Position numbers and translations under genes: made by a program
Assembly (NCBI GenBank): GCA_016936555.1
Contig: JAFGXR010000081.1
Location: 1-48,220 of the forward strand
Length of the DNA: 48,220 nt
From: Spirochaetales bacterium
Lineage (GTDB): Bacteria > Spirochaetota > Spirochaetia > DSM-2461
Direction: 5' to 3'
In this document: in pieces, positions 1 to 48,220 of the stretch
Layout of the letters: the number at the start of each line of letters is the position of its first letter
How positions within the stretch are numbered: the stretch's first letter is position 1
Notes under the pieces: generated by a model
The model's database searches: none
What the model was told of the DNA's origin: nothing
The model's input: only the letters and a program-made list of their open reading frames with translations

Positions 1-948
1 CATGATAAAAAGGATGGATCTGATCGTCTCTCTCGAAAGATTGCCGTATATTTCATCGATACTGAATTCGATCATCAAAGCCCAGGACGTTTCGGGAATC
101 ATCTGCTTGATTATGCTTTTTCTCTCACCTTTCCCGTCCCTGTATTCCAGCTGAACCGGATCATGGGAGTAGATGGATTCTGAAAAGGAAGAAAAATCAT
201 CTTCGCTCACGCCCATATCAGTGAAATAGGAAACTATCTGGTTTTCCTCCTCCATGGAATAGAGGGGGTGATAGATATAGAGATACTTGTTGCCGTCAGT
301 CAACGTGGAGTGAAGCGAGAGAACCGCCCGGGAATCTTCGGTCTTTTCCCGGAGATAGGCGATCACCTCTTTCATCCCCATGTCGATTCCGATAACGCCG
401 ACGATCTTTCCCCCCTTCCTGACAGGATAGGTCATGGTCACGACGCGGGTGTCGGGGGCGTTGGACGGGGCATAGGGGGGCGAGCAGTAAAGGCCATTAA
501 TGGCAACTGCTTCGTTATACCAGTTTTTCTCTTTTGTATTATAATCCTCTCCCAGCTGCTCCCAGTAATCGGTTATCCAGTACCTGGAGTTCTCCGATCC
601 CATAAAGACATAGTCCACCGTATCCTCGGACAGAAAAACAGAGGCAATTTTCTGAAAATCCGCAAAGTGGGGGTTCTGTTCATAATCCTCTCTGTTTACC
701 GTATCGGGCATCGATTCCGCCATGTCGATAACAACGGGAAGCCTGGCCATATCTTTGAGAATCTGTTTTTTCTCCGCGACATAGCGGTAAAGCTGGTTGG
801 TGATCTCGGCACTCAGAATCTGCTGTTTCTCCCGTTCCCTTTCGTAGAGAGATTGACGCTGAGATAAAAAAGTAAAAGCTCCAATTACCGTTAACAGAAG
901 AATTGGCAGAAGGAGAAGCATGATTCCGAACTTAAACCGTAGTTTCAT
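1..948 (-). CDS. Cache-domain transmembrane sensor, probable chemoreceptor (C-terminus outside window)
   Basis: The reading frame is open from an ATG at 948 to the window edge (316 codons), preceded by an AGAGG ribosome site. Residues 1-30 form a short basic stretch and one hydrophobic membrane segment (FGIMLLLLPILLLTVIGAFTF). What follows is an extracytoplasmic domain of about 270 residues with the hallmarks of a double Cache sensor: an amphipathic helix at the start, then WITDYW, a KNWYNEA motif, MTYPVRKGGKIVGVIGIDM and a later FSIDE segment. Such domains bind small ligands such as amino acids in methyl-accepting chemotaxis proteins and in some kinases or cyclases. The output domain lies beyond the window, so the class is inferred. 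It starts 31 bases after the M20 gene in the same direction, so it may report on peptides or amino acids handled by the upstream transporter operon. Confidence 0.7.
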   Translation of the reverse strand, partial: MKLRFKFGIMLLLLPILLLTVIGAFTFLSQRQSLYEREREKQQILSAEITNQLYRYVAEKKQILKDMARLPVVIDMAESMPDTVNREDYEQNPHFADFQKIASVFLSEDTVDYVFMGSENSRYWITDYWEQLGEDYNTKEKNWYNEAVAINGLYCSPPYAPSNAPDTRVVTMTYPVRKGGKIVGVIGIDMGMKEVIAYLREKTEDSRAVLSLHSTLTDGNKYLYIYHPLYSMEEENQIVSYFTDMGVSEDDFSSFSESIYSHDPVQLEYRDGKGERKSIIKQMIPETSWALMIEFSIDEIYGNLSRETIRSILFIM

Positions 949-979
949 AATTTAACCTCTGCATTCAATATTAGATCAG

Positions 980-2146
980 TCATCTTATGTTAGCAAACTC
1001 ATTCAGAACCGCTCTCCTGAACTCATCATCTGTCAGAAGATCCCTCCCCAGAGATGCCAGAGCTATGACATTCTTCTTCAGCCCTTCATAAGCCCTGTCG
1101 CTGTTGCACATCTCCCCGTATTCTACCGTATGCGCCAGAGGGGGTTCTGCACTGTCGGTCACGCTGAAATAGGGGTGCATGGCCGGCATGGCCAGACTGA
1201 TATTGCCGATATCGGAGGAGCCGAACCGCCCTGCAGGATCGGCTTTTGTCACCGTCTCCCCCAGTTCCGACAGGTAAGCGCCATAGCGCTCTTCCATCTT
1301 CATGTTGGGGTATCGTTCCGCATAGATGAGCTCTTCGCTGATCCGGGCTTCGGCTCCCGTCAGAACTTCCACCGAGGCGACGATATCCCTGATCCCGCTG
1401 ACCGCTGTTTCCACATCGGCCTTTGTCGCCCCCCTGACGCTGAACCGGCAGGAAGCGTAACCGGGTATGATGTTGTCGGCGGTTCCGCCTTCCAGGATGA
1501 TCCCGTTCGTATTGACATCGCGGGGAAAGCGCTGGAAGTTCGCGTCTATACCGTTGAAGGTCTGGATGACCGCCGACAGGGCATTGATGCCCCGGGAGGG
1601 ATTGGCCGAATGGGCCTGTTTCCCCTCGTATTCTATGGTCAGGCTGGTGATAGCACGCCCTCCCCGGCCGATCTGGTTGATCGATGAGGGATGGGCCATA
1701 AGAGCTATATCCACATCATCGAAAAAACCTTCCTGAAGCAAAATGATCTTACCGCCCTTATCCTCTTCAGCCGGCGTTCCGATGACGGAAACCGTCCCGT
1801 CGAAATCCTCCATGAACCTGGATAAAACGACAGCGGCAAAAACCCCTCCCGTCCCGACCAGATTGTGGCCGCACCCGTGCCCCACTGCCGGGAGGGCATC
1901 GTACTCGGCCAGAAATGCGATATGGGGGCCGCCGGAGCGGCCTTTTTTCGTGGCTTTGAAAGCCGTGGGAAGAGATCCCAGTCCGACCTGAACGTCAAAC
2001 CCTTCCCTTTCCAGAATGCCGCTCAGCCTTCTGCAGGCTTCAATTTCCTGCAGACCCGTCTCGGGATGATCGAAGATAAAACGTCCCGTCTCCATCATCT
2101 CGCCATACAGTCCGTCAACGATTGACTGAAGTGCTTTGTCTATCAT
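980..2146 (-). CDS. M20-family amidohydrolase (AbgB / aminoacylase-like)
   Basis: Predicted zinc-dependent cytoplasmic hydrolase of amide bonds in N-acyl amino acids, dipeptides or p-aminobenzoyl-glutamate-like compounds. Near residue 85 it has [17 protein letters not shown], the first metal-binding motif typical of the AbgB/ACY1L2 branch, followed by the [10 protein letters not shown] glutamate motif (catalytic and metal-binding Glu), the AHPSS segment, and a dimerisation lid domain around 165-280. Length (388 residues) fits the family. I chose the ATG at 2146 rather than the one 12 bases upstream because it gives a four-base ATGA overlap with the oppF stop and a GGAG site six bases away. 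It is the last enzyme of the oligopeptide ABC operon, which suggests that it processes an imported peptide or acyl-amino acid. The exact substrate cannot be told from sequence. Confidence 0.85.
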
Positions 2147-3078
2147 CGGCGTCTCCATAAATCCAGTTCTCTTTCATCGGCCAGCACCCAGTGCCCGGGA
2201 TAGGCCTCGCACCACGAAGGGGGAACCTTGTCATAATCGTGTATCGACGGGTCGTAAATCAGCAGGTTTTTGTTTTTCTCCGACTCGGGATCGGGCAGCG
2301 GGATCGCCGACAGCAACCCTTTCGTATAGGGATGGAGGGGACGGCGGAACAGCTCTTCGCTCTCTGCCAGCTCGACGATCTTTCCTTTGTAGATAACGGC
2401 GATCCTGTCGGAGATCAGCCGGACCACGCTCAGATCGTGGGCTATGAAAAGATAGGTCAGGTCCTCTTCCTTTTTCAGTTTATTGAGCAGATTGAGAATC
2501 TGGGCGCGGATGCTCACATCGAGAGCGCTTATCGGCTCATCGGCCACCAGAAATTCCGGTTCCATAATCAGGGCCCGGGCGATGCCGATCCTCTGCCTCT
2601 GCCCGCCGGAGAACTCGTGGGGAAAGCGCGAAGCGAAATCGGGGAGCAGCCCGACTTTGCGGAGCGTCCGCTCCACTTTGGCCTTCCTCTCCTTCTCCCC
2701 TTTGAACAGTTTGAAATTGTAGAGCCCTTCGGAAACGATGTAATCGACCTTGGCCCGTTCGTTGAGGGAAGCCATGGGGTCCTGAAAAATCATCTGGACG
2801 CTCTGGCGGAATTTCCGTTCCTGTGAACCGGTCATATTGCCGCTGACAGACTCTCCTTTATAGAGAATATCTCCCTGGGAGGCCTGGTGAATCCCCATGA
2901 TAGCGCGGCTCACCGTAGTTTTGCCGCTGCCGCTTTCCCCGACCAGGGAGAAGGTCTCTCCCTTATAGATATGGAAAGACACATCGTCGACGGCGGAAAA
3001 CTTCCTCCGCCCCAGTTTGAAGTCCACTGTCAGGTTTTTCACTTCCAGTAGAATTTCCCGTTTATCTTCAGCTGCCAT
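2143..3078 (-). CDS. oppF: Oligopeptide/dipeptide ABC transporter ATP-binding protein, OppF/DppF type
   Basis: One of two nucleotide-binding subunits that power peptide import. Visible motifs are Walker A GESGSGKT (about residue 50), Q-loop FQDPMASLN, the signature [15 protein letters not shown], Walker [13 protein letters not shown] and the switch histidine in IAHDLSVV. The C-terminal extension with [16 protein letters not shown] is the peptide-transporter (oligo_HPY) tail, which separates it from generic ABC ATPases. The start overlaps the end of the preceding oppD gene by 11 bases, with AAAGGA upstream, and its stop overlaps the M20 start. Translational coupling within the operon is therefore likely. 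The Opp versus Dpp label is a family-level call. Confidence 0.93.
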
Positions 3079-4126
3079 AATCCAATCCTTTGAGCGACTT
3101 TTCCTTCAGCCGCTGTATAATCTTCGGAGCCTCGACTTCCGGCGCCGATTCGTGAAGGAGCCAGGTTTTGGCAAAATGGGTATCGCTCACGGCAAACCAG
3201 GGCGGCGCTTCTTCGAAATCGATTTTCAGGGCCCGGGGATTGCGGGGCGCGAAGGCATCCCCTTTAATCTCCTTAAAAAGATTGGGCGGCGTGCCGTGGA
3301 TCGTGTAGAGGTCCTCTCCCTTCTCCCCCAGCTGGGGAAGCGAGGCCAGCAGAGCCCAGCTGTAGGGGTGGCGCGGGTCGTAGAAAACTTCCGGAGTCCT
3401 TCCGTACTCGACGATCTCTCCGGCGTACATAACCGCCACCCTGTCCGCCACATTGGCGACGACGCCCAGATCGTGGGTGATGAATATGATGCTCATGCCC
3501 ATCTCTCTCTGTAGTTCCTTCAGATTCTCCAGAATCTGGGCCTGGATCGTCACATCGAGGGCCGTCGTCGGCTCGTCGCAGATAAGGATATCGGGCCTGC
3601 AGGCCGCGGCGATGGCGATGACCACCCTCTGGCGCATCCCGCCGGAAAACTCGTGAGGATACTGGCCGTATCGCTGGGCGGCATCGCCGATTCCCACTTT
3701 CCCGAGCATGGCCAGCGCTTCCTCTCTGGCCTCCTGGCGGTTCATTCCCCGGTGAAGGGTGATCACTTCGCGGATCTGCTCGCCGATGGTTTTCAGAGGA
3801 TTGAGAGCCGTCATGGGATCCTGGAAAATCATGGCTATTTTCCTGCCGCGGATTTTAAGCCACTGCTCTTCTCTGGTAAACTCGGCGAGGTTCTCCCCTT
3901 CGAAGAGGATATTCCCCGAGGCGACCCGGCCGTTTTTATCGAGCATCCCCAGAAAGGATTTGGTGAAAACCGACTTCCCGGAACCCGATTCCCCGACGAT
4001 GGCCAGAGTCTCCCCTTTGTAGAGATCGAGAGAGGCGGAACGGACGGCGGTCAGCTCTTTCCCCCTCAGATTGAAACGGATCACCACATCCTCGACGCGG
4101 AGGATTTTTTCTCGTGTTTCTGTCAT
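3068..4126 (-). CDS. oppD: Oligopeptide/dipeptide ABC transporter ATP-binding protein, OppD/DppD type
   Basis: Partner ATPase of the peptide importer. It carries Walker [10 protein letters not shown]-loop [11 protein letters not shown], signature [14 protein letters not shown], Walker [13 protein letters not shown] and the H-loop ITHDLGVV, followed by the oligo_HPY tail ([15 protein letters not shown], then IHGTPPNL). The frame is open 39 bases further upstream, but the ATG at 4126 has a perfect AAGGAGG site five bases away, overlapping the oppC stop, so the protein is taken as 352 residues. Ending PPWFAV plus a roughly 50-residue tail is a little longer than usual. It sits between the permease gene oppC and oppF in a tightly packed operon. 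Confidence 0.93.
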
Positions 4127-4136
4127 AAATTCCTCC

Positions 4137-5048
4137 TTACAGATGGTTTTTCGGGTCCGATGCATCGGCGAATTTGTTTCCGACGATATAGAAGGAAACG
4201 GTAATGACGGCGAGGATAACCGTGGGCCAGGTAAGCTGGAAAGGATAAAGCATAAAATTGCTCCGCCCCTGATTCACCATGTTTCCCAGGGAAACCGTAT
4301 CGAGAGGCAGCCCCAGACCGATAAAGCCCAGGAAAACCTCCGCCCCGATGGAATAGGGAATGGTCAGAGCCGTTTGCATGATTATAATGCTCACCAGAAA
4401 GGGGATGATGTTTTTCCCCAGAATCCTGTTCAGCGGCGTCCCCAGGCACCGGGAGGCCACATTGTACTCACTTTCCCTTAAGGAAATGACTTTGTTGCGG
4501 ATAAAACGGGCTATGGTGATCCAGCCACGGGAGGACATGGCGATGACGATGGTCCAGAATCCCGGCTTCATGATGTAGGAAAGAAGAATCAGGTAAACCG
4601 TGGAGGGGATATTGGTTATGACATTGTAGATTTCCGTCATGATCTGGTCGCTCTTGCGGACATAGCCCCAGAGAGCCCCGGCCACGACGCCGATCCCCAC
4701 ATCGAAAAAGGCGATGGTAAAAGCCAGGAGAATGGACGTGCGGGTCCCGTACCAGGTTCTCGCCCAGATATCCCGCCCCAAACCGTCGGTTCCGAAAATA
4801 TGGGCGAAGTCGGGTCTTCTGTTCCAGAGCGAGGAATCGAGAGCGACCTTGTTGGGATCGACCGATGCCAGAACCGGATAGAGAAGGGAGAAGAGAACGA
4901 GAACCCCCATTATGATCAGCAGAGTCAGAGACAACCGGTTTTTAATAAAAGTCCTGAAAGTGGATCTCCAGTAGGAGTAGTGGGAATAGCCCGTTTCCTC
5001 CGCCGCCTCGGGATTCCAGGGCGCGAAAGTAAAAGCATCGTCAGACAC
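4137..5048 (-). CDS. oppC: Peptide ABC transporter permease, OppC/DppC type
   Basis: Inner-membrane permease of the peptide importer, 303 residues. It has the N-terminal cytosolic region plus first membrane segment typical of OppC (NRLSLTLLIIMGVLVLFSLLYPVLA), a periplasmic loop with FGTDGLGRDIWART, which is a DppC/OppC hallmark, and about five further membrane segments. The EAA-type coupling helix reads SEYNVASRCLGTPLNRILGKNIIP; it lacks the canonical EAA-G spacing in part, but the position is right. The start overlaps the end of oppB by eight bases. It forms the channel together with OppB and contacts OppD/OppF on the cytoplasmic face. Confidence 0.92.
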   Translation of the reverse strand: MSDDAFTFAPWNPEAAEETGYSHYSYWRSTFRTFIKNRLSLTLLIIMGVLVLFSLLYPVLASVDPNKVALDSSLWNRRPDFAHIFGTDGLGRDIWARTWYGTRTSILLAFTIAFFDVGIGVVAGALWGYVRKSDQIMTEIYNVITNIPSTVYLILLSYIMKPGFWTIVIAMSSRGWITIARFIRNKVISLRESEYNVASRCLGTPLNRILGKNIIPFLVSIIIMQTALTIPYSIGAEVFLGFIGLGLPLDTVSLGNMVNQGRSNFMLYPFQLTWPTVILAVITVSFYIVGNKFADASDPKNHL

Positions 5049-6012
5049 GGAGGGCCTCCTTTTTCTTCTTTTTTTCAGCCAGGCGGATCCGGGGATCGAC
5101 GAAAGCCATCAGCAGGTCTCCGACGAAGACTCCCGCCACGCCGAGCACCGCGTAGATAAGAACCAGGACCTGCACCAGGTTGTTATCCTGCTGTTTGATG
5201 GCGTAGACGAGAAGCCCGCCCATGCCGGGGATGGAGTAGATGCTCTCGATAATGAGCGAACCGGCTATGGTCAGCAGCAGCTGCACCGGCAGATATTGGA
5301 CAAGGGGAACCACGGCGTTTCTCAGCACATGGTGCCGCATGATATATTTCTGACTGAGGCCCTTGGAGCGGGCGAACTTGATGTAATCGCGGTTTTCCTC
5401 ATCCACCATAAAGCGGCGGAGCCAGATCCCGTACCAGGCGATTCCCGTCAGGGACAGGGACACGACGGGCAGGATCCAGGTGACCGGCCTGTCTTCGTAA
5501 AAGACCATGGGCCAGCGCATAATTCCCGTAACCCATATCTGAATGAGGAAAAGATAGATAAGGCTGGGTATGGCCCTGACGGCCACGACATAGGCTGTGC
5601 CCAGATGATCGGGCCAGCGGTCCTTGAAACGGGCCATGAGTATCCCCAGACCGAAACCCAGCGTAACGCTGATGAACATGCTGGCCAGTCCGAACCAGAG
5701 CGAATAGGGGACTTTTTCCGCCAGAATAGTCGATATGGGGAGCTTGGGGTAGACGGTTATGGATCGGCCGAGATCGCCTCTGAACACCCCGGCGAAAAAA
5801 CGCTGGAGCTGGATGACAGCCGGATCGGTGATGCCCAGGTTCCTGAGATAGGCGCTGCGCATCTCCTCGGTCATATTGATATAGTCATCCCGGGTGAAGT
5901 AGCCGCTCGTCGGCATCAGCCTGAGGAGTAAAAAAACGGCGATGACGACTATGACGACGGTGAGAAGACTCTGCAGAATTCGTTTTACGATATAACGTGA
6001 CATGATTTGCAT
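5041..6012 (-). CDS. oppB: Peptide ABC transporter permease, OppB/DppB type
   Basis: First permease of the peptide importer, 323 residues with six predicted membrane helices. The N-terminus RYIVKRILQSLLTVVIVVIAVFLLLRLMP is typical of OppB. The periplasmic segment after the first helix (FTRDDYINMTEEMRSAYLRNLG, then GDLGRSITVYP) and the late SIPGMGGLLVYAI motif also match. The coupling loop is RDYIKFARSKGLSQKYIMRHHVLRNA. Two in-frame ATGs (6012 and 6003) are possible; neither has a strong ribosome site, so the start is uncertain by three residues. A long GC-rich hairpin lies directly upstream, between oppA and this gene. Confidence 0.92.
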   Translation of the reverse strand: MQIMSRYIVKRILQSLLTVVIVVIAVFLLLRLMPTSGYFTRDDYINMTEEMRSAYLRNLGITDPAVIQLQRFFAGVFRGDLGRSITVYPKLPISTILAEKVPYSLWFGLASMFISVTLGFGLGILMARFKDRWPDHLGTAYVVAVRAIPSLIYLFLIQIWVTGIMRWPMVFYEDRPVTWILPVVSLSLTGIAWYGIWLRRFMVDEENRDYIKFARSKGLSQKYIMRHHVLRNAVVPLVQYLPVQLLLTIAGSLIIESIYSIPGMGGLLVYAIKQQDNNLVQVLVLIYAVLGVAGVFVGDLLMAFVDPRIRLAEKKKKKEALRV

Positions 6013-6018
6013 CCAGGT

Positions 6019-6055
6019 GGGGACGTCGGCGGATTGACAACCCGCCGCCGTCCCC
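6019..6055 (-). other. GC-rich intercistronic hairpin between oppA and oppB
   Basis: Inverted arms of 14 bases (6019-6032 and 6042-6055, one central mismatch) enclose a 9-base loop. It lies between the oppA stop (6084) and the oppB start. No T-run follows on the minus strand, so this is more likely a processing or 3'-end-protecting hairpin than a full terminator. It would allow more OppA than permease to be made. Confidence 0.6.
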
Positions 6056-6083
6056 GGTTTATTTCTTTAGTTCGGTTTCGAGT

Positions 6084-7958
6084 TTAATTGGGTGCCAGAT
6101 CAGCCCGGAACGCTTTTTCCAGCATTTTGTACTGATCCGCCGTTATGGGATTCTGCTGCAATATCATGCCTTTATACTTGAACCGCGTCACACCGAATCC
6201 GCCTCTAGGGGTGGAGAAAGGAACAACCGTATCCATGGAATAGGCACCGCCTCCCGCCTGCCAGGGGATGATGACCGCGTTGTCGATCAGGAATCTCTCG
6301 GCCCGGCTGAAGATTTCGTATCTGTCGGTCAGCGATGTTTTTCCATCGGCTTCTTCCACCAGTTTATCAAACTCGGGGAAAGAGTACTGGCCGTCATTGA
6401 CGCTTCCGTCGGTTACGAGTCTTCCCAGCTGGGCCATGGGGTCGGCGTATTTGAAGCTGAAAGAATCGTAGAGAAGATCGAAGCGTCTGGGCTTGATGGT
6501 ATCGTTGTATTTGTCATCGACATACTGCCCCAGGACCAGTTCCACCTGCCCGTCGAAGGTGTCGCGGAGCATTTCCTGAAGCAGGAGGGCTTCCCTGGTC
6601 TTTGTCGGGTCTGTCGGGTGGACGAAGAGGATCTGAACCGGAAGTTTGCCGTCGGCTTTGATCTCGGCGATAGGCAGCATGTCTACGGTTCCAGGACTTA
6701 CCCCTTTAATATTGCCGTTTCCGTCGGTCAACTCATCGACAGCTTTCTGAAAATACTCCTGAGCCAGTTCTCTGTCATAGGTGCGCCGCTCCTTCACTTC
6801 TTTCAGAAGGGGGTAATCCGTATAGTCCTGGCCGTTCTCATCGAAGATAACATCTTCGGGAATGATCGTGTTTCTCAAGAGGGCTTCCGGTTCGTAGGGA
6901 TTGACCAGTTCGAGCAGCTTGGCTCTGTCGATACCGTGATAGAGCGCTTTTCTGAAGTTCACATTGTTGATAAAGGCTCTGGCTTCGGGATTGTCGGAGG
7001 TGTAGTTCATGGCGAACCAGTATGTAACGGAGCTCTTCTCATCGAGAAAGACATTCTCTGCCCATTTGGTGCCTTCCAGCGCTTTAACCTGATCGCCCTG
7101 AAGTGTCGTAGCCGAAACTTCTCCTCTCTGGAACATCTGGACCCGGATGGAATCGTCAGCCACTTTCTGAAGGCTGATTTCTCCGACGTTAACGGTACCG
7201 GCGTCCCAGTAGTGCTCGTTCTTCGCCAGACGGATTTCCTTGTCCCTCTGCCAGTCCGCCAGATAATAGGCGCCGGTGAAGATCAGCTTCTCTTTCGTGG
7301 TTCCGAAATCCTCGGCGCCGACGCTGTCCAGAAATTCCTTCTCCAGAGGGAAGAAGAGTTCCGTAACCAGATAGGAAAGGAAATAGGGTGTCGGATTGTC
7401 CAGGGTGTATTTAACCGTGTATTTATCGGGAGCCGAAACGCCTACCGAAGAATCGAATGATGCGAGAGCTTCCTCTCTGGTCTTGCCGATATCCACGCCG
7501 TCGTCGATATCCACAAGATCCCAGTAGTAGCCGTTGAGACCGGAAATCACTTTTCTAATGATTCCGACATTCTTGATTCCGTTTTTCGGTTCGGCAATAA
7601 AGCGCATCCCCTCTACGAAATCGTCAGCCGTGACTTCCCAGGCCGTTTCCTGTCCCATGGAATCGACCCATTTCACGCCGGGCCTCAGATAAAAGGTCCA
7701 CTCGGTAAAATCCCCATTGTGGTCCCACCGTTCGGCGAGAGAGGGTACGAACTTTCCGTACCGGTCATTCTCCACAAGCCCGTCCATGGTATTGGCGGCG
7801 ACCCGCAGGGCCGTCGTGTCGAGAAGCAGGAAGTAATTGAGCGTTTTCACCTCCGTGGCATAGGTCGTTCTGTACTGATCGGGAGTTTCGCCGGCCCCTC
7901 TTGCGAAGAGGGAAGCCGCGGCGAGAACCATCAGGCAGAAGGTAAGAACTCTTTTCAT
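6084..7958 (-). CDS. oppA: Peptide ABC transporter substrate-binding protein, OppA/DppA type (SBP family 5)
   Basis: Periplasmic receptor of the peptide importer, 624 residues. The ATG at 7958 is chosen over the upstream frame extension because AAAAGGAG lies seven bases ahead and the protein then begins with a clean signal peptide (MKRVLTFCLMVLAAASLFA, cleavage near ARG-AGE). Family-5 features include VENDRYGKFVPSLAERW, WTFYLRPGVKW near residue 85, ADDFVEGMRF, and FRKALYHGIDR around 330. No cysteine follows the leader, so it is not an obvious lipoprotein. It is larger than the usual 530-560 residues, with an insertion region around 380-450. It is the first gene of the operon, downstream of the hybrid regulator and a palindrome that may be its control site. 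Confidence 0.92.
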   Translation of the reverse strand: MKRVLTFCLMVLAAASLFARGAGETPDQYRTTYATEVKTLNYFLLLDTTALRVAANTMDGLVENDRYGKFVPSLAERWDHNGDFTEWTFYLRPGVKWVDSMGQETAWEVTADDFVEGMRFIAEPKNGIKNVGIIRKVISGLNGYYWDLVDIDDGVDIGKTREEALASFDSSVGVSAPDKYTVKYTLDNPTPYFLSYLVTELFFPLEKEFLDSVGAEDFGTTKEKLIFTGAYYLADWQRDKEIRLAKNEHYWDAGTVNVGEISLQKVADDSIRVQMFQRGEVSATTLQGDQVKALEGTKWAENVFLDEKSSVTYWFAMNYTSDNPEARAFINNVNFRKALYHGIDRAKLLELVNPYEPEALLRNTIIPEDVIFDENGQDYTDYPLLKEVKERRTYDRELAQEYFQKAVDELTDGNGNIKGVSPGTVDMLPIAEIKADGKLPVQILFVHPTDPTKTREALLLQEMLRDTFDGQVELVLGQYVDDKYNDTIKPRRFDLLYDSFSFKYADPMAQLGRLVTDGSVNDGQYSFPEFDKLVEEADGKTSLTDRYEIFSRAERFLIDNAVIIPWQAGGGAYSMDTVVPFSTPRGGFGVTRFKYKGMILQQNPITADQYKMLEKAFRADLAPN

Positions 7959-8034
7959 TTCATTTCTCCTTTTCCGTGCATTTGTTTCAGAGTGAGGCCG
8001 AAACAGCCGCAGGACAAGGTGGGAATAATACGCA

Positions 8035-8064
8035 AAAGGACTACGTAATTTTACGTAGTCCTTT
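8035..8064. promoter_or_regulatory. 30-base perfect palindrome between hybrid regulator and oppA (terminator or operator)
   Basis: Arms of 14 bases (8035-8048, AAAGGACTACGTAA, and its exact complement 8051-8064) flank two bases. On the minus strand it follows the regulator stop by about 54 bases and ends in TTTT, so it could be an intrinsic terminator. A TATTAT hexamer (minus, 8030-8025) places the palindrome centre near position -37 of a possible oppA promoter, so it could also be an operator for the LuxR-type output domain. The sequence does not decide between the two. Confidence 0.6.
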
Positions 8065-8117
8065 CTCGGGCTCTTCTTTTCATTACGAAGCAGGCCATCC
8101 ACAAACCCGGGAGAATT

Positions 8118-11100
8118 CTATTTCAGGAGATTGATCAGTTCAAGGCGGCTCTGGACGCCTGTCTTTCTGAAAAGATTATAAATATGCTTCTCCACAGTCC
8201 GGACAGAGATACCCAGATCGGAAGCGATTTCCTTATTGTACTGCCCCCGGACCATAAGTCCGAGGATTTCCCCTTCTCTGGGGGAAAGATCTCTTTCGGC
8301 GGAAAGCCTCTTTATCTTTTCGTCGAGCCTCTCCTTCTCCGGGTTGTAGCGGCTTGTCAGGGCATCCCTGATATTGAGGAGATAGATTTCCTCCCTGCGG
8401 CTCTGGCCTTTGAGCCTCGCCTGGATTCTCTCCAGAAGCTCGTCGGTTTTAAAAGGTTTGGCAATATAATCGACAGCGCCCTCGTCTATCCCCTTCAGCT
8501 CCTCCTGCCGTCCGCCCCGGGCGGAGAGGAAAATAAAAGGCGCCGATTTCCATGGACCGTCCTGAATGCGCAGAAGCAGTTCGTGGCCGTCCATGCCGCC
8601 GAGCATAACATCGGAAATAATCAGATCGGGAGATTTGAGAAAGGGGATCCGCTCCAGAATATCTTCCGCACTTTCGGAGAAGATGAGATTGTAGCGGCTG
8701 CCGAGAGCATCGGCCAGAAGAGAGAGCATCTCCCTGTCATCATCAACGAGAACAATGGTTCTGCAATCTTCCGAATGGAAAATATCCTCCGGCCGGTCCG
8801 GCTGGGGCGAGCGAAAAGCGGGATTCGCCGCGGGGATCGGCGAGCCCCCGCCTTCAGCTCCCGGATCCGCGGCTTTAAAAATGATGCGAAAAAGAGTCCC
8901 CTCCCCTTCCTTCGACTCCAGATGTATCCGCGCGCCCATATCGTCCAGAATTTTCTTGACGATGGAAAGTCCCATCCCTATTCCCTGGATATGCTCTTTT
9001 CTGTGGCTGCTCTGGTAAAAGGGATCGAATATTTTTTCCAGACGGCTCGCCGATATCCCCTTGCCCCTGTCCCGGACTTCCAGAAGGACCTCACCGTCCT
9101 CTCTTCTCAGGTATATGCCGACGCCTCCCTTCTCCCTGTTGTATTTCAGGGCGTTATCAACCAGGTTATTGAAAATGCGATCCACGGCCAGAGGATCTCC
9201 GGAAATATGGAGATCCGGCTCGATATCCCATGAGAACTCCAGCCCTCTCGCTTCGGCGGCGGAACGGACCATGGCTTCTCTCGACAGGGTCAGCCGGCTC
9301 ACGGGACATATCTGATTGTGATTATAAATAGTACGGTTCTGGTTCATCTTTTCCGAATCCAGATAGTTCACCATATCGCGCACAAGCTTATCCACATTAT
9401 CGCTCAGAATTTTCAGATCGCGGTCTTCCCCCTTCCTCTCCCTGTAGCGATTAAGGTAATTCTGGATGAAAGTGAGGGGCGTCTTTGTCTCATGAGCCAG
9501 ATTGATAAAATAGGTCGATTTCCGGCGGATTTCCCTTTCCAGCTCCTCTTTGGCCTCTTCCAGCTCCGCCGTCCTCTCGAGGACAAGAGCCTCCTGCCGG
9601 CGGATTGTGTTCAGGTGCATTCTGCTCCTCAGCCTTATAACGGCAAGAAGAACAATGAGAAGGGCCAGACTGTACACAGTCAGCATATACCAACGGAGCA
9701 AAACAGAGGGCCGGATGGTTAATGAGACAATCCGCTCATCGGGCGACCAGAGCCCGTCACTGTCGCTCGCCCTGAGGTGAAGATCGTAATGCCCCGGAGC
9801 CAGATGGCTGAAAATGATTTCGCCGTGGCTGCCGATTTCTATCCAGGCTTCCTTTTCGCTGAATCGGTAGGCATAGCGAAGCCCTCCGGGGCGGCTGTAG
9901 TCGAATGCGGTCAGCTTGACAATAAGCATGCGGTTATCGGCATCGAGTCTGATATCCTCCCCGTTGCGGTAGATATTCTCCGCCATGGAAAGATCCCGGA
10001 ACACCTCGACAGCCATTTCGGGAATGTTCCGGACAGGAGAGGCTTTCCATTTTGTCTCATCGAGAAACGCCAGACCCTCTGTCGAACCGAAATACAAATC
10101 TCCAGAAGGTCCGGAGAATGCCGCCGAGGGGTTGTATATCAGCCCGGGAAGCCCGTCTTCAATGCCGAAGCTGTAAAGAAGTTCTCCCTCCCGCTCATAA
10201 CGGGCAATGCCTTTCAATGTGGAAATCCAGAGATTGCCCCAGCTGTCGGGAAGAACCGCCCTGATAATATCGGAGGGAAGACCGCTGCTTTCCCTCAGTG
10301 TTTTTCTTTGCCCGCTCTTCCTGTCGACGACAAGCAGTCCCCGCTGATCGAGGGCGAAAATATAGTCCTTATCCGATGCTGTCATATAATAGGCCTGTAT
10401 TCCGGAGAACAGAGAGCCGGAAAGTTCGGAGAGGACGAAATTTTCCGTATCCATTAACAACAGGGGATTATCCCGGGAACCGATGAGCAGATTCCCGTCA
10501 TCAAGGAGCATCATCGAGGTTACATCGAAACTGAAGAGACGGACCGATGCGGGGTCCTCGGGAGTAAACTGCCTGACTCCGCCGGTCCGGACATCGTACC
10601 GGACAAGCCCTTCATAGGCGAAGGCAGCCCAGATCGCCCCGGAACGGTCTTCGCGGATCTGATTGACGACCCCCTCGAAGAGGAGCCTCCTCTCCGCCTT
10701 GCCGCCGGCATTTTCGTCGACGAGGAATAATCCCCGGTCGGTGCCGCAGTACAGGGCTCCGTCGGAACCGCGGTAAAGGGCGTAGACGATCTCTCGGGAA
10801 ATCAGTTCTCTCTGCCCCTCCCCGCCGAGCCGGAACAGTCCCTGATAGGTTCCGGCATAGATGCCGCCCCGCCCGTCCGATAGAATGGAGCGGATATCAT
10901 TCCGCCGGGGAATGTCCGCCCTCTCTCCGGTCAGGGGTATCCGGGAGAAAAGAGGATTGGTATAGAGGCTGATGCCGTCTCTCGTACCGAACCAGATCAC
11001 GCCGCCCCGGTCTTCCAGTATGGTGTGTATACGCGAATGGGCCAGAGACCGCCCGTCGCCCGACTGATGGAATATCCGCCGGAACGTCCCTTTGTCCCGG

Positions 11101-12089
11101 TCCATCAGATTGAGGCCGTCTGTGGTTCCCACCCAGAATCGTCCCTGTGAGTCTTCGCGGATGGCTCGGATCGAATTATTGCTGATGGAAAGGGAATTCT
11201 CCTCATCGTACTGAAAGGAGGCAAAAGACTCGCTCTTTCTGTCAAAGCGGTTCAGGCCGCCTCCCGACGTTCCGACCCAGAGCGTGTTCCCGCTGTCGAT
11301 GTAAAGGGAGAAAATGTAATCGCTCGACAGAGAGGAAGCATCCCCTTCATCGTGCCGGTATTGTATAAACCGGCCTGTCGATTCAATGTAGCGGTTGATA
11401 CCGCCGCCATCGGTCCCGATCCAGATATCGCCGTTGGGATCTTCGACAATGGGCCAAACATTGTTATGGCTCAGTCCCGTACCGGACATACCGGACTGGA
11501 AAAAGCGGACCGGAGATTTGTCCGGATCCACCAGGGATACGCCGCCGTATGTGGTTCCTATCCAGATACGGCCCCTGCTGTCCTCGAGAAGACCCCAGAC
11601 ATAATTATCCGATATCCTCCGGCTCTCATCCCTTTCGTCTGCGGAATAACGCTGAAAAAGACCCGTACGGGGATCGAGTCTCGCAGCCCCGCCGCCGTCT
11701 GTCCCGACCCAGATATAACCTTCCCGGTCCTGGATGAGACTGGTGACATAATTGTGGGGAAGAGAATCGCGGTCATCGGGATCATTCTTGAAATAGCGGA
11801 AAGTCCGTCCGTCATAGCGGTTCAGCCCATTGGATGTGCCGATCCACATAAATCCCTTATCATCCTGCAGCAGGGCATAAATGCGGCTGTGAGAAAGCCC
11901 TTCATCGAGACCGATCCTTGAAAAGCTGAAATCCTCATCCGCTGTAAGCATGACATGCAGGAAAAGGAGGAAAGCGGTTAAAAGCCTGTTTTTTCTTGCA
12001 GAAAGGCCTTTAAATGGTAATTTCAATCTTTTTTTTATACATTTCCAGTACAACATCTTCAACCGCAAAACCACCATTATTATCAGCAT
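8118..12089 (-). CDS. Hybrid two-component system protein: propeller sensor, histidine kinase, receiver, LuxR-type output
   Basis: One-protein signalling system of about 1320 residues. After a hydrophobic leader (about 35-50) come roughly 14 Reg_prop repeats of the form xxxDxxGxxWIGTxxGLxRxD (about 60-720), enough for two seven-bladed propellers. Then follow a Y_Y_Y-like module (about 740-810) and a membrane helix (WYMLTVYSLALLIVLLAVI). The kinase has H866 in NLAHETKTPLT, the N box FNNLVDNALKYN and G boxes GKGIS and GIGMGLSIV. The receiver has VDDD and D1160 in ISDVMLGGMDG. The C-terminus is a LuxR/GerE helix-turn-helix (LSPREGEILGLMVRGQ to the end). Bacteroidetes HTCS proteins normally end in AraC-type domains, so the LuxR ending is distinctive. 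The start is uncertain: 12089 (used here and for numbering) and 12056 both overlap the upstream gene, and neither has a strong ribosome site. It probably controls the adjacent opp operon. Confidence 0.9.
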   Translation of the reverse strand: MLIIMVVLRLKMLYWKCIKKRLKLPFKGLSARKNRLLTAFLLFLHVMLTADEDFSFSRIGLDEGLSHSRIYALLQDDKGFMWIGTSNGLNRYDGRTFRYFKNDPDDRDSLPHNYVTSLIQDREGYIWVGTDGGGAARLDPRTGLFQRYSADERDESRRISDNYVWGLLEDSRGRIWIGTTYGGVSLVDPDKSPVRFFQSGMSGTGLSHNNVWPIVEDPNGDIWIGTDGGGINRYIESTGRFIQYRHDEGDASSLSSDYIFSLYIDSGNTLWVGTSGGGLNRFDRKSESFASFQYDEENSLSISNNSIRAIREDSQGRFWVGTTDGLNLMDRDKGTFRRIFHQSGDGRSLAHSRIHTILEDRGGVIWFGTRDGISLYTNPLFSRIPLTGERADIPRRNDIRSILSDGRGGIYAGTYQGLFRLGGEGQRELISREIVYALYRGSDGALYCGTDRGLFLVDENAGGKAERRLLFEGVVNQIREDRSGAIWAAFAYEGLVRYDVRTGGVRQFTPEDPASVRLFSFDVTSMMLLDDGNLLIGSRDNPLLLMDTENFVLSELSGSLFSGIQAYYMTASDKDYIFALDQRGLLVVDRKSGQRKTLRESSGLPSDIIRAVLPDSWGNLWISTLKGIARYEREGELLYSFGIEDGLPGLIYNPSAAFSGPSGDLYFGSTEGLAFLDETKWKASPVRNIPEMAVEVFRDLSMAENIYRNGEDIRLDADNRMLIVKLTAFDYSRPGGLRYAYRFSEKEAWIEIGSHGEIIFSHLAPGHYDLHLRASDSDGLWSPDERIVSLTIRPSVLLRWYMLTVYSLALLIVLLAVIRLRSRMHLNTIRRQEALVLERTAELEEAKEELEREIRRKSTYFINLAHETKTPLTFIQNYLNRYRERKGEDRDLKILSDNVDKLVRDMVNYLDSEKMNQNRTIYNHNQICPVSRLTLSREAMVRSAAEARGLEFSWDIEPDLHISGDPLAVDRIFNNLVDNALKYNREKGGVGIYLRREDGEVLLEVRDRGKGISASRLEKIFDPFYQSSHRKEHIQGIGMGLSIVKKILDDMGARIHLESKEGEGTLFRIIFKAADPGAEGGGSPIPAANPAFRSPQPDRPEDIFHSEDCRTIVLVDDDREMLSLLADALGSRYNLIFSESAEDILERIPFLKSPDLIISDVMLGGMDGHELLLRIQDGPWKSAPFIFLSARGGRQEELKGIDEGAVDYIAKPFKTDELLERIQARLKGQSRREEIYLLNIRDALTSRYNPEKERLDEKIKRLSAERDLSPREGEILGLMVRGQYNKEIASDLGISVRTVEKHIYNLFRKTGVQSRLELINLLK

Positions 12090-13164
12090 AAGCCTTTGTC
12101 AGTCCCGCGACTTTATGGAAACGAAGTTCCAGAGCGGGAAAAGAGGATTCCCCGGGAAAGAGAACCGGATCAAAAAGGTACGATGTGACATATTTCGACG
12201 ACAAGTCCCGATCGCTCTCCAGTAATGACTCGTCATTATCCATCAACAACCGGGCCAGGAAATTCCTCAAATCCCCATAGGGGGAAAAGACACCGGACGC
12301 CACAGGTCCGGGGGATGAGAGAACGCTATCGCCTCCGATGGGGAGTTTATCAGAGCCATCAAGCAATCCCCGGCCGGGAACAAACAAATCGCCCCTTTCA
12401 TAAAAAGATATTTTTATACCCCTGAGATTGCCCTTATGCGCGGAAAACCCGGCCATATCCACATAATATATTTGTCCGGCACCGTAAACTCTGAAAATCC
12501 CGTCCCTGATAAGGAGAGCCGTATTTTCCGACACACCCAGCCCTCTGCGGAAAGGGGATTTGTTCAAACCGGCGATAAGTCTGCCCATCCGGCTTCTCAT
12601 ATCAAAATGCTGATCCACGAGATAACCTTCAAGAAATCCGAATCCTCTGCCCAGAACCACAGCGCTGTCCCATTCCCCCACTCCCGAAAGCGAAAACAGG
12701 GATGATGAGGTTTCGCCGCCGCAAATCATAGGATCTGACATGATAGCCGCTCCCGCACTGGTTCCACCTATGACAGCACCTTCGATGTGTTTCCTTCTGA
12801 GCGCTTCCAGAGCCGGAGTATCGGATCCGTCATCTTTAAGAAGAGAGGCAACCGTCGCGCTCTGGTCGCCGCCGGTAAACCAGAATCCATCAGCGGCTTC
12901 TATCCGCGAAAGCACCTCGGTCCTGAAGGCTCCATCCCTCCACTCCTCTCTATACCTAGAGATTTGAAGAAGCTCGACCCTGCAATCCGCGACAGACTGG
13001 AGTCTGTCCCTGATTTTCCCGAAGGAGATCTCCGGTTCCGACGTCGCTGTAGCGATAATCGCCACGACAGGACTGGATTTTCCCGGGCAATTGTCTATGA
13101 AAGCCCTGTATATATCGGGCTGATCAATTCTGTCGGCTCCTCCGACAATAAGTAAGGGTCCCAT
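12010..13164 (-). CDS. Cyanophycinase-like S51 family peptidase
   Basis: Serine exopeptidase-like protein of 384 residues. The N-terminus MGPLLIVGGADRI, the FWFTGGDQSATVASLL segment (about residue 95) and the nucleophile-elbow motif GGTSAGAAIMSDPM (about residue 135) match peptidase family S51 / cyanophycinases, which cleave beta-Asp-Arg dipeptides from cyanophycin or act on isoaspartyl/Asp-X dipeptides. LGRGFGFLEGYLVDQHFDMRSRMGRLI is also characteristic. It is about 100 residues longer than typical CphB, with a C-terminal extension that I do not recognise. Start 13164 has GGGGAG six bases upstream; the open frame extends 30 bases further. There is no signal peptide, so it is cytoplasmic. A good promoter lies just upstream. 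Its end overlaps the hybrid regulator gene, linking it to the peptide-uptake region. Confidence 0.8.
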   Translation of the reverse strand: MGPLLIVGGADRIDQPDIYRAFIDNCPGKSSPVVAIIATATSEPEISFGKIRDRLQSVADCRVELLQISRYREEWRDGAFRTEVLSRIEAADGFWFTGGDQSATVASLLKDDGSDTPALEALRRKHIEGAVIGGTSAGAAIMSDPMICGGETSSSLFSLSGVGEWDSAVVLGRGFGFLEGYLVDQHFDMRSRMGRLIAGLNKSPFRRGLGVSENTALLIRDGIFRVYGAGQIYYVDMAGFSAHKGNLRGIKISFYERGDLFVPGRGLLDGSDKLPIGGDSVLSSPGPVASGVFSPYGDLRNFLARLLMDNDESLLESDRDLSSKYVTSYLFDPVLFPGESSFPALELRFHKVAGLTKAYADNNGGFAVEDVVLEMYKKKIEITI

Positions 13165-13199
13165 TCTGATCTCCCCTGAAAGAATATGTTCCACCGATC

Positions 13200-13228
13200 A
13201 GTATACCATCAGATTATTTTCTGTCCAA
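13200..13228 (-). promoter_or_regulatory. Sigma-70-type promoter of the cyanophycinase-like gene
   Basis: On the minus strand a TTGGAC -35 box (13228-13223) and a TATACT -10 box (13205-13200) are separated by 17 bases. The predicted start of transcription is near 13193, about 30 bases ahead of the start codon at 13164. The hybrid regulator gene probably shares this transcript. Confidence 0.65.
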
Positions 13229-13283
13229 AGGGATAATGAGAAGCAGAGTCCTGTATGATTGGAAAAAGATTTCAGTCCGGCAT

Positions 13284-14303
13284 CTATGAAAGATTGTAAT
13301 GGGCGAGCATTTTCTTTTTGGCCGGTTCTTCCATAAATGAATAAATGATATTGTTTTTCAGCAGATCCAGCAGTGTGCTCAGATCCAGTCCGCATTTTTT
13401 ATGGAGGTATTCGATTTCCCGGTTCATGTCCGTATCGAACAGTATGGGATCATCGGTGTTGACTGTGACGACAATTCCTTCGTCTATAAACTTTTTAATG
13501 GGGTGGTCGCTGTAATCTTTGACATACTTTTTGGTAAAGACATTACTGGTGACACAGACTTCAAGAGGCATTTTCAAATCTCTCAGACGTTTTATCATGT
13601 CCGGATCGCTGTAAGCGCTTGTTCCGTGTCCTATCCGTTCGGCGTAACAGTAATCGATGGCTTCGCGGATCGAACCGGAATCGACTTCTTCTCCCGCATG
13701 GGCGACAAGATGAAGACCCGTCTTTCTGGCTTCCTCAAAAACAGGGCCGTAATCTTTGGCGGGATTGGACTGCTCGCCGCCGCCCAGACCGAATCCGATA
13801 ATAGAGGAGTCCGGCCTCTCAGCGAGATAATCCTTTGTAATCTGCAGGTTCTCAAAGGCGTTTTCCACGCCGAATGACCGGGAAAGATCAATGAGGAGTT
13901 TGATTTCAATGCCCTCTTTCTTTTTGATTTCAGCAAAGCGGTCATCGAGGTAGCGGAACAAATCCGGAACGGGGACATAGCCCTGCTTTTTTACCATGGA
14001 GGGAGAAAGAAAGGCTTCTATATAGGGTATGTTGAAATTCTTTGAATATTGAACGACATCATCAACCAGAGGGGAATAATCATCGAGACACCGGAATAAC
14101 TGCTGAAACCTCAGGAATTTGCCTATCATCTCGGAGAGGCTCTGGACCAGCAGAAAGGACTTCAATTCCTCTTCGCTGTTCAGATTATCAATAAGCTGAT
14201 ACTTGTTATTCAGGTCCAGAAAAGTCTTGTACGAAGCAACGGCCTCTAGATGTATGTGAATTTCCGCTTTGGGAAGACTTTTTAATAAATCCAGGTTTAA
14301 CAT
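13284..14303 (-). CDS. add: Adenosine deaminase
   Basis: Zinc enzyme converting adenosine (or deoxyadenosine) to inosine in purine salvage, 339 residues. It has the N-terminal metal motif PKAEIHIHLEA, the third metal histidine in LVAHAGEE, the catalytic glutamate region ERIGHGTSAY, the CVTSNV segment and the metal-binding aspartates in VTVNTDDP. All key residues of the adenosine deaminase family are present and length is normal. The start at 14303 has AGGGG about five bases ahead; an open extension of 11 residues upstream lacks support. A TATAAT box on the minus strand at 14342-14337 may be its promoter. It stands alone between the peptidase gene and a small unrelated gene, with no purine genes nearby. 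Confidence 0.93.
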   Translation of the reverse strand: MLNLDLLKSLPKAEIHIHLEAVASYKTFLDLNNKYQLIDNLNSEEELKSFLLVQSLSEMIGKFLRFQQLFRCLDDYSPLVDDVVQYSKNFNIPYIEAFLSPSMVKKQGYVPVPDLFRYLDDRFAEIKKKEGIEIKLLIDLSRSFGVENAFENLQITKDYLAERPDSSIIGFGLGGGEQSNPAKDYGPVFEEARKTGLHLVAHAGEEVDSGSIREAIDYCYAERIGHGTSAYSDPDMIKRLRDLKMPLEVCVTSNVFTKKYVKDYSDHPIKKFIDEGIVVTVNTDDPILFDTDMNREIEYLHKKCGLDLSTLLDLLKNNIIYSFMEEPAKKKMLAHYNLS

Positions 14304-14407
14304 AATACCCCTTTTTAATATTCTCGGATTTACCAAATTATATCTTTAAATAAAAACCATAACTGGTAATCGGGCAAAAAAAACGAATTCCTTCAGGGTA
14401 GAGACGA

Positions 14408-14782
14408 CTAGAGCCGAATCCAGGAATCGGCCTGAGCCATATTTTCGAAAACTTGAATTTCCCAGGAGATATCCTCTGTTGCGCATTGGACAGCATACAA
14501 CTTTGAAACATCTCTCAATCGATCTTCGGCAGCGATGATCGCCAGCTTTTTCAGCTTCACCCGTTTTGAAATAAGCAGACTGTTATATGAAATGACGGAT
14601 ATTTCCTGTGCCGTAAGTTTGTAATCACTTACTTCAGAGAGGTCCCAGACGGCAAAAGACATGGTCGCGGACCGGGGATCGTCAAAAACATCGGAATTGG
14701 CTTCCACATTCTCCAAAAGGGAAAAGGAGCTGGAAAAAGAGACGATACACCCTTTATCAATCCACCTGATTATATACGGCAA
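14408..14782 (-). CDS. Small STAS/SpoIIAA-like protein of unknown function
   Basis: A 124-residue cytoplasmic protein without signal or membrane segment. The layout (strand, then FSSSFSLLENVEANSDVFDDPRS, a central AVWDLSEVSDYKLTAQEI, a helix with KKLAIIAAEDRL, and a final ENMAQADSWI) resembles small STAS/SEC14-like proteins common in marine and sediment bacteria, where 'the day's change' type alternating strands and helices end in a W-I motif. I recognise the fold pattern only; no function is assigned. The start codon appears to be TTG at 14782, with GAGGAG 11 bases ahead, a rather long spacing; no ATG upstream stays in frame. A TATATAAT stretch near 14815-14822 on the minus strand could be its -10 box. 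Confidence 0.6.
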   Translation of the reverse strand: MPYIIRWIDKGCIVSFSSSFSLLENVEANSDVFDDPRSATMSFAVWDLSEVSDYKLTAQEISVISYNSLLISKRVKLKKLAIIAAEDRLRDVSKLYAVQCATEDISWEIQVFENMAQADSWIRL

Positions 14783-14956
14783 TCTACGATTTTCTCCTCA
14801 TGATGTACTTCCATTATATAATGATTATCGCCGTTGATTTCCGGTTTCGATAATTTTTTTCTGTTTTTTTTAAAGTTGAGGGAGCCGGCGGACCGCACGA
14901 AGCACTGCTCCGACGCGGATCCGCTCTTGTCAGACAGAGAAAATCAACGGTGAGGA
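14783..14956. other. Non-coding stretch with unexplained inverted repeat
   Basis: About 170 bases with no convincing gene. It contains a 10-base inverted repeat, CCGTTGATTT (14831-14840) and AAATCAACGG (14941-14950), flanking a T-rich run and a GC-rich core with the palindrome GCGGATCCGC. I cannot match it to a known RNA; it may simply hold the promoter of the small gene to its left. Confidence 0.3.
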
Positions 14957-15000
14957 TTACCGGGATTCTGATATGCCCTCCTAATAGGAGAATCCCGTAA
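14957..15000 (-). terminator. Hairpin overlapping the stop codon of the outer-membrane protein gene
   Basis: Nine-base perfect arms (14961-14969 CGGGATTCT and 14989-14997) extend to 12 pairs with one bulge. A smaller nested palindrome, CTCCTATTAGGAG, lies inside. The stop codon at 14983-14981 is within the loop region. There is no T-run, so it may be a factor-dependent terminator aid or a 3'-end stabiliser. Confidence 0.4.
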
Positions 15001-16315
15001 CAAAGCTGAAGTCATGATACCGGGATACGGGATCGTATCCGTATTTTCCTTTCAGATCCACGCTGCCGATCATGACAATCAGCTCCGTTCCGAATCCGAT
15101 CCGGAATTTGTCTATGAAACTGTTACTTTCTTCTGTACTGATGGCAATTCCCATATCCGCAAAGGGATGAAGCTGAATATGAATCGTATCATTCCCCCAT
15201 ATTTCGATTCCCAGCGTATTGAGCCAGAAGAATCCAAGGTCTCCGTACATGGAACTGTTCTGAACGCCGCGAAGCTTGGATCCAAGCCCGTACTTCTGAT
15301 TGTTGATGGACCAGAGGACTTCCGCCCTGGTGTAGTAATTCAGCCTCTTGAGAAAAGGAATGTAGAATCTTCCGGACAGATTCAGTTCCGGTACAAACCT
15401 GAAGCTCTCTTCATCGCTATCCCTGTAATAAGATTTCATCAGGCTGAGCGTATTGCTCAACCCGGCTGAATATCCCTTTCTCAGGGGACCTACCCAGTCG
15501 ACCTGACCGACAGTCAGGTTATGCTCAAAAGAGAAATAGAATGGATCCTCTATAACGCTGATATTGTCCTGTACCGTATCCCCTTCAAAATCATCATGAT
15601 AATCATAACCGTACTTGAATCCGAATTTCGGAGAGACGGCATAAGACCAGTTTCCCCCGAGCCTGAAATTTGTTGAAACACCGAGCACGCTGGCATGGTT
15701 CGTGTAATGCTGACGGACCTGCTGTCCCTCCGGCTCCGAAGGATCGGTGACTTCAGTCGTCTTGTATTCCTGTGTGTATTCACCATTCAGCTTGAGATCC
15801 CCGATCTTGATATTCTTGATCTGCGGTGTCAGCTTCCAGGCTTTGAGTCGGGTTTCCTCCCCGAAGGCGATATTGGCATATCCGTCAAAATAAAAATCGG
15901 CCATGGATCCGAAAAAATTGTCATAGTTTACTTCCATACCGAAAGACCAGCCGTTCAGCCCTACAGATGAATCGGGAAGCGGATAGGGTATGGGGACAAA
16001 TGTCCAGCCGTCTTCTAGGGTAAGCAGAATATCGTATACCGATTCGCCCTCCCCTTCCTGTGCGGTCATTTCAACAGAGTTGAAATATCGGGTGTTTTTC
16101 AGAATCCTGATCTGCTCATTCAGAGCTTCATTAAGAATTTCCGGGGACGGAAAAATGTCTCCCTCTTTTAAATCCATATACTTCCGCAAAGCCGGCTCGT
16201 TTGTCCGGACTTTTCCTATGAACTCAATGTCGATCCTGCCGATCGAAATTTCGCCGGACTGGGCGGAGAGAACCCAGGATAGGGAAATTATCAGAAACGG
16301 GAATAATCTTTTCAT
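14981..16315 (-). CDS. Outer-membrane POTRA / beta-barrel (surface antigen, BamA-like) protein
   Basis: A 444-residue exported protein. The signal peptide MKRLFPFLIISLSWVLSAQS is followed by one POTRA-like domain (about 23-105: ISIGRIDIEFIGKVRTNEPALRKYMDLKEGDIF, then ALNEQIRILKNTRYFNSVEM). The remaining 330 residues alternate aromatic and polar residues as in transmembrane beta-strands and end in SFVTGFSY with an aromatic last residue, the usual barrel-insertion signal. BamA proteins carry five POTRA domains; with a single one this is a smaller relative of unknown role, perhaps in export or lipid/protein insertion. An AGAGG site precedes the ATG. No partner gene is adjacent. An outer-membrane barrel shows that the host is a diderm. 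Confidence 0.75.
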   Translation of the reverse strand: MKRLFPFLIISLSWVLSAQSGEISIGRIDIEFIGKVRTNEPALRKYMDLKEGDIFPSPEILNEALNEQIRILKNTRYFNSVEMTAQEGEGESVYDILLTLEDGWTFVPIPYPLPDSSVGLNGWSFGMEVNYDNFFGSMADFYFDGYANIAFGEETRLKAWKLTPQIKNIKIGDLKLNGEYTQEYKTTEVTDPSEPEGQQVRQHYTNHASVLGVSTNFRLGGNWSYAVSPKFGFKYGYDYHDDFEGDTVQDNISVIEDPFYFSFEHNLTVGQVDWVGPLRKGYSAGLSNTLSLMKSYYRDSDEESFRFVPELNLSGRFYIPFLKRLNYYTRAEVLWSINNQKYGLGSKLRGVQNSSMYGDLGFFWLNTLGIEIWGNDTIHIQLHPFADMGIAISTEESNSFIDKFRIGFGTELIVMIGSVDLKGKYGYDPVSRYHDFSFVTGFSY

Positions 16316-16361
16316 ATTAAAAAACCTCTATTTTAGTTTGTAGAGTGATTGCTCGCTCATT

Positions 16362-16383
16362 ATTGTAAATCAATTTTTACAAT
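16362..16383. promoter_or_regulatory. Inverted repeat upstream of the POTRA/barrel gene
   Basis: Perfect 8-base arms, ATTGTAAA (16362-16369) and TTTACAAT (16376-16383), flank six AT-rich bases, about 50 bases upstream of the barrel gene. It could be an operator. The surrounding 16316-16542 holds no convincing gene; a plus-strand frame at 16443-16619 was judged too weak. Confidence 0.35.
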
Positions 16384-16542
16384 CTGAGAACTAAAAACAG
16401 AAAAATCTTCAGCCCCGGAAATGGCTCACAGTATCTACGGGGATGAAGAAAAATCCGATTCGAAGTTTTGAAATTATCGAAGAAGTCGTTAAGGTGCTTT
16501 CCTATAGTTTTCGGGATAAATATCCTGATATTCTTTCTTCTT

Positions 16543-17514
16543 CTACAGCCCCCATCGATCGCAGAGGATATCAATTCTCTTCTTCATCTGATAGGGACCG
16601 CCGCCTTCATGGTCGTTAAACTCCCAGGCGTGAATCTCCTTCCGCCCGGCATAATGGTTGAACGCGGCGTAAACCGTGGAAGGGGGACAGGTCATGTCCA
16701 TCAGGGCCGTGGAAAAAAAGGCGTCGCATCGGGCCCTCCTGGAGAAATTGACTCCGTCGAAGTAGGAAAGTGTCCTGTGAACCCTGTCCGATTGGTCGCG
16801 ATGGATCCGCAGGTACTCGCCGATCTCCTTATAGGGATATGAGTCTGTAATCCGGATGGCTCTATGGAAATGACATAAAAAGGGAACATCGGTCAGAACG
16901 GCATCGAGCCCTTCAATCAAACCGGCTGCCGCCAGGCTGATTCCACCCCCCTGACTCCCGCCCGCTACGGCGATTCGGGTCGAATCGATATCCGCCCGTT
17001 CTGCCACAGTTTCAAAGGCGCGGACCGCATCGGTAAAAACTCTGCGGTAAAAATATGTGTCCTTGTCGAGAATACCCCTCGTCATAAATCCGGGAAACTG
17101 CCCGTTACCCGGAGAGAGTTCGGGGTCCGGTGTGTCGCCGGGGCTCCAGCCGCTCCCCTGCCCTCTCGTGTCCATGATGAAATGCGCCATTCCCGTGCTC
17201 ACCATGGTCAGCCATTCGTGGGGGAGATTGCGCCCGCCGCCGTAACCGATAAACTCGATCAGACAGGGAAAAGGGCCTTCCCCTTCGGGCCGGAGAAACC
17301 AGCCCTTCACGCTCTGGCCGGCAAATCCGGAAAAAGTGACATCATAAATCTTTATATGGCGGAAATGATGTTCGATTTCTTCAAACCGCGGCACCCAGAC
17401 CGCCTGCCGCGATTGGGAAAGGGTGGCTTCCCAGAAAGCGTCGAAATCCGCTTCCTCATGAACTTCCGGTTTATATTTTTCCAGGGCGTCCAGCCCCATA
17501 TCAAAAAAAGCCAT
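16543..17514 (-). CDS. axe: Acetyl-xylan esterase / cephalosporin-C deacetylase family (CE7)
   Basis: Serine esterase of 323 residues that removes acetyl groups from xylo-oligosaccharides. The CE7 fingerprints are all present: the DTRGQGSGW motif (about residue 115), the nucleophile elbow VAGGSQGGGISLA (about 185), and the catalytic histidine in FNDHEGGG near the C-terminus. The aspartate is likely in ALMDMTCPPSTVYAAFNHY. The N-terminus DMGLDALEKYKP is also typical. There is no signal peptide, as usual for CE7, so it acts on imported oligosaccharides in the cytoplasm. GGAGG precedes the ATG. It is the last gene of the GH43-GH10-GH10-CE7 operon, 14 bases after the preceding stop. Confidence 0.92.
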   Translation of the reverse strand: MAFFDMGLDALEKYKPEVHEEADFDAFWEATLSQSRQAVWVPRFEEIEHHFRHIKIYDVTFSGFAGQSVKGWFLRPEGEGPFPCLIEFIGYGGGRNLPHEWLTMVSTGMAHFIMDTRGQGSGWSPGDTPDPELSPGNGQFPGFMTRGILDKDTYFYRRVFTDAVRAFETVAERADIDSTRIAVAGGSQGGGISLAAAGLIEGLDAVLTDVPFLCHFHRAIRITDSYPYKEIGEYLRIHRDQSDRVHRTLSYFDGVNFSRRARCDAFFSTALMDMTCPPSTVYAAFNHYAGRKEIHAWEFNDHEGGGPYQMKKRIDILCDRWGL

Positions 17515-17528
17515 AAAAATCCTCCAGA

Positions 17529-19235
17529 TTATGATTCAAAAAACATCACTTTATCCACTATGCCATGAAATGCCGGTTTTGCCATAAAGTTTCTATCGAA
17601 AAGAAGCGGATGGCCCGGGGCTCTCCAGCTCCGGGAATCGGCCAGCCCCCAGAAAGAGACTCTGTGGATCTGTTCTGCGAACTCAAGGTAATAGCCGAAT
17701 AACCGGGCATAGGCATCAGCCTGTTCTTCGTAAAGGGCGGGCAGTTCCGATTCAGCCGGAACACCCGCGCCGTATCCGCCTACCGTCACATCGAGTTCCG
17801 TAACGGACATCTCGGCTCCCGTTGCGGCAAAGCGTTCAAGAGCGGCCCGCACCTTATCCAGGTCTGTTGTCCAGCCCCTCAGGTGATAGTGGCTCTGAAG
17901 GCCGATTCCCTCAATGAGAAGTCTCCCGTCGTATTCGGGATGGCTTTTCCACCGTTGATTGATCTCATCGACCATCTGGCCGATGGCATTGCGTTTGGCC
18001 GGAATTTCCTCGTTGTAATCGTTGTAGTAGAGCACGCTGGCCGGGAAATAATTCCGGGCGAAGTAAAAGGCATAAAATATAAAGTCCGAGGGATGTTCTC
18101 CGGCGGCCCGGTCGGAACCGTTTTCAAAAGCCCGGTACCAGCCGCTCTCTGTTCGCAGCTGGGTGCGCCAGTCACCCGCCTCCCAGTCATCAAGAGGTCC
18201 TCCCCAGCTTCCGCCGTTGTTGGAAAGGGCTTCATTCACCACATCCCAACTGTAAAAACGGTCGATAACCCCTCTTTCGGACCAATGATCCGCGAGAGTG
18301 CTGATGTAAAACTCCATATTTTCCAGGGCTTCTTTGCGGGTCAATGGTTCTCCCGTCGAAGAGCTGAAGAGCCACCGGGGAGTCTGGCTGTGCCAGACAA
18401 GGGTATGGCCGAAGAGTTCCATGTCGTTTTCAACCGCCCAGTCCACGATGGCATCCGCTTCTGTGAAGTTGAATTCCTGTGCATCGGGGCGGACCGTTCG
18501 GTTCTCAGGGCCCGCAATCCCCGCCGGTTTATGTCCGTTTTCCGCGGTCACACCATTAAAGTGGTGCCTGTATGCCTCTTCGGTGTTAAAAAGGCTCATC
18601 ATGGACGAACCGGAATAAACATTGCCGATCCTGAAATAGGAAGAGAAGAGCTCGCTGAGTCCGGGGAGAGTCAGATCCCACCGGGGAGCCGAAACAGCCG
18701 GAGCTGCCGAACCGGCTGTCCGTGTAACGATCCACTTGCTTATGGTAAAGTCGCAGTTCGCTCCCGTCTCATTGGTCTGTAGACGGAGGCGGACAAACTG
18801 ATTTTCACTGAAGTGCTGCTCTGTAAGAACGGTCTGCAGGGAGTAGCTTTGAGAGCCTTCCACATCGGTGCTTATAATCCAGTTCCAGGGGGATTCCGCC
18901 CCACCCAGGACCATGGCCGTACCGGAAGGCGCATCGATAATTCTCCCCTCAATGGTGACCGTATCTCCCGGCTGCAGCGGCGATGGGTCAAAATCTCTCA
19001 TAAGATCGATGGCATACCAGCTTTCCGACCTGTTGCCAAGACGGAGCTCACCGTTCTCTAGAGAAAACCGGGGACTTCCCGATTGCTGAAGAGGCGCACT
19101 CAGATTAAAACTGTCACCGGAAATGTAATCATTCAGATCAAACACGATCTTATCACCGGTTCCTGAAGCTGTCATGCAGGCTGTAAAAAAAATCGCTATC
19201 AAAAAAAAAGTTGGAAAAAATATTGCTTTATTCAT
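17529..19235 (-). CDS. xyn10: Secreted lipoprotein endo-1,4-beta-xylanase (GH10) with N-terminal carbohydrate-binding-like module
   Basis: Predicted surface xylanase of 568 residues. The leader MNKAIFFPTFFLIAIFFTAC ends at a lipobox-like cysteine, so the protein is probably lipid-anchored. Residues about 30-170 form a beta-rich region (ends TISKWIVTR) resembling CBM4/CBM22-type xylan-binding modules. The GH10 barrel follows: MSLFNTEEAYRHHFNGVTAEN, FGHTLVWHSQTPRW, acid/base Glu in WDVVNEALS, GIGLQSHYH and nucleophile Glu in SVTELDVTVGG. A long insertion follows the acid/base motif. ATG 19235 has GAGG six bases upstream. It is the only clearly exported glycosidase of this locus, making it the likely first cutter of the polymer. 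Confidence 0.92.
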   Translation of the reverse strand: MNKAIFFPTFFLIAIFFTACMTASGTGDKIVFDLNDYISGDSFNLSAPLQQSGSPRFSLENGELRLGNRSESWYAIDLMRDFDPSPLQPGDTVTIEGRIIDAPSGTAMVLGGAESPWNWIISTDVEGSQSYSLQTVLTEQHFSENQFVRLRLQTNETGANCDFTISKWIVTRTAGSAAPAVSAPRWDLTLPGLSELFSSYFRIGNVYSGSSMMSLFNTEEAYRHHFNGVTAENGHKPAGIAGPENRTVRPDAQEFNFTEADAIVDWAVENDMELFGHTLVWHSQTPRWLFSSSTGEPLTRKEALENMEFYISTLADHWSERGVIDRFYSWDVVNEALSNNGGSWGGPLDDWEAGDWRTQLRTESGWYRAFENGSDRAAGEHPSDFIFYAFYFARNYFPASVLYYNDYNEEIPAKRNAIGQMVDEINQRWKSHPEYDGRLLIEGIGLQSHYHLRGWTTDLDKVRAALERFAATGAEMSVTELDVTVGGYGAGVPAESELPALYEEQADAYARLFGYYLEFAEQIHRVSFWGLADSRSWRAPGHPLLFDRNFMAKPAFHGIVDKVMFFES

Positions 19236-19262
19236 CTTAAGCCTCAAAGAAATTGTGTTTTA

Positions 19263-20504
19263 CTATAAATCGATTTGGATTTCCGATTCCTCCGATGAGG
19301 GAATCTGAAATCTCTGATGTCTGCCTTCAAACTCCAGTTCGTATTCTCCGAGAAAGCCTTTCACTTCAATCTCTCCCTTTGAATCAGAGACAAATTCTGC
19401 CGGTTTGAGCCACCATTCACCTTTGAACAGATCTTTGAGGGCATGATAGGAGGGTTTCGGTGTGTTGTCCCGGCGGATCAGACCGGACGGAGCGTTCAGC
19501 CAGGCACCGTCCTTAATATCCCACCACGTGATGGATTCGACCAGAGGATGGGACAGCAAGGTCTTGATGTGCGTGACGACTTCTTCGGCCTGCCGTTCCT
19601 CCCCCTCGGGAGTGCTGGGCCAGTCGGTCACCTGAAAATCGTTCAGGTCCTTAATTTCCGGCGGCATCAGATCCCCGGAGATAATGGTGTTTTCGGTAAA
19701 ATGTATCGGCAGGCCGAATCTTTCGAACCGCTCGAGGATTCTCTCCGTTTTTTCCACGCCCCAGTATCCCTGGTGCATATGCGATTGAATCCCTATTACG
19801 TCTATTTCAATTCCCGCTTCAAGGCAGCCTTCCACCAGGATGTCATAGGCCGGAGAGGTATCGAAATCGTTTATGAGGAACCGGGCCCGGGGATTGGTTT
19901 TCCTGGCCGTCTCAAACATGATTTTAAGCAGTTCGATACGCCCTTTCTCTTTGCACAGCCTGGTCAATCCGTTGTCGTATTTATCGAAGATGGGCATGAT
20001 GACCGCTTCGTTTACCACGTCCCAGGTATCCACGATTCCGGCGAAATCCGAAACGTCCCGCTTGATGCGGTCTATCTGGGTCCGGAGGATTTCCTCATTG
20101 GTCATATCCAGTAGCCAGTTCGGGGCAAGAGTATGCCAGCACAGCGGATGCCCTTTGAGCGCAATATCGTGGCTGCGGTACCAGGATGCAAGCTTCTTCA
20201 TGTTTTCCGTACCGGGCCTGCCCTGTTCCGGCTCGAAATTGGCCCAGTAAAAAGGCAGAGTCACCTGATTGAAAAGATCCAGATATAAATTGGTGAGGAT
20301 TTCCGCCTTCTCCCCCGCCGGTCCGTCTAATTCCTTTCCGGCAAACCGGATTATGTCATCCTGCCAGTTTGAACCGAATTGGAATTTGTGATTTTTCTGA
20401 CCGATACGAACGGCGCACCCTGTGACAGGCCTGCCCCCCCGTGTCAGTTTTATTTTGACAGAGCCAGTGCGGTTTTTGTGTATTTTCCTATCCAATGCTC
20501 CCAA
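19263..20504 (-). CDS. Cytoplasmic GH10 xylanase / exo-oligoxylanase
   Basis: A second GH10 enzyme, 413 residues, without signal peptide. Motifs are GHPLCWHTLAPNW, the acid/base E166 in WDVVNEAV, GIQSHMHQGYW, the nucleophile E271 in HFTENTI and SITWWDIKDGAWL. The N-terminal 45 residues and the C-terminal KGEIEVKGFLGEYELEF segment form small beta-rich additions, which also occur in other intracellular GH10 enzymes. The start codon is TTG at 20504 with a strong GAGGAGG seven bases away. It probably shortens imported xylo-oligosaccharides. It is poorly similar to the neighbouring lipoprotein GH10 outside the motifs, so it does not look like a recent duplicate. It lies 27 bases upstream of that gene in the same operon. 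Confidence 0.9.
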   Translation of the reverse strand: MGALDRKIHKNRTGSVKIKLTRGGRPVTGCAVRIGQKNHKFQFGSNWQDDIIRFAGKELDGPAGEKAEILTNLYLDLFNQVTLPFYWANFEPEQGRPGTENMKKLASWYRSHDIALKGHPLCWHTLAPNWLLDMTNEEILRTQIDRIKRDVSDFAGIVDTWDVVNEAVIMPIFDKYDNGLTRLCKEKGRIELLKIMFETARKTNPRARFLINDFDTSPAYDILVEGCLEAGIEIDVIGIQSHMHQGYWGVEKTERILERFERFGLPIHFTENTIISGDLMPPEIKDLNDFQVTDWPSTPEGEERQAEEVVTHIKTLLSHPLVESITWWDIKDGAWLNAPSGLIRRDNTPKPSYHALKDLFKGEWWLKPAEFVSDSKGEIEVKGFLGEYELEFEGRHQRFQIPSSEESEIQIDL

Positions 20505-20618
20505 AACGAAGCCTCCTCATATTTATTACATAATGATTGTATGGCCGGATGACAGGTGATGAAAATCGGTCATTACACCTATAAACCGTTGAGAATAAGA
20601 CCTATGGAGCCTTAAAAC

Positions 20619-20633
20619 AACCGGTTACCGGTT
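20619..20633. promoter_or_regulatory. CCGG-centred palindrome upstream of the cytoplasmic GH10 gene
   Basis: AACCGGT and ACCGGTT (7-base arms, one spacer) occur between the GH43 stop (20639) and the GH10 start (20504). LacI-family operators commonly have such CG-centred symmetry, so this may be a binding site within the operon. Only one copy was noticed. Confidence 0.35.
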
Positions 20634-20638
20634 CGATA

Positions 20639-22072
20639 TCAGATAAATCCAAAATCGAGCAGACTGGCCAGACCGTTTCCGCGGAACCGGATATACAGGG
20701 GATGGATTCCGTCCTGAATATCGACGGCCCCTTCGTACTTCTCCCATGCCGTGGAGAAGTCGGTTACCTCAATTGATCCGCGGACCGGGCCGTTCCATTC
20801 GGTCAGGATTTCAAAGCTTCCCCTGCAATATCCCCGGACGCTGAGGGCCATGCGGCTGACGCCGCTGAATTCAAAGTATTTGAAGCCGGCCACGGCGCCG
20901 TCCATCATATTGGCCACATAGCCGACTCCGGAATCGCCATCCCATTCATCCTGGGTGATTTTAGGGAAGCGGTTGTCCATATAGGCATTGGCGCCGGTGT
21001 AAACCGATTCTTCCCTGCAGAAAAGATTGCAGGCCATGTGCGCCGGATACTCACCGCGGGCCGGAAGATTTCCCCCCTTTAACCCGCACGATGTCATTTC
21101 CGCCTGTTCGATCGTCCCGTCGGCAGCCATGATTATCGGCTCGGCGCAGGCCTGGCGGCTGAAATTCGTCCCGTTCGTATGGCGGTGGTAGAAAATGTAT
21201 TTCTTTTTGCCCAGATCGAGGATGCCCCCGTGGTTGTTACCGCCGTAATACATGGGTTTCTCCGCCGGCTTATAGCTGTCTATATGAAGATCGCTGTTGC
21301 TGACCACCACGCCCCGGTATTCAAACCCTTCGGTCGGACTGGGGCTGACGGCATAACACAATTCGTGAAAGACCACAGAGGAGTACACAAAATAATACAG
21401 GCCATTGATTTTGCGGATGGAAGACGCTTCGAAAAACTCGTGACCGGCAAAGGAGCTTCCCTCCCCATAGGGCTTGCTCGGAGCTATGTTTTCCGGCCCC
21501 TTGAGAACCGTCAGCATATCCTCTCCCAGGACGGTTACCATGGGACCGGTCCGGGACGGATCATCAGCGGGGCAGAAACCGGTGTACAGGTAGGTTTTGG
21601 ATCCCTCGGTGAGGACGGCCGGATCAAACTGAGGCTCGTCACCCGGTCCGTCTCCCAGAAGAGTACCGTCCTGATGGTGAACATAACCGTAAAAGCTGTA
21701 TCTGCCCGCCGGGCTGTCGCATACGGCGACCGATACCACGGAAACTTTATCAAGCACATAGTAAAGGTAGTATCTCCCATCGGGGCCCCGGGTGACATCG
21801 GGAGCGTATAGGCACATTTTGCTGTGGGGATTGAGGGGATCGTCGGTTTTTTTATAGATCTCGCCCTCGTACTGCCAGCTGGTCAGGTCGCCGGGATCGG
21901 CGGACCAGCAGACATAATCGTTCAGGCAGTACCCGTGCCCGTTGAATCTGTCGTGGGAGCCGTATATGTAAACTCTTCCTTCGAATAAATGGGGTTCCGC
22001 ATCGGGGACGTATTCCCAGGACGGAAGATAGGGATTAATTCCCCGTTGTGCGATAGAAGATTCACTTGCCAT
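20639..22072 (-). CDS. GH43 glycosidase with C-terminal CBM6-like module
   Basis: Predicted alpha-L-arabinofuranosidase or beta-xylosidase, 477 residues, cytoplasmic. The five-bladed propeller shows the three acidic residues of GH43: Asp in VPDAEPHLFEGRVYIYGSHD, Asp in YAPDVTRGPDGRYYLYY and Glu in FEASSIRKINGLYYFVYS. From about residue 350 the chain changes to a jelly-roll-like, CBM6-type module (GYVANMMDGAVAGFKYFEF to IRFRGNGLASLLDFGFI). The open frame runs 72 residues further upstream into the divergent promoter region, but the ATG at 22072 has GGGAGG at good distance and begins at the conserved region, so it is preferred. It is the first gene of the leftward xylan operon. Confidence 0.85.
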   Translation of the reverse strand: MASESSIAQRGINPYLPSWEYVPDAEPHLFEGRVYIYGSHDRFNGHGYCLNDYVCWSADPGDLTSWQYEGEIYKKTDDPLNPHSKMCLYAPDVTRGPDGRYYLYYVLDKVSVVSVAVCDSPAGRYSFYGYVHHQDGTLLGDGPGDEPQFDPAVLTEGSKTYLYTGFCPADDPSRTGPMVTVLGEDMLTVLKGPENIAPSKPYGEGSSFAGHEFFEASSIRKINGLYYFVYSSVVFHELCYAVSPSPTEGFEYRGVVVSNSDLHIDSYKPAEKPMYYGGNNHGGILDLGKKKYIFYHRHTNGTNFSRQACAEPIIMAADGTIEQAEMTSCGLKGGNLPARGEYPAHMACNLFCREESVYTGANAYMDNRFPKITQDEWDGDSGVGYVANMMDGAVAGFKYFEFSGVSRMALSVRGYCRGSFEILTEWNGPVRGSIEVTDFSTAWEKYEGAVDIQDGIHPLYIRFRGNGLASLLDFGFI

Positions 22073-22222
22073 GGTCAGGCCTCCCTGCAGCCGGCCCCTC
22101 TCAGGGCTGTATTTCATAGAGCTATTGTCCAATCGCCTTATATAAAAATCAATCCGTCTTTTAGCCGATATGGATAGGTAATATGACCGATGCGCCGAGG
22201 GGTGTTTACGCCGCTTCCGGAT

Positions 22223-22245
22223 TTGATTTTTCAGGTTAAAATCAA
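22223..22245. promoter_or_regulatory. Inverted repeat in the divergent GH43/GH3 promoter region
   Basis: Perfect 8-base arms, TTGATTTT (22223-22230) and AAAATCAA (22238-22245), flank seven bases. They lie 27 bases upstream of the GH3 start in the 199-base region between divergent operons. It is a candidate target for the response regulator encoded in the rightward operon. Confidence 0.4.
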
Positions 22246-22271
22246 TTAAAAATAAGGTAGGAGAACCAGCC

Positions 22272-24623
22272 ATGAAATCTCTGGACAAACAGGCGGAAGA
22301 AATAGTACGCCAACTGCGGATCGAAGAAAAACTCGCTCAGCTCTACTCCATCTGGTGCAATTTTTCCGAAAACGGCAACATAGAAATACGAAGCATGGAA
22401 GGTTTTAAGAATTCCTACCGCAAGCTGGACATGCAGCGCGATTTACAGCATGGAATCGGCCATATCGTCAGGCCCCTCGGCAGTCAGCCCATTTCCGCCC
22501 CGGCCGGAGTGAAAGCGCTCAATGCCATTCAGGCCTACCTGGTCAAGCACACCCGCATGGGGATTCCCGCACTCCCCCACGAGGAGTGCCTGACCGGCCT
22601 TATGGCCAGAGGCGCGACGCTGTTTCCCTCGGGCATAAACAACGGCTCGCTCTGGGATGAAGATCTCGTCGGCGAAATCGCAGAGGCTATCGGCCATGAA
22701 CTGCGAAGCGTCGGCAGCAAGCTCGGGCTGGCGCCGGTCCTTGACGTGGCGCGCGATGCCCGGTGGGGGAGGCTGGAAGAGAGCATGGGAGAGGATCCCT
22801 ATCTGGTCGGTTCTTTAGCTACGGCCTGGGTTCGCAATTTCCAGGGGCCCGATGAGGATATAATGGCCACCCTCAAGCATTTCGCCGGGCACTCCCTTCC
22901 CGAAGGCGGGCGGAACCACGCGCCGGTCAGGATCGGAGAATCGGAATTGAATGACACGATGCTGCTGCCCTTCGAGATGGCGGTGAAGCTGGCTTCCCCG
23001 GGGGCTCTTATGCCCGCCTATCACGACATAGACGGCGTCCCTCTCCACGCATCGCGCAAATATCTGGGCGATGTCCTCAGAGAAGCCTGGAAATTCCGGG
23101 GACTCATTGTTTCCGATTACGCCGGAATAGGCCAGCTTCACAACGAACACGGTGTCGCAGAAGATTTGGAAGGGGCGGCCGCTCTGGCTCTCGAAGCCGG
23201 CGTCGACGTGGAGTTTCCCGGTAACGAGTGCTTCGGGCCAGCCGCCCTGAGAGCCATTGAAAAGGGCACACTGCCCGTAGCCCTGGTAGACCGGGCCGTC
23301 AGGCGGGTGCTGAAGGAAAAAATCAGGCTCGGGCTTTTCGATAATCCCTATACTGATGAAAAAGCCATTGACCTCCGCAGTGAATCGACAAGGAATACGG
23401 CCTATAAGGCTGCGGCGCAATCGGCCGTTCTGTTGAAGAACAACGGCATCCTGCCCCTGGACAATCCCGGCTCGATCGCTCTGATCGGACCATTGGCGGA
23501 CGACAAGATGGCTATGCTAAGCGGCTATTCCTTCCCGGTCCACCTGATTCTCAGCGGGCTGGAGGGGGAAGATCCGGAACTCAAAACAGTCAGAAACGTA
23601 TTTGAAGAGTTTTTTCCCGGCAAAGTCAGCTATTCAAAGGGATGCGATGTCCTGACAGAGCGTCCCAAAGAAGCGGCTGTTTTCCCGGGAGACCTGTCCC
23701 TGGACGGCAGGAGTCAGAAAAGCTATATCAGCTACGACACCGCCGGTTTTTCAGAGGCTGTCGATCTCGCCGGAAAATCCGATACGGTCATTGCCGTCCT
23801 GGGAGATCTGGCCGGATTGTTCCTCACGGGAACCGTGGGAGAAGGTTCCGATGCGAGCTCCCTGCACCTACCGGGAGTCCAGCATCAGCTTCTGGAATCT
23901 CTCCTCGCCACGGGCAAGCCGGTCATTGCCGTGCTCGTCAGCGGAAGGCCCTACAGCCTGGGGAGCCTCGGTGAGAAATGCGCGGCCCTGCTTCAGGCCT
24001 GGCTTCCGGGAATGTACGGGCCCGAAGCCATTCTCAATATACTAACAGGCCGGGAGAACCCCTCGGGAAGACTGCCTGTTTCGATTGTGGAGAAGGCGGG
24101 CGTCATGCCCTACTTCTACAATCACAAATTGAAATCGGCCGGCACGCCGCTCCATCCCGATTTTGCGGCGGATTACCCCTTCGGACACGGTTTGAGCTAT
24201 ACGTCTTTTTCCTACTCCGATTGGGAAATTCCGGCTGGTTCTGTTGAGATAACCGGTTCCGTTAAAGGCTCTTTCAAAATTACCAATACCGGCCCAGTGA
24301 AGGGCGCCGATGTCATCCAGATATATGTGAGGGATCTCTTTGCGAGCAGGGTCCGTCCCGTTAAAGAACTGAAGGGATTCAAAAAGGTATTTCTCGAGCC
24401 CGGAGAAACCGCCGATGTGGATTTTGAAATTCCTGTGGACATGCTGAATTTCACAGTTGACAACTTCGTCCGGATCGTCGAACCGGGCGACTTTGAAATA
24501 ATGCTGGCCGGAAACGCCGAATCCGTCGCATTCAGTTCGGTCATACATGTGACGGGCGAAAAGCGGCAGCTTCCCCACGATTGGTCAATGAAATCATCCC
24601 TTACCATTCGCCGGCATATATAG
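22272..24623 (+). CDS. GH3 beta-xylosidase / beta-glucosidase
   Basis: A 783-residue cytoplasmic glycosidase that releases terminal sugars from xylo-oligosaccharides. The N-terminal barrel carries the substrate motif KHFAGHS and the nucleophile D282 in GLIVSDYAGIGQLH. The alpha/beta sandwich domain (about 370-640) starts with VLLKNNGILPL, and a fibronectin-III-like domain (about 690-770) ends the protein with VKELKGFKKVFLEPGE. Compared with the other GH3 in this window (31412-33538) the sequence is very different, so the two probably have different specificities. GGAG lies eight bases before the ATG. It is the first gene of an operon with the sensor kinase and response regulator, diverging from the GH43-GH10 operon. 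Confidence 0.9.
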   Translation: MKSLDKQAEEIVRQLRIEEKLAQLYSIWCNFSENGNIEIRSMEGFKNSYRKLDMQRDLQHGIGHIVRPLGSQPISAPAGVKALNAIQAYLVKHTRMGIPALPHEECLTGLMARGATLFPSGINNGSLWDEDLVGEIAEAIGHELRSVGSKLGLAPVLDVARDARWGRLEESMGEDPYLVGSLATAWVRNFQGPDEDIMATLKHFAGHSLPEGGRNHAPVRIGESELNDTMLLPFEMAVKLASPGALMPAYHDIDGVPLHASRKYLGDVLREAWKFRGLIVSDYAGIGQLHNEHGVAEDLEGAAALALEAGVDVEFPGNECFGPAALRAIEKGTLPVALVDRAVRRVLKEKIRLGLFDNPYTDEKAIDLRSESTRNTAYKAAAQSAVLLKNNGILPLDNPGSIALIGPLADDKMAMLSGYSFPVHLILSGLEGEDPELKTVRNVFEEFFPGKVSYSKGCDVLTERPKEAAVFPGDLSLDGRSQKSYISYDTAGFSEAVDLAGKSDTVIAVLGDLAGLFLTGTVGEGSDASSLHLPGVQHQLLESLLATGKPVIAVLVSGRPYSLGSLGEKCAALLQAWLPGMYGPEAILNILTGRENPSGRLPVSIVEKAGVMPYFYNHKLKSAGTPLHPDFAADYPFGHGLSYTSFSYSDWEIPAGSVEITGSVKGSFKITNTGPVKGADVIQIYVRDLFASRVRPVKELKGFKKVFLEPGETADVDFEIPVDMLNFTVDNFVRIVEPGDFEIMLAGNAESVAFSSVIHVTGEKRQLPHDWSMKSSLTIRRHI

Positions 24624-24651
24624 TACTATAACCGGGTTATGGAAAGTTGTT

Positions 24652-27048
24652 GTGAGTGCTGTGACAATGCGTGAATTCGACAAGGTCTTCGGTGTTATAA
24701 CCGCGGGAATTAACGACTCCTACCAGGCGGGGATCTGGAGGGGAATCGTCTCGAAAACGGAGGAATCCGGCACGGGACTGGTTAGCTTCCTCGGATCACG
24801 CATCAATTCCCCCCATCCCGACGAGAACAATTCCAACATTGTCTACTCCCTTGTCGGCAAAAATCAGATCGACGGTCTGATAATTATCAGTTCAGCCATA
24901 TCAACTTATGTCGAGCCCGATCAGCTGGCCAGGCTTCTGGAGCCATGGTCGGATATTCCCAGAGTGTCGCTGGGGCTTGCCATACCGGGAATTCCCAGCG
25001 TAACCGTCGAAGGCCGGAAAGCCATAGGCTCAATTGTAAAGCACCTGATCCACGACCATAAGCGCCGCTGCTTCGGTCTGATCTCCGGTCCCCGGTACCA
25101 CGAGGAATCACGGTTGAGAATGAAAAGTTTCTACGAATTCCTCGAAAGCGAAGGCATCCCGACCGCATCGGTTCCCTGGATCGAAGGAGACTTCAATACC
25201 GAATCAGGCAGACAATGCGTTTCCGCCCTGCTCGATTCGGAAGCGGAGATCGACGCCTTATTCTGCCTGAACGACAATATGGCCCTGGGTGCCATGGAAG
25301 AGCTGATATCCCGGGGGTACCGCGTACCGGAGGATATCTCGATTTTCGGTTTTGACGGAATTGCGGAGGCTCAGTTTTTCAATCCTCCCCTTACCACGGT
25401 ACGCCAGCCGCTCTTCGAAATGGGAGCCAAGGCGGTGGAAATGCTCTTCCAGCAGCTGGAGGGGAAGCCTCTATCGAATATAAGGCTCAGCTGTTCTCCG
25501 CTCATAGGCGAATCCTGCGGCTGCAAGAGCCATGAAAGACCTTTCGGCGACGGGGATTTCGCCATTTCTTCGAAAAGCCGGACCTATACCGAATCGGAAA
25601 TCAATCAGTTGAAAAAAACCGTACTCGAGGGGCGGGAACAGGATCTCCTGGAACTGCTCTCCGAAAGCCTGGGCTCTTCCCTGCAGTCCCCGTCGGCCAT
25701 TCAATCGCTTCAGTCCATGCTTTTCGCTGCCCAGAAGGAACTTCTTCTCTCCGCGGGAGCTTCGGACCGGGACCGGATGGCCGGCATTTCCGATTTAATA
25801 GCCAGGGGAGTTTCGTATCTGAACCGGCAAATGGTCTTTTCCCTCTCCTCGAGAAGACTGAAGGAATACGAGCAGAATTCCGTAACCCGCTCTTTCGGAG
25901 CCTATATATCGGAAGCCTTTGATAAGGATTCCATCCTGAACAGGGTGAAAGAAGGTCTGTCCCTTATCGGGTACTCCGAAGGCTATATGGGAATCATGTC
26001 AGGCTGGGGAGAGGAAAACCGGCAAAACCGCGACAGATGGGAGCTCTTCCATCTGTCCGAGGAAGTCCGCTACCTGAACAGTTTCGACGGCGGCATCCGG
26101 CAGCTTCCCGACGCCCTGCACGAGGCCTGGGGCAGGAGCCGCTGCGTCATCAAGCCCCTTGTGTCCGAGTCGGATATTTTCGGCATCATCATTCTGCCGG
26201 TTAAAACCGATGACCCGGGCTTCTACGACATCATATCCAAGCAGATCGCGAGCACCCTCAAAGGCTATCATCTCATGGAACAGGTCAAGCAGCACGAGCG
26301 GGGTCTGGAGGCGGAAGTGGAGAAGCGTACCGGGGAATTGATCAGAACCAACACGAAGCTCCAGAGCGAAGTGGAACTGCGCACGAGGCTCGAGAGGGAT
26401 CTTATAGAAATATCGAATGAGACCATGAACCGGATCGGCCAGGATCTCCATGATGATCTGTGCCAGCATCTGGCCGGCATTTCCATGCTCACCAAGGTTC
26501 TGGGAAACAGTCTGCCCGAGGGATCAGCGGCCTCGGACACGGTTGAGAAAATAGCGAATATGCTGGGAGATTCCATTGAAAGGGCGAGAAACATATCCCG
26601 GGGGCTCGTTACCATCGGCCTTGCGGAAAACGATTTCGTCGCGACGATCGACAGCCTTATAGAATCACTGAAAAAGAGCAGCGGATTACCCATATCTCTC
26701 ATCGTGGGGAACAAGTTCTCCATTGAAAAAGGGGACAGACGGATCCAGCTCTACCGGATTATTCAGGAAGCCCTCTCCAATGCCATAAAGCACTCGGGCT
26801 GCAGCAGAATCGTGGTGGATATGGGAATGATAAAGGCCCGGACCGGCCACCGTCCTTCGGCGGACCTTCCCGCACCGGGATTTTATGTTCGTATCGAAGA
26901 TGACGGCGTGGGATTTGTAAAACCCGCAAAGTCCTCGGGAATGGGCCTGCAGATAATGGAATACCGGGCCGAAAAAGCCTGCATGTCCCTCGATTTCCAG
27001 AAAACCAAGGGAGGGGGTACGACGGTGCTGTGCACCGCCATCTGCTGA
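24652..27048 (+). CDS. Soluble histidine kinase with LacI-type sugar-binding sensor domain
   Basis: A 798-residue protein with no membrane segment or signal peptide. Residues about 8-290 are a LacI/PBP-fold ligand-binding domain (KVFGVITAGINDSYQAGIWRG, IDALFCLNDNMALGAMEELISRG, DISIFGFDGIAEAQFFNPPLTTVRQP), but the DNA-binding helix-turn-helix that normally precedes it is absent. A GESCGC motif follows, then a helical/GAF-like region (about 390-540) and a coiled coil. The kinase is of the HisKA_3 type: the phospho-acceptor is H600 in GQDLHDDLCQHLAGI, and the ATPase has IIQEALSNAIKHS and GMGLQIMEYRA. It is followed by a NarL-type regulator 26 bases later. Inference: it senses a xylo-oligosaccharide or pentose inside the cell. 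The start may be GTG 24652 or 24661, or ATG 24667. Confidence 0.9.
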   Translation: MSAVTMREFDKVFGVITAGINDSYQAGIWRGIVSKTEESGTGLVSFLGSRINSPHPDENNSNIVYSLVGKNQIDGLIIISSAISTYVEPDQLARLLEPWSDIPRVSLGLAIPGIPSVTVEGRKAIGSIVKHLIHDHKRRCFGLISGPRYHEESRLRMKSFYEFLESEGIPTASVPWIEGDFNTESGRQCVSALLDSEAEIDALFCLNDNMALGAMEELISRGYRVPEDISIFGFDGIAEAQFFNPPLTTVRQPLFEMGAKAVEMLFQQLEGKPLSNIRLSCSPLIGESCGCKSHERPFGDGDFAISSKSRTYTESEINQLKKTVLEGREQDLLELLSESLGSSLQSPSAIQSLQSMLFAAQKELLLSAGASDRDRMAGISDLIARGVSYLNRQMVFSLSSRRLKEYEQNSVTRSFGAYISEAFDKDSILNRVKEGLSLIGYSEGYMGIMSGWGEENRQNRDRWELFHLSEEVRYLNSFDGGIRQLPDALHEAWGRSRCVIKPLVSESDIFGIIILPVKTDDPGFYDIISKQIASTLKGYHLMEQVKQHERGLEAEVEKRTGELIRTNTKLQSEVELRTRLERDLIEISNETMNRIGQDLHDDLCQHLAGISMLTKVLGNSLPEGSAASDTVEKIANMLGDSIERARNISRGLVTIGLAENDFVATIDSLIESLKKSSGLPISLIVGNKFSIEKGDRRIQLYRIIQEALSNAIKHSGCSRIVVDMGMIKARTGHRPSADLPAPGFYVRIEDDGVGFVKPAKSSGMGLQIMEYRAEKACMSLDFQKTKGGGTTVLCTAIC

Positions 27049-27074
27049 TTCAATAAATATGAAGGAAGATAGAT

Positions 27075-27731
27075 ATGCCTAATAAAGGAATAATCGAGTT
27101 TCTGGTTGTCGACGATCACCCGATCTTCAGACAGGGTCTCGTCGCTCTTCTCGAAAGCGAATTGAGATATAAAGTCAAAGGACAGGCGGGAAGCGCCCGG
27201 GAAGCCGAGCAATTTCTCTCCGGCGACAAGGTCGATATCATACTGCTCGATATGTCCCTCGGCGACAGCAAAGGCATCGATCTTATCCGGGATCTGAAAA
27301 GCAGATACCCGTCTATCCCCATACTGGTCATATCCATGCACGACGAGCTGATTTACGCCGAGCGGGTCTTGAAAGCCGGCGCCAGCGGCTACATCATGAA
27401 GGAAGAGGCCTGGGCGGTCACTCTGGAAGCCATTCAGAAAGTGCTGAACGGCAAAGTTCATGTATCGCAGAACATAAACCAGCGCCTGCTTTCGAAAATG
27501 TATACGCAGAAAGATGAGACCCTGCCCGAAGAGCTTTTGAGCGACAGGGAGTTTGAAGTCCTGGAATACATGGGCCAGGGCTACGGCACAGGAGAGATTT
27601 CCGAATCGATGAACCTGTCTGTCAAAACCGTCAGCACCTATCGCGATCACATCAAGGAAAAACTTCAGCTGTCCTCGGCCGCACAGGTCCGCCGCTATGC
27701 CGTCAAATGGTGGCAGAGCAGACGGACCTGA
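27075..27731 (+). CDS. NarL/FixJ-family response regulator
   Basis: DNA-binding partner of the preceding kinase, 218 residues. The receiver (1-120) has the acidic pair D13/D14, phospho-acceptor D59 in IILLDMSLGDS, S87 and K109 in GYIMKEE. The C-terminal LuxR/GerE helix-turn-helix reads LSDREFEVLEYMGQGYGTGEISESMNLSVKTVSTYRDHIKEKL. HisKA_3 kinases characteristically pair with this class, which supports a functional pair with the 24652-27048 gene. Its stop is eight bases from the stop of the convergent GH51 gene, leaving no room for a separate terminator. Likely targets are the xylan operons on either side; this is inference from position. Confidence 0.93.
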   Translation: MPNKGIIEFLVVDDHPIFRQGLVALLESELRYKVKGQAGSAREAEQFLSGDKVDIILLDMSLGDSKGIDLIRDLKSRYPSIPILVISMHDELIYAERVLKAGASGYIMKEEAWAVTLEAIQKVLNGKVHVSQNINQRLLSKMYTQKDETLPEELLSDREFEVLEYMGQGYGTGEISESMNLSVKTVSTYRDHIKEKLQLSSAAQVRRYAVKWWQSRRT

Positions 27732-27738
27732 TTCCCCT

Positions 27739-29253
27739 TCAGGTCGCGGCGCTGAGGACGATGCAGTTCCAGCTCAGGGGAAGGACCTCACCGGCAATCT
27801 TTCCCTTTTCATAGCGGATACCCGAACCGTCCCGGGGAATGACATTATCCCGGTTGTCCCTGCTGTTCACCGCCTTATTGTCTTCGTGAACCATAACCTT
27901 GTGTTCGGCCAGCCGGAATTCTTCGAATCCATCCAATTGAAAATCGAGAGAAAGTGTGGACTCCCGGTTGCGGTTAATCACGAACAGGGCCAGAACCCCG
28001 GCCTCTTCGTTATGGACCGCCGCCACATCGAGATAGGGGATTTCCCCGTATTTGTCATTCTTATAGGATGGACAGTCGACCATCAGCCGGATGGCGGTGC
28101 CCCTTCCGTACCGGGAAGCATATTGGAAGGGATAATAGATTGTCTGCTTCCAGGCGGGACCGCCGTTTTCCGTCATGATCGGGGCGATGACATTCACCAG
28201 CTGGGCGAGACAGGCTATTTTCACCCTGTCGGAATGACGGATCAAAGTATTCAGCATCATCCCCACCACGAGGGCGTCTTCGAAAGTGTATATATCCTCG
28301 AGAAGCGAAGGACCGACCTGCCAGGGCTTGTTTTTGTAAATATTCTGATCCTGCTGATTGGAATGAAACCAGACGTTCCATTCGTCGAAAGAGAGATAGA
28401 TCGTCTTTTCCGATCTTTTTTTGGCCTTTATATAATCACAGGCATGAATGACTTCCTCGATATACTTGTCCATGCTTGTCGGGGAAGCGAGAAAGGCCTC
28501 CAGATCGTCCTTGGCATTCTCCAGGTACATATGGATGGAAATGTAGTCGACGTTCTCGTAGCTTTCGTCCAGGACCTGTCTCTCCCATTCGGGAAATGTG
28601 GGCATGCCGCAGCCCGAGGAACCGCAGACCACGAGCTCCAGGTTCGAATCGTATAACTTCAAAGCCCTGGCCGTTTCGTTGGCGAGTCTGCCGTATTCGT
28701 ATGCCGTCTTGTGGCCGACCTGCCAGGGACCGTCCATCTCATTGCCGAGGCACCAGATGCCAATGCCAAGGGGGGTCTCCCGGCCGTGGCTTTTTCTCAA
28801 CTCACTCCAGTATGATCCTTCCGAATGGTTGGAGTACTCGACGACTTCTGTCGCCTCCTGCAGTCCCCTCGTTCCCAGATTAACGGCCATCATCACTTCC
28901 GATCCGGCTTTTTCGGCCCACCTGGCAAATTCATGAAGCCCTACTTCATTGGGCTCCGTGGATTTCCAGGCCAGATCCAGGCGCCTGGGCCTCTCTTCGA
29001 CGGGACCGACTGTATCTTCCCATTTGTAGGAAGAGACAAAATTTCCCCCGGGATAGCGGATGACAGGGACATTGAGTTCGCGCACCATCTCCAGGACATC
29101 CTGTCTGAAGCCGTCCTCATCGGCAGTTTCATGGCCCGGTTCATATATACCGCCGTAGACAGCTCTGCCGAGATGCTCGATAAAGGCTCCGTAAATCCTC
29201 TTGTCAATTTTTGCTATGGATAAATTCCTGTTAGCGTATATTTTTGCTTTCAT
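27739..29253 (-). CDS. abfA: GH51 alpha-L-arabinofuranosidase
   Basis: Removes arabinose side chains from arabinoxylo-oligosaccharides, 504 residues, cytoplasmic. Characteristic segments are YGAFIEHLGRAVYGGIYEPG at the start, RYPGGNFVSSYKWEDTVGP, the acid/base E172 in CLGNEMDGPWQVGHK and the nucleophile E291 in LSFDEWNVWF. The C-terminal beta-sandwich (from about 390) ends with LPLSWNCIVL, as in AbfA proteins. Length is standard for intracellular GH51. AAGGAA precedes the ATG. It is the last gene of the SGNH-GH3-GH67-GH51 operon, 74 bases after the GH67 stop. Confidence 0.95.
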   Translation of the reverse strand: MKAKIYANRNLSIAKIDKRIYGAFIEHLGRAVYGGIYEPGHETADEDGFRQDVLEMVRELNVPVIRYPGGNFVSSYKWEDTVGPVEERPRRLDLAWKSTEPNEVGLHEFARWAEKAGSEVMMAVNLGTRGLQEATEVVEYSNHSEGSYWSELRKSHGRETPLGIGIWCLGNEMDGPWQVGHKTAYEYGRLANETARALKLYDSNLELVVCGSSGCGMPTFPEWERQVLDESYENVDYISIHMYLENAKDDLEAFLASPTSMDKYIEEVIHACDYIKAKKRSEKTIYLSFDEWNVWFHSNQQDQNIYKNKPWQVGPSLLEDIYTFEDALVVGMMLNTLIRHSDRVKIACLAQLVNVIAPIMTENGGPAWKQTIYYPFQYASRYGRGTAIRLMVDCPSYKNDKYGEIPYLDVAAVHNEEAGVLALFVINRNRESTLSLDFQLDGFEEFRLAEHKVMVHEDNKAVNSRDNRDNVIPRDGSGIRYEKGKIAGEVLPLSWNCIVLSAAT

Positions 29254-29327
29254 GGCCGTTCCTTCCTTTTATATAAAGTTATGACTTAAACAGATAAAAC
29301 ATGTATATATCACAATATCCTGCTCCG

Positions 29328-31415
29328 CTATTTCTTACTTGAGAAAGACCGGAAGTAAGGCACGCAGACCTCGAGCCATTCCCGGGCGTCGGCCAGCTGA
29401 ATCTTCAGCTTTTCTCTTACAGCCTTGAATCGCAGGGGATCAATCCTGTCCCCAATGTCTTCCCAGAGCCGGATCATTTCTTCAACACCAGCCACACCTG
29501 TTTTATATCGCGCCTCGATTTCATCCATGAGCGTTCTCCCCGAGGAAAGCGCCCTGTCCCAGGGAACATGATGAAACCAGAGGAGGTATTTTTCCGGGCA
29601 GGTATCCATCGATCCGAAAAGAGAGGAACAGGGCTCCGGGTACTGCCCGGTTGCTTTTGTTCCCCCTGGACTGCGGTCGAAACCCAGACCGGCTCCATCG
29701 GCTCTGTGATAATAGGTCGATCGCCAATCCTCCCTTTCCCCGCCGTTAAAACCGGGATCGGGACCGTAATGGTGCCCCTCTTTCATGATATGATGGAGGC
29801 CGAGGGGCGTCATGTAATTGATGCAGGTTTCCCATGAGGGAAGGAGCATCCGCATACAAACATCGAAGACTTTTTCGTCGGAACCGAAGGTCTGGACGAT
29901 CCATTCTCCGGCGATGGCTTCGGGACTCAGGCCGGGGTTCCAGGCCAGGCGGCCGTAGGCGTACCAATTGAGCGGATGAAAATGAGATCCGCACCAGGTT
30001 GCCTCATCACCGATATTCGACACCGCCGCTATGCCTGTGATTCTGCCGTTCCGTTCATTCGTAAGGCGGGAAACAACCGAAGAGGGCGATTCCGGATTCG
30101 AAAAGCCGCCGGCGAAATCGAAATCCAGGATCTCCTTCCACATAGGCGCCAGGTAGACGATATGATTCCCCTGGCCCAGGTATTCCTGGGTTATCTGGAA
30201 TTCCATAAAGGAATTCGTATTATTGAGATGGGAGAACAGGGGGTGAACCGGTTCTCTGGGCTGGAAATCGATCGCCCCGTTCTTAATCTGGATCACGCAA
30301 TTGTCATCGAACTCTCCATCCAGCGCCGAGAAGGTCGAATAGGCGGTTTTAGCTCTATCCGCTTCACCGTGGCCGTAGACGAAAGCCCTCCAGATAAGCA
30401 CCCCTCCATGGGGAGCGAGAGCCCGGGCAAGCATATTGGCCCCCTGGGCATGATTCCGGTGATAACTGAAGGGACCGGGCTGCCCTTCCGAGTCGGCTTT
30501 TACCAGAAATCCTCCGAAATCGGGGATGAGCCCATAAATCTCGTCGCATTTTTCCATCCACCATTGCCGGACCTCCCGATCCAGAGGGTCCGCCGTATCC
30601 AGATTCCCGATAATCATCGGAGAAGCGAAATTGACCGAAAGAAATGTCCTGATTCCCCAGCCCGCCAGAACCTGCGCTATGGCTTTCACTTTCTTCAGAT
30701 TTTCGCTCTGCAGAACCGTCTGGGCGTCATTGACATTATTCAGCACGGTGCCGTTCAGGCCTACCGATGCGCAGGCCCTGGCGTAATCTTCATAGCGGTT
30801 ATCCACCCGGTCCGGCAGCTCCTGCCACTTCCACAGAGATTTTCCCGCATATCCCCGCTCTATCGATCCATCGAAATTGTCCCAATGATTGAGCATTCTC
30901 CAGTTGAAAGCCGGCGATCCGGCAAATGCGCTGCCCGGTTCGGGAAGAGGGCCGGTTGTTATCCTCCGCAGCAGCTCAAAAACGCCATAGATTAAAGCCG
31001 GTTCATCTTCGCCGATAACCCACAGGGCATCGCTTTCCCCTTCATAACCCCTTTCAGAATTTCCGGGCATGATCAGGGTGAAAGCTTCCGGTTTACCCTT
31101 CACGCTGTCATCAGGTTCAAGCCCTGTTCCCGGAATCATTTCGCCCAGGGAATGCTTTGTTCCCGCAATTATTGAGGGGCGGAACCGGGAGTTGTCATTT
31201 CTTTTAGAATCGATATGGCGAACTGTTTTCACCTTTTCTCCGGTCAGGCCGGAGAACCCCCGTTCCAGTTCATCTGCGGCATTGTCAATGACCGGTCCAT
31301 CTCCGTAGACATGGATTTCCCTGGACAAATCTTCAGCGATAGCCCGTCTTTCGCTGTCTAAACGATTATAAGCCATCCACAAATCATATCCGCTGAAGTC
31401 TTTCATTCTATTCAT
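29328..31415 (-). CDS. aguA: GH67 alpha-glucuronidase
   Basis: Removes 4-O-methylglucuronic acid from the non-reducing end of aldouronic acids, 695 residues, cytoplasmic. GH67 landmarks are YDLWMAYNRL at the start, INNVNDAQ-like GTVLNNVNDAQTVLQ, FGGFLVKADSEGQPGPFSYHRNHAQGAN with the acid Glu, then NCVIQIKNGAIDFQPREP and MEFQITQEYLGQGNHIVYLAPMWKE with the general-base Asp/Glu pair, and HFHPLNWYAYGRLAWNP. The frame is open upstream inside the GH3 gene, but the ATG at 31415 forms a four-base ATGA overlap with the GH3 stop and is preferred; an ATG three codons later is also possible. Such enzymes work on imported oligosaccharides, which fits the operon. Confidence 0.95.
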   Translation of the reverse strand: MNRMKDFSGYDLWMAYNRLDSERRAIAEDLSREIHVYGDGPVIDNAADELERGFSGLTGEKVKTVRHIDSKRNDNSRFRPSIIAGTKHSLGEMIPGTGLEPDDSVKGKPEAFTLIMPGNSERGYEGESDALWVIGEDEPALIYGVFELLRRITTGPLPEPGSAFAGSPAFNWRMLNHWDNFDGSIERGYAGKSLWKWQELPDRVDNRYEDYARACASVGLNGTVLNNVNDAQTVLQSENLKKVKAIAQVLAGWGIRTFLSVNFASPMIIGNLDTADPLDREVRQWWMEKCDEIYGLIPDFGGFLVKADSEGQPGPFSYHRNHAQGANMLARALAPHGGVLIWRAFVYGHGEADRAKTAYSTFSALDGEFDDNCVIQIKNGAIDFQPREPVHPLFSHLNNTNSFMEFQITQEYLGQGNHIVYLAPMWKEILDFDFAGGFSNPESPSSVVSRLTNERNGRITGIAAVSNIGDEATWCGSHFHPLNWYAYGRLAWNPGLSPEAIAGEWIVQTFGSDEKVFDVCMRMLLPSWETCINYMTPLGLHHIMKEGHHYGPDPGFNGGEREDWRSTYYHRADGAGLGFDRSPGGTKATGQYPEPCSSLFGSMDTCPEKYLLWFHHVPWDRALSSGRTLMDEIEARYKTGVAGVEEMIRLWEDIGDRIDPLRFKAVREKLKIQLADAREWLEVCVPYFRSFSSKK

Positions 31416-33538
31416 TTTGATTCTTCTATGTTTATTTCCACTATTCCCGTCGACCATGTTTCCGGAAAGTCTTTGATGAACCGGGGAGAGCAATTGCTGA
31501 TGAGCACCTGACAAACTCCCGGAACGAGACGTCTGATACCGTCATCGCCAACGGTTTCGAAATCTTCAGGCTTTAGAACGAACTCAACCCTGCCGGAGGC
31601 TCCCGCGGCAATACTCAGCCGCTTAAAGGCCCTGAGACTCCAGTCCGGTCCCTTGCGCCCTTCTCCGCTGTGCCTCAGATAGACCTGGCAAACCTCTTCG
31701 CCTTCTCTGCTGCCCTTATTGGCAATGTCCACCTGGATTTTAATGTTTTCACCGGCTCTTATATCCGTGCCGGATATTTTCCTGTTTTCAGGGGCGAAAC
31801 GGCTATAGCTCAGTCCGAATCCGAAGGGAAAGAGCGGCCGTTTTTCCATGTACCGATAGGTCCGTCCCGCCATGGAGTAATCCTCGTAGGGGGGAAGGTC
31901 TTCGGTGGAAACGGGAAATGTGAGGGGAAGCTTGCCCGAGGGGTTCGTCTCTCCGAAGACGATATCGGCTACGGCGCGCCCGCCCTGTTCTCCGGGATAC
32001 CAGGCAAACAGGATAGCGTCGGCTATATTGTCAGGTACGGCGATCGGGCTTCCGCCGGTGAGAATGAGAACCAGCGGCTTGCCTCTGTCTCTCAGGGCCT
32101 GAAGATATTCCAGCTGCCAGGGCGGCAGTTCGATTCTGTCCCGGTCCCCCTTGCAGTCCGAAGCTACGGCATCGCCCTCTTCCCCCTCGATGGCGCTGTC
32201 GATGCCGAAGACCGCGATAACCACATCGGCTTTTTCAGCCATCCCCACAGTCCACCCCGTGTTCTTGTTCGGCCCGTACATCCCGATTCCCGGGTGATAG
32301 TCCATGCTGATTCCCGGCCGTTCCGAAAGGGCCCCGCTCATCCCTTCCAGTATGGAAATCAAGTCGGGGCTGAGGCCGTGGTAGTTGCCCAGAAGAACGT
32401 GGAGGTTCGCCGCTGCGGGGCCTATGAGCAGGATGCGTTTGGGCGAATCGTCCAGAGGCAGAAGATCCCCGGAGTTTTTTAATAGGACAATTGATTTTCT
32501 CGCGGCTCTTAAGGCCAGATCCAGATGCTCCGGTGACCGGACGACCTCAGGATCCGTACCTTTGTAGGGGTTGGGGTTTGAAGGATCATCTGTCCCCAGG
32601 ATCCCCAGTTTATATCTGGTTCTTAAAAGCCTGGACACCGAGAGATCGAGATAGGATTCGTCGAGCAGACCGTTCCGCACAGCATTGCAGAGGACTTCGT
32701 AGGCGTTGCCGCAGTTCAGATCGCAGCCTCTTTGCACCGCCAGAGCCGCCGATTCTTCGGCGTTTCGCGTAAGGCCGTGGTTTTCATGGAGGTCCTTGAT
32801 GGCCCAGCAGTCAGACACATAATGGCCTTCAAAACCCCATTCTCCCCGGAGAATCTCTTCCATAAGGAAGCTCGACGCGCAGCACGCTTCTCCGAGAGTG
32901 CGGTTATAGGCGCCCATGACCGATTCCACCCCTTCCTCCACCAGCGCTTTGAAGGCCGGAAGGTATGTCTCGTGGAGGTCTTTCAGGGAAACCCGGGCAT
33001 CGAAGCTGTGGCGGAGGGCTTCGGGACCGCTGTGGACCGCAAAATGCTTCGCGCAGGCCGCTGTTTTCAAATAGCGCGGGTCATCGCCCTGAAGTCCCCG
33101 CACGAAGGCCTGGCCCATCCGGGTCGTCAGGACAGGATCCTCTCCATAGGTCTCCTGACCTCTCCCCCACCGGGGATCCCTGAAGATATTTATATTAGGC
33201 GTCCAGAAAGTGAGGCCGTGGTACTGCTCCCTCACGCCCCGGGAAACAGCCTGCTCGTACTTGGCCCTGGCTTCGTCGGCGATGGACGAAGCGACGGACT
33301 CGGCGAGATCGGGGTCGAAGGTCGCGGCCAGGGCGATCGCCTGGGGAAAGACCGTTGCGACTCCCGCCCGGGCTATGCCGTGAAGGGCCTCGTTCCACCA
33401 GTTGTACCGGGGAATTCCGAGCCTGTCGATGGCCGCACTTCCGTGAAGCATCTGGGAGACTTTTTCCTCCATGGTCATCTGTTGTATTAAATCTGCAATT
33501 TCCTGTTCCTGCTCTCCGGCAAGTCTGATAAAACTCAT
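31412..33538 (-). CDS. GH3 xylan 1,4-beta-xylosidase-like enzyme
   Basis: A 708-residue cytoplasmic GH3 enzyme. Its N-terminus (IADLIQQMTMEEKVSQM, RYNWWNEALHGIARAG), FWTPNINIFRDPRWGRGQETYGEDP, CAKHFAVHSGPE and the nucleophile D243 in GHYVSDCWAIKDLH belong to the xylosidase branch of GH3. The sandwich domain starts near residue 330 (SIVLLKNSGDLLPL), includes GEEGDAVASDCKGDRDRIELP, and the fibronectin-like domain closes the chain. No signal peptide is present. AAGGAG lies nine bases upstream. It is the second gene of the leftward operon after the SGNH esterase and overlaps the GH67 start. Confidence 0.92.
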   Translation of the reverse strand: MSFIRLAGEQEQEIADLIQQMTMEEKVSQMLHGSAAIDRLGIPRYNWWNEALHGIARAGVATVFPQAIALAATFDPDLAESVASSIADEARAKYEQAVSRGVREQYHGLTFWTPNINIFRDPRWGRGQETYGEDPVLTTRMGQAFVRGLQGDDPRYLKTAACAKHFAVHSGPEALRHSFDARVSLKDLHETYLPAFKALVEEGVESVMGAYNRTLGEACCASSFLMEEILRGEWGFEGHYVSDCWAIKDLHENHGLTRNAEESAALAVQRGCDLNCGNAYEVLCNAVRNGLLDESYLDLSVSRLLRTRYKLGILGTDDPSNPNPYKGTDPEVVRSPEHLDLALRAARKSIVLLKNSGDLLPLDDSPKRILLIGPAAANLHVLLGNYHGLSPDLISILEGMSGALSERPGISMDYHPGIGMYGPNKNTGWTVGMAEKADVVIAVFGIDSAIEGEEGDAVASDCKGDRDRIELPPWQLEYLQALRDRGKPLVLILTGGSPIAVPDNIADAILFAWYPGEQGGRAVADIVFGETNPSGKLPLTFPVSTEDLPPYEDYSMAGRTYRYMEKRPLFPFGFGLSYSRFAPENRKISGTDIRAGENIKIQVDIANKGSREGEEVCQVYLRHSGEGRKGPDWSLRAFKRLSIAAGASGRVEFVLKPEDFETVGDDGIRRLVPGVCQVLISNCSPRFIKDFPETWSTGIVEINIEESK

Positions 33539-33571
33539 GGGGGAAATCTCCTTGTCTACATTATTTCCGGG

Positions 33572-34216
33572 TTAGGTGTATGCGGGGCGAAAGATCTTTG
33601 AGATCTCCGCCGAGAGAATCGGACCGAGGATTCTGTATCCTGCGGCGTTCAGGTGAAGCCCGTCGGGAAGCAAACTGCGGTCCGGCCGGCCCCCGTCAGT
33701 CAGAAAAGAGCTTCCCGGGTCCAGGAACGCATATCCCCTGCGGGCGCATAAGCTTTGCAATCCCTTATTGATTTCAATGATGCGGGAACAGTAATCCATG
33801 CCGGTCTCATCGAGGTCTCTCGGAAGAATTCCAAGGACCAGAAGCTTCGCATCGGAAAGCCGGTTTTCTATGCTCCTGCCTAGATCTGCCAGGCCGTCGA
33901 GGATATAGGCGTTGTCACGGGTTCCCAGATTGTTTGTCCCGGCGAGGATGACAGCTACAGAGGGATTCATCCCCTCCAGTTCGCCGTTTTCCATACGCCA
34001 GAGAATATTCTCCAGTGTATCGCCGCCAAAGCCGAGATTCGCCGGACGGAAGCTCCCGAAGAACTCATCCCAGAGATCGGGATTGTCCTCCCACCGCCGC
34101 GTCAGGCTGTCGCCTATAAAGAGGACGCCGACACGGTCCTTTCCGGACATGTCCATAATCCGTCTGTGCTTTTCACTATGATGATCATCTGAACGCATGA
34201 TAGGCTCTATCGGCAT
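33572..34216 (-). CDS. SGNH/GDSL-type hydrolase, probable carbohydrate esterase
   Basis: A 214-residue cytoplasmic esterase of the SGNH superfamily. The four conserved blocks are visible: block I VLFIGDSLTRRWED with the catalytic Ser, block II ANLGFGGDTLENILWRM with the oxyanion Gly, block III ILAGTNNLGTRD with the Asn, and block V LLPDGLHLNAAGY with the Asp-His pair. This resembles platelet-activating-factor acetylhydrolase-like enzymes. Given its place at the head of the GH3-GH67-GH51 operon, deacetylation of xylo-oligosaccharides is the likely role, but that is inference. The start at 34216 is chosen because the frame upstream enters promoter DNA; the ribosome site (AAGG/GGA) is modest. 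Confidence 0.8.
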   Translation of the reverse strand: MPIEPIMRSDDHHSEKHRRIMDMSGKDRVGVLFIGDSLTRRWEDNPDLWDEFFGSFRPANLGFGGDTLENILWRMENGELEGMNPSVAVILAGTNNLGTRDNAYILDGLADLGRSIENRLSDAKLLVLGILPRDLDETGMDYCSRIIEINKGLQSLCARRGYAFLDPGSSFLTDGGRPDRSLLPDGLHLNAAGYRILGPILSAEISKIFRPAYT

Positions 34217-34343
34217 GTATCTGTCTTCCTTCTTCCTTTCCCTGCGGCATTTCCAACGGGCGCCGCGGCCCCCCGTTATGAAATCAAGTATACCAGAGAG
34301 GAAGGCCCTCTTAGTATAGGTCAAATCACCGACCATATTATCA

Positions 34344-34374
34344 GTATTTCCCCCGCTATGTTGTACCGAAATAC
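34344..34374. promoter_or_regulatory. Inverted repeat in the divergent SGNH/importer promoter region
   Basis: GTATTTC (34344-34350) and GAAATAC (34368-34374) are perfect 7-base complements 17 bases apart, with TTGTAC between them and a TATACT hexamer at 34381-34386 beyond. It lies in the 246-base region between the leftward debranching operon and the rightward importer operon. It may be an operator; the promoter elements here are not clear enough to call. Confidence 0.3.
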
Positions 34375-34462
34375 CGCCCTTATACTTTTTTCAACCGGCG
34401 GATAAACAAAATTCTTCTTTGATGCTTTTCCTCCGGAATACCTACTCAATGGAGGTGCACTA

Positions 34463-36151
34463 ATGAAGCGCACTTTATTAACTGCTTTTCTATCAGTCAT
34501 TTTATCCACCGTGCTTTTCGCCAGTGGAGCAGATGAAGCGAAGGGTGCCAAAGGAAACGGAGAGCCCCATGTATTCTCTCCCGACAATCCGGTCACGATC
34601 GATGCCTGGATCGTAACCAGCCAGACAGCTCCCTCACCGGACAACAAAATTTCGAAATTGCTGAAGGAGAGACTCGGAGTTACGCTTAATTACGATATAA
34701 CGACTCCCGATCAGCAACTGGATCGCATCGGAATCATGCTGGCTGCGGGAACGATTCCCGAGCTCGTCGGATCGACCGACCAGAACGCCAGACTCGTTCA
34801 GGGCGGAGCTATGCTGCGTCTCGACGATTACCTCGACAGCGGGCGGTGGCCACTCCTCGCGGAGCACGTCAGACCGGTCCGGAAAAAACTGACCTGGACA
34901 GGCGGCGGCGTTGAAGACGGCTTGTACCAGTTCCCCAATTACAACCGCTTTTACGGCAATCCCCCCATAATGTCTCCTATCCACTGGGGTTCTGCATTCT
35001 GGATCCAGAAAGACGTTCTCGCTTTCCACAATTACCCCTCTCTGGAAAACATGACGCTCGAGCGCTATTTCGATCTGATCGAATCCTATATGAAAGCCAA
35101 CCCCACCATCGACGGCGCTAAAACAATCGGGTTCTCCTTCCCCATGCAGGGACGTGTCTGGGGACTTACCAATCCTCCCCTGTTTCTTGCGGGATACCCC
35201 AATGACGGCGGCGTCATGGTCGATGACGGCCAGGCTAAAATTTACGCGAACTCCAAATATGCCTATGATTACTTCAAGTTCCTGAACATGGCCCATGACC
35301 GCGGTCTGGTCGATCCCGAATCATTCACCCAGACCCTGGACCAGTACCTGGCGAAAGTCGCCAGCGGACGGGTTCTCGGAGTTCATGACCAGAGATGGAG
35401 TTTCGGCACAGCCAACGACGCCCTTGTCGCCAATGGTCAGTACGAACGGACCTACGCGGCGACCATGCCAGTGTTCCCCGGCAAGAAGCCTTATTATGCA
35501 GATAGAGACGTACTGAATATCAATCAGGGATTCGGAATCGCTTCCAACGCGGAAAACCCAGAACTTCTTCTCGATTTCCTCGAGATCATGCTGACTCCCG
35601 AATTGCAGACCATTCTTTCCTGGGGTATCGAAGGCGAAGACTACCTGGTCGATGAAAACGGCCTCTTCTACAAGACTCAGGAAATGCGCGATAACTTCAA
35701 CAACCTGACCTGGAAACAGGACAACCGGCTTGAAGCGCTTCTCGATATCATGGTCAAGAGACAGGGCGAGCTGCCCGGAGGCAATGCCTTCGCCGCCGGG
35801 GATCAGCCCGGAGAGTTTTTCGACAGCCTGAAACAGTACGATAAGGACTTCCTCGCGGCCTACGGACTGAAGACCTGGAGACAGTTCGTAAACGATCCTC
35901 CCCCCAACCCCGCCCACTATCCCGCGTGGCAGATATCTCCTCCCGACGGCAGTGCCGCTCAGGTCGCCAATCAGCAGCTGGAAGACGCGGCTCAGAGATA
36001 CCTGAGTGAAGCAGTCCTTACCAGTCCTGCCAGATTCGACAGCGTCTGGAATGAATATATGGCTGCCATAGACAGCATCGATGTCGCGGCTTATGAAGCT
36101 GTGATAACCGAAGGCGTGCAGGCTCGCATCAGAGCCGCAGGCGGAGAATAA
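34463..36151 (+). CDS. Oligosaccharide ABC transporter substrate-binding protein (LplA-like, SBP family 1)
   Basis: Periplasmic receptor of 562 residues for an importer of large saccharides. The leader MKRTLLTAFLSVILSTVLFASGADEA is a typical signal peptide of this organism. The mature part has the LplA-type opening (NPVTIDAWIVTSQTAPSPDNKISKLLKERLGVTLNY, then LDRIGIMLAAGTIPELVG) and the late MVKRQGELPGGNAF region. The length over 500 residues is that of LplA/YtcQ-type proteins, which in many anaerobes carry xylo-oligosaccharide or aldouronic acid cargo. The two matching permease genes follow. Position between xylan operons supports xylo-oligosaccharides as cargo; the sequence alone does not prove it. 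GGAGG lies ten bases before the ATG. Confidence 0.88.
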   Translation: MKRTLLTAFLSVILSTVLFASGADEAKGAKGNGEPHVFSPDNPVTIDAWIVTSQTAPSPDNKISKLLKERLGVTLNYDITTPDQQLDRIGIMLAAGTIPELVGSTDQNARLVQGGAMLRLDDYLDSGRWPLLAEHVRPVRKKLTWTGGGVEDGLYQFPNYNRFYGNPPIMSPIHWGSAFWIQKDVLAFHNYPSLENMTLERYFDLIESYMKANPTIDGAKTIGFSFPMQGRVWGLTNPPLFLAGYPNDGGVMVDDGQAKIYANSKYAYDYFKFLNMAHDRGLVDPESFTQTLDQYLAKVASGRVLGVHDQRWSFGTANDALVANGQYERTYAATMPVFPGKKPYYADRDVLNINQGFGIASNAENPELLLDFLEIMLTPELQTILSWGIEGEDYLVDENGLFYKTQEMRDNFNNLTWKQDNRLEALLDIMVKRQGELPGGNAFAAGDQPGEFFDSLKQYDKDFLAAYGLKTWRQFVNDPPPNPAHYPAWQISPPDGSAAQVANQQLEDAAQRYLSEAVLTSPARFDSVWNEYMAAIDSIDVAAYEAVITEGVQARIRAAGGE

Positions 36152-36176
36152 AATAGAGCTTAAGCTGCATGAAAGA

Positions 36177-36210
36177 GGTGGGGCGCCTGAGGGCCCCCAC
36201 CCGCTTTTGT
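36177..36210 (+). terminator. Partial terminator hairpin between binding-protein and permease genes
   Basis: A 7-base GGTGGGG/CCCCACC stem extended by GCC/GGC across one bulged base (36177-36201) is followed by TTTTGT. It sits between the binding-protein stop (36151) and the permease start (36235), so it would lower permease expression relative to the receptor. Confidence 0.65.
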
Positions 36211-36234
36211 CTCATCACAAGAAGAGGTTGATTA

Positions 36235-37221
36235 ATGGGAATAACGACATCGCCCGGCGTTTCAGCGAAAAAGCGCCCCTGGCGGGTAACATTCAAGAAA
36301 CAGTGGCAATTGTATTTAATGAGCTTTCCGATGCTCTTTTACCTGCTTTTATTTGCTTATGTGCCTCTGTTGGGCTGGGTTATGGCCTTCCAGGAATTCC
36401 GGCCGCGTTTCGGGCTCTCGCCCATCGGCCAGGTTATGAGCAACAAATGGGTCGGATTGGAAAATTTCAAAACATTATTGGATAATTCGACCATTCTGGG
36501 ACAGCGTTTTCTCCAGTCGGTAGTCAATACGCTGGGACAGAGCCTGCTGATTCTCGTTCTCGGCTTCTTTTTAACCATTATGCTTTCCCTCCTGCTCAAC
36601 GAACTGCGGCAGACAGGCGTAAAGCGCTTTGTACAGAACGTTTTGTATCTCCCCCACTTTTTAAGCTGGGTTATCGTGGCCATGCTGGCCTCTACGGCCT
36701 TATCCCTGCCCGGCTCCGGCGGATTCCTCAATGATTTTCTGATGAAAGTCCATATTATCGATCGCCCCATTCAGTTTCTCGCCGATCCCGGCTACTTCTG
36801 GGGAATCGTGGCGGGAACCCATTTGTGGAAGAACCTGGGATGGAACACCATCATCTACATGGCCGCCATGACTTCCATAGATCCCAATCTCTACGAAGCG
36901 GCTTCCATAGACGGAGCGAACCGGTATCAGAAAATGTGGCATGTGACCCTGGCTTCGATCCGCCCCACCATAGTGCTTCTGCTCATTATAAATATCGGGA
37001 TGCTCCTCACCAGCGGTTTTGAAATACAATGGCTTCTCGGTCAGGGCGTCAACATCGTGCGATCCGAGAATATCGATGTTTTCGTCTTGCGATACGGTAT
37101 CAAGATGGGGAATTTCAGCCTGGCAACCGCAGCCGGCATATTGAGGACCGTGGTCAGCATTATCCTTTTGACCGGTTCCAACTTCGTCGCCCGATCGCTC
37201 AAACAAGAAACGCTATTCTAG
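36235..37221 (+). CDS. Sugar ABC transporter permease (LplB-like)
   Basis: Inner-membrane permease, 328 residues, six predicted helices. The opening helix (WQLYLMSFPMLFYLLLFAYVPLLGWVMAFQEF) is the LplB signature, and the coupling loop reads YEAASIDGANRYQKMWHVTLASIRP. The final part SENIDVFVLRYGIKMGNFSLATAAGI is also typical. AGAGG lies before the ATG. It pairs with the next gene as the two halves of the channel. No ATPase gene follows, so a shared ATPase encoded elsewhere is presumed. Confidence 0.92.
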   Translation: MGITTSPGVSAKKRPWRVTFKKQWQLYLMSFPMLFYLLLFAYVPLLGWVMAFQEFRPRFGLSPIGQVMSNKWVGLENFKTLLDNSTILGQRFLQSVVNTLGQSLLILVLGFFLTIMLSLLLNELRQTGVKRFVQNVLYLPHFLSWVIVAMLASTALSLPGSGGFLNDFLMKVHIIDRPIQFLADPGYFWGIVAGTHLWKNLGWNTIIYMAAMTSIDPNLYEAASIDGANRYQKMWHVTLASIRPTIVLLLIINIGMLLTSGFEIQWLLGQGVNIVRSENIDVFVLRYGIKMGNFSLATAAGILRTVVSIILLTGSNFVARSLKQETLF

Positions 37222-37230
37222 GAAATGTAA

Positions 37231-38151
37231 ATGAAAAGTAAAATAATCCGAAGAGGGAAACTCCATGCCGAGCCCCTGATATTCCATACGCTCAACTATG
37301 TTTTCCTGGCACTCCTGTGCATCGCCATGCTCTATCCCATTGTCAATACAATCGCCGTATCGTTCAATGACGGACTCGATGCCGTCAGGGGGGGGATTGG
37401 TCTGTGGCCCCGCGCCTTCACCCTCGACAACTATCGGACTGTACTGGGAATGCACACCATACTGGACGCCTTCTGGATGTCCGTCTACCGGACGGTCGTG
37501 CAGGTCGTAACGAACATAGTGGTGACTTCCATGCTGGCCTTCGCTCTGAGCCGGAGAGAATTCAAACCGGGCAGACCCATTGCTCTGATTTTCGTGCTGA
37601 CCATGTACTTCAATGCGGGACTCATCCCCAACTTCATTCTCATCCAGAGCCTGGGCATGGTCAACAGCTTCGCAGTCTACTGGGTGCCGACCATGATTTC
37701 CGCTTTCAATCTCATAATCATGCGGACCTATATGAGAACCATCCCCGAAGCGCTGCTCGAATCGGCTAAACTGGACGGGGCCAGCGATTTCCGCATCTAT
37801 CTGCAGATTGTCATGCCCCTCTCAAAACCTGTTCTGGCGACAGTGGCTCTCTTTGTCGCCGTGGGCGCCTGGAATACCTGGTTCGATGCCTTTATCTACA
37901 ATTCGGGGTCCCAGCGCCTCTCGGTCCTCCAGTACGAACTCCAGAGAGTACTCGCTTCCGCCATGATGCAGGGCCAGCAGTCAAGCCAGTCTTCACAGGC
38001 GGCCCAGGCCGGAATGGGCCTTTCCATGGTAACGCCCCAGACCATCCGGGCCACCATAACGGTAGTGGCCGCTGTGCCCATACTGATCGTATACCCTTTC
38101 CTGCAGCGCTATTTCGTTCACGGCGTGCAGCTCGGCGGAGTCAAGGAGTAG
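37231..38151 (+). CDS. Carbohydrate ABC transporter permease (LplC/YtcP-like)
   Basis: Second permease of the oligosaccharide importer, 306 residues. It has the N-terminal helix NYVFLALLCIAMLYPIVNTIAVSFND, the region LTMYFNAGLIPNFILIQSLGMVNSFAVYWVPTMISAFNLIIMRTYMRTIPEAL typical of LplC, and the coupling motif LESAKLDGASDFRIYLQIVMPLSKP. A glutamine/serine-rich loop (about 245-265, GQQSSQSSQAAQAG) before the last helix is usual in this subfamily. The C-terminus YPFLQRYFVHGVQLGGVKE is standard. It starts nine bases after the LplB-like gene and is closed by a good terminator. Confidence 0.92.
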   Translation: MKSKIIRRGKLHAEPLIFHTLNYVFLALLCIAMLYPIVNTIAVSFNDGLDAVRGGIGLWPRAFTLDNYRTVLGMHTILDAFWMSVYRTVVQVVTNIVVTSMLAFALSRREFKPGRPIALIFVLTMYFNAGLIPNFILIQSLGMVNSFAVYWVPTMISAFNLIIMRTYMRTIPEALLESAKLDGASDFRIYLQIVMPLSKPVLATVALFVAVGAWNTWFDAFIYNSGSQRLSVLQYELQRVLASAMMQGQQSSQSSQAAQAGMGLSMVTPQTIRATITVVAAVPILIVYPFLQRYFVHGVQLGGVKE

Positions 38152-38164
38152 CGGATGTTATGAT

Positions 38165-38202
38165 TCCGGATGGGTTAGAGATATCTCCATCCGGATTTTT
38201 TT
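38165..38202 (+). terminator. Intrinsic terminator of the LplABC-type operon
   Basis: A perfect 9-base stem, TCCGGATGG (38165-38173) and CCATCCGGA (38187-38195), is followed by seven T residues (38196-38202). It ends the rightward importer operon and touches the stop codon of the convergent regulator gene. Confidence 0.85.
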
Positions 38203-39319
38203 AGATGAAAAGATCTCTGACGCTTTCTCTTTCAATGAACGGAGGCTCGAAAATCATCTGCTTGGGCATGGGCCGGTGAGAGGGCTCCAGCTCTTCGAGA
38301 AGAATATAGGCGGCCCAGCGGCCCATGGCGTATTTCGGATGTTCGAAAGTGGTGAGAGGCGGCGACAGAAGAGTGGACGATTTATAATCATCAAACCCGA
38401 CAACGGAAATGTCTTCGGGAATTCGGAAACCGCAGTCTTTGATCGCCCGGTACCCCTGAAGGGCCACGTTGTCATTGAAATAAAAAATCGCCGTCGGAGG
38501 ATCGGGGGATCCCGATAACATCTGACTGGTCAGTTTGTACCCCTGCTCGGAATCCTGGAACTCTTCCAGGTCGGAATAGTGCTGAATGTATTGATCCCTG
38601 ACTTCGATACCAGCATCATTCAAAGCCTTGATATAGCCGTCGAATCTGTCACGACCGGCCTGGACATCATATTTGTAGATAATGCCGATTTTTCTGTGCC
38701 CTTTTCCCAGAAGATAGTTGATAGCGTCGTATCCGCATTTCACATCATCAATCGTGACCATGGAAAAGTTTTTCACTTTCGAGTTCCAGTTGGTGGTGAC
38801 GACGGGAATCCCCGCGTCCCTCAGGAGAGAGAGCAGCGGATGGTTGTCGGTAATCTGCGAGTTTCTCGAAGGCTCGATGATAAGCCCCTTTACGCCCTGA
38901 TCAATAAGCCTGCGGACCGACTCCAGCTCTTTGGAATAATCCTGATTGCAATTGGAAAGGACCAGAGAATAGCCGTTGGCGTAAATCGTATCTTCTATGC
39001 CCCTCATAATATCGGGGTAGATATAATCATGGGAGTAAAAATTCACCATGCCGATAAATCCCTTCTGCTCCTGTCTTTCCCCGGAAAGGGATTCCCGGGA
39101 AACATCGGGCTTGCCGGTGAAGAAGGACCCCCTTCCGTGAATCCTTTCGATGATGCCGTCCTTTTCCAGCTCCTCCAGAGCCTGACGAATGGTATAGCGG
39201 CTGAAACCGTATTTGTCCATAAGCTCGAATTCAGTCGGAAGCTGATCGCCTTTACTGTAATTCTCATCATCGAATATCTTCAGCAGAGCATCTTTAACTA
39301 TCTTGTATTTCAGGGACAT
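38201..39319 (-). CDS. GntR/LacI chimeric repressor (AraR-like)
   Basis: Transcription regulator of 372 residues. Residues 1-70 form a GntR-type winged helix (YSKGDQLPTEFELMDKYGFSRYTIRQALEELEKDGIIERIHGRGSFF). Residues about 90-370 are a LacI/PBP-type sugar-binding domain (KGFIGMVNFYSHDYIYPDIMRGIEDTI, AIFYFNDNVALQGYRAIKDCGFRIPEDISVVGFDDYKSSTLLSPPLTTFEHP). This is the architecture of Bacillus subtilis AraR, the arabinose-responsive repressor. It follows the GH43 gene by 18 bases in the same direction, so it probably shares its transcript. TTGTACGTA-like sites in the divergent promoter upstream of GH43 resemble AraR boxes, consistent with autoregulation and control of the second sugar importer. 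The inducer (arabinose or other pentose) is inferred. Confidence 0.88.
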   Translation of the reverse strand: MSLKYKIVKDALLKIFDDENYSKGDQLPTEFELMDKYGFSRYTIRQALEELEKDGIIERIHGRGSFFTGKPDVSRESLSGERQEQKGFIGMVNFYSHDYIYPDIMRGIEDTIYANGYSLVLSNCNQDYSKELESVRRLIDQGVKGLIIEPSRNSQITDNHPLLSLLRDAGIPVVTTNWNSKVKNFSMVTIDDVKCGYDAINYLLGKGHRKIGIIYKYDVQAGRDRFDGYIKALNDAGIEVRDQYIQHYSDLEEFQDSEQGYKLTSQMLSGSPDPPTAIFYFNDNVALQGYRAIKDCGFRIPEDISVVGFDDYKSSTLLSPPLTTFEHPKYAMGRWAAYILLEELEPSHRPMPKQMIFEPPFIERESVRDLFI

Positions 39320-39337
39320 GTTTATATATTCACCGCT

Positions 39338-40912
39338 TTAAAATCGTTTTATCGAAAACCCGGCAAAGTCGGCATGCTTTCCACTACCCGAAAGATCCTG
39401 ACAGGCCAACGCGGCAAAGGCTCCGGTGAAGCGGAAGTCTTCGCAGTATTCGTCGGAAAGGACACGGGCGGGCATTTTATCGCCGACTTCCATCCATTTC
39501 TCTTTATCTGTAGAATAATAAAACTGTATCAAATCTTTTTCTACTCTGTAGCGGAGATTAATAATCCCTTTTTCCGGCAAATCGATATTGTAAACGGGAT
39601 ATTCGAATTTTCCATGGCCGGCCGCCAGAAGATGAAGGACTTTACCGCGGTTTTCATCACAGGAAACATGGAGATAGAAATAACTCGCCGTGTCATAATA
39701 AGCGGCCAATCCGGCCATCTGCTGAAAAATTTCCGGCTCCGATTCCAGAGAAACAGACACGTCGAAAACCGGATTATTCTGACGGACGGCCAGCAGGCTC
39801 TGGGAAAAAAGACTGCTCATGGACTCCCGGCCGTACATCCTCAGCCAGCCCGGCCTCTCCGCAAGGGAGTAAAAACCGCCGGAAGGAATTCTCAAAGACT
39901 GGAAGTCATTGTGCAGCCCTTCGGGACCGAACTCGTACCGGCTGTGAAGTTCCGGTTCTTTCTGAACGGCATTTCCCGGAATTTCGATCTCCAGCGCCGG
40001 TTCGTCCCCTCCCGACGCCAGACGGGGCCATTCCCCTTCCGGCCATTCGACTTTCTGTATGGCCGTCTCCCTGCCCAGGACCGAATGCCCGTTGCAAACC
40101 GACGGTCTGCTGGCGAGATGGACAAAATACCAGTTGCCATCATGCCCCTTGATAATATCGCCGTGTCCCGATTTCTGCAGAACCAGATCGGGATAGGGCC
40201 TCGATGTGATAAAGGGGTTCCGGGGATGAACTTCATAGGGGCCGTAAATATTCCGGCTTCTGGCCACGGTTTCGCAATGGCTGTCCCGGGTGCCGCCTTC
40301 AGCGGTAAAGAGATAATAGTAACCGTCCTTCTGATAGAGATGGGGCCCTTCGGTCAGCTTCTTTCCCGTTCCTTTGAAAATGATCTTTCTCTGGCCGAGA
40401 GGTCTGTTATTTTCGAAATCGTATTCCTGAAGGGAAATCCCGTAAAAGAGGTTTTCCATCCAGGGCCTGTGATCCCAGAAAGTATTGAGCAGATATTTCT
40501 TTCCGTTGCTGTCGTGAAACAAGGAAGGGTCGAAGCCCAGCGAATTGAGATATTCCGGTTCGGACCACGGGCCTTCGGGCGAAGAGGCCGTAACCAGATA
40601 GTTATGGGTATCTTTAAAAATCCCCTCAAGGGATCTGACGTTTGTAAAAATCAAATAGAACAGACCCTTATCATAGGTGAGACAGGGAGCCCAGATACCG
40701 CCCGAATCGGGAATGCCGTACATATCCAACTGTGATTTGTCGGCGAGAGGTCTTGTAAGGAACTCCCAATTGACCAGATCTTCCGAGCGGTGAATCTGTA
40801 CGCCGGGAAACCAATGGAACGTACTAGTGGCGATATAGTAGTATCCTCCCGCATAAACAATGGAGGGGTCGGGATTAAAACCTCTGAGAATAGGATTGGT
40901 TATTTTTGACAC
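39338..40912 (-). CDS. xynB: GH43 beta-xylosidase (XynB type) with C-terminal beta-sandwich
   Basis: A 524-residue cytoplasmic enzyme that cleaves xylobiose and short xylo-oligosaccharides, possibly with arabinofuranosidase activity. GH43 residues: base Asp in GFNPDPSIVYAGGYYYIATSTF, modulating Asp in LGFDPSLFHDSNGKKYLLN and acid Glu in LTEGPHLYQKDGYYYLFTAEGG. After about residue 310 comes the XynB-type sandwich domain (PGWLRMYGRESMSSLFSQSLLAVRQ, FTGAFAALACQDLSG). The start is GTG at 40912 with a strong AAAGGAG six bases ahead; an ATG 27 bases upstream has no such site. It heads a short operon with the AraR-like regulator and diverges from the second sugar importer. Confidence 0.92.
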   Translation of the reverse strand: MSKITNPILRGFNPDPSIVYAGGYYYIATSTFHWFPGVQIHRSEDLVNWEFLTRPLADKSQLDMYGIPDSGGIWAPCLTYDKGLFYLIFTNVRSLEGIFKDTHNYLVTASSPEGPWSEPEYLNSLGFDPSLFHDSNGKKYLLNTFWDHRPWMENLFYGISLQEYDFENNRPLGQRKIIFKGTGKKLTEGPHLYQKDGYYYLFTAEGGTRDSHCETVARSRNIYGPYEVHPRNPFITSRPYPDLVLQKSGHGDIIKGHDGNWYFVHLASRPSVCNGHSVLGRETAIQKVEWPEGEWPRLASGGDEPALEIEIPGNAVQKEPELHSRYEFGPEGLHNDFQSLRIPSGGFYSLAERPGWLRMYGRESMSSLFSQSLLAVRQNNPVFDVSVSLESEPEIFQQMAGLAAYYDTASYFYLHVSCDENRGKVLHLLAAGHGKFEYPVYNIDLPEKGIINLRYRVEKDLIQFYYSTDKEKWMEVGDKMPARVLSDEYCEDFRFTGAFAALACQDLSGSGKHADFAGFSIKRF

Positions 40913-40928
40913 AAGCAACTCCTTTGCA

Positions 40929-40945
40929 ACAAATACCATACAACT
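40929..40945 (-). promoter_or_regulatory. AraR-box-like site upstream of GH43 xynB
   Basis: On the minus strand this reads AGTTGTATGGTATTTGT, nearly the same as the site at 41069-41085 on the plus strand. It sits just ahead of the GH43 ribosome site, where a repressor would block its transcription. Confidence 0.4.
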
Positions 40946-41027
40946 GCAAACATCACATATTTAAACATCAAACAATACATTGGGAAATAGATCAATTTAA
41001 ATAGATTATATAGGCATTTATTTTTCT

Positions 41028-41056
41028 TTGACAAGGAATGATGTTCGGTTTATTAT
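41028..41056 (+). promoter_or_regulatory. Strong sigma-70-type promoter of the second sugar importer
   Basis: A consensus TTGACA (41028-41033) and a TATTAT -10 box (41051-41056) are separated by exactly 17 bases. Transcription would start near 41063, giving a leader of about 110 bases before the ATG at 41176. Two AraR-box-like sites lie in that leader. Confidence 0.8.
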
Positions 41057-41068
41057 ATTTTATACGCT

Positions 41069-41085
41069 AGTTGTACGTAATTTGT
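41069..41085 (+). promoter_or_regulatory. AraR-box-like operator just after the importer promoter
   Basis: AGTTGTACGTAATTTGT resembles one half plus centre of the Bacillus AraR consensus (ATTTGTACGTACAAAT). It begins a few bases after the predicted transcription start, a typical repressor position. Confidence 0.45.
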
Positions 41086-41113
41086 ATTTTCTGCAAAAGA
41101 TGTTTTTGAAGTT

Positions 41114-41130
41114 GTTGTCCGTACTTGTAC
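41114..41130 (+). promoter_or_regulatory. Second AraR-box-like operator in the importer leader
   Basis: GTTGTCCGTACTTGTAC contains TTGTCCGTAC, also an AraR-type core, 45 bases from the first site (about four helical turns). It is flanked by AAGTTG and CAACTT (41109-41114, 41134-41139), giving a wider symmetry. Confidence 0.45.
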
Positions 41131-41175
41131 TGTCAACTTGAAAATAATTATTCAAAAAAAATAAGGAGTTTTAAA

Positions 41176-42462
41176 ATGAAGAAAGTTTTCCGACTGATGC
41201 TCAGCTCGCTTTTGCTGTTTGCAATGGTTACGGCTCTGAGCGCCAATGGACAGCAGGAACCGGCCGATTCCGGACCTGTTGTCATCGAATGGTGGGCCCT
41301 TTCCGGAGGAGGAGGCGCCCAGGATCCTGCTTCCGAATTCAAGAAGCAGGCTGTCGCCGACTACGAAGCATCACATCCCGGTGTTAAAATCAATCTGACC
41401 ATACTGGAGAATGAAGCTTTTAAACAGAAGATTCAGGTTGCCGTACAGGCCGGCGATCCACCGGATATTTTTCATTCCTGGGGCGGCGGCGTCATGGTCG
41501 AATATGCCAGACAGGGCATGCTGAGAGACGTAACCGACTTCGTTAACAGCACTCTTTCGAAAAAAATCGGTCTGGGAGCCCTGGGCGTTTACGGATACGA
41601 GGGAACCTATTACGGGTCGCCCTACGATATGGGCGGCGTCGTATTCTGGTATAACAAAGACATCTTTGATGAAGTAGGCGTCGCTGTCCCCAAGACATGG
41701 GCCGAACTGATAGAAACATCGAAAAAAATCAAGGCCGCCGGTTACGTTCCCATAGCTATGGGCGCCGGTGACAGATGGCCCGCTCATTTCTGGTGGGTCT
41801 ATCTCGCCATGAGAATAGGCGGAATCGATGCCTTCAACGCGGCTTACGGCGGCAACGGATCCTTTAAAGACGAGACATTTGTCAAAGCCGGCGAATTGCT
41901 TCTGGATCTTGCCGCAATCAACCCTTTCCAGACCGGATTCCTCGGCGCCAGCTACGATGATCAGGCAAGACTTATGGGCGATGGAAAAGCGGCCATGGAG
42001 CTGATGGGACAGTGGGCCCCCTCCGTAGAAACCAACAACTCCGCTTCCGGCGAAGGCGTTACCAATCTCGGCATGTTTACCTTTCCCGCGGTTAAAGGCG
42101 GAAAAGGCGATCTGAAAGATGTAATGGGCGGCGGAAACGGCTATATCTTCGGTAAAAACGCTCCCGATGAAGCTCTCGATTTCCTCAATTTCTACCTGTC
42201 CGTTGACCGCCAGAAAGAACTTGTCGATATCGAAGGGGCCATACCGGTCGTCAAAGGCGCCGACGCCGCGCTCAGCGGCAATACGGCTGAACTGGCCAAA
42301 GCTGTCGGACAGGCCGGTTACTACCAGCTCTATTACGATCAGTTCCTCCCCCCCGCGGTCGGAGAAGTGGTTAAGGACGCCGTTGCCGCCTTGCTGGCGG
42401 GAGGAGCGACTCCTGAAGAAGCCGCTGCCATGATTGACGATTCCTGGCAGATGGAAAAATAA
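41176..42462 (+). CDS. Sugar ABC transporter substrate-binding protein (UgpB/MalE-like, SBP family 1)
   Basis: Periplasmic sugar receptor of 428 residues. The ATG at 41176 has AAGGAG seven bases ahead and begins a clean signal peptide (MKKVFRLMLSSLLLFAMVTALSA, then NGQQEP). The mature protein shows VVIEWWALSGGGG, YEASHPGVKINLTILENEAFKQKIQVAVQAGDPPDIFHSWGGG, the YGSPYDMGGVVFWYNKDIFDEVGV motif and ALDFLNFYLS, all usual for family 1 receptors of mono- and disaccharides. It is shorter than the LplA-like receptor at 34463 and probably binds a smaller sugar. Strong promoter and AraR-box-like sites precede it, and an intrinsic terminator follows before the permease genes. Confidence 0.9.
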   Translation: MKKVFRLMLSSLLLFAMVTALSANGQQEPADSGPVVIEWWALSGGGGAQDPASEFKKQAVADYEASHPGVKINLTILENEAFKQKIQVAVQAGDPPDIFHSWGGGVMVEYARQGMLRDVTDFVNSTLSKKIGLGALGVYGYEGTYYGSPYDMGGVVFWYNKDIFDEVGVAVPKTWAELIETSKKIKAAGYVPIAMGAGDRWPAHFWWVYLAMRIGGIDAFNAAYGGNGSFKDETFVKAGELLLDLAAINPFQTGFLGASYDDQARLMGDGKAAMELMGQWAPSVETNNSASGEGVTNLGMFTFPAVKGGKGDLKDVMGGGNGYIFGKNAPDEALDFLNFYLSVDRQKELVDIEGAIPVVKGADAALSGNTAELAKAVGQAGYYQLYYDQFLPPAVGEVVKDAVAALLAGGATPEEAAAMIDDSWQMEK

Positions 42463-42473
42463 GACCTTAAGGT

Positions 42474-42508
42474 AAAGGTTGGGGATTCTCCAACCTTTAT
42501 CTTTTTTT
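42474..42508 (+). terminator. Intrinsic terminator (attenuator) between receptor and permease genes
   Basis: A perfect 9-base stem, AAAGGTTGG (42474-42482) and CCAACCTTT (42490-42498), with a 7-base loop is followed by ATCTTTTTTT. It lies inside the operon, so only part of the transcripts should continue into the permease genes. Confidence 0.85.
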
Positions 42509-42526
42509 AGTGGATGTAACCAGATC

Positions 42527-43429
42527 ATGATTTCGAAAAGAAAAGCCGGAGCGACACAGAACCTCATTATGTTTGTTCTGTTTATAGCGCCGGCGCTTAT
42601 ATTATTCAGCGTTTTTGTCGTGGCTCCTGTTTTCCAGGGAGCTTTTTATTCACTGTTCAACTGGAAGGGCGCCGGGCCTCTGAACAGGGAGAACTTCGCC
42701 GGCATTGAGAATTTCACAAGGCTGTTCGCCGACAAATATTTTAAAACCGCTTTGTGGAACAATATGAAAGTTATCATCTTCTCCCTGATCTTTCAGCTTC
42801 CCGCAGCGTTTATCTTCGCTCTGCTCATAGGCCGGGGCAAGACGAGAGGATCGGTTCTATTCAGAAGCCTCTATTTTTTCCCCTATATTCTGACGGAAAT
42901 AATCGCCGGAGTCATATGGAAATTTATCTATAATCCCCAGTTCGGACTCATGACCCAGCTGGCCAGCTTTTTTGCCGACACGAAAAGGGAAATCGCCCTT
43001 CTGGCCGATCCATCGACGGCCTTCAATGCCATTTTCGTCGTGCTGTTCTGGAAATATATCGGTTTTCATATGATCCTATATATCGCCGGATTGCAGAATG
43101 TCCCGACGGAACTGGAAGACGCCGCCGTAATCGACGGAGCCAACAGGCTGCAGGTAATCCGCAATGTCATAATCCCCAGCATGAAAGGCGTTATATCCAT
43201 ATCGATTTTCCTTTCGGTAACCGGGGCTTTCAACGTTTTCGACGTCGTCTGGGCCATGGGCCAGGGAGGACCGGTCCATTCAACGGAAACACTCGTAACC
43301 TATCTTTACAATTTCGGATATAAGAGATTCGCCTTCGGTTACGGAAGCGCCGTGGCCATAGTTATTTTTCTGCTATGTCTGGCATTTAATTTTCTCTACC
43401 AGAAATATATCGTAGGAGAGGAAAACTGA
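42527..43429 (+). CDS. Sugar ABC transporter permease (UgpA/MalF-like)
   Basis: Inner-membrane permease, 300 residues, six helices. The opening AGATQNLIMFVLFIAPALILFSVFVVAPVFQGAFYSLFNW and the coupling loop LEDAAVIDGANRLQVIRNVIIPSMKG are typical of MalF/UgpA proteins for sugars. The frame extends upstream through the terminator from a TTG, but the ATG at 42527 is the first plausible start outside it. The ribosome site (GTGGATG region) is weak, which may further limit expression. Its stop overlaps the next gene's start by one base. Confidence 0.9.
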   Translation: MISKRKAGATQNLIMFVLFIAPALILFSVFVVAPVFQGAFYSLFNWKGAGPLNRENFAGIENFTRLFADKYFKTALWNNMKVIIFSLIFQLPAAFIFALLIGRGKTRGSVLFRSLYFFPYILTEIIAGVIWKFIYNPQFGLMTQLASFFADTKREIALLADPSTAFNAIFVVLFWKYIGFHMILYIAGLQNVPTELEDAAVIDGANRLQVIRNVIIPSMKGVISISIFLSVTGAFNVFDVVWAMGQGGPVHSTETLVTYLYNFGYKRFAFGYGSAVAIVIFLLCLAFNFLYQKYIVGEEN

Positions 43430-44259
43430 TGGTAACGAAAAAAAGATATGAAGTCATAAGATTTATTTTAAGCGCCATTATCGCCTTTATAATGTTTTAT
43501 CCCATATTGACGGTCCTGATGGGCGGATTCAAGGAAAAGGGCCAGATCTTTTCCGATCCTTTCGGAATCCCCAATCCACCCACCCTGCAGACCTTTGGGG
43601 AAATACTGGGAGCGACAGGGACCTACTGGACCCTGATATTCAACTCAGTGTACATAACCGGCGCGACGATAGCCATCGTCATCGTTTTCGCCATGCTGGC
43701 CAGCGCCGCGCTCTCGAGAATCCGCATCCGGGGACAGAAAGCCCTGTTCAACTTCTTTATAATGGGATTGCTTTTCCCCCTGACAGTGGCCATTCTCCCC
43801 CTCTTCCTGCAATTGAGATCATTCGGACTGATAGGGTCCCGCTGGGGAGTTATCCTGACACAGGCCGCATTCAATCTGCCCATAAGCATATTCATCCTGA
43901 CCGGTTTTTTCCGGCAGATCCCTTTTGAGCTCCAGGATGCCTGCAGCATCGACGGGGGGACGATTCTCACATTTTTCAGAAAGATAATGATCCCCCTTTC
44001 CACCCCCGTTCTGGCCACTGTGACAATAATCGTTTTCGTCGCCAGCTGGAACCAGTTCATGCTGCCCCTGCTGGTCCTTTCCGATACGTCGCATTTTACG
44101 ATTCCCCTGGGAGTCATGCAGTATCAGGGGCAGTACGCTTCGGGATGGAACCAGATAATGGCTTTTATCACGCTGTCCATTCTTCCGGTCATTATTTTCT
44201 ATTTTGCCCTCCAGCGCTATGTCATAGACGGGCTGACGGCCGGAGCGGTAAAAGGCTGA
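43429..44259 (+). CDS. Carbohydrate ABC transporter permease (UgpE/MalG-like)
   Basis: Second half of the sugar channel, 276 residues. It has the first helix IRFILSAIIAFIMFYPILTVLMGGFKE, the segment LFNFFIMGLLFPLTVAILPLFLQLRSFGLIGSRWGVILTQAAFNLPISIFILTGFFRQIP and the coupling motif LQDACSIDGGTILTFFRKIMIPLSTP. The C-terminus FALQRYVIDGLTAGAVKG is the family standard. The TGATG junction (one-base overlap) implies translational coupling to the previous permease. No ATPase gene follows in this operon. Confidence 0.93.
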   Translation: MVTKKRYEVIRFILSAIIAFIMFYPILTVLMGGFKEKGQIFSDPFGIPNPPTLQTFGEILGATGTYWTLIFNSVYITGATIAIVIVFAMLASAALSRIRIRGQKALFNFFIMGLLFPLTVAILPLFLQLRSFGLIGSRWGVILTQAAFNLPISIFILTGFFRQIPFELQDACSIDGGTILTFFRKIMIPLSTPVLATVTIIVFVASWNQFMLPLLVLSDTSHFTIPLGVMQYQGQYASGWNQIMAFITLSILPVIIFYFALQRYVIDGLTAGAVKG

Positions 44260-44320
44260 AGCCGGCCGGAATTTCAAAACAGGTTTTCTGCTTTTTTTTA
44301 TCGAAAAATGGAAAAAAGAG

Positions 44321-44357
44321 ATCCGGAGGCCCCTTGGGGGGTCTCCGGATTTCTTTC
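44321..44357 (+). terminator. Intrinsic terminator of the second sugar importer operon
   Basis: A 13-pair stem (44321-44333 and 44338-44350, one G-U pair) with a TTGG loop is followed by TTCTTTCC. It separates the permease genes from the alpha/beta hydrolase gene 57 bases later. Confidence 0.8.
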
Positions 44358-44413
44358 CGATTCCATCGGGGATTTAATTTATTACGAACAGAAATACAAC
44401 TTGGGAGATATTT

Positions 44414-45250
44414 ATGGATAAGCACTGGAGCGGCCATGACATCGAAGTAAATAACATCAATCTGCACTATTACCGTACAGGCAGAGGCGATAAAAAGCCC
44501 CTGATCCTCGTACATGGATTTTCAGACAGCGGACTGTGCTGGACTCCGGTCGCCCGCGAGCTGGAAGATGAGTTCGATGTCATTATGCCCGATATGCGCG
44601 GCCATGGCCTCTCTTCCCGATACTCCGGGAATGAGAGCCCGGATATGGCTTCGGACCTGGCGGAACTGATAAAAAAACTGGGTCTGGAAAAACCTGTGAT
44701 CGGAGGCCATTCCATGGGATCCATGGTCACTTTTGAGCTGGCTATCCGTTACAGGGAATTACCGGGAGCCTTGTTTTTCGTGGATCCGCTCTGGTGGCTC
44801 GGTCTCCCTTTTGGAAATTCCGGCAGTCAAAAACCCGAAGAAAACCCCATAGCGGTCTGGGCGAAAACTCTGGAAACCACTTCCCTGGAGGAATTGATAA
44901 AAGGCTATAGTGATGACAACCCGGCCTGGTCCGGGGAGCTGATCCGCCTCATGTGCGTGGCCAAGAAGCAGCTGGACAGGGGTATCGTGGACGTTCTGTC
45001 CGAAAAAATGCACAGACAGGATCGGGACTGGCAGGAGGAAGTGATAAAGTTCCCGCAGCCCTTCATGCTTTTTTCCGGAGAGACCGGAAAAGGCGGTTTT
45101 ATTACGCCGGAAGTCAGCGCCAGGGTGAAAGAAATCAGACCCGACGCCATGACGCTTCAGGTCCCGGGCGTGGGGCACCTGATACACTTTGACGGTTTCC
45201 CCGTTTTTATGGAAGGCCTGAAGAGATTTCTGGCAAGCCTTGTTCTGTAG
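44414..45250 (+). CDS. Alpha/beta-fold hydrolase of unknown substrate
   Basis: A 278-residue cytoplasmic hydrolase. Motifs are the oxyanion loop LVHGFSDSGLCW, MPDMRGHGLSSR, the nucleophile elbow GGHSMGSMV (catalytic Ser near residue 99), and the late catalytic histidine in VPGVGHLIHFDGFPVF. A large cap region lies between about 135 and 215. The family includes esterases, lactonases and C-C hydrolases, and nothing here picks one. GGGAG precedes the ATG. It follows the importer operon in the same direction but after a strong terminator, so it may have its own promoter or depend on read-through. A role in sugar ester or lactone cleavage is possible but unproven. Confidence 0.8.
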   Translation: MDKHWSGHDIEVNNINLHYYRTGRGDKKPLILVHGFSDSGLCWTPVARELEDEFDVIMPDMRGHGLSSRYSGNESPDMASDLAELIKKLGLEKPVIGGHSMGSMVTFELAIRYRELPGALFFVDPLWWLGLPFGNSGSQKPEENPIAVWAKTLETTSLEELIKGYSDDNPAWSGELIRLMCVAKKQLDRGIVDVLSEKMHRQDRDWQEEVIKFPQPFMLFSGETGKGGFITPEVSARVKEIRPDAMTLQVPGVGHLIHFDGFPVFMEGLKRFLASLVL

Positions 45251-45354
45251 AATGTTTTCATCGGAATAGGGATATCCAGGCATAGTCTTCCTGCCGGGAG
45301 CCCTGTGACAGGATAATCGGTAAGACATCCCTTCCCCTGAATTACGGTTTTTCC

Positions 45355-46410
45355 TTATGGCGAAACAGACTTAACAGGTCCCGATGATTCTCTGACCGTC
45401 AGCTCGACCGGCAGAACTGTGCCCGCTTTGTTCTTCATTTCTACCCCTTCAATAAGATTAACGGTTTTTTCTGCAATATATCGCCCCATAACACCGCTGT
45501 CCTGCCGAACGCTGGTCAGGCGGGGGATGTAATAAGCCGTCAGGGGAATATCATCATAGCCCACGATGGACAGATCTGCGGGAACCGGGACGCCCAGGTC
45601 GGCGGCAGCCCGCAAGCCCCCCATAGCCATGGCATCGGAATAATAAAAAATGCCTGTCGGGGGATGGGGACTGTTCAAAAGCTCAACAGTCTGCTTATAA
45701 GCGCCCTCCATGCTGTAATCCCCGTTCCGCCACTGTATGGATCGGGGATCGATACCGCCGTCGGAAGCGGCTTTCTCCGCACCGGTCCGCCGGTTGACCA
45801 CGCTGTGAGTGGGATAGGAGAATCCGTAGACTACGGCCAGATCTTTATGCCCCAGAGAGACCAGGTGTTCGATCGCTTTATACCCTCCCGCGTAATCATC
45901 GGACATGATGGGAAAGGTGTTCTGTCCCGGCAGGTCCCGTTGAAAGAGGATGACGGGAATCTGTACCTTGCTGAAAAAGTCGGCCAGGACATCATCGCGG
46001 TTGATGGGGTTGATGATGATGGCATCCACATCTCTGGCGATCAGCTTCTCCAGATAGGAGATCTCCTTTTCCGCAAAAAAGTCGAAGCAATCCTCTCCGC
46101 AGTGGTCATCCTCCATAAAGCTGTAGGAGAAATAAAGGGAGTAACCGGCGGCCTCCAATTCGTTCTGGGCGCTTCGCATCACCTCGCCGAAGAACATATC
46201 GTAGATATTGGCATCGATGACCCCTATCGTCTTCGTCTTCCCCTCCCGCAGGCAGCGGGCCGTCATATTGGGGACATAACCGATCTCTTTAATGACCTTT
46301 TCTATCTTGCGGACAGTCTCCTCTTTGACCGGCCTGGTTTTGTTAATGGCGTGGCTCACTGTGGTATAGGAGACGCCCGCCAGCCTGGCCACATCCTTGA
46401 TGCTTGGCAT
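45355..46410 (-). CDS. LacI-family transcriptional regulator
   Basis: A 351-residue sugar-responsive regulator. The N-terminal helix-turn-helix (PSIKDVARLAGVSYTTVSHAINKTRPV) and hinge (IGYVPNMTARCLREGKTKTIGVI) are canonical, followed by a PBP-fold domain (IIINPINRDDVLADF, GIFYYSDAMAMGGLRAAADLG, DLSIVGYDDIPLTAYYIPRLTSVRQ). The ATG at 46410 lies one base after the MATE stop, with GAGGAG ten bases ahead; a TTG six codons earlier is the alternative. It is the second gene of the MATE-lacI operon, whose promoter carries two CAAACGTTTG elements, the kind of CG-centred palindrome that LacI proteins bind. Autoregulation is therefore likely. The effector is unknown. Confidence 0.92.
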   Translation of the reverse strand: MPSIKDVARLAGVSYTTVSHAINKTRPVKEETVRKIEKVIKEIGYVPNMTARCLREGKTKTIGVIDANIYDMFFGEVMRSAQNELEAAGYSLYFSYSFMEDDHCGEDCFDFFAEKEISYLEKLIARDVDAIIINPINRDDVLADFFSKVQIPVILFQRDLPGQNTFPIMSDDYAGGYKAIEHLVSLGHKDLAVVYGFSYPTHSVVNRRTGAEKAASDGGIDPRSIQWRNGDYSMEGAYKQTVELLNSPHPPTGIFYYSDAMAMGGLRAAADLGVPVPADLSIVGYDDIPLTAYYIPRLTSVRQDSGVMGRYIAEKTVNLIEGVEMKNKAGTVLPVELTVRESSGPVKSVSP

Positions 46411-46411
46411 A

Positions 46412-47761
46412 TCAGGCCGTCTCCTCAAGCTGTACCGCTTTCGGCGTAAGATCAGGCCCCCGGCGGAATCTGAAGTAGTTGATGACGCCCCGGATGGTCT
46501 CGTCGGAGAGAATGGTCAGGAAGACTCCGGGCAATCCGAGATCGAAAACAAAGACCGCCAGAGATCCCATGGAGAGTATGTATATGGTTCCCAGAATCTG
46601 AGTTTTGAGCATCCACTTCGTATCGCCGAATCCTCTGATGGCGGAACCCATGATCAGATTGACCGAACGGGGGAAGAAGTTCACCGCCGCCACCAGAAGA
46701 AGTATAACCGAAGACTCGATAATGGCGGCATCGGATGTAAAGATTCCCAGAATGAAGCGTGGAAACAGGAAGAACAAAACAAGAAACAAGGCGGCTATTC
46801 CCCAGGAATTCAGCTGTCCGATAAGCCCCACTCTTTTGGCACCCTCCACATCGCCGGCTCCTGTATTACGGCCCGCCAGCGCCGTAACGCCCTGGGCGAT
46901 GGAAATGATGATCAGCGCGGGAATGATATCTACAGTGAATATGATCGTATATATACCGGTAGCCAGCGGACTTATGGCGTTGAGAATGCGTATCAGTCCC
47001 AGATTCCCCAGGTTCCAGAGGAGCTCCTCACCGGCCGTGGGAATCCCCTTGGCAGAAACCTCTTTGTAGAGTTTGAAAGGACTGCTGAGTATTTTTCTGA
47101 TAGAGATCCGGAAAGGCAGTTTCCGGCTTCCCAGGATGAGGATGAAAAGCAGGACGGTCCCCGTCAGTTCGGCGATGGAGGTAGCCAGAGCCGCCCCTTC
47201 TATGCCCATTTCGGGAAATCCGAAACGGCCGAAAATCAGAATCCAGTCCAGAAGTATATTGAGGCCTGAACGGAGAGCTCCGGATATGAGAATGGGCCTG
47301 GTGTACCCGGCCGACTGGAGAATGCTGGCTCCGGCAGAGTTTATCCCCATTATAAGAAAGATGGGGATGAGATAGCGGACATAACGCAGCGCATAGGAGA
47401 GAATATCCCCTTCGACGCCCATAAGCATAAAGATGCCTCGGGCGGCAAAAAGCCAGAAGAAAAAGAGCAGAAGGGCGACGGCGCTATTGTATTTCAAGAT
47501 GGCATGGGCGATATGAGAGGCTCTCGGCTTGTCATCGGCTCCCAAGGCCTGACTCATGAGAATCGTCCCACCCGTCGAGAGAGCAAAGAGTATGGAAATA
47601 GTGGTCCAGAGAGGAGCCGAGACATTCCCGAGCGCACTCATATATCCCACATCAATCTGCCCGAGAAAAGCCCGGTCGATGATCATCTGCACCTGGGAAA
47701 TGAGCATATTGAGAAGTAGAGGAAAGGCTATGGCCCAGAGTTTCTTATTTATTCCCTTCAT
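46412..47761 (-). CDS. MATE-family multidrug/toxic-compound efflux transporter
   Basis: Cation-coupled antiporter in the inner membrane, 449 residues with twelve predicted helices in two related halves. Characteristic parts are KKLWAIAFPLLLNMLISQVQMIIDRAFLGQIDVGYMSALGN, GTILMSQALGADDKPRA and, in the second half, SIAQGVTALAGRNTGAGDVEGAKRVG. The ATG at 47761 has AAGGAG six bases ahead and starts just before the first helix; the open frame upstream runs across the operator and is not used. MATE proteins export drugs or metabolites, and the co-transcribed LacI regulator suggests a sugar-like or glycosylated signal, which is unusual for this family. Confidence 0.93.
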   Translation of the reverse strand: MKGINKKLWAIAFPLLLNMLISQVQMIIDRAFLGQIDVGYMSALGNVSAPLWTTISILFALSTGGTILMSQALGADDKPRASHIAHAILKYNSAVALLLFFFWLFAARGIFMLMGVEGDILSYALRYVRYLIPIFLIMGINSAGASILQSAGYTRPILISGALRSGLNILLDWILIFGRFGFPEMGIEGAALATSIAELTGTVLLFILILGSRKLPFRISIRKILSSPFKLYKEVSAKGIPTAGEELLWNLGNLGLIRILNAISPLATGIYTIIFTVDIIPALIIISIAQGVTALAGRNTGAGDVEGAKRVGLIGQLNSWGIAALFLVLFFLFPRFILGIFTSDAAIIESSVILLLVAAVNFFPRSVNLIMGSAIRGFGDTKWMLKTQILGTIYILSMGSLAVFVFDLGLPGVFLTILSDETIRGVINYFRFRRGPDLTPKAVQLEETA

Positions 47762-47779
47762 ATTGATCTCCTTGAAATA

Positions 47780-47810
47780 AAGCCAAACGTTTGCCGCAAA
47801 CGTTTGGCTT
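47780..47810. promoter_or_regulatory. Double LacI-type operator of the MATE-lacI operon
   Basis: Perfect 14-base arms (47780-47793 and 47797-47810) flank CCG. Each arm itself contains the palindrome CAAACGTTTG, so two LacI-type sites lie 15 bases apart centre to centre. It follows the predicted -10 box directly and ends before the MATE ribosome site, where repressor binding would block transcription. Confidence 0.8.
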
Positions 47811-47812
47811 AA

Positions 47813-47841
47813 AAAGTAATTCATCCTTACTTCCCGGTCAA
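47813..47841 (-). promoter_or_regulatory. Probable promoter of the MATE-lacI operon
   Basis: On the minus strand, TTGACC (47841-47836) and TACTTT (47818-47813) are 17 bases apart. The -35 box is good and the -10 box poor, as often seen with tightly regulated promoters. The LacI-type double operator begins at the predicted start of transcription. Confidence 0.5.
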
Positions 47842-47856
47842 GAGAATTTTCAGGAT

Positions 47857-47914
47857 TAAAAAAAGGGAACTGTTCAACTGGATATAGATTGCTCCGAAGA
47901 AACTGTACAGTTCC
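47857..47914 (-). terminator. Long-loop hairpin with T-run, possible terminator of the antitoxin-like gene
   Basis: GGAACTGT and ACAGTTCC (47914-47907 and 47873-47866 on the minus strand) are separated by 33 bases and followed by CTTTTTTT. The right half also contains the 12-base palindrome AACTGTACAGTT (47901-47912). The surrounding 47842-48033 holds no recognised gene and is AT-rich. Confidence 0.4.
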
Positions 47915-48033
47915 TTGAGAGCACTAAACTATACTGCCGCGAAGTAAAAAGCAGCAATTGTGACAGTAGGGCTGTCTGGTGCATTTTTTGGTTCTATAGA
48001 TTTTTACAGTACAACTGAACCGAATTTAAAGAA

Positions 48034-48219
48034 TTAATTAATTCTATCCCAATCGGGATCACTTCTTTCAGGAACAGAGTCCATTATAGCATCAAACTTC
48101 TTCAATATTTCTTTTTTATTGCTCTTTAACTCGTTTCTAAAAAACTGATTTGCTTCTAATTCTGCTAATTCTTTAGTAAATGAGTATAATGCGAATTGAT
48201 TAATAGATACTCCTTGTAG
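48034..48219 (-). CDS. C-terminal part of a HicB-like (ribbon-helix-helix) antitoxin
   Basis: An open frame enters from the right edge and ends with TAA at 48036-48034, giving the last 61 residues. The sequence LQGVSINQFALYSFTKELA matches the second half of ribbon-helix-helix antitoxins (pattern G-VSLNQ-), and the tail ILKKFDAIMDSVPERSDPDWDRIN matches the C-terminus of the small HicB-like antitoxin group (MAKVP---P---DRL). Such proteins bind their own promoter and neutralise a partner toxin, which would lie outside the window. Codon use is clearly AT-rich (many AAA, ATT, TTA codons) compared with every other gene here, suggesting recent transfer. The N-terminus is missing, so the assignment rests on a short match. 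Confidence 0.55.
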   Translation of the reverse strand, partial: LQGVSINQFALYSFTKELAELEANQFFRNELKSNKKEILKKFDAIMDSVPERSDPDWDRIN

Positions 48220-48220
48220 C

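Follow-up and report, generated by a model that had tools for sequence, protein, structure and literature searches.

A predicted cytoplasmic two-component system for xylan use, with a LacI-type receptor as kinase sensor, in a Spirochaetales bacterium

Introduction

Ordinary LacI proteins are mostly repressors that are released by their ligand. Control of xylan genes is also found within this family, as in the case of the LacI-family regulator XynR of Caldicellulosiruptorales (PMC12285236). In Ruminiclostridium cellulolyticum, products of xylan or cellobiose act on ABC transporter and hydrolase genes through the three-component systems XuaDSR (PMC12175519) and CuaDSR; control is of the two-component kind, and CuaS, of the latter system, is a membrane kinase with two helices (PMC5663094). 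A D-xylose three-component system, XylFII-LytS of Clostridium beijerinckii, is reported to be one in which a pentose sensor of the PBP fold feeds a histidine kinase and a regulator (Sun et al. 2015, cited in PMC5663094). A PBP-like domain that is shared with LacI regulators is furthermore listed by a review among putative c-di-GMP sensor domains, with its purpose given as not known (PMC8846402).

The present work concerns a locus of a Spirochaetales bacterium in which a LacI-type receptor forms part of a histidine kinase. The window (the whole stretch of DNA that was analysed, 48,220 nucleotides) makes up an entire contig in a genome of 4.7 Mb. We consider it quite probable that this locus encodes a cytoplasmic two-component system for xylan use, consisting of a LacI-type receptor and a NarL-type regulator that activates its targets via a palindrome. 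The functional unit extends beyond the kinase-regulator pair, taking in the candidate operators found at 20566, 22175 and 34317 together with the xylan genes behind them.

The kinase-regulator pair and its operon

The main features of the operon are as follows.

22272..24623, plus strand: GH3 glycosidase, beta-xylosidase/alpha-L-arabinosidase-like (Pfam, co-occurrence); first gene of the GH3-kinase-regulator operon
24652..27048, plus strand: sensor histidine kinase, 798 aa, GTG start; LacI-type sensor, GAF-like domain, HisKA_3 and HATPase_c
24682..25524, plus strand: LacI-type ligand-binding domain, residues 11-291 (Pfam, PDB sequence match, fold, column conservation)
25513..25524, plus strand: SCGC motif, residues 288-291, at the terminus of the LacI-type domain
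25897..26295, plus strand: GAF-like domain, residues 416-548 (structure model and fold search)
26428..26607, plus strand: HisKA_3 dimerisation/phosphoacceptor domain (Pfam), with H600 at 26449-26451
26740..27033, plus strand: HATPase_c kinase domain, residues 697-794 (Pfam)
27075..27731, plus strand: NarL-type response regulator, 218 aa, with D59 at 27249-27251 and a GerE HTH at residues 154-209

The LacI-type domain of the kinase, which was matched by Peripla_BP_3 (residues 130-289, 3.7e-28) and Peripla_BP_1 (residues 64-269), is followed by helices, the GAF-like domain, a very long helix, and then by HisKA_3 (residues 593-652, 5e-9) and HATPase_c (residues 697-794, 1.6e-7). The N-box, G1 and G2 motifs are all present, and H600-D601 is invariant in 15/15 of the HisKA_3 kinase relatives that were aligned. 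No membrane segment was found in the kinase (peak 19-residue hydropathy 1.55), and no HTH was detected in it by Pfam scan, the LacI-type domain starting at residue 11. An HTH hidden upstream of the called start was considered and ruled out by the 28-bp gap to the preceding gene. The regulator consists of a receiver with the phosphoacceptor Asp (D59; Response_reg, 9e-25) and a GerE HTH (1.7e-15). The stop codon of the GH3 gene and the GTG start of the kinase, just 5' of which lies the sequence GGAAAG, are separated by these 28 bp and the kinase and regulator genes by 26 bp; such gaps on one strand fit a GH3-kinase-regulator operon. No signal peptide was seen on the GH3 protein, and its substrate is not fixed because its NCBIfam score (764 bits) is below the curated cut-off (1050 bits).

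These results bear out the preliminary description of the locus, which had placed the two open reading frames at 24652-27048 and 27075-27731, exactly where we find them. Its reading of a soluble kinase whose LacI-type domain is without an HTH agrees with the Pfam and fold matches, the hydropathy and the short upstream gap; the HisKA_3 kinase with H600 that it proposed is confirmed by Pfam, by the three kinase motifs and by the invariance of H600 in the 15 relatives, and the NarL-type regulator with D59 by the two regulator matches. Co-transcription with the GH3 gene, another of its proposals, is what the short gaps indicate.

The sensor domain

The best PDB sequence match of the LacI-type domain is an ancestral LacI (1.3e-35). 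The predicted structure of the kinase has a mean pLDDT of 79, with values of about 80-94 across most of the LacI-type domain, and residues 11-291 of this structure match the Lac repressor core over 267 residues (Z 28.8, rmsd 2.5). In an alignment with PurR and LacI, and by reference to the structures of these proteins, E120, H150, E152, R156, F181, N207 and D235 fall at ligand-contacting positions. The canonical LacI pocket positions among these (viz. E/D120, R156, F181, N207 and D235) are kept in the alignment, and R156, N207 and D235 are invariant in 25/25 aligned HTH-less LacI fusions. The preliminary description had proposed a check for an intact sugar pocket by structure prediction; the predicted fold is that of the Lac repressor core, and the canonical pocket positions are intact. 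H150 and E152 are invariant in 15/15 HisKA_3 kinases and not so in the fusions with other outputs, which suggests a ligand class shared by these kinases; the conservation of the pocket residues as a whole suggests that the pocket works and that the kinases are of one predicted ligand class.

No GAF domain was matched in the kinase by Pfam. When residues 416-548 were modelled alone, nearly all of the best 50 PDB rows were GAF domains, though with a best E of only 2e-3 (probability 0.99) and with TM values of about 0.4-0.58. The presence of this GAF-like domain, together with the invariance of both SCGC cysteines in 25/25 aligned fusions, could be taken to mean that the LacI-type domain is a dimerisation or linker part only, and that the true signal enters through the GAF-like domain or through the conserved cysteines (e.g. 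redox). We regard this as very improbable, in view of the invariant pocket positions on the one hand and the poor conservation of the GAF-like domain (17-40% identity outside the genus) on the other, and in view of a genomic coupling to sugar hydrolases and transporters. Sugar sensing by the LacI-type domain is the reading that is followed below.

Distribution within the Spirochaetota and coupling to xylosidase genes

A full-length kinase of the window's type is present in 10/393 sampled Spirochaetota genomes, and further genomes of the phylum have a more distant sister type; the 15 such kinases make up one clade in the Spirochaetota. Orthologues of the GH3 protein (E<1e-150) are found in the identical 10/393 genomes and in no others, an agreement whose chance would be about 10^-19 if the genomes were independent, which they are not. 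The GH3 gene is adjacent to the kinase gene or in the same operon in all ten genomes, the gene order being kinase-regulator-SBP-permease-permease-GH3 in the sampled loci and SBP-permease-permease-GH3-kinase-regulator in Sediminispirochaeta. The sister kinases (loci L071, L073 and L142) adjoin a GH52 gene (Pfam 1e-131 or better) instead of GH3, and these loci have the same ABC arrangement. To our knowledge, GH52 is known only as a beta-xylosidase family. The occurrence of two unrelated families of xylosidase type (GH3 and GH52) beside one type of sensor is most economically read as pointing to a xylan-derived ligand, and the ligand of the kinase, as judged from this gene context, is probably a xylo-oligosaccharide or a pentose. 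For this ligand class, which the preliminary description had proposed, the sister group with its GH52 genes provides strong indirect support. The earlier placement of a two-component system within a xylan locus is upheld by the domains, the fold, the pocket and the perfect co-occurrence with GH3.

In other phyla, a full-protein scan by short exact peptides, which finds close relatives only, recovered kinase-domain relatives alone, and a plasmid collection gave no full-length kinase match and LacI domains only. Two other genomes gave no match to the LacI-type domain, a result with little bearing on its spread. One genome (G361) has a second kinase-regulator pair, the regulator of which (L072:8649-9092) is 148 aa long and without GerE, and which has no operator or hydrolase nearby; this pair is possibly decaying.

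The preliminary description had ranked this system as the most unusual in the window. It is not unique, since it belongs to a Spirochaetota kinase clade, which itself lies within a broader family of LacI sensors that lack the HTH and have other outputs. Of the caveat raised there, that the fusion might be a common and already characterised family, the first part holds to the extent that such fusions turn up in several families of this phylum; as to the second, neither a characterisation nor a description of this LacI-kinase fusion was found in the open literature searched.

Xylan genes and candidate operators

Besides the operon itself, the window contains the following xylan-related genes and candidate operators.

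19263..20504, minus strand: GH10 xylanase, predicted target (Pfam GH10, 1.5e-35)
20566..20581, minus strand: candidate operator TAGGTGTAATGACCGA, upstream of GH10; directly adjoins a TTTTCA-18-TACAAT promoter-like pair
20639..22072, minus strand: GH43, predicted target (Pfam GH43; start set from the sister species, MASESS...)
22175..22190, plus strand: candidate operator TAGGTAATATGACCGA, in the promoter region from which GH43 and GH3 diverge; version of the sister species TAGGTTATATGACCGA
27739-29253, minus strand: GH51 arabinofuranosidase, predicted target
29328-31514, minus strand: GH67 glucuronidase, predicted target
31412-33538, minus strand: second GH3, predicted target
33572-34216, minus strand: SGNH esterase-like protein, predicted target; the GH51/GH67/GH3/SGNH block spans 27739..34216
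34317..34332, plus strand: candidate operator TAGGTCAAATCACCGA, with the ABC operon (34463-38151) on one side and the divergent SGNH/GH3/GH67/GH51 genes on the other
34463..38151, plus strand: ABC transporter made up of a binding protein and two permeases; predicted target, with a candidate operator upstream
41173..44259, plus strand: second ABC transporter, orthologue of the transporter that shares an operon or locus with GH3, kinase and regulator in three relatives

The palindrome TAGG-N8-CCTA was first suggested by eye from the promoters of the operons at the kinase loci of the sampled genomes and then scanned for. It occurs exactly once per 15-kb locus in 10/10 loci, and each time the site is intergenic and precedes the transporter operon. 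TAGG is the only half-site of 256 that is found in 10/10 loci at spacing 8, and when spacings of 3-19 were tried the pattern was seen with 8 only. The palindrome is also present at L142, between the regulator gene and the GH52-ABC operon, and at L143, where it accompanies a transporter of genome G266 on a contig other than that of its kinase; it precedes a transporter or hydrolase operon at 12 loci in total. Among transporter homologues, 5/6 have it in genomes with the system versus 0/11 in genomes without the system (Fisher p 0.001). The variant of the window, TAGGT-N6-ACCGA, is one base off the palindrome in one half-site and is present there in 3 exact copies (0/100 shuffles). The same variant has 8 matches genome-wide, of which the three of the window are the only intergenic ones and the other 5 are inside genes. 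All three sites are kept in the sister species, with changed spacers and again as the only intergenic copies. Conservation of the operator across related genomes is partly due to shared descent. A chance repeat was ruled out as the source of the palindrome by the shuffles, by the scan of half-sites and spacings, and by its presence only with the system.

The second transporter (41173-44259) shares 58-67% identity with the transporters of the Sediminispirochaeta operon and of locus L070, and no operator was found at it. In this genus it has, judging from its orthology, moved about 14 kb off while staying inside the same xylan region, and the absence of an operator from an orthologue of a co-operonic transporter points to a rewired regulon. 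Genes for two DNA-binding proteins, a GntR-LacI (38201-39319) and a LacI (45355-46428), flank this transporter, which brings the sugar sensors of this one fold at the locus to at least three.

With these two regulators present in the window, the palindrome could instead be the site of a different protein that controls the xylan genes (a LacI, GntR-LacI or AraC protein) and not of the NarL-type regulator. This is quite unlikely in our judgement, because in the 15-kb loci of ten relatives no homologue of the two proteins is present among the matched neighbours, whereas the kinase-regulator pair always is, and because the site is present with the pair and absent without it. The fifth base of the half-site also tracks the recognition helix of the response regulator, TAGGA occurring with VYRDN and TAGGT (or C as the fifth base) with (T/A)(Y/H)xDH among the regulators that were aligned, though this relationship is confounded by descent.

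Promoter geometry and proposed mechanism

In twelve relatives, a degenerate second copy of the palindrome begins 24 bp downstream of the first, and a -10-like element (TAnnnT) begins 47 bp after the first site (0/2000 rotations; 1/2000 with one locus per subclade), by which the palindrome copies are placed near -43 and -67. In the window, the strong site of GH10 is itself near -44, beside the -35 element, and on the side of the 34463 ABC operon a TATACT lies 48 bp downstream of the site, where the +47 spacing roughly holds. The spacing does not hold at the GH3 and GH43 genes of the window, and a search ahead of GH3 and of the 34463 ABC gene gave no consensus sigma-70 pair. As predicted from these distances, the operator layout fits a NarL-type activator, and it supports the two-component activator that the preliminary description had envisaged.

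The sign of control could also be the opposite, with the free LacI-type domain keeping the kinase on and the ligand turning it off, and with a phosphorylated regulator that represses and is released by sugar in the manner of LacI. The habit of ordinary LacI proteins, as noted above, favours such an arrangement, as does the GH10 operator, which touches the -35 element, where repressors also act. We think it unlikely, if deserving of consideration, as in the twelve relatives a fixed distance separates the sites from a -10-like element downstream of them, a good -35 is absent, as with NarL-type activators, and the second copy is near -43.

Alongside the computed anatomy, genetic coupling and operator conservation and geometry, we infer the identity of the ligand, the direction of signalling, activation as the sign of control and contact between regulator and operator. 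An imported xylo-oligosaccharide, or a pentose released from it, would bind the LacI-type domain, whose closure would be passed through the helical linker to the GAF-like domain, and from there through the long signalling helix to the HisKA_3 dimer. The kinase would then autophosphorylate at H600 and transfer the phosphate to D59 of the regulator. Dimers of the regulator would bind TAGG-N8-CCTA-like palindromes (TAGGT-N6-ACCGA in this genus), with the centre of one site near -43 and another site some 24 bp from it, and would activate the transport and hydrolase genes and, via the operon, their own system.

A wider family of HTH-less LacI sensors

The kinase is a member of a wider group, having an HTH-less LacI domain that ends in SCxC, a signalling output, and a place in a clade apart from the DNA-binding LacI proteins. 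In a tree of 53 LacI domains, in which the DNA-binding members come from this genome only, a 100/100 branch separates all fusions from all DNA-binding proteins (L013, a GntR-LacI with an overcalled start, was counted as DNA-binding; L053 is a contig-edge fragment with SCGC). The kinase clade (98/91) splits into a GH3 type (99/95) and a GH52 type (100/100). In nearly all of the HTH-less fusions the LacI domain terminates in SCGC, two having SCSC or SCRC and one lacking the motif, and SCGC is kept whatever the output domain; the DNA-binding LacI proteins of this genome are without it, apart from one with SCGH. The role of the motif may be metal-related, disulfide-forming or structural.

The same genome also encodes a LacI-GGDEF protein (L002:1378-3612) and a protein in which a LacI domain is fused to a class I kinase (L003:208-2376); the gene of the latter is the immediate neighbour of one for a GntR-LacI regulator (2400-3476). 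In another genome of this genus, three LacI-type fusions, each with a class I kinase end, follow one another in tandem (G002:C82; L027, L028 and L029). Three proteins (L043, L051 and L055) join the HTH-less LacI sensor to a C-terminal LuxR-type HTH, a one-component design in which the lost HTH is replaced at the far end. In four others (L050, L054, L056 and L058), HTH-less LacI domains are joined to MCP signalling domains; these are probably cytoplasmic sugar chemoreceptors. The same sensor is found in other Spirochaetota with kinase-receiver-GGDEF as well. A LacI-type domain in a protein annotated EAL, on a plasmid of Deinococcus peraridilitoris (L075:3977-7018), indicates that such fusions exist outside the Spirochaetota.

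We give about even chances to the view that the HTH-less SCGC LacI domains represent one ancient intracellular receptor family, which gave up DNA binding and later became attached to nearly every type of output that bacteria have (viz. HisKA_3 and HisKA kinases, diguanylate cyclases, LuxR-type HTH and chemotaxis domains). If so, the family would serve as a general front end for sugar sensing in the cytoplasm, and SCGC would be a structural or metal/redox element in its coupling.

Comparison with known systems

All component pieces of the system are already known, and no prior account of their combination was found in the open literature. Its significance lies in the predicted rewiring of a LacI-type receptor from the control of DNA binding to that of phosphorylation, which bears on the exchange of sensor modules between one- and two-component systems. 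It also directs attention to a broader group of intracellular LacI-type receptors, joined to five output types in the Spirochaetota. With a predicted ligand class, operator and regulon, the whole chain is open to tests in vitro that call for the two proteins, some sugars and a site of 16 bp, and such proteins could yield soluble, engineerable sugar-controlled kinases.

The sensor fold and pocket positions of the kinase are common to the LacI-family repressors (viz. LacI, PurR, CcpA, RbsR, CelR and XynR). The kinase differs from these in the absence of an HTH, in its predicted output, the phosphorylation of a separate regulator, and in an operator that is not of the LacI type. The kinase and regulator families are those of the NarL/UhpA-type systems (HisKA_3 and GerE), of which the known ones mostly have membrane kinases and other sensors; NarX, NarQ and UhpB are membrane-bound sensors, whereas the kinase of the window has no membrane segment. 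The PBP-like c-di-GMP proteins, of which the LacI-GGDEF protein of this genome (L002) is an example, have a different output, and the passage on them in PMC8846402 describes no two-component version.

XylFII-LytS consists of a separate extracytoplasmic binding protein and a membrane kinase, which are unfused. A sensor of the PBP fold that feeds a kinase is common to both systems, and the fusion of sensor and kinase is found only in that of the window. XuaDSR and CuaDSR likewise respond to extracellular sugar by way of a separate binding protein and a membrane kinase, whereas the window's system combines these functions in one soluble chain; the fusion of the binding domain to a soluble kinase indicates that, unlike in XuaDSR and CuaDSR, the signal would be read inside the cell.
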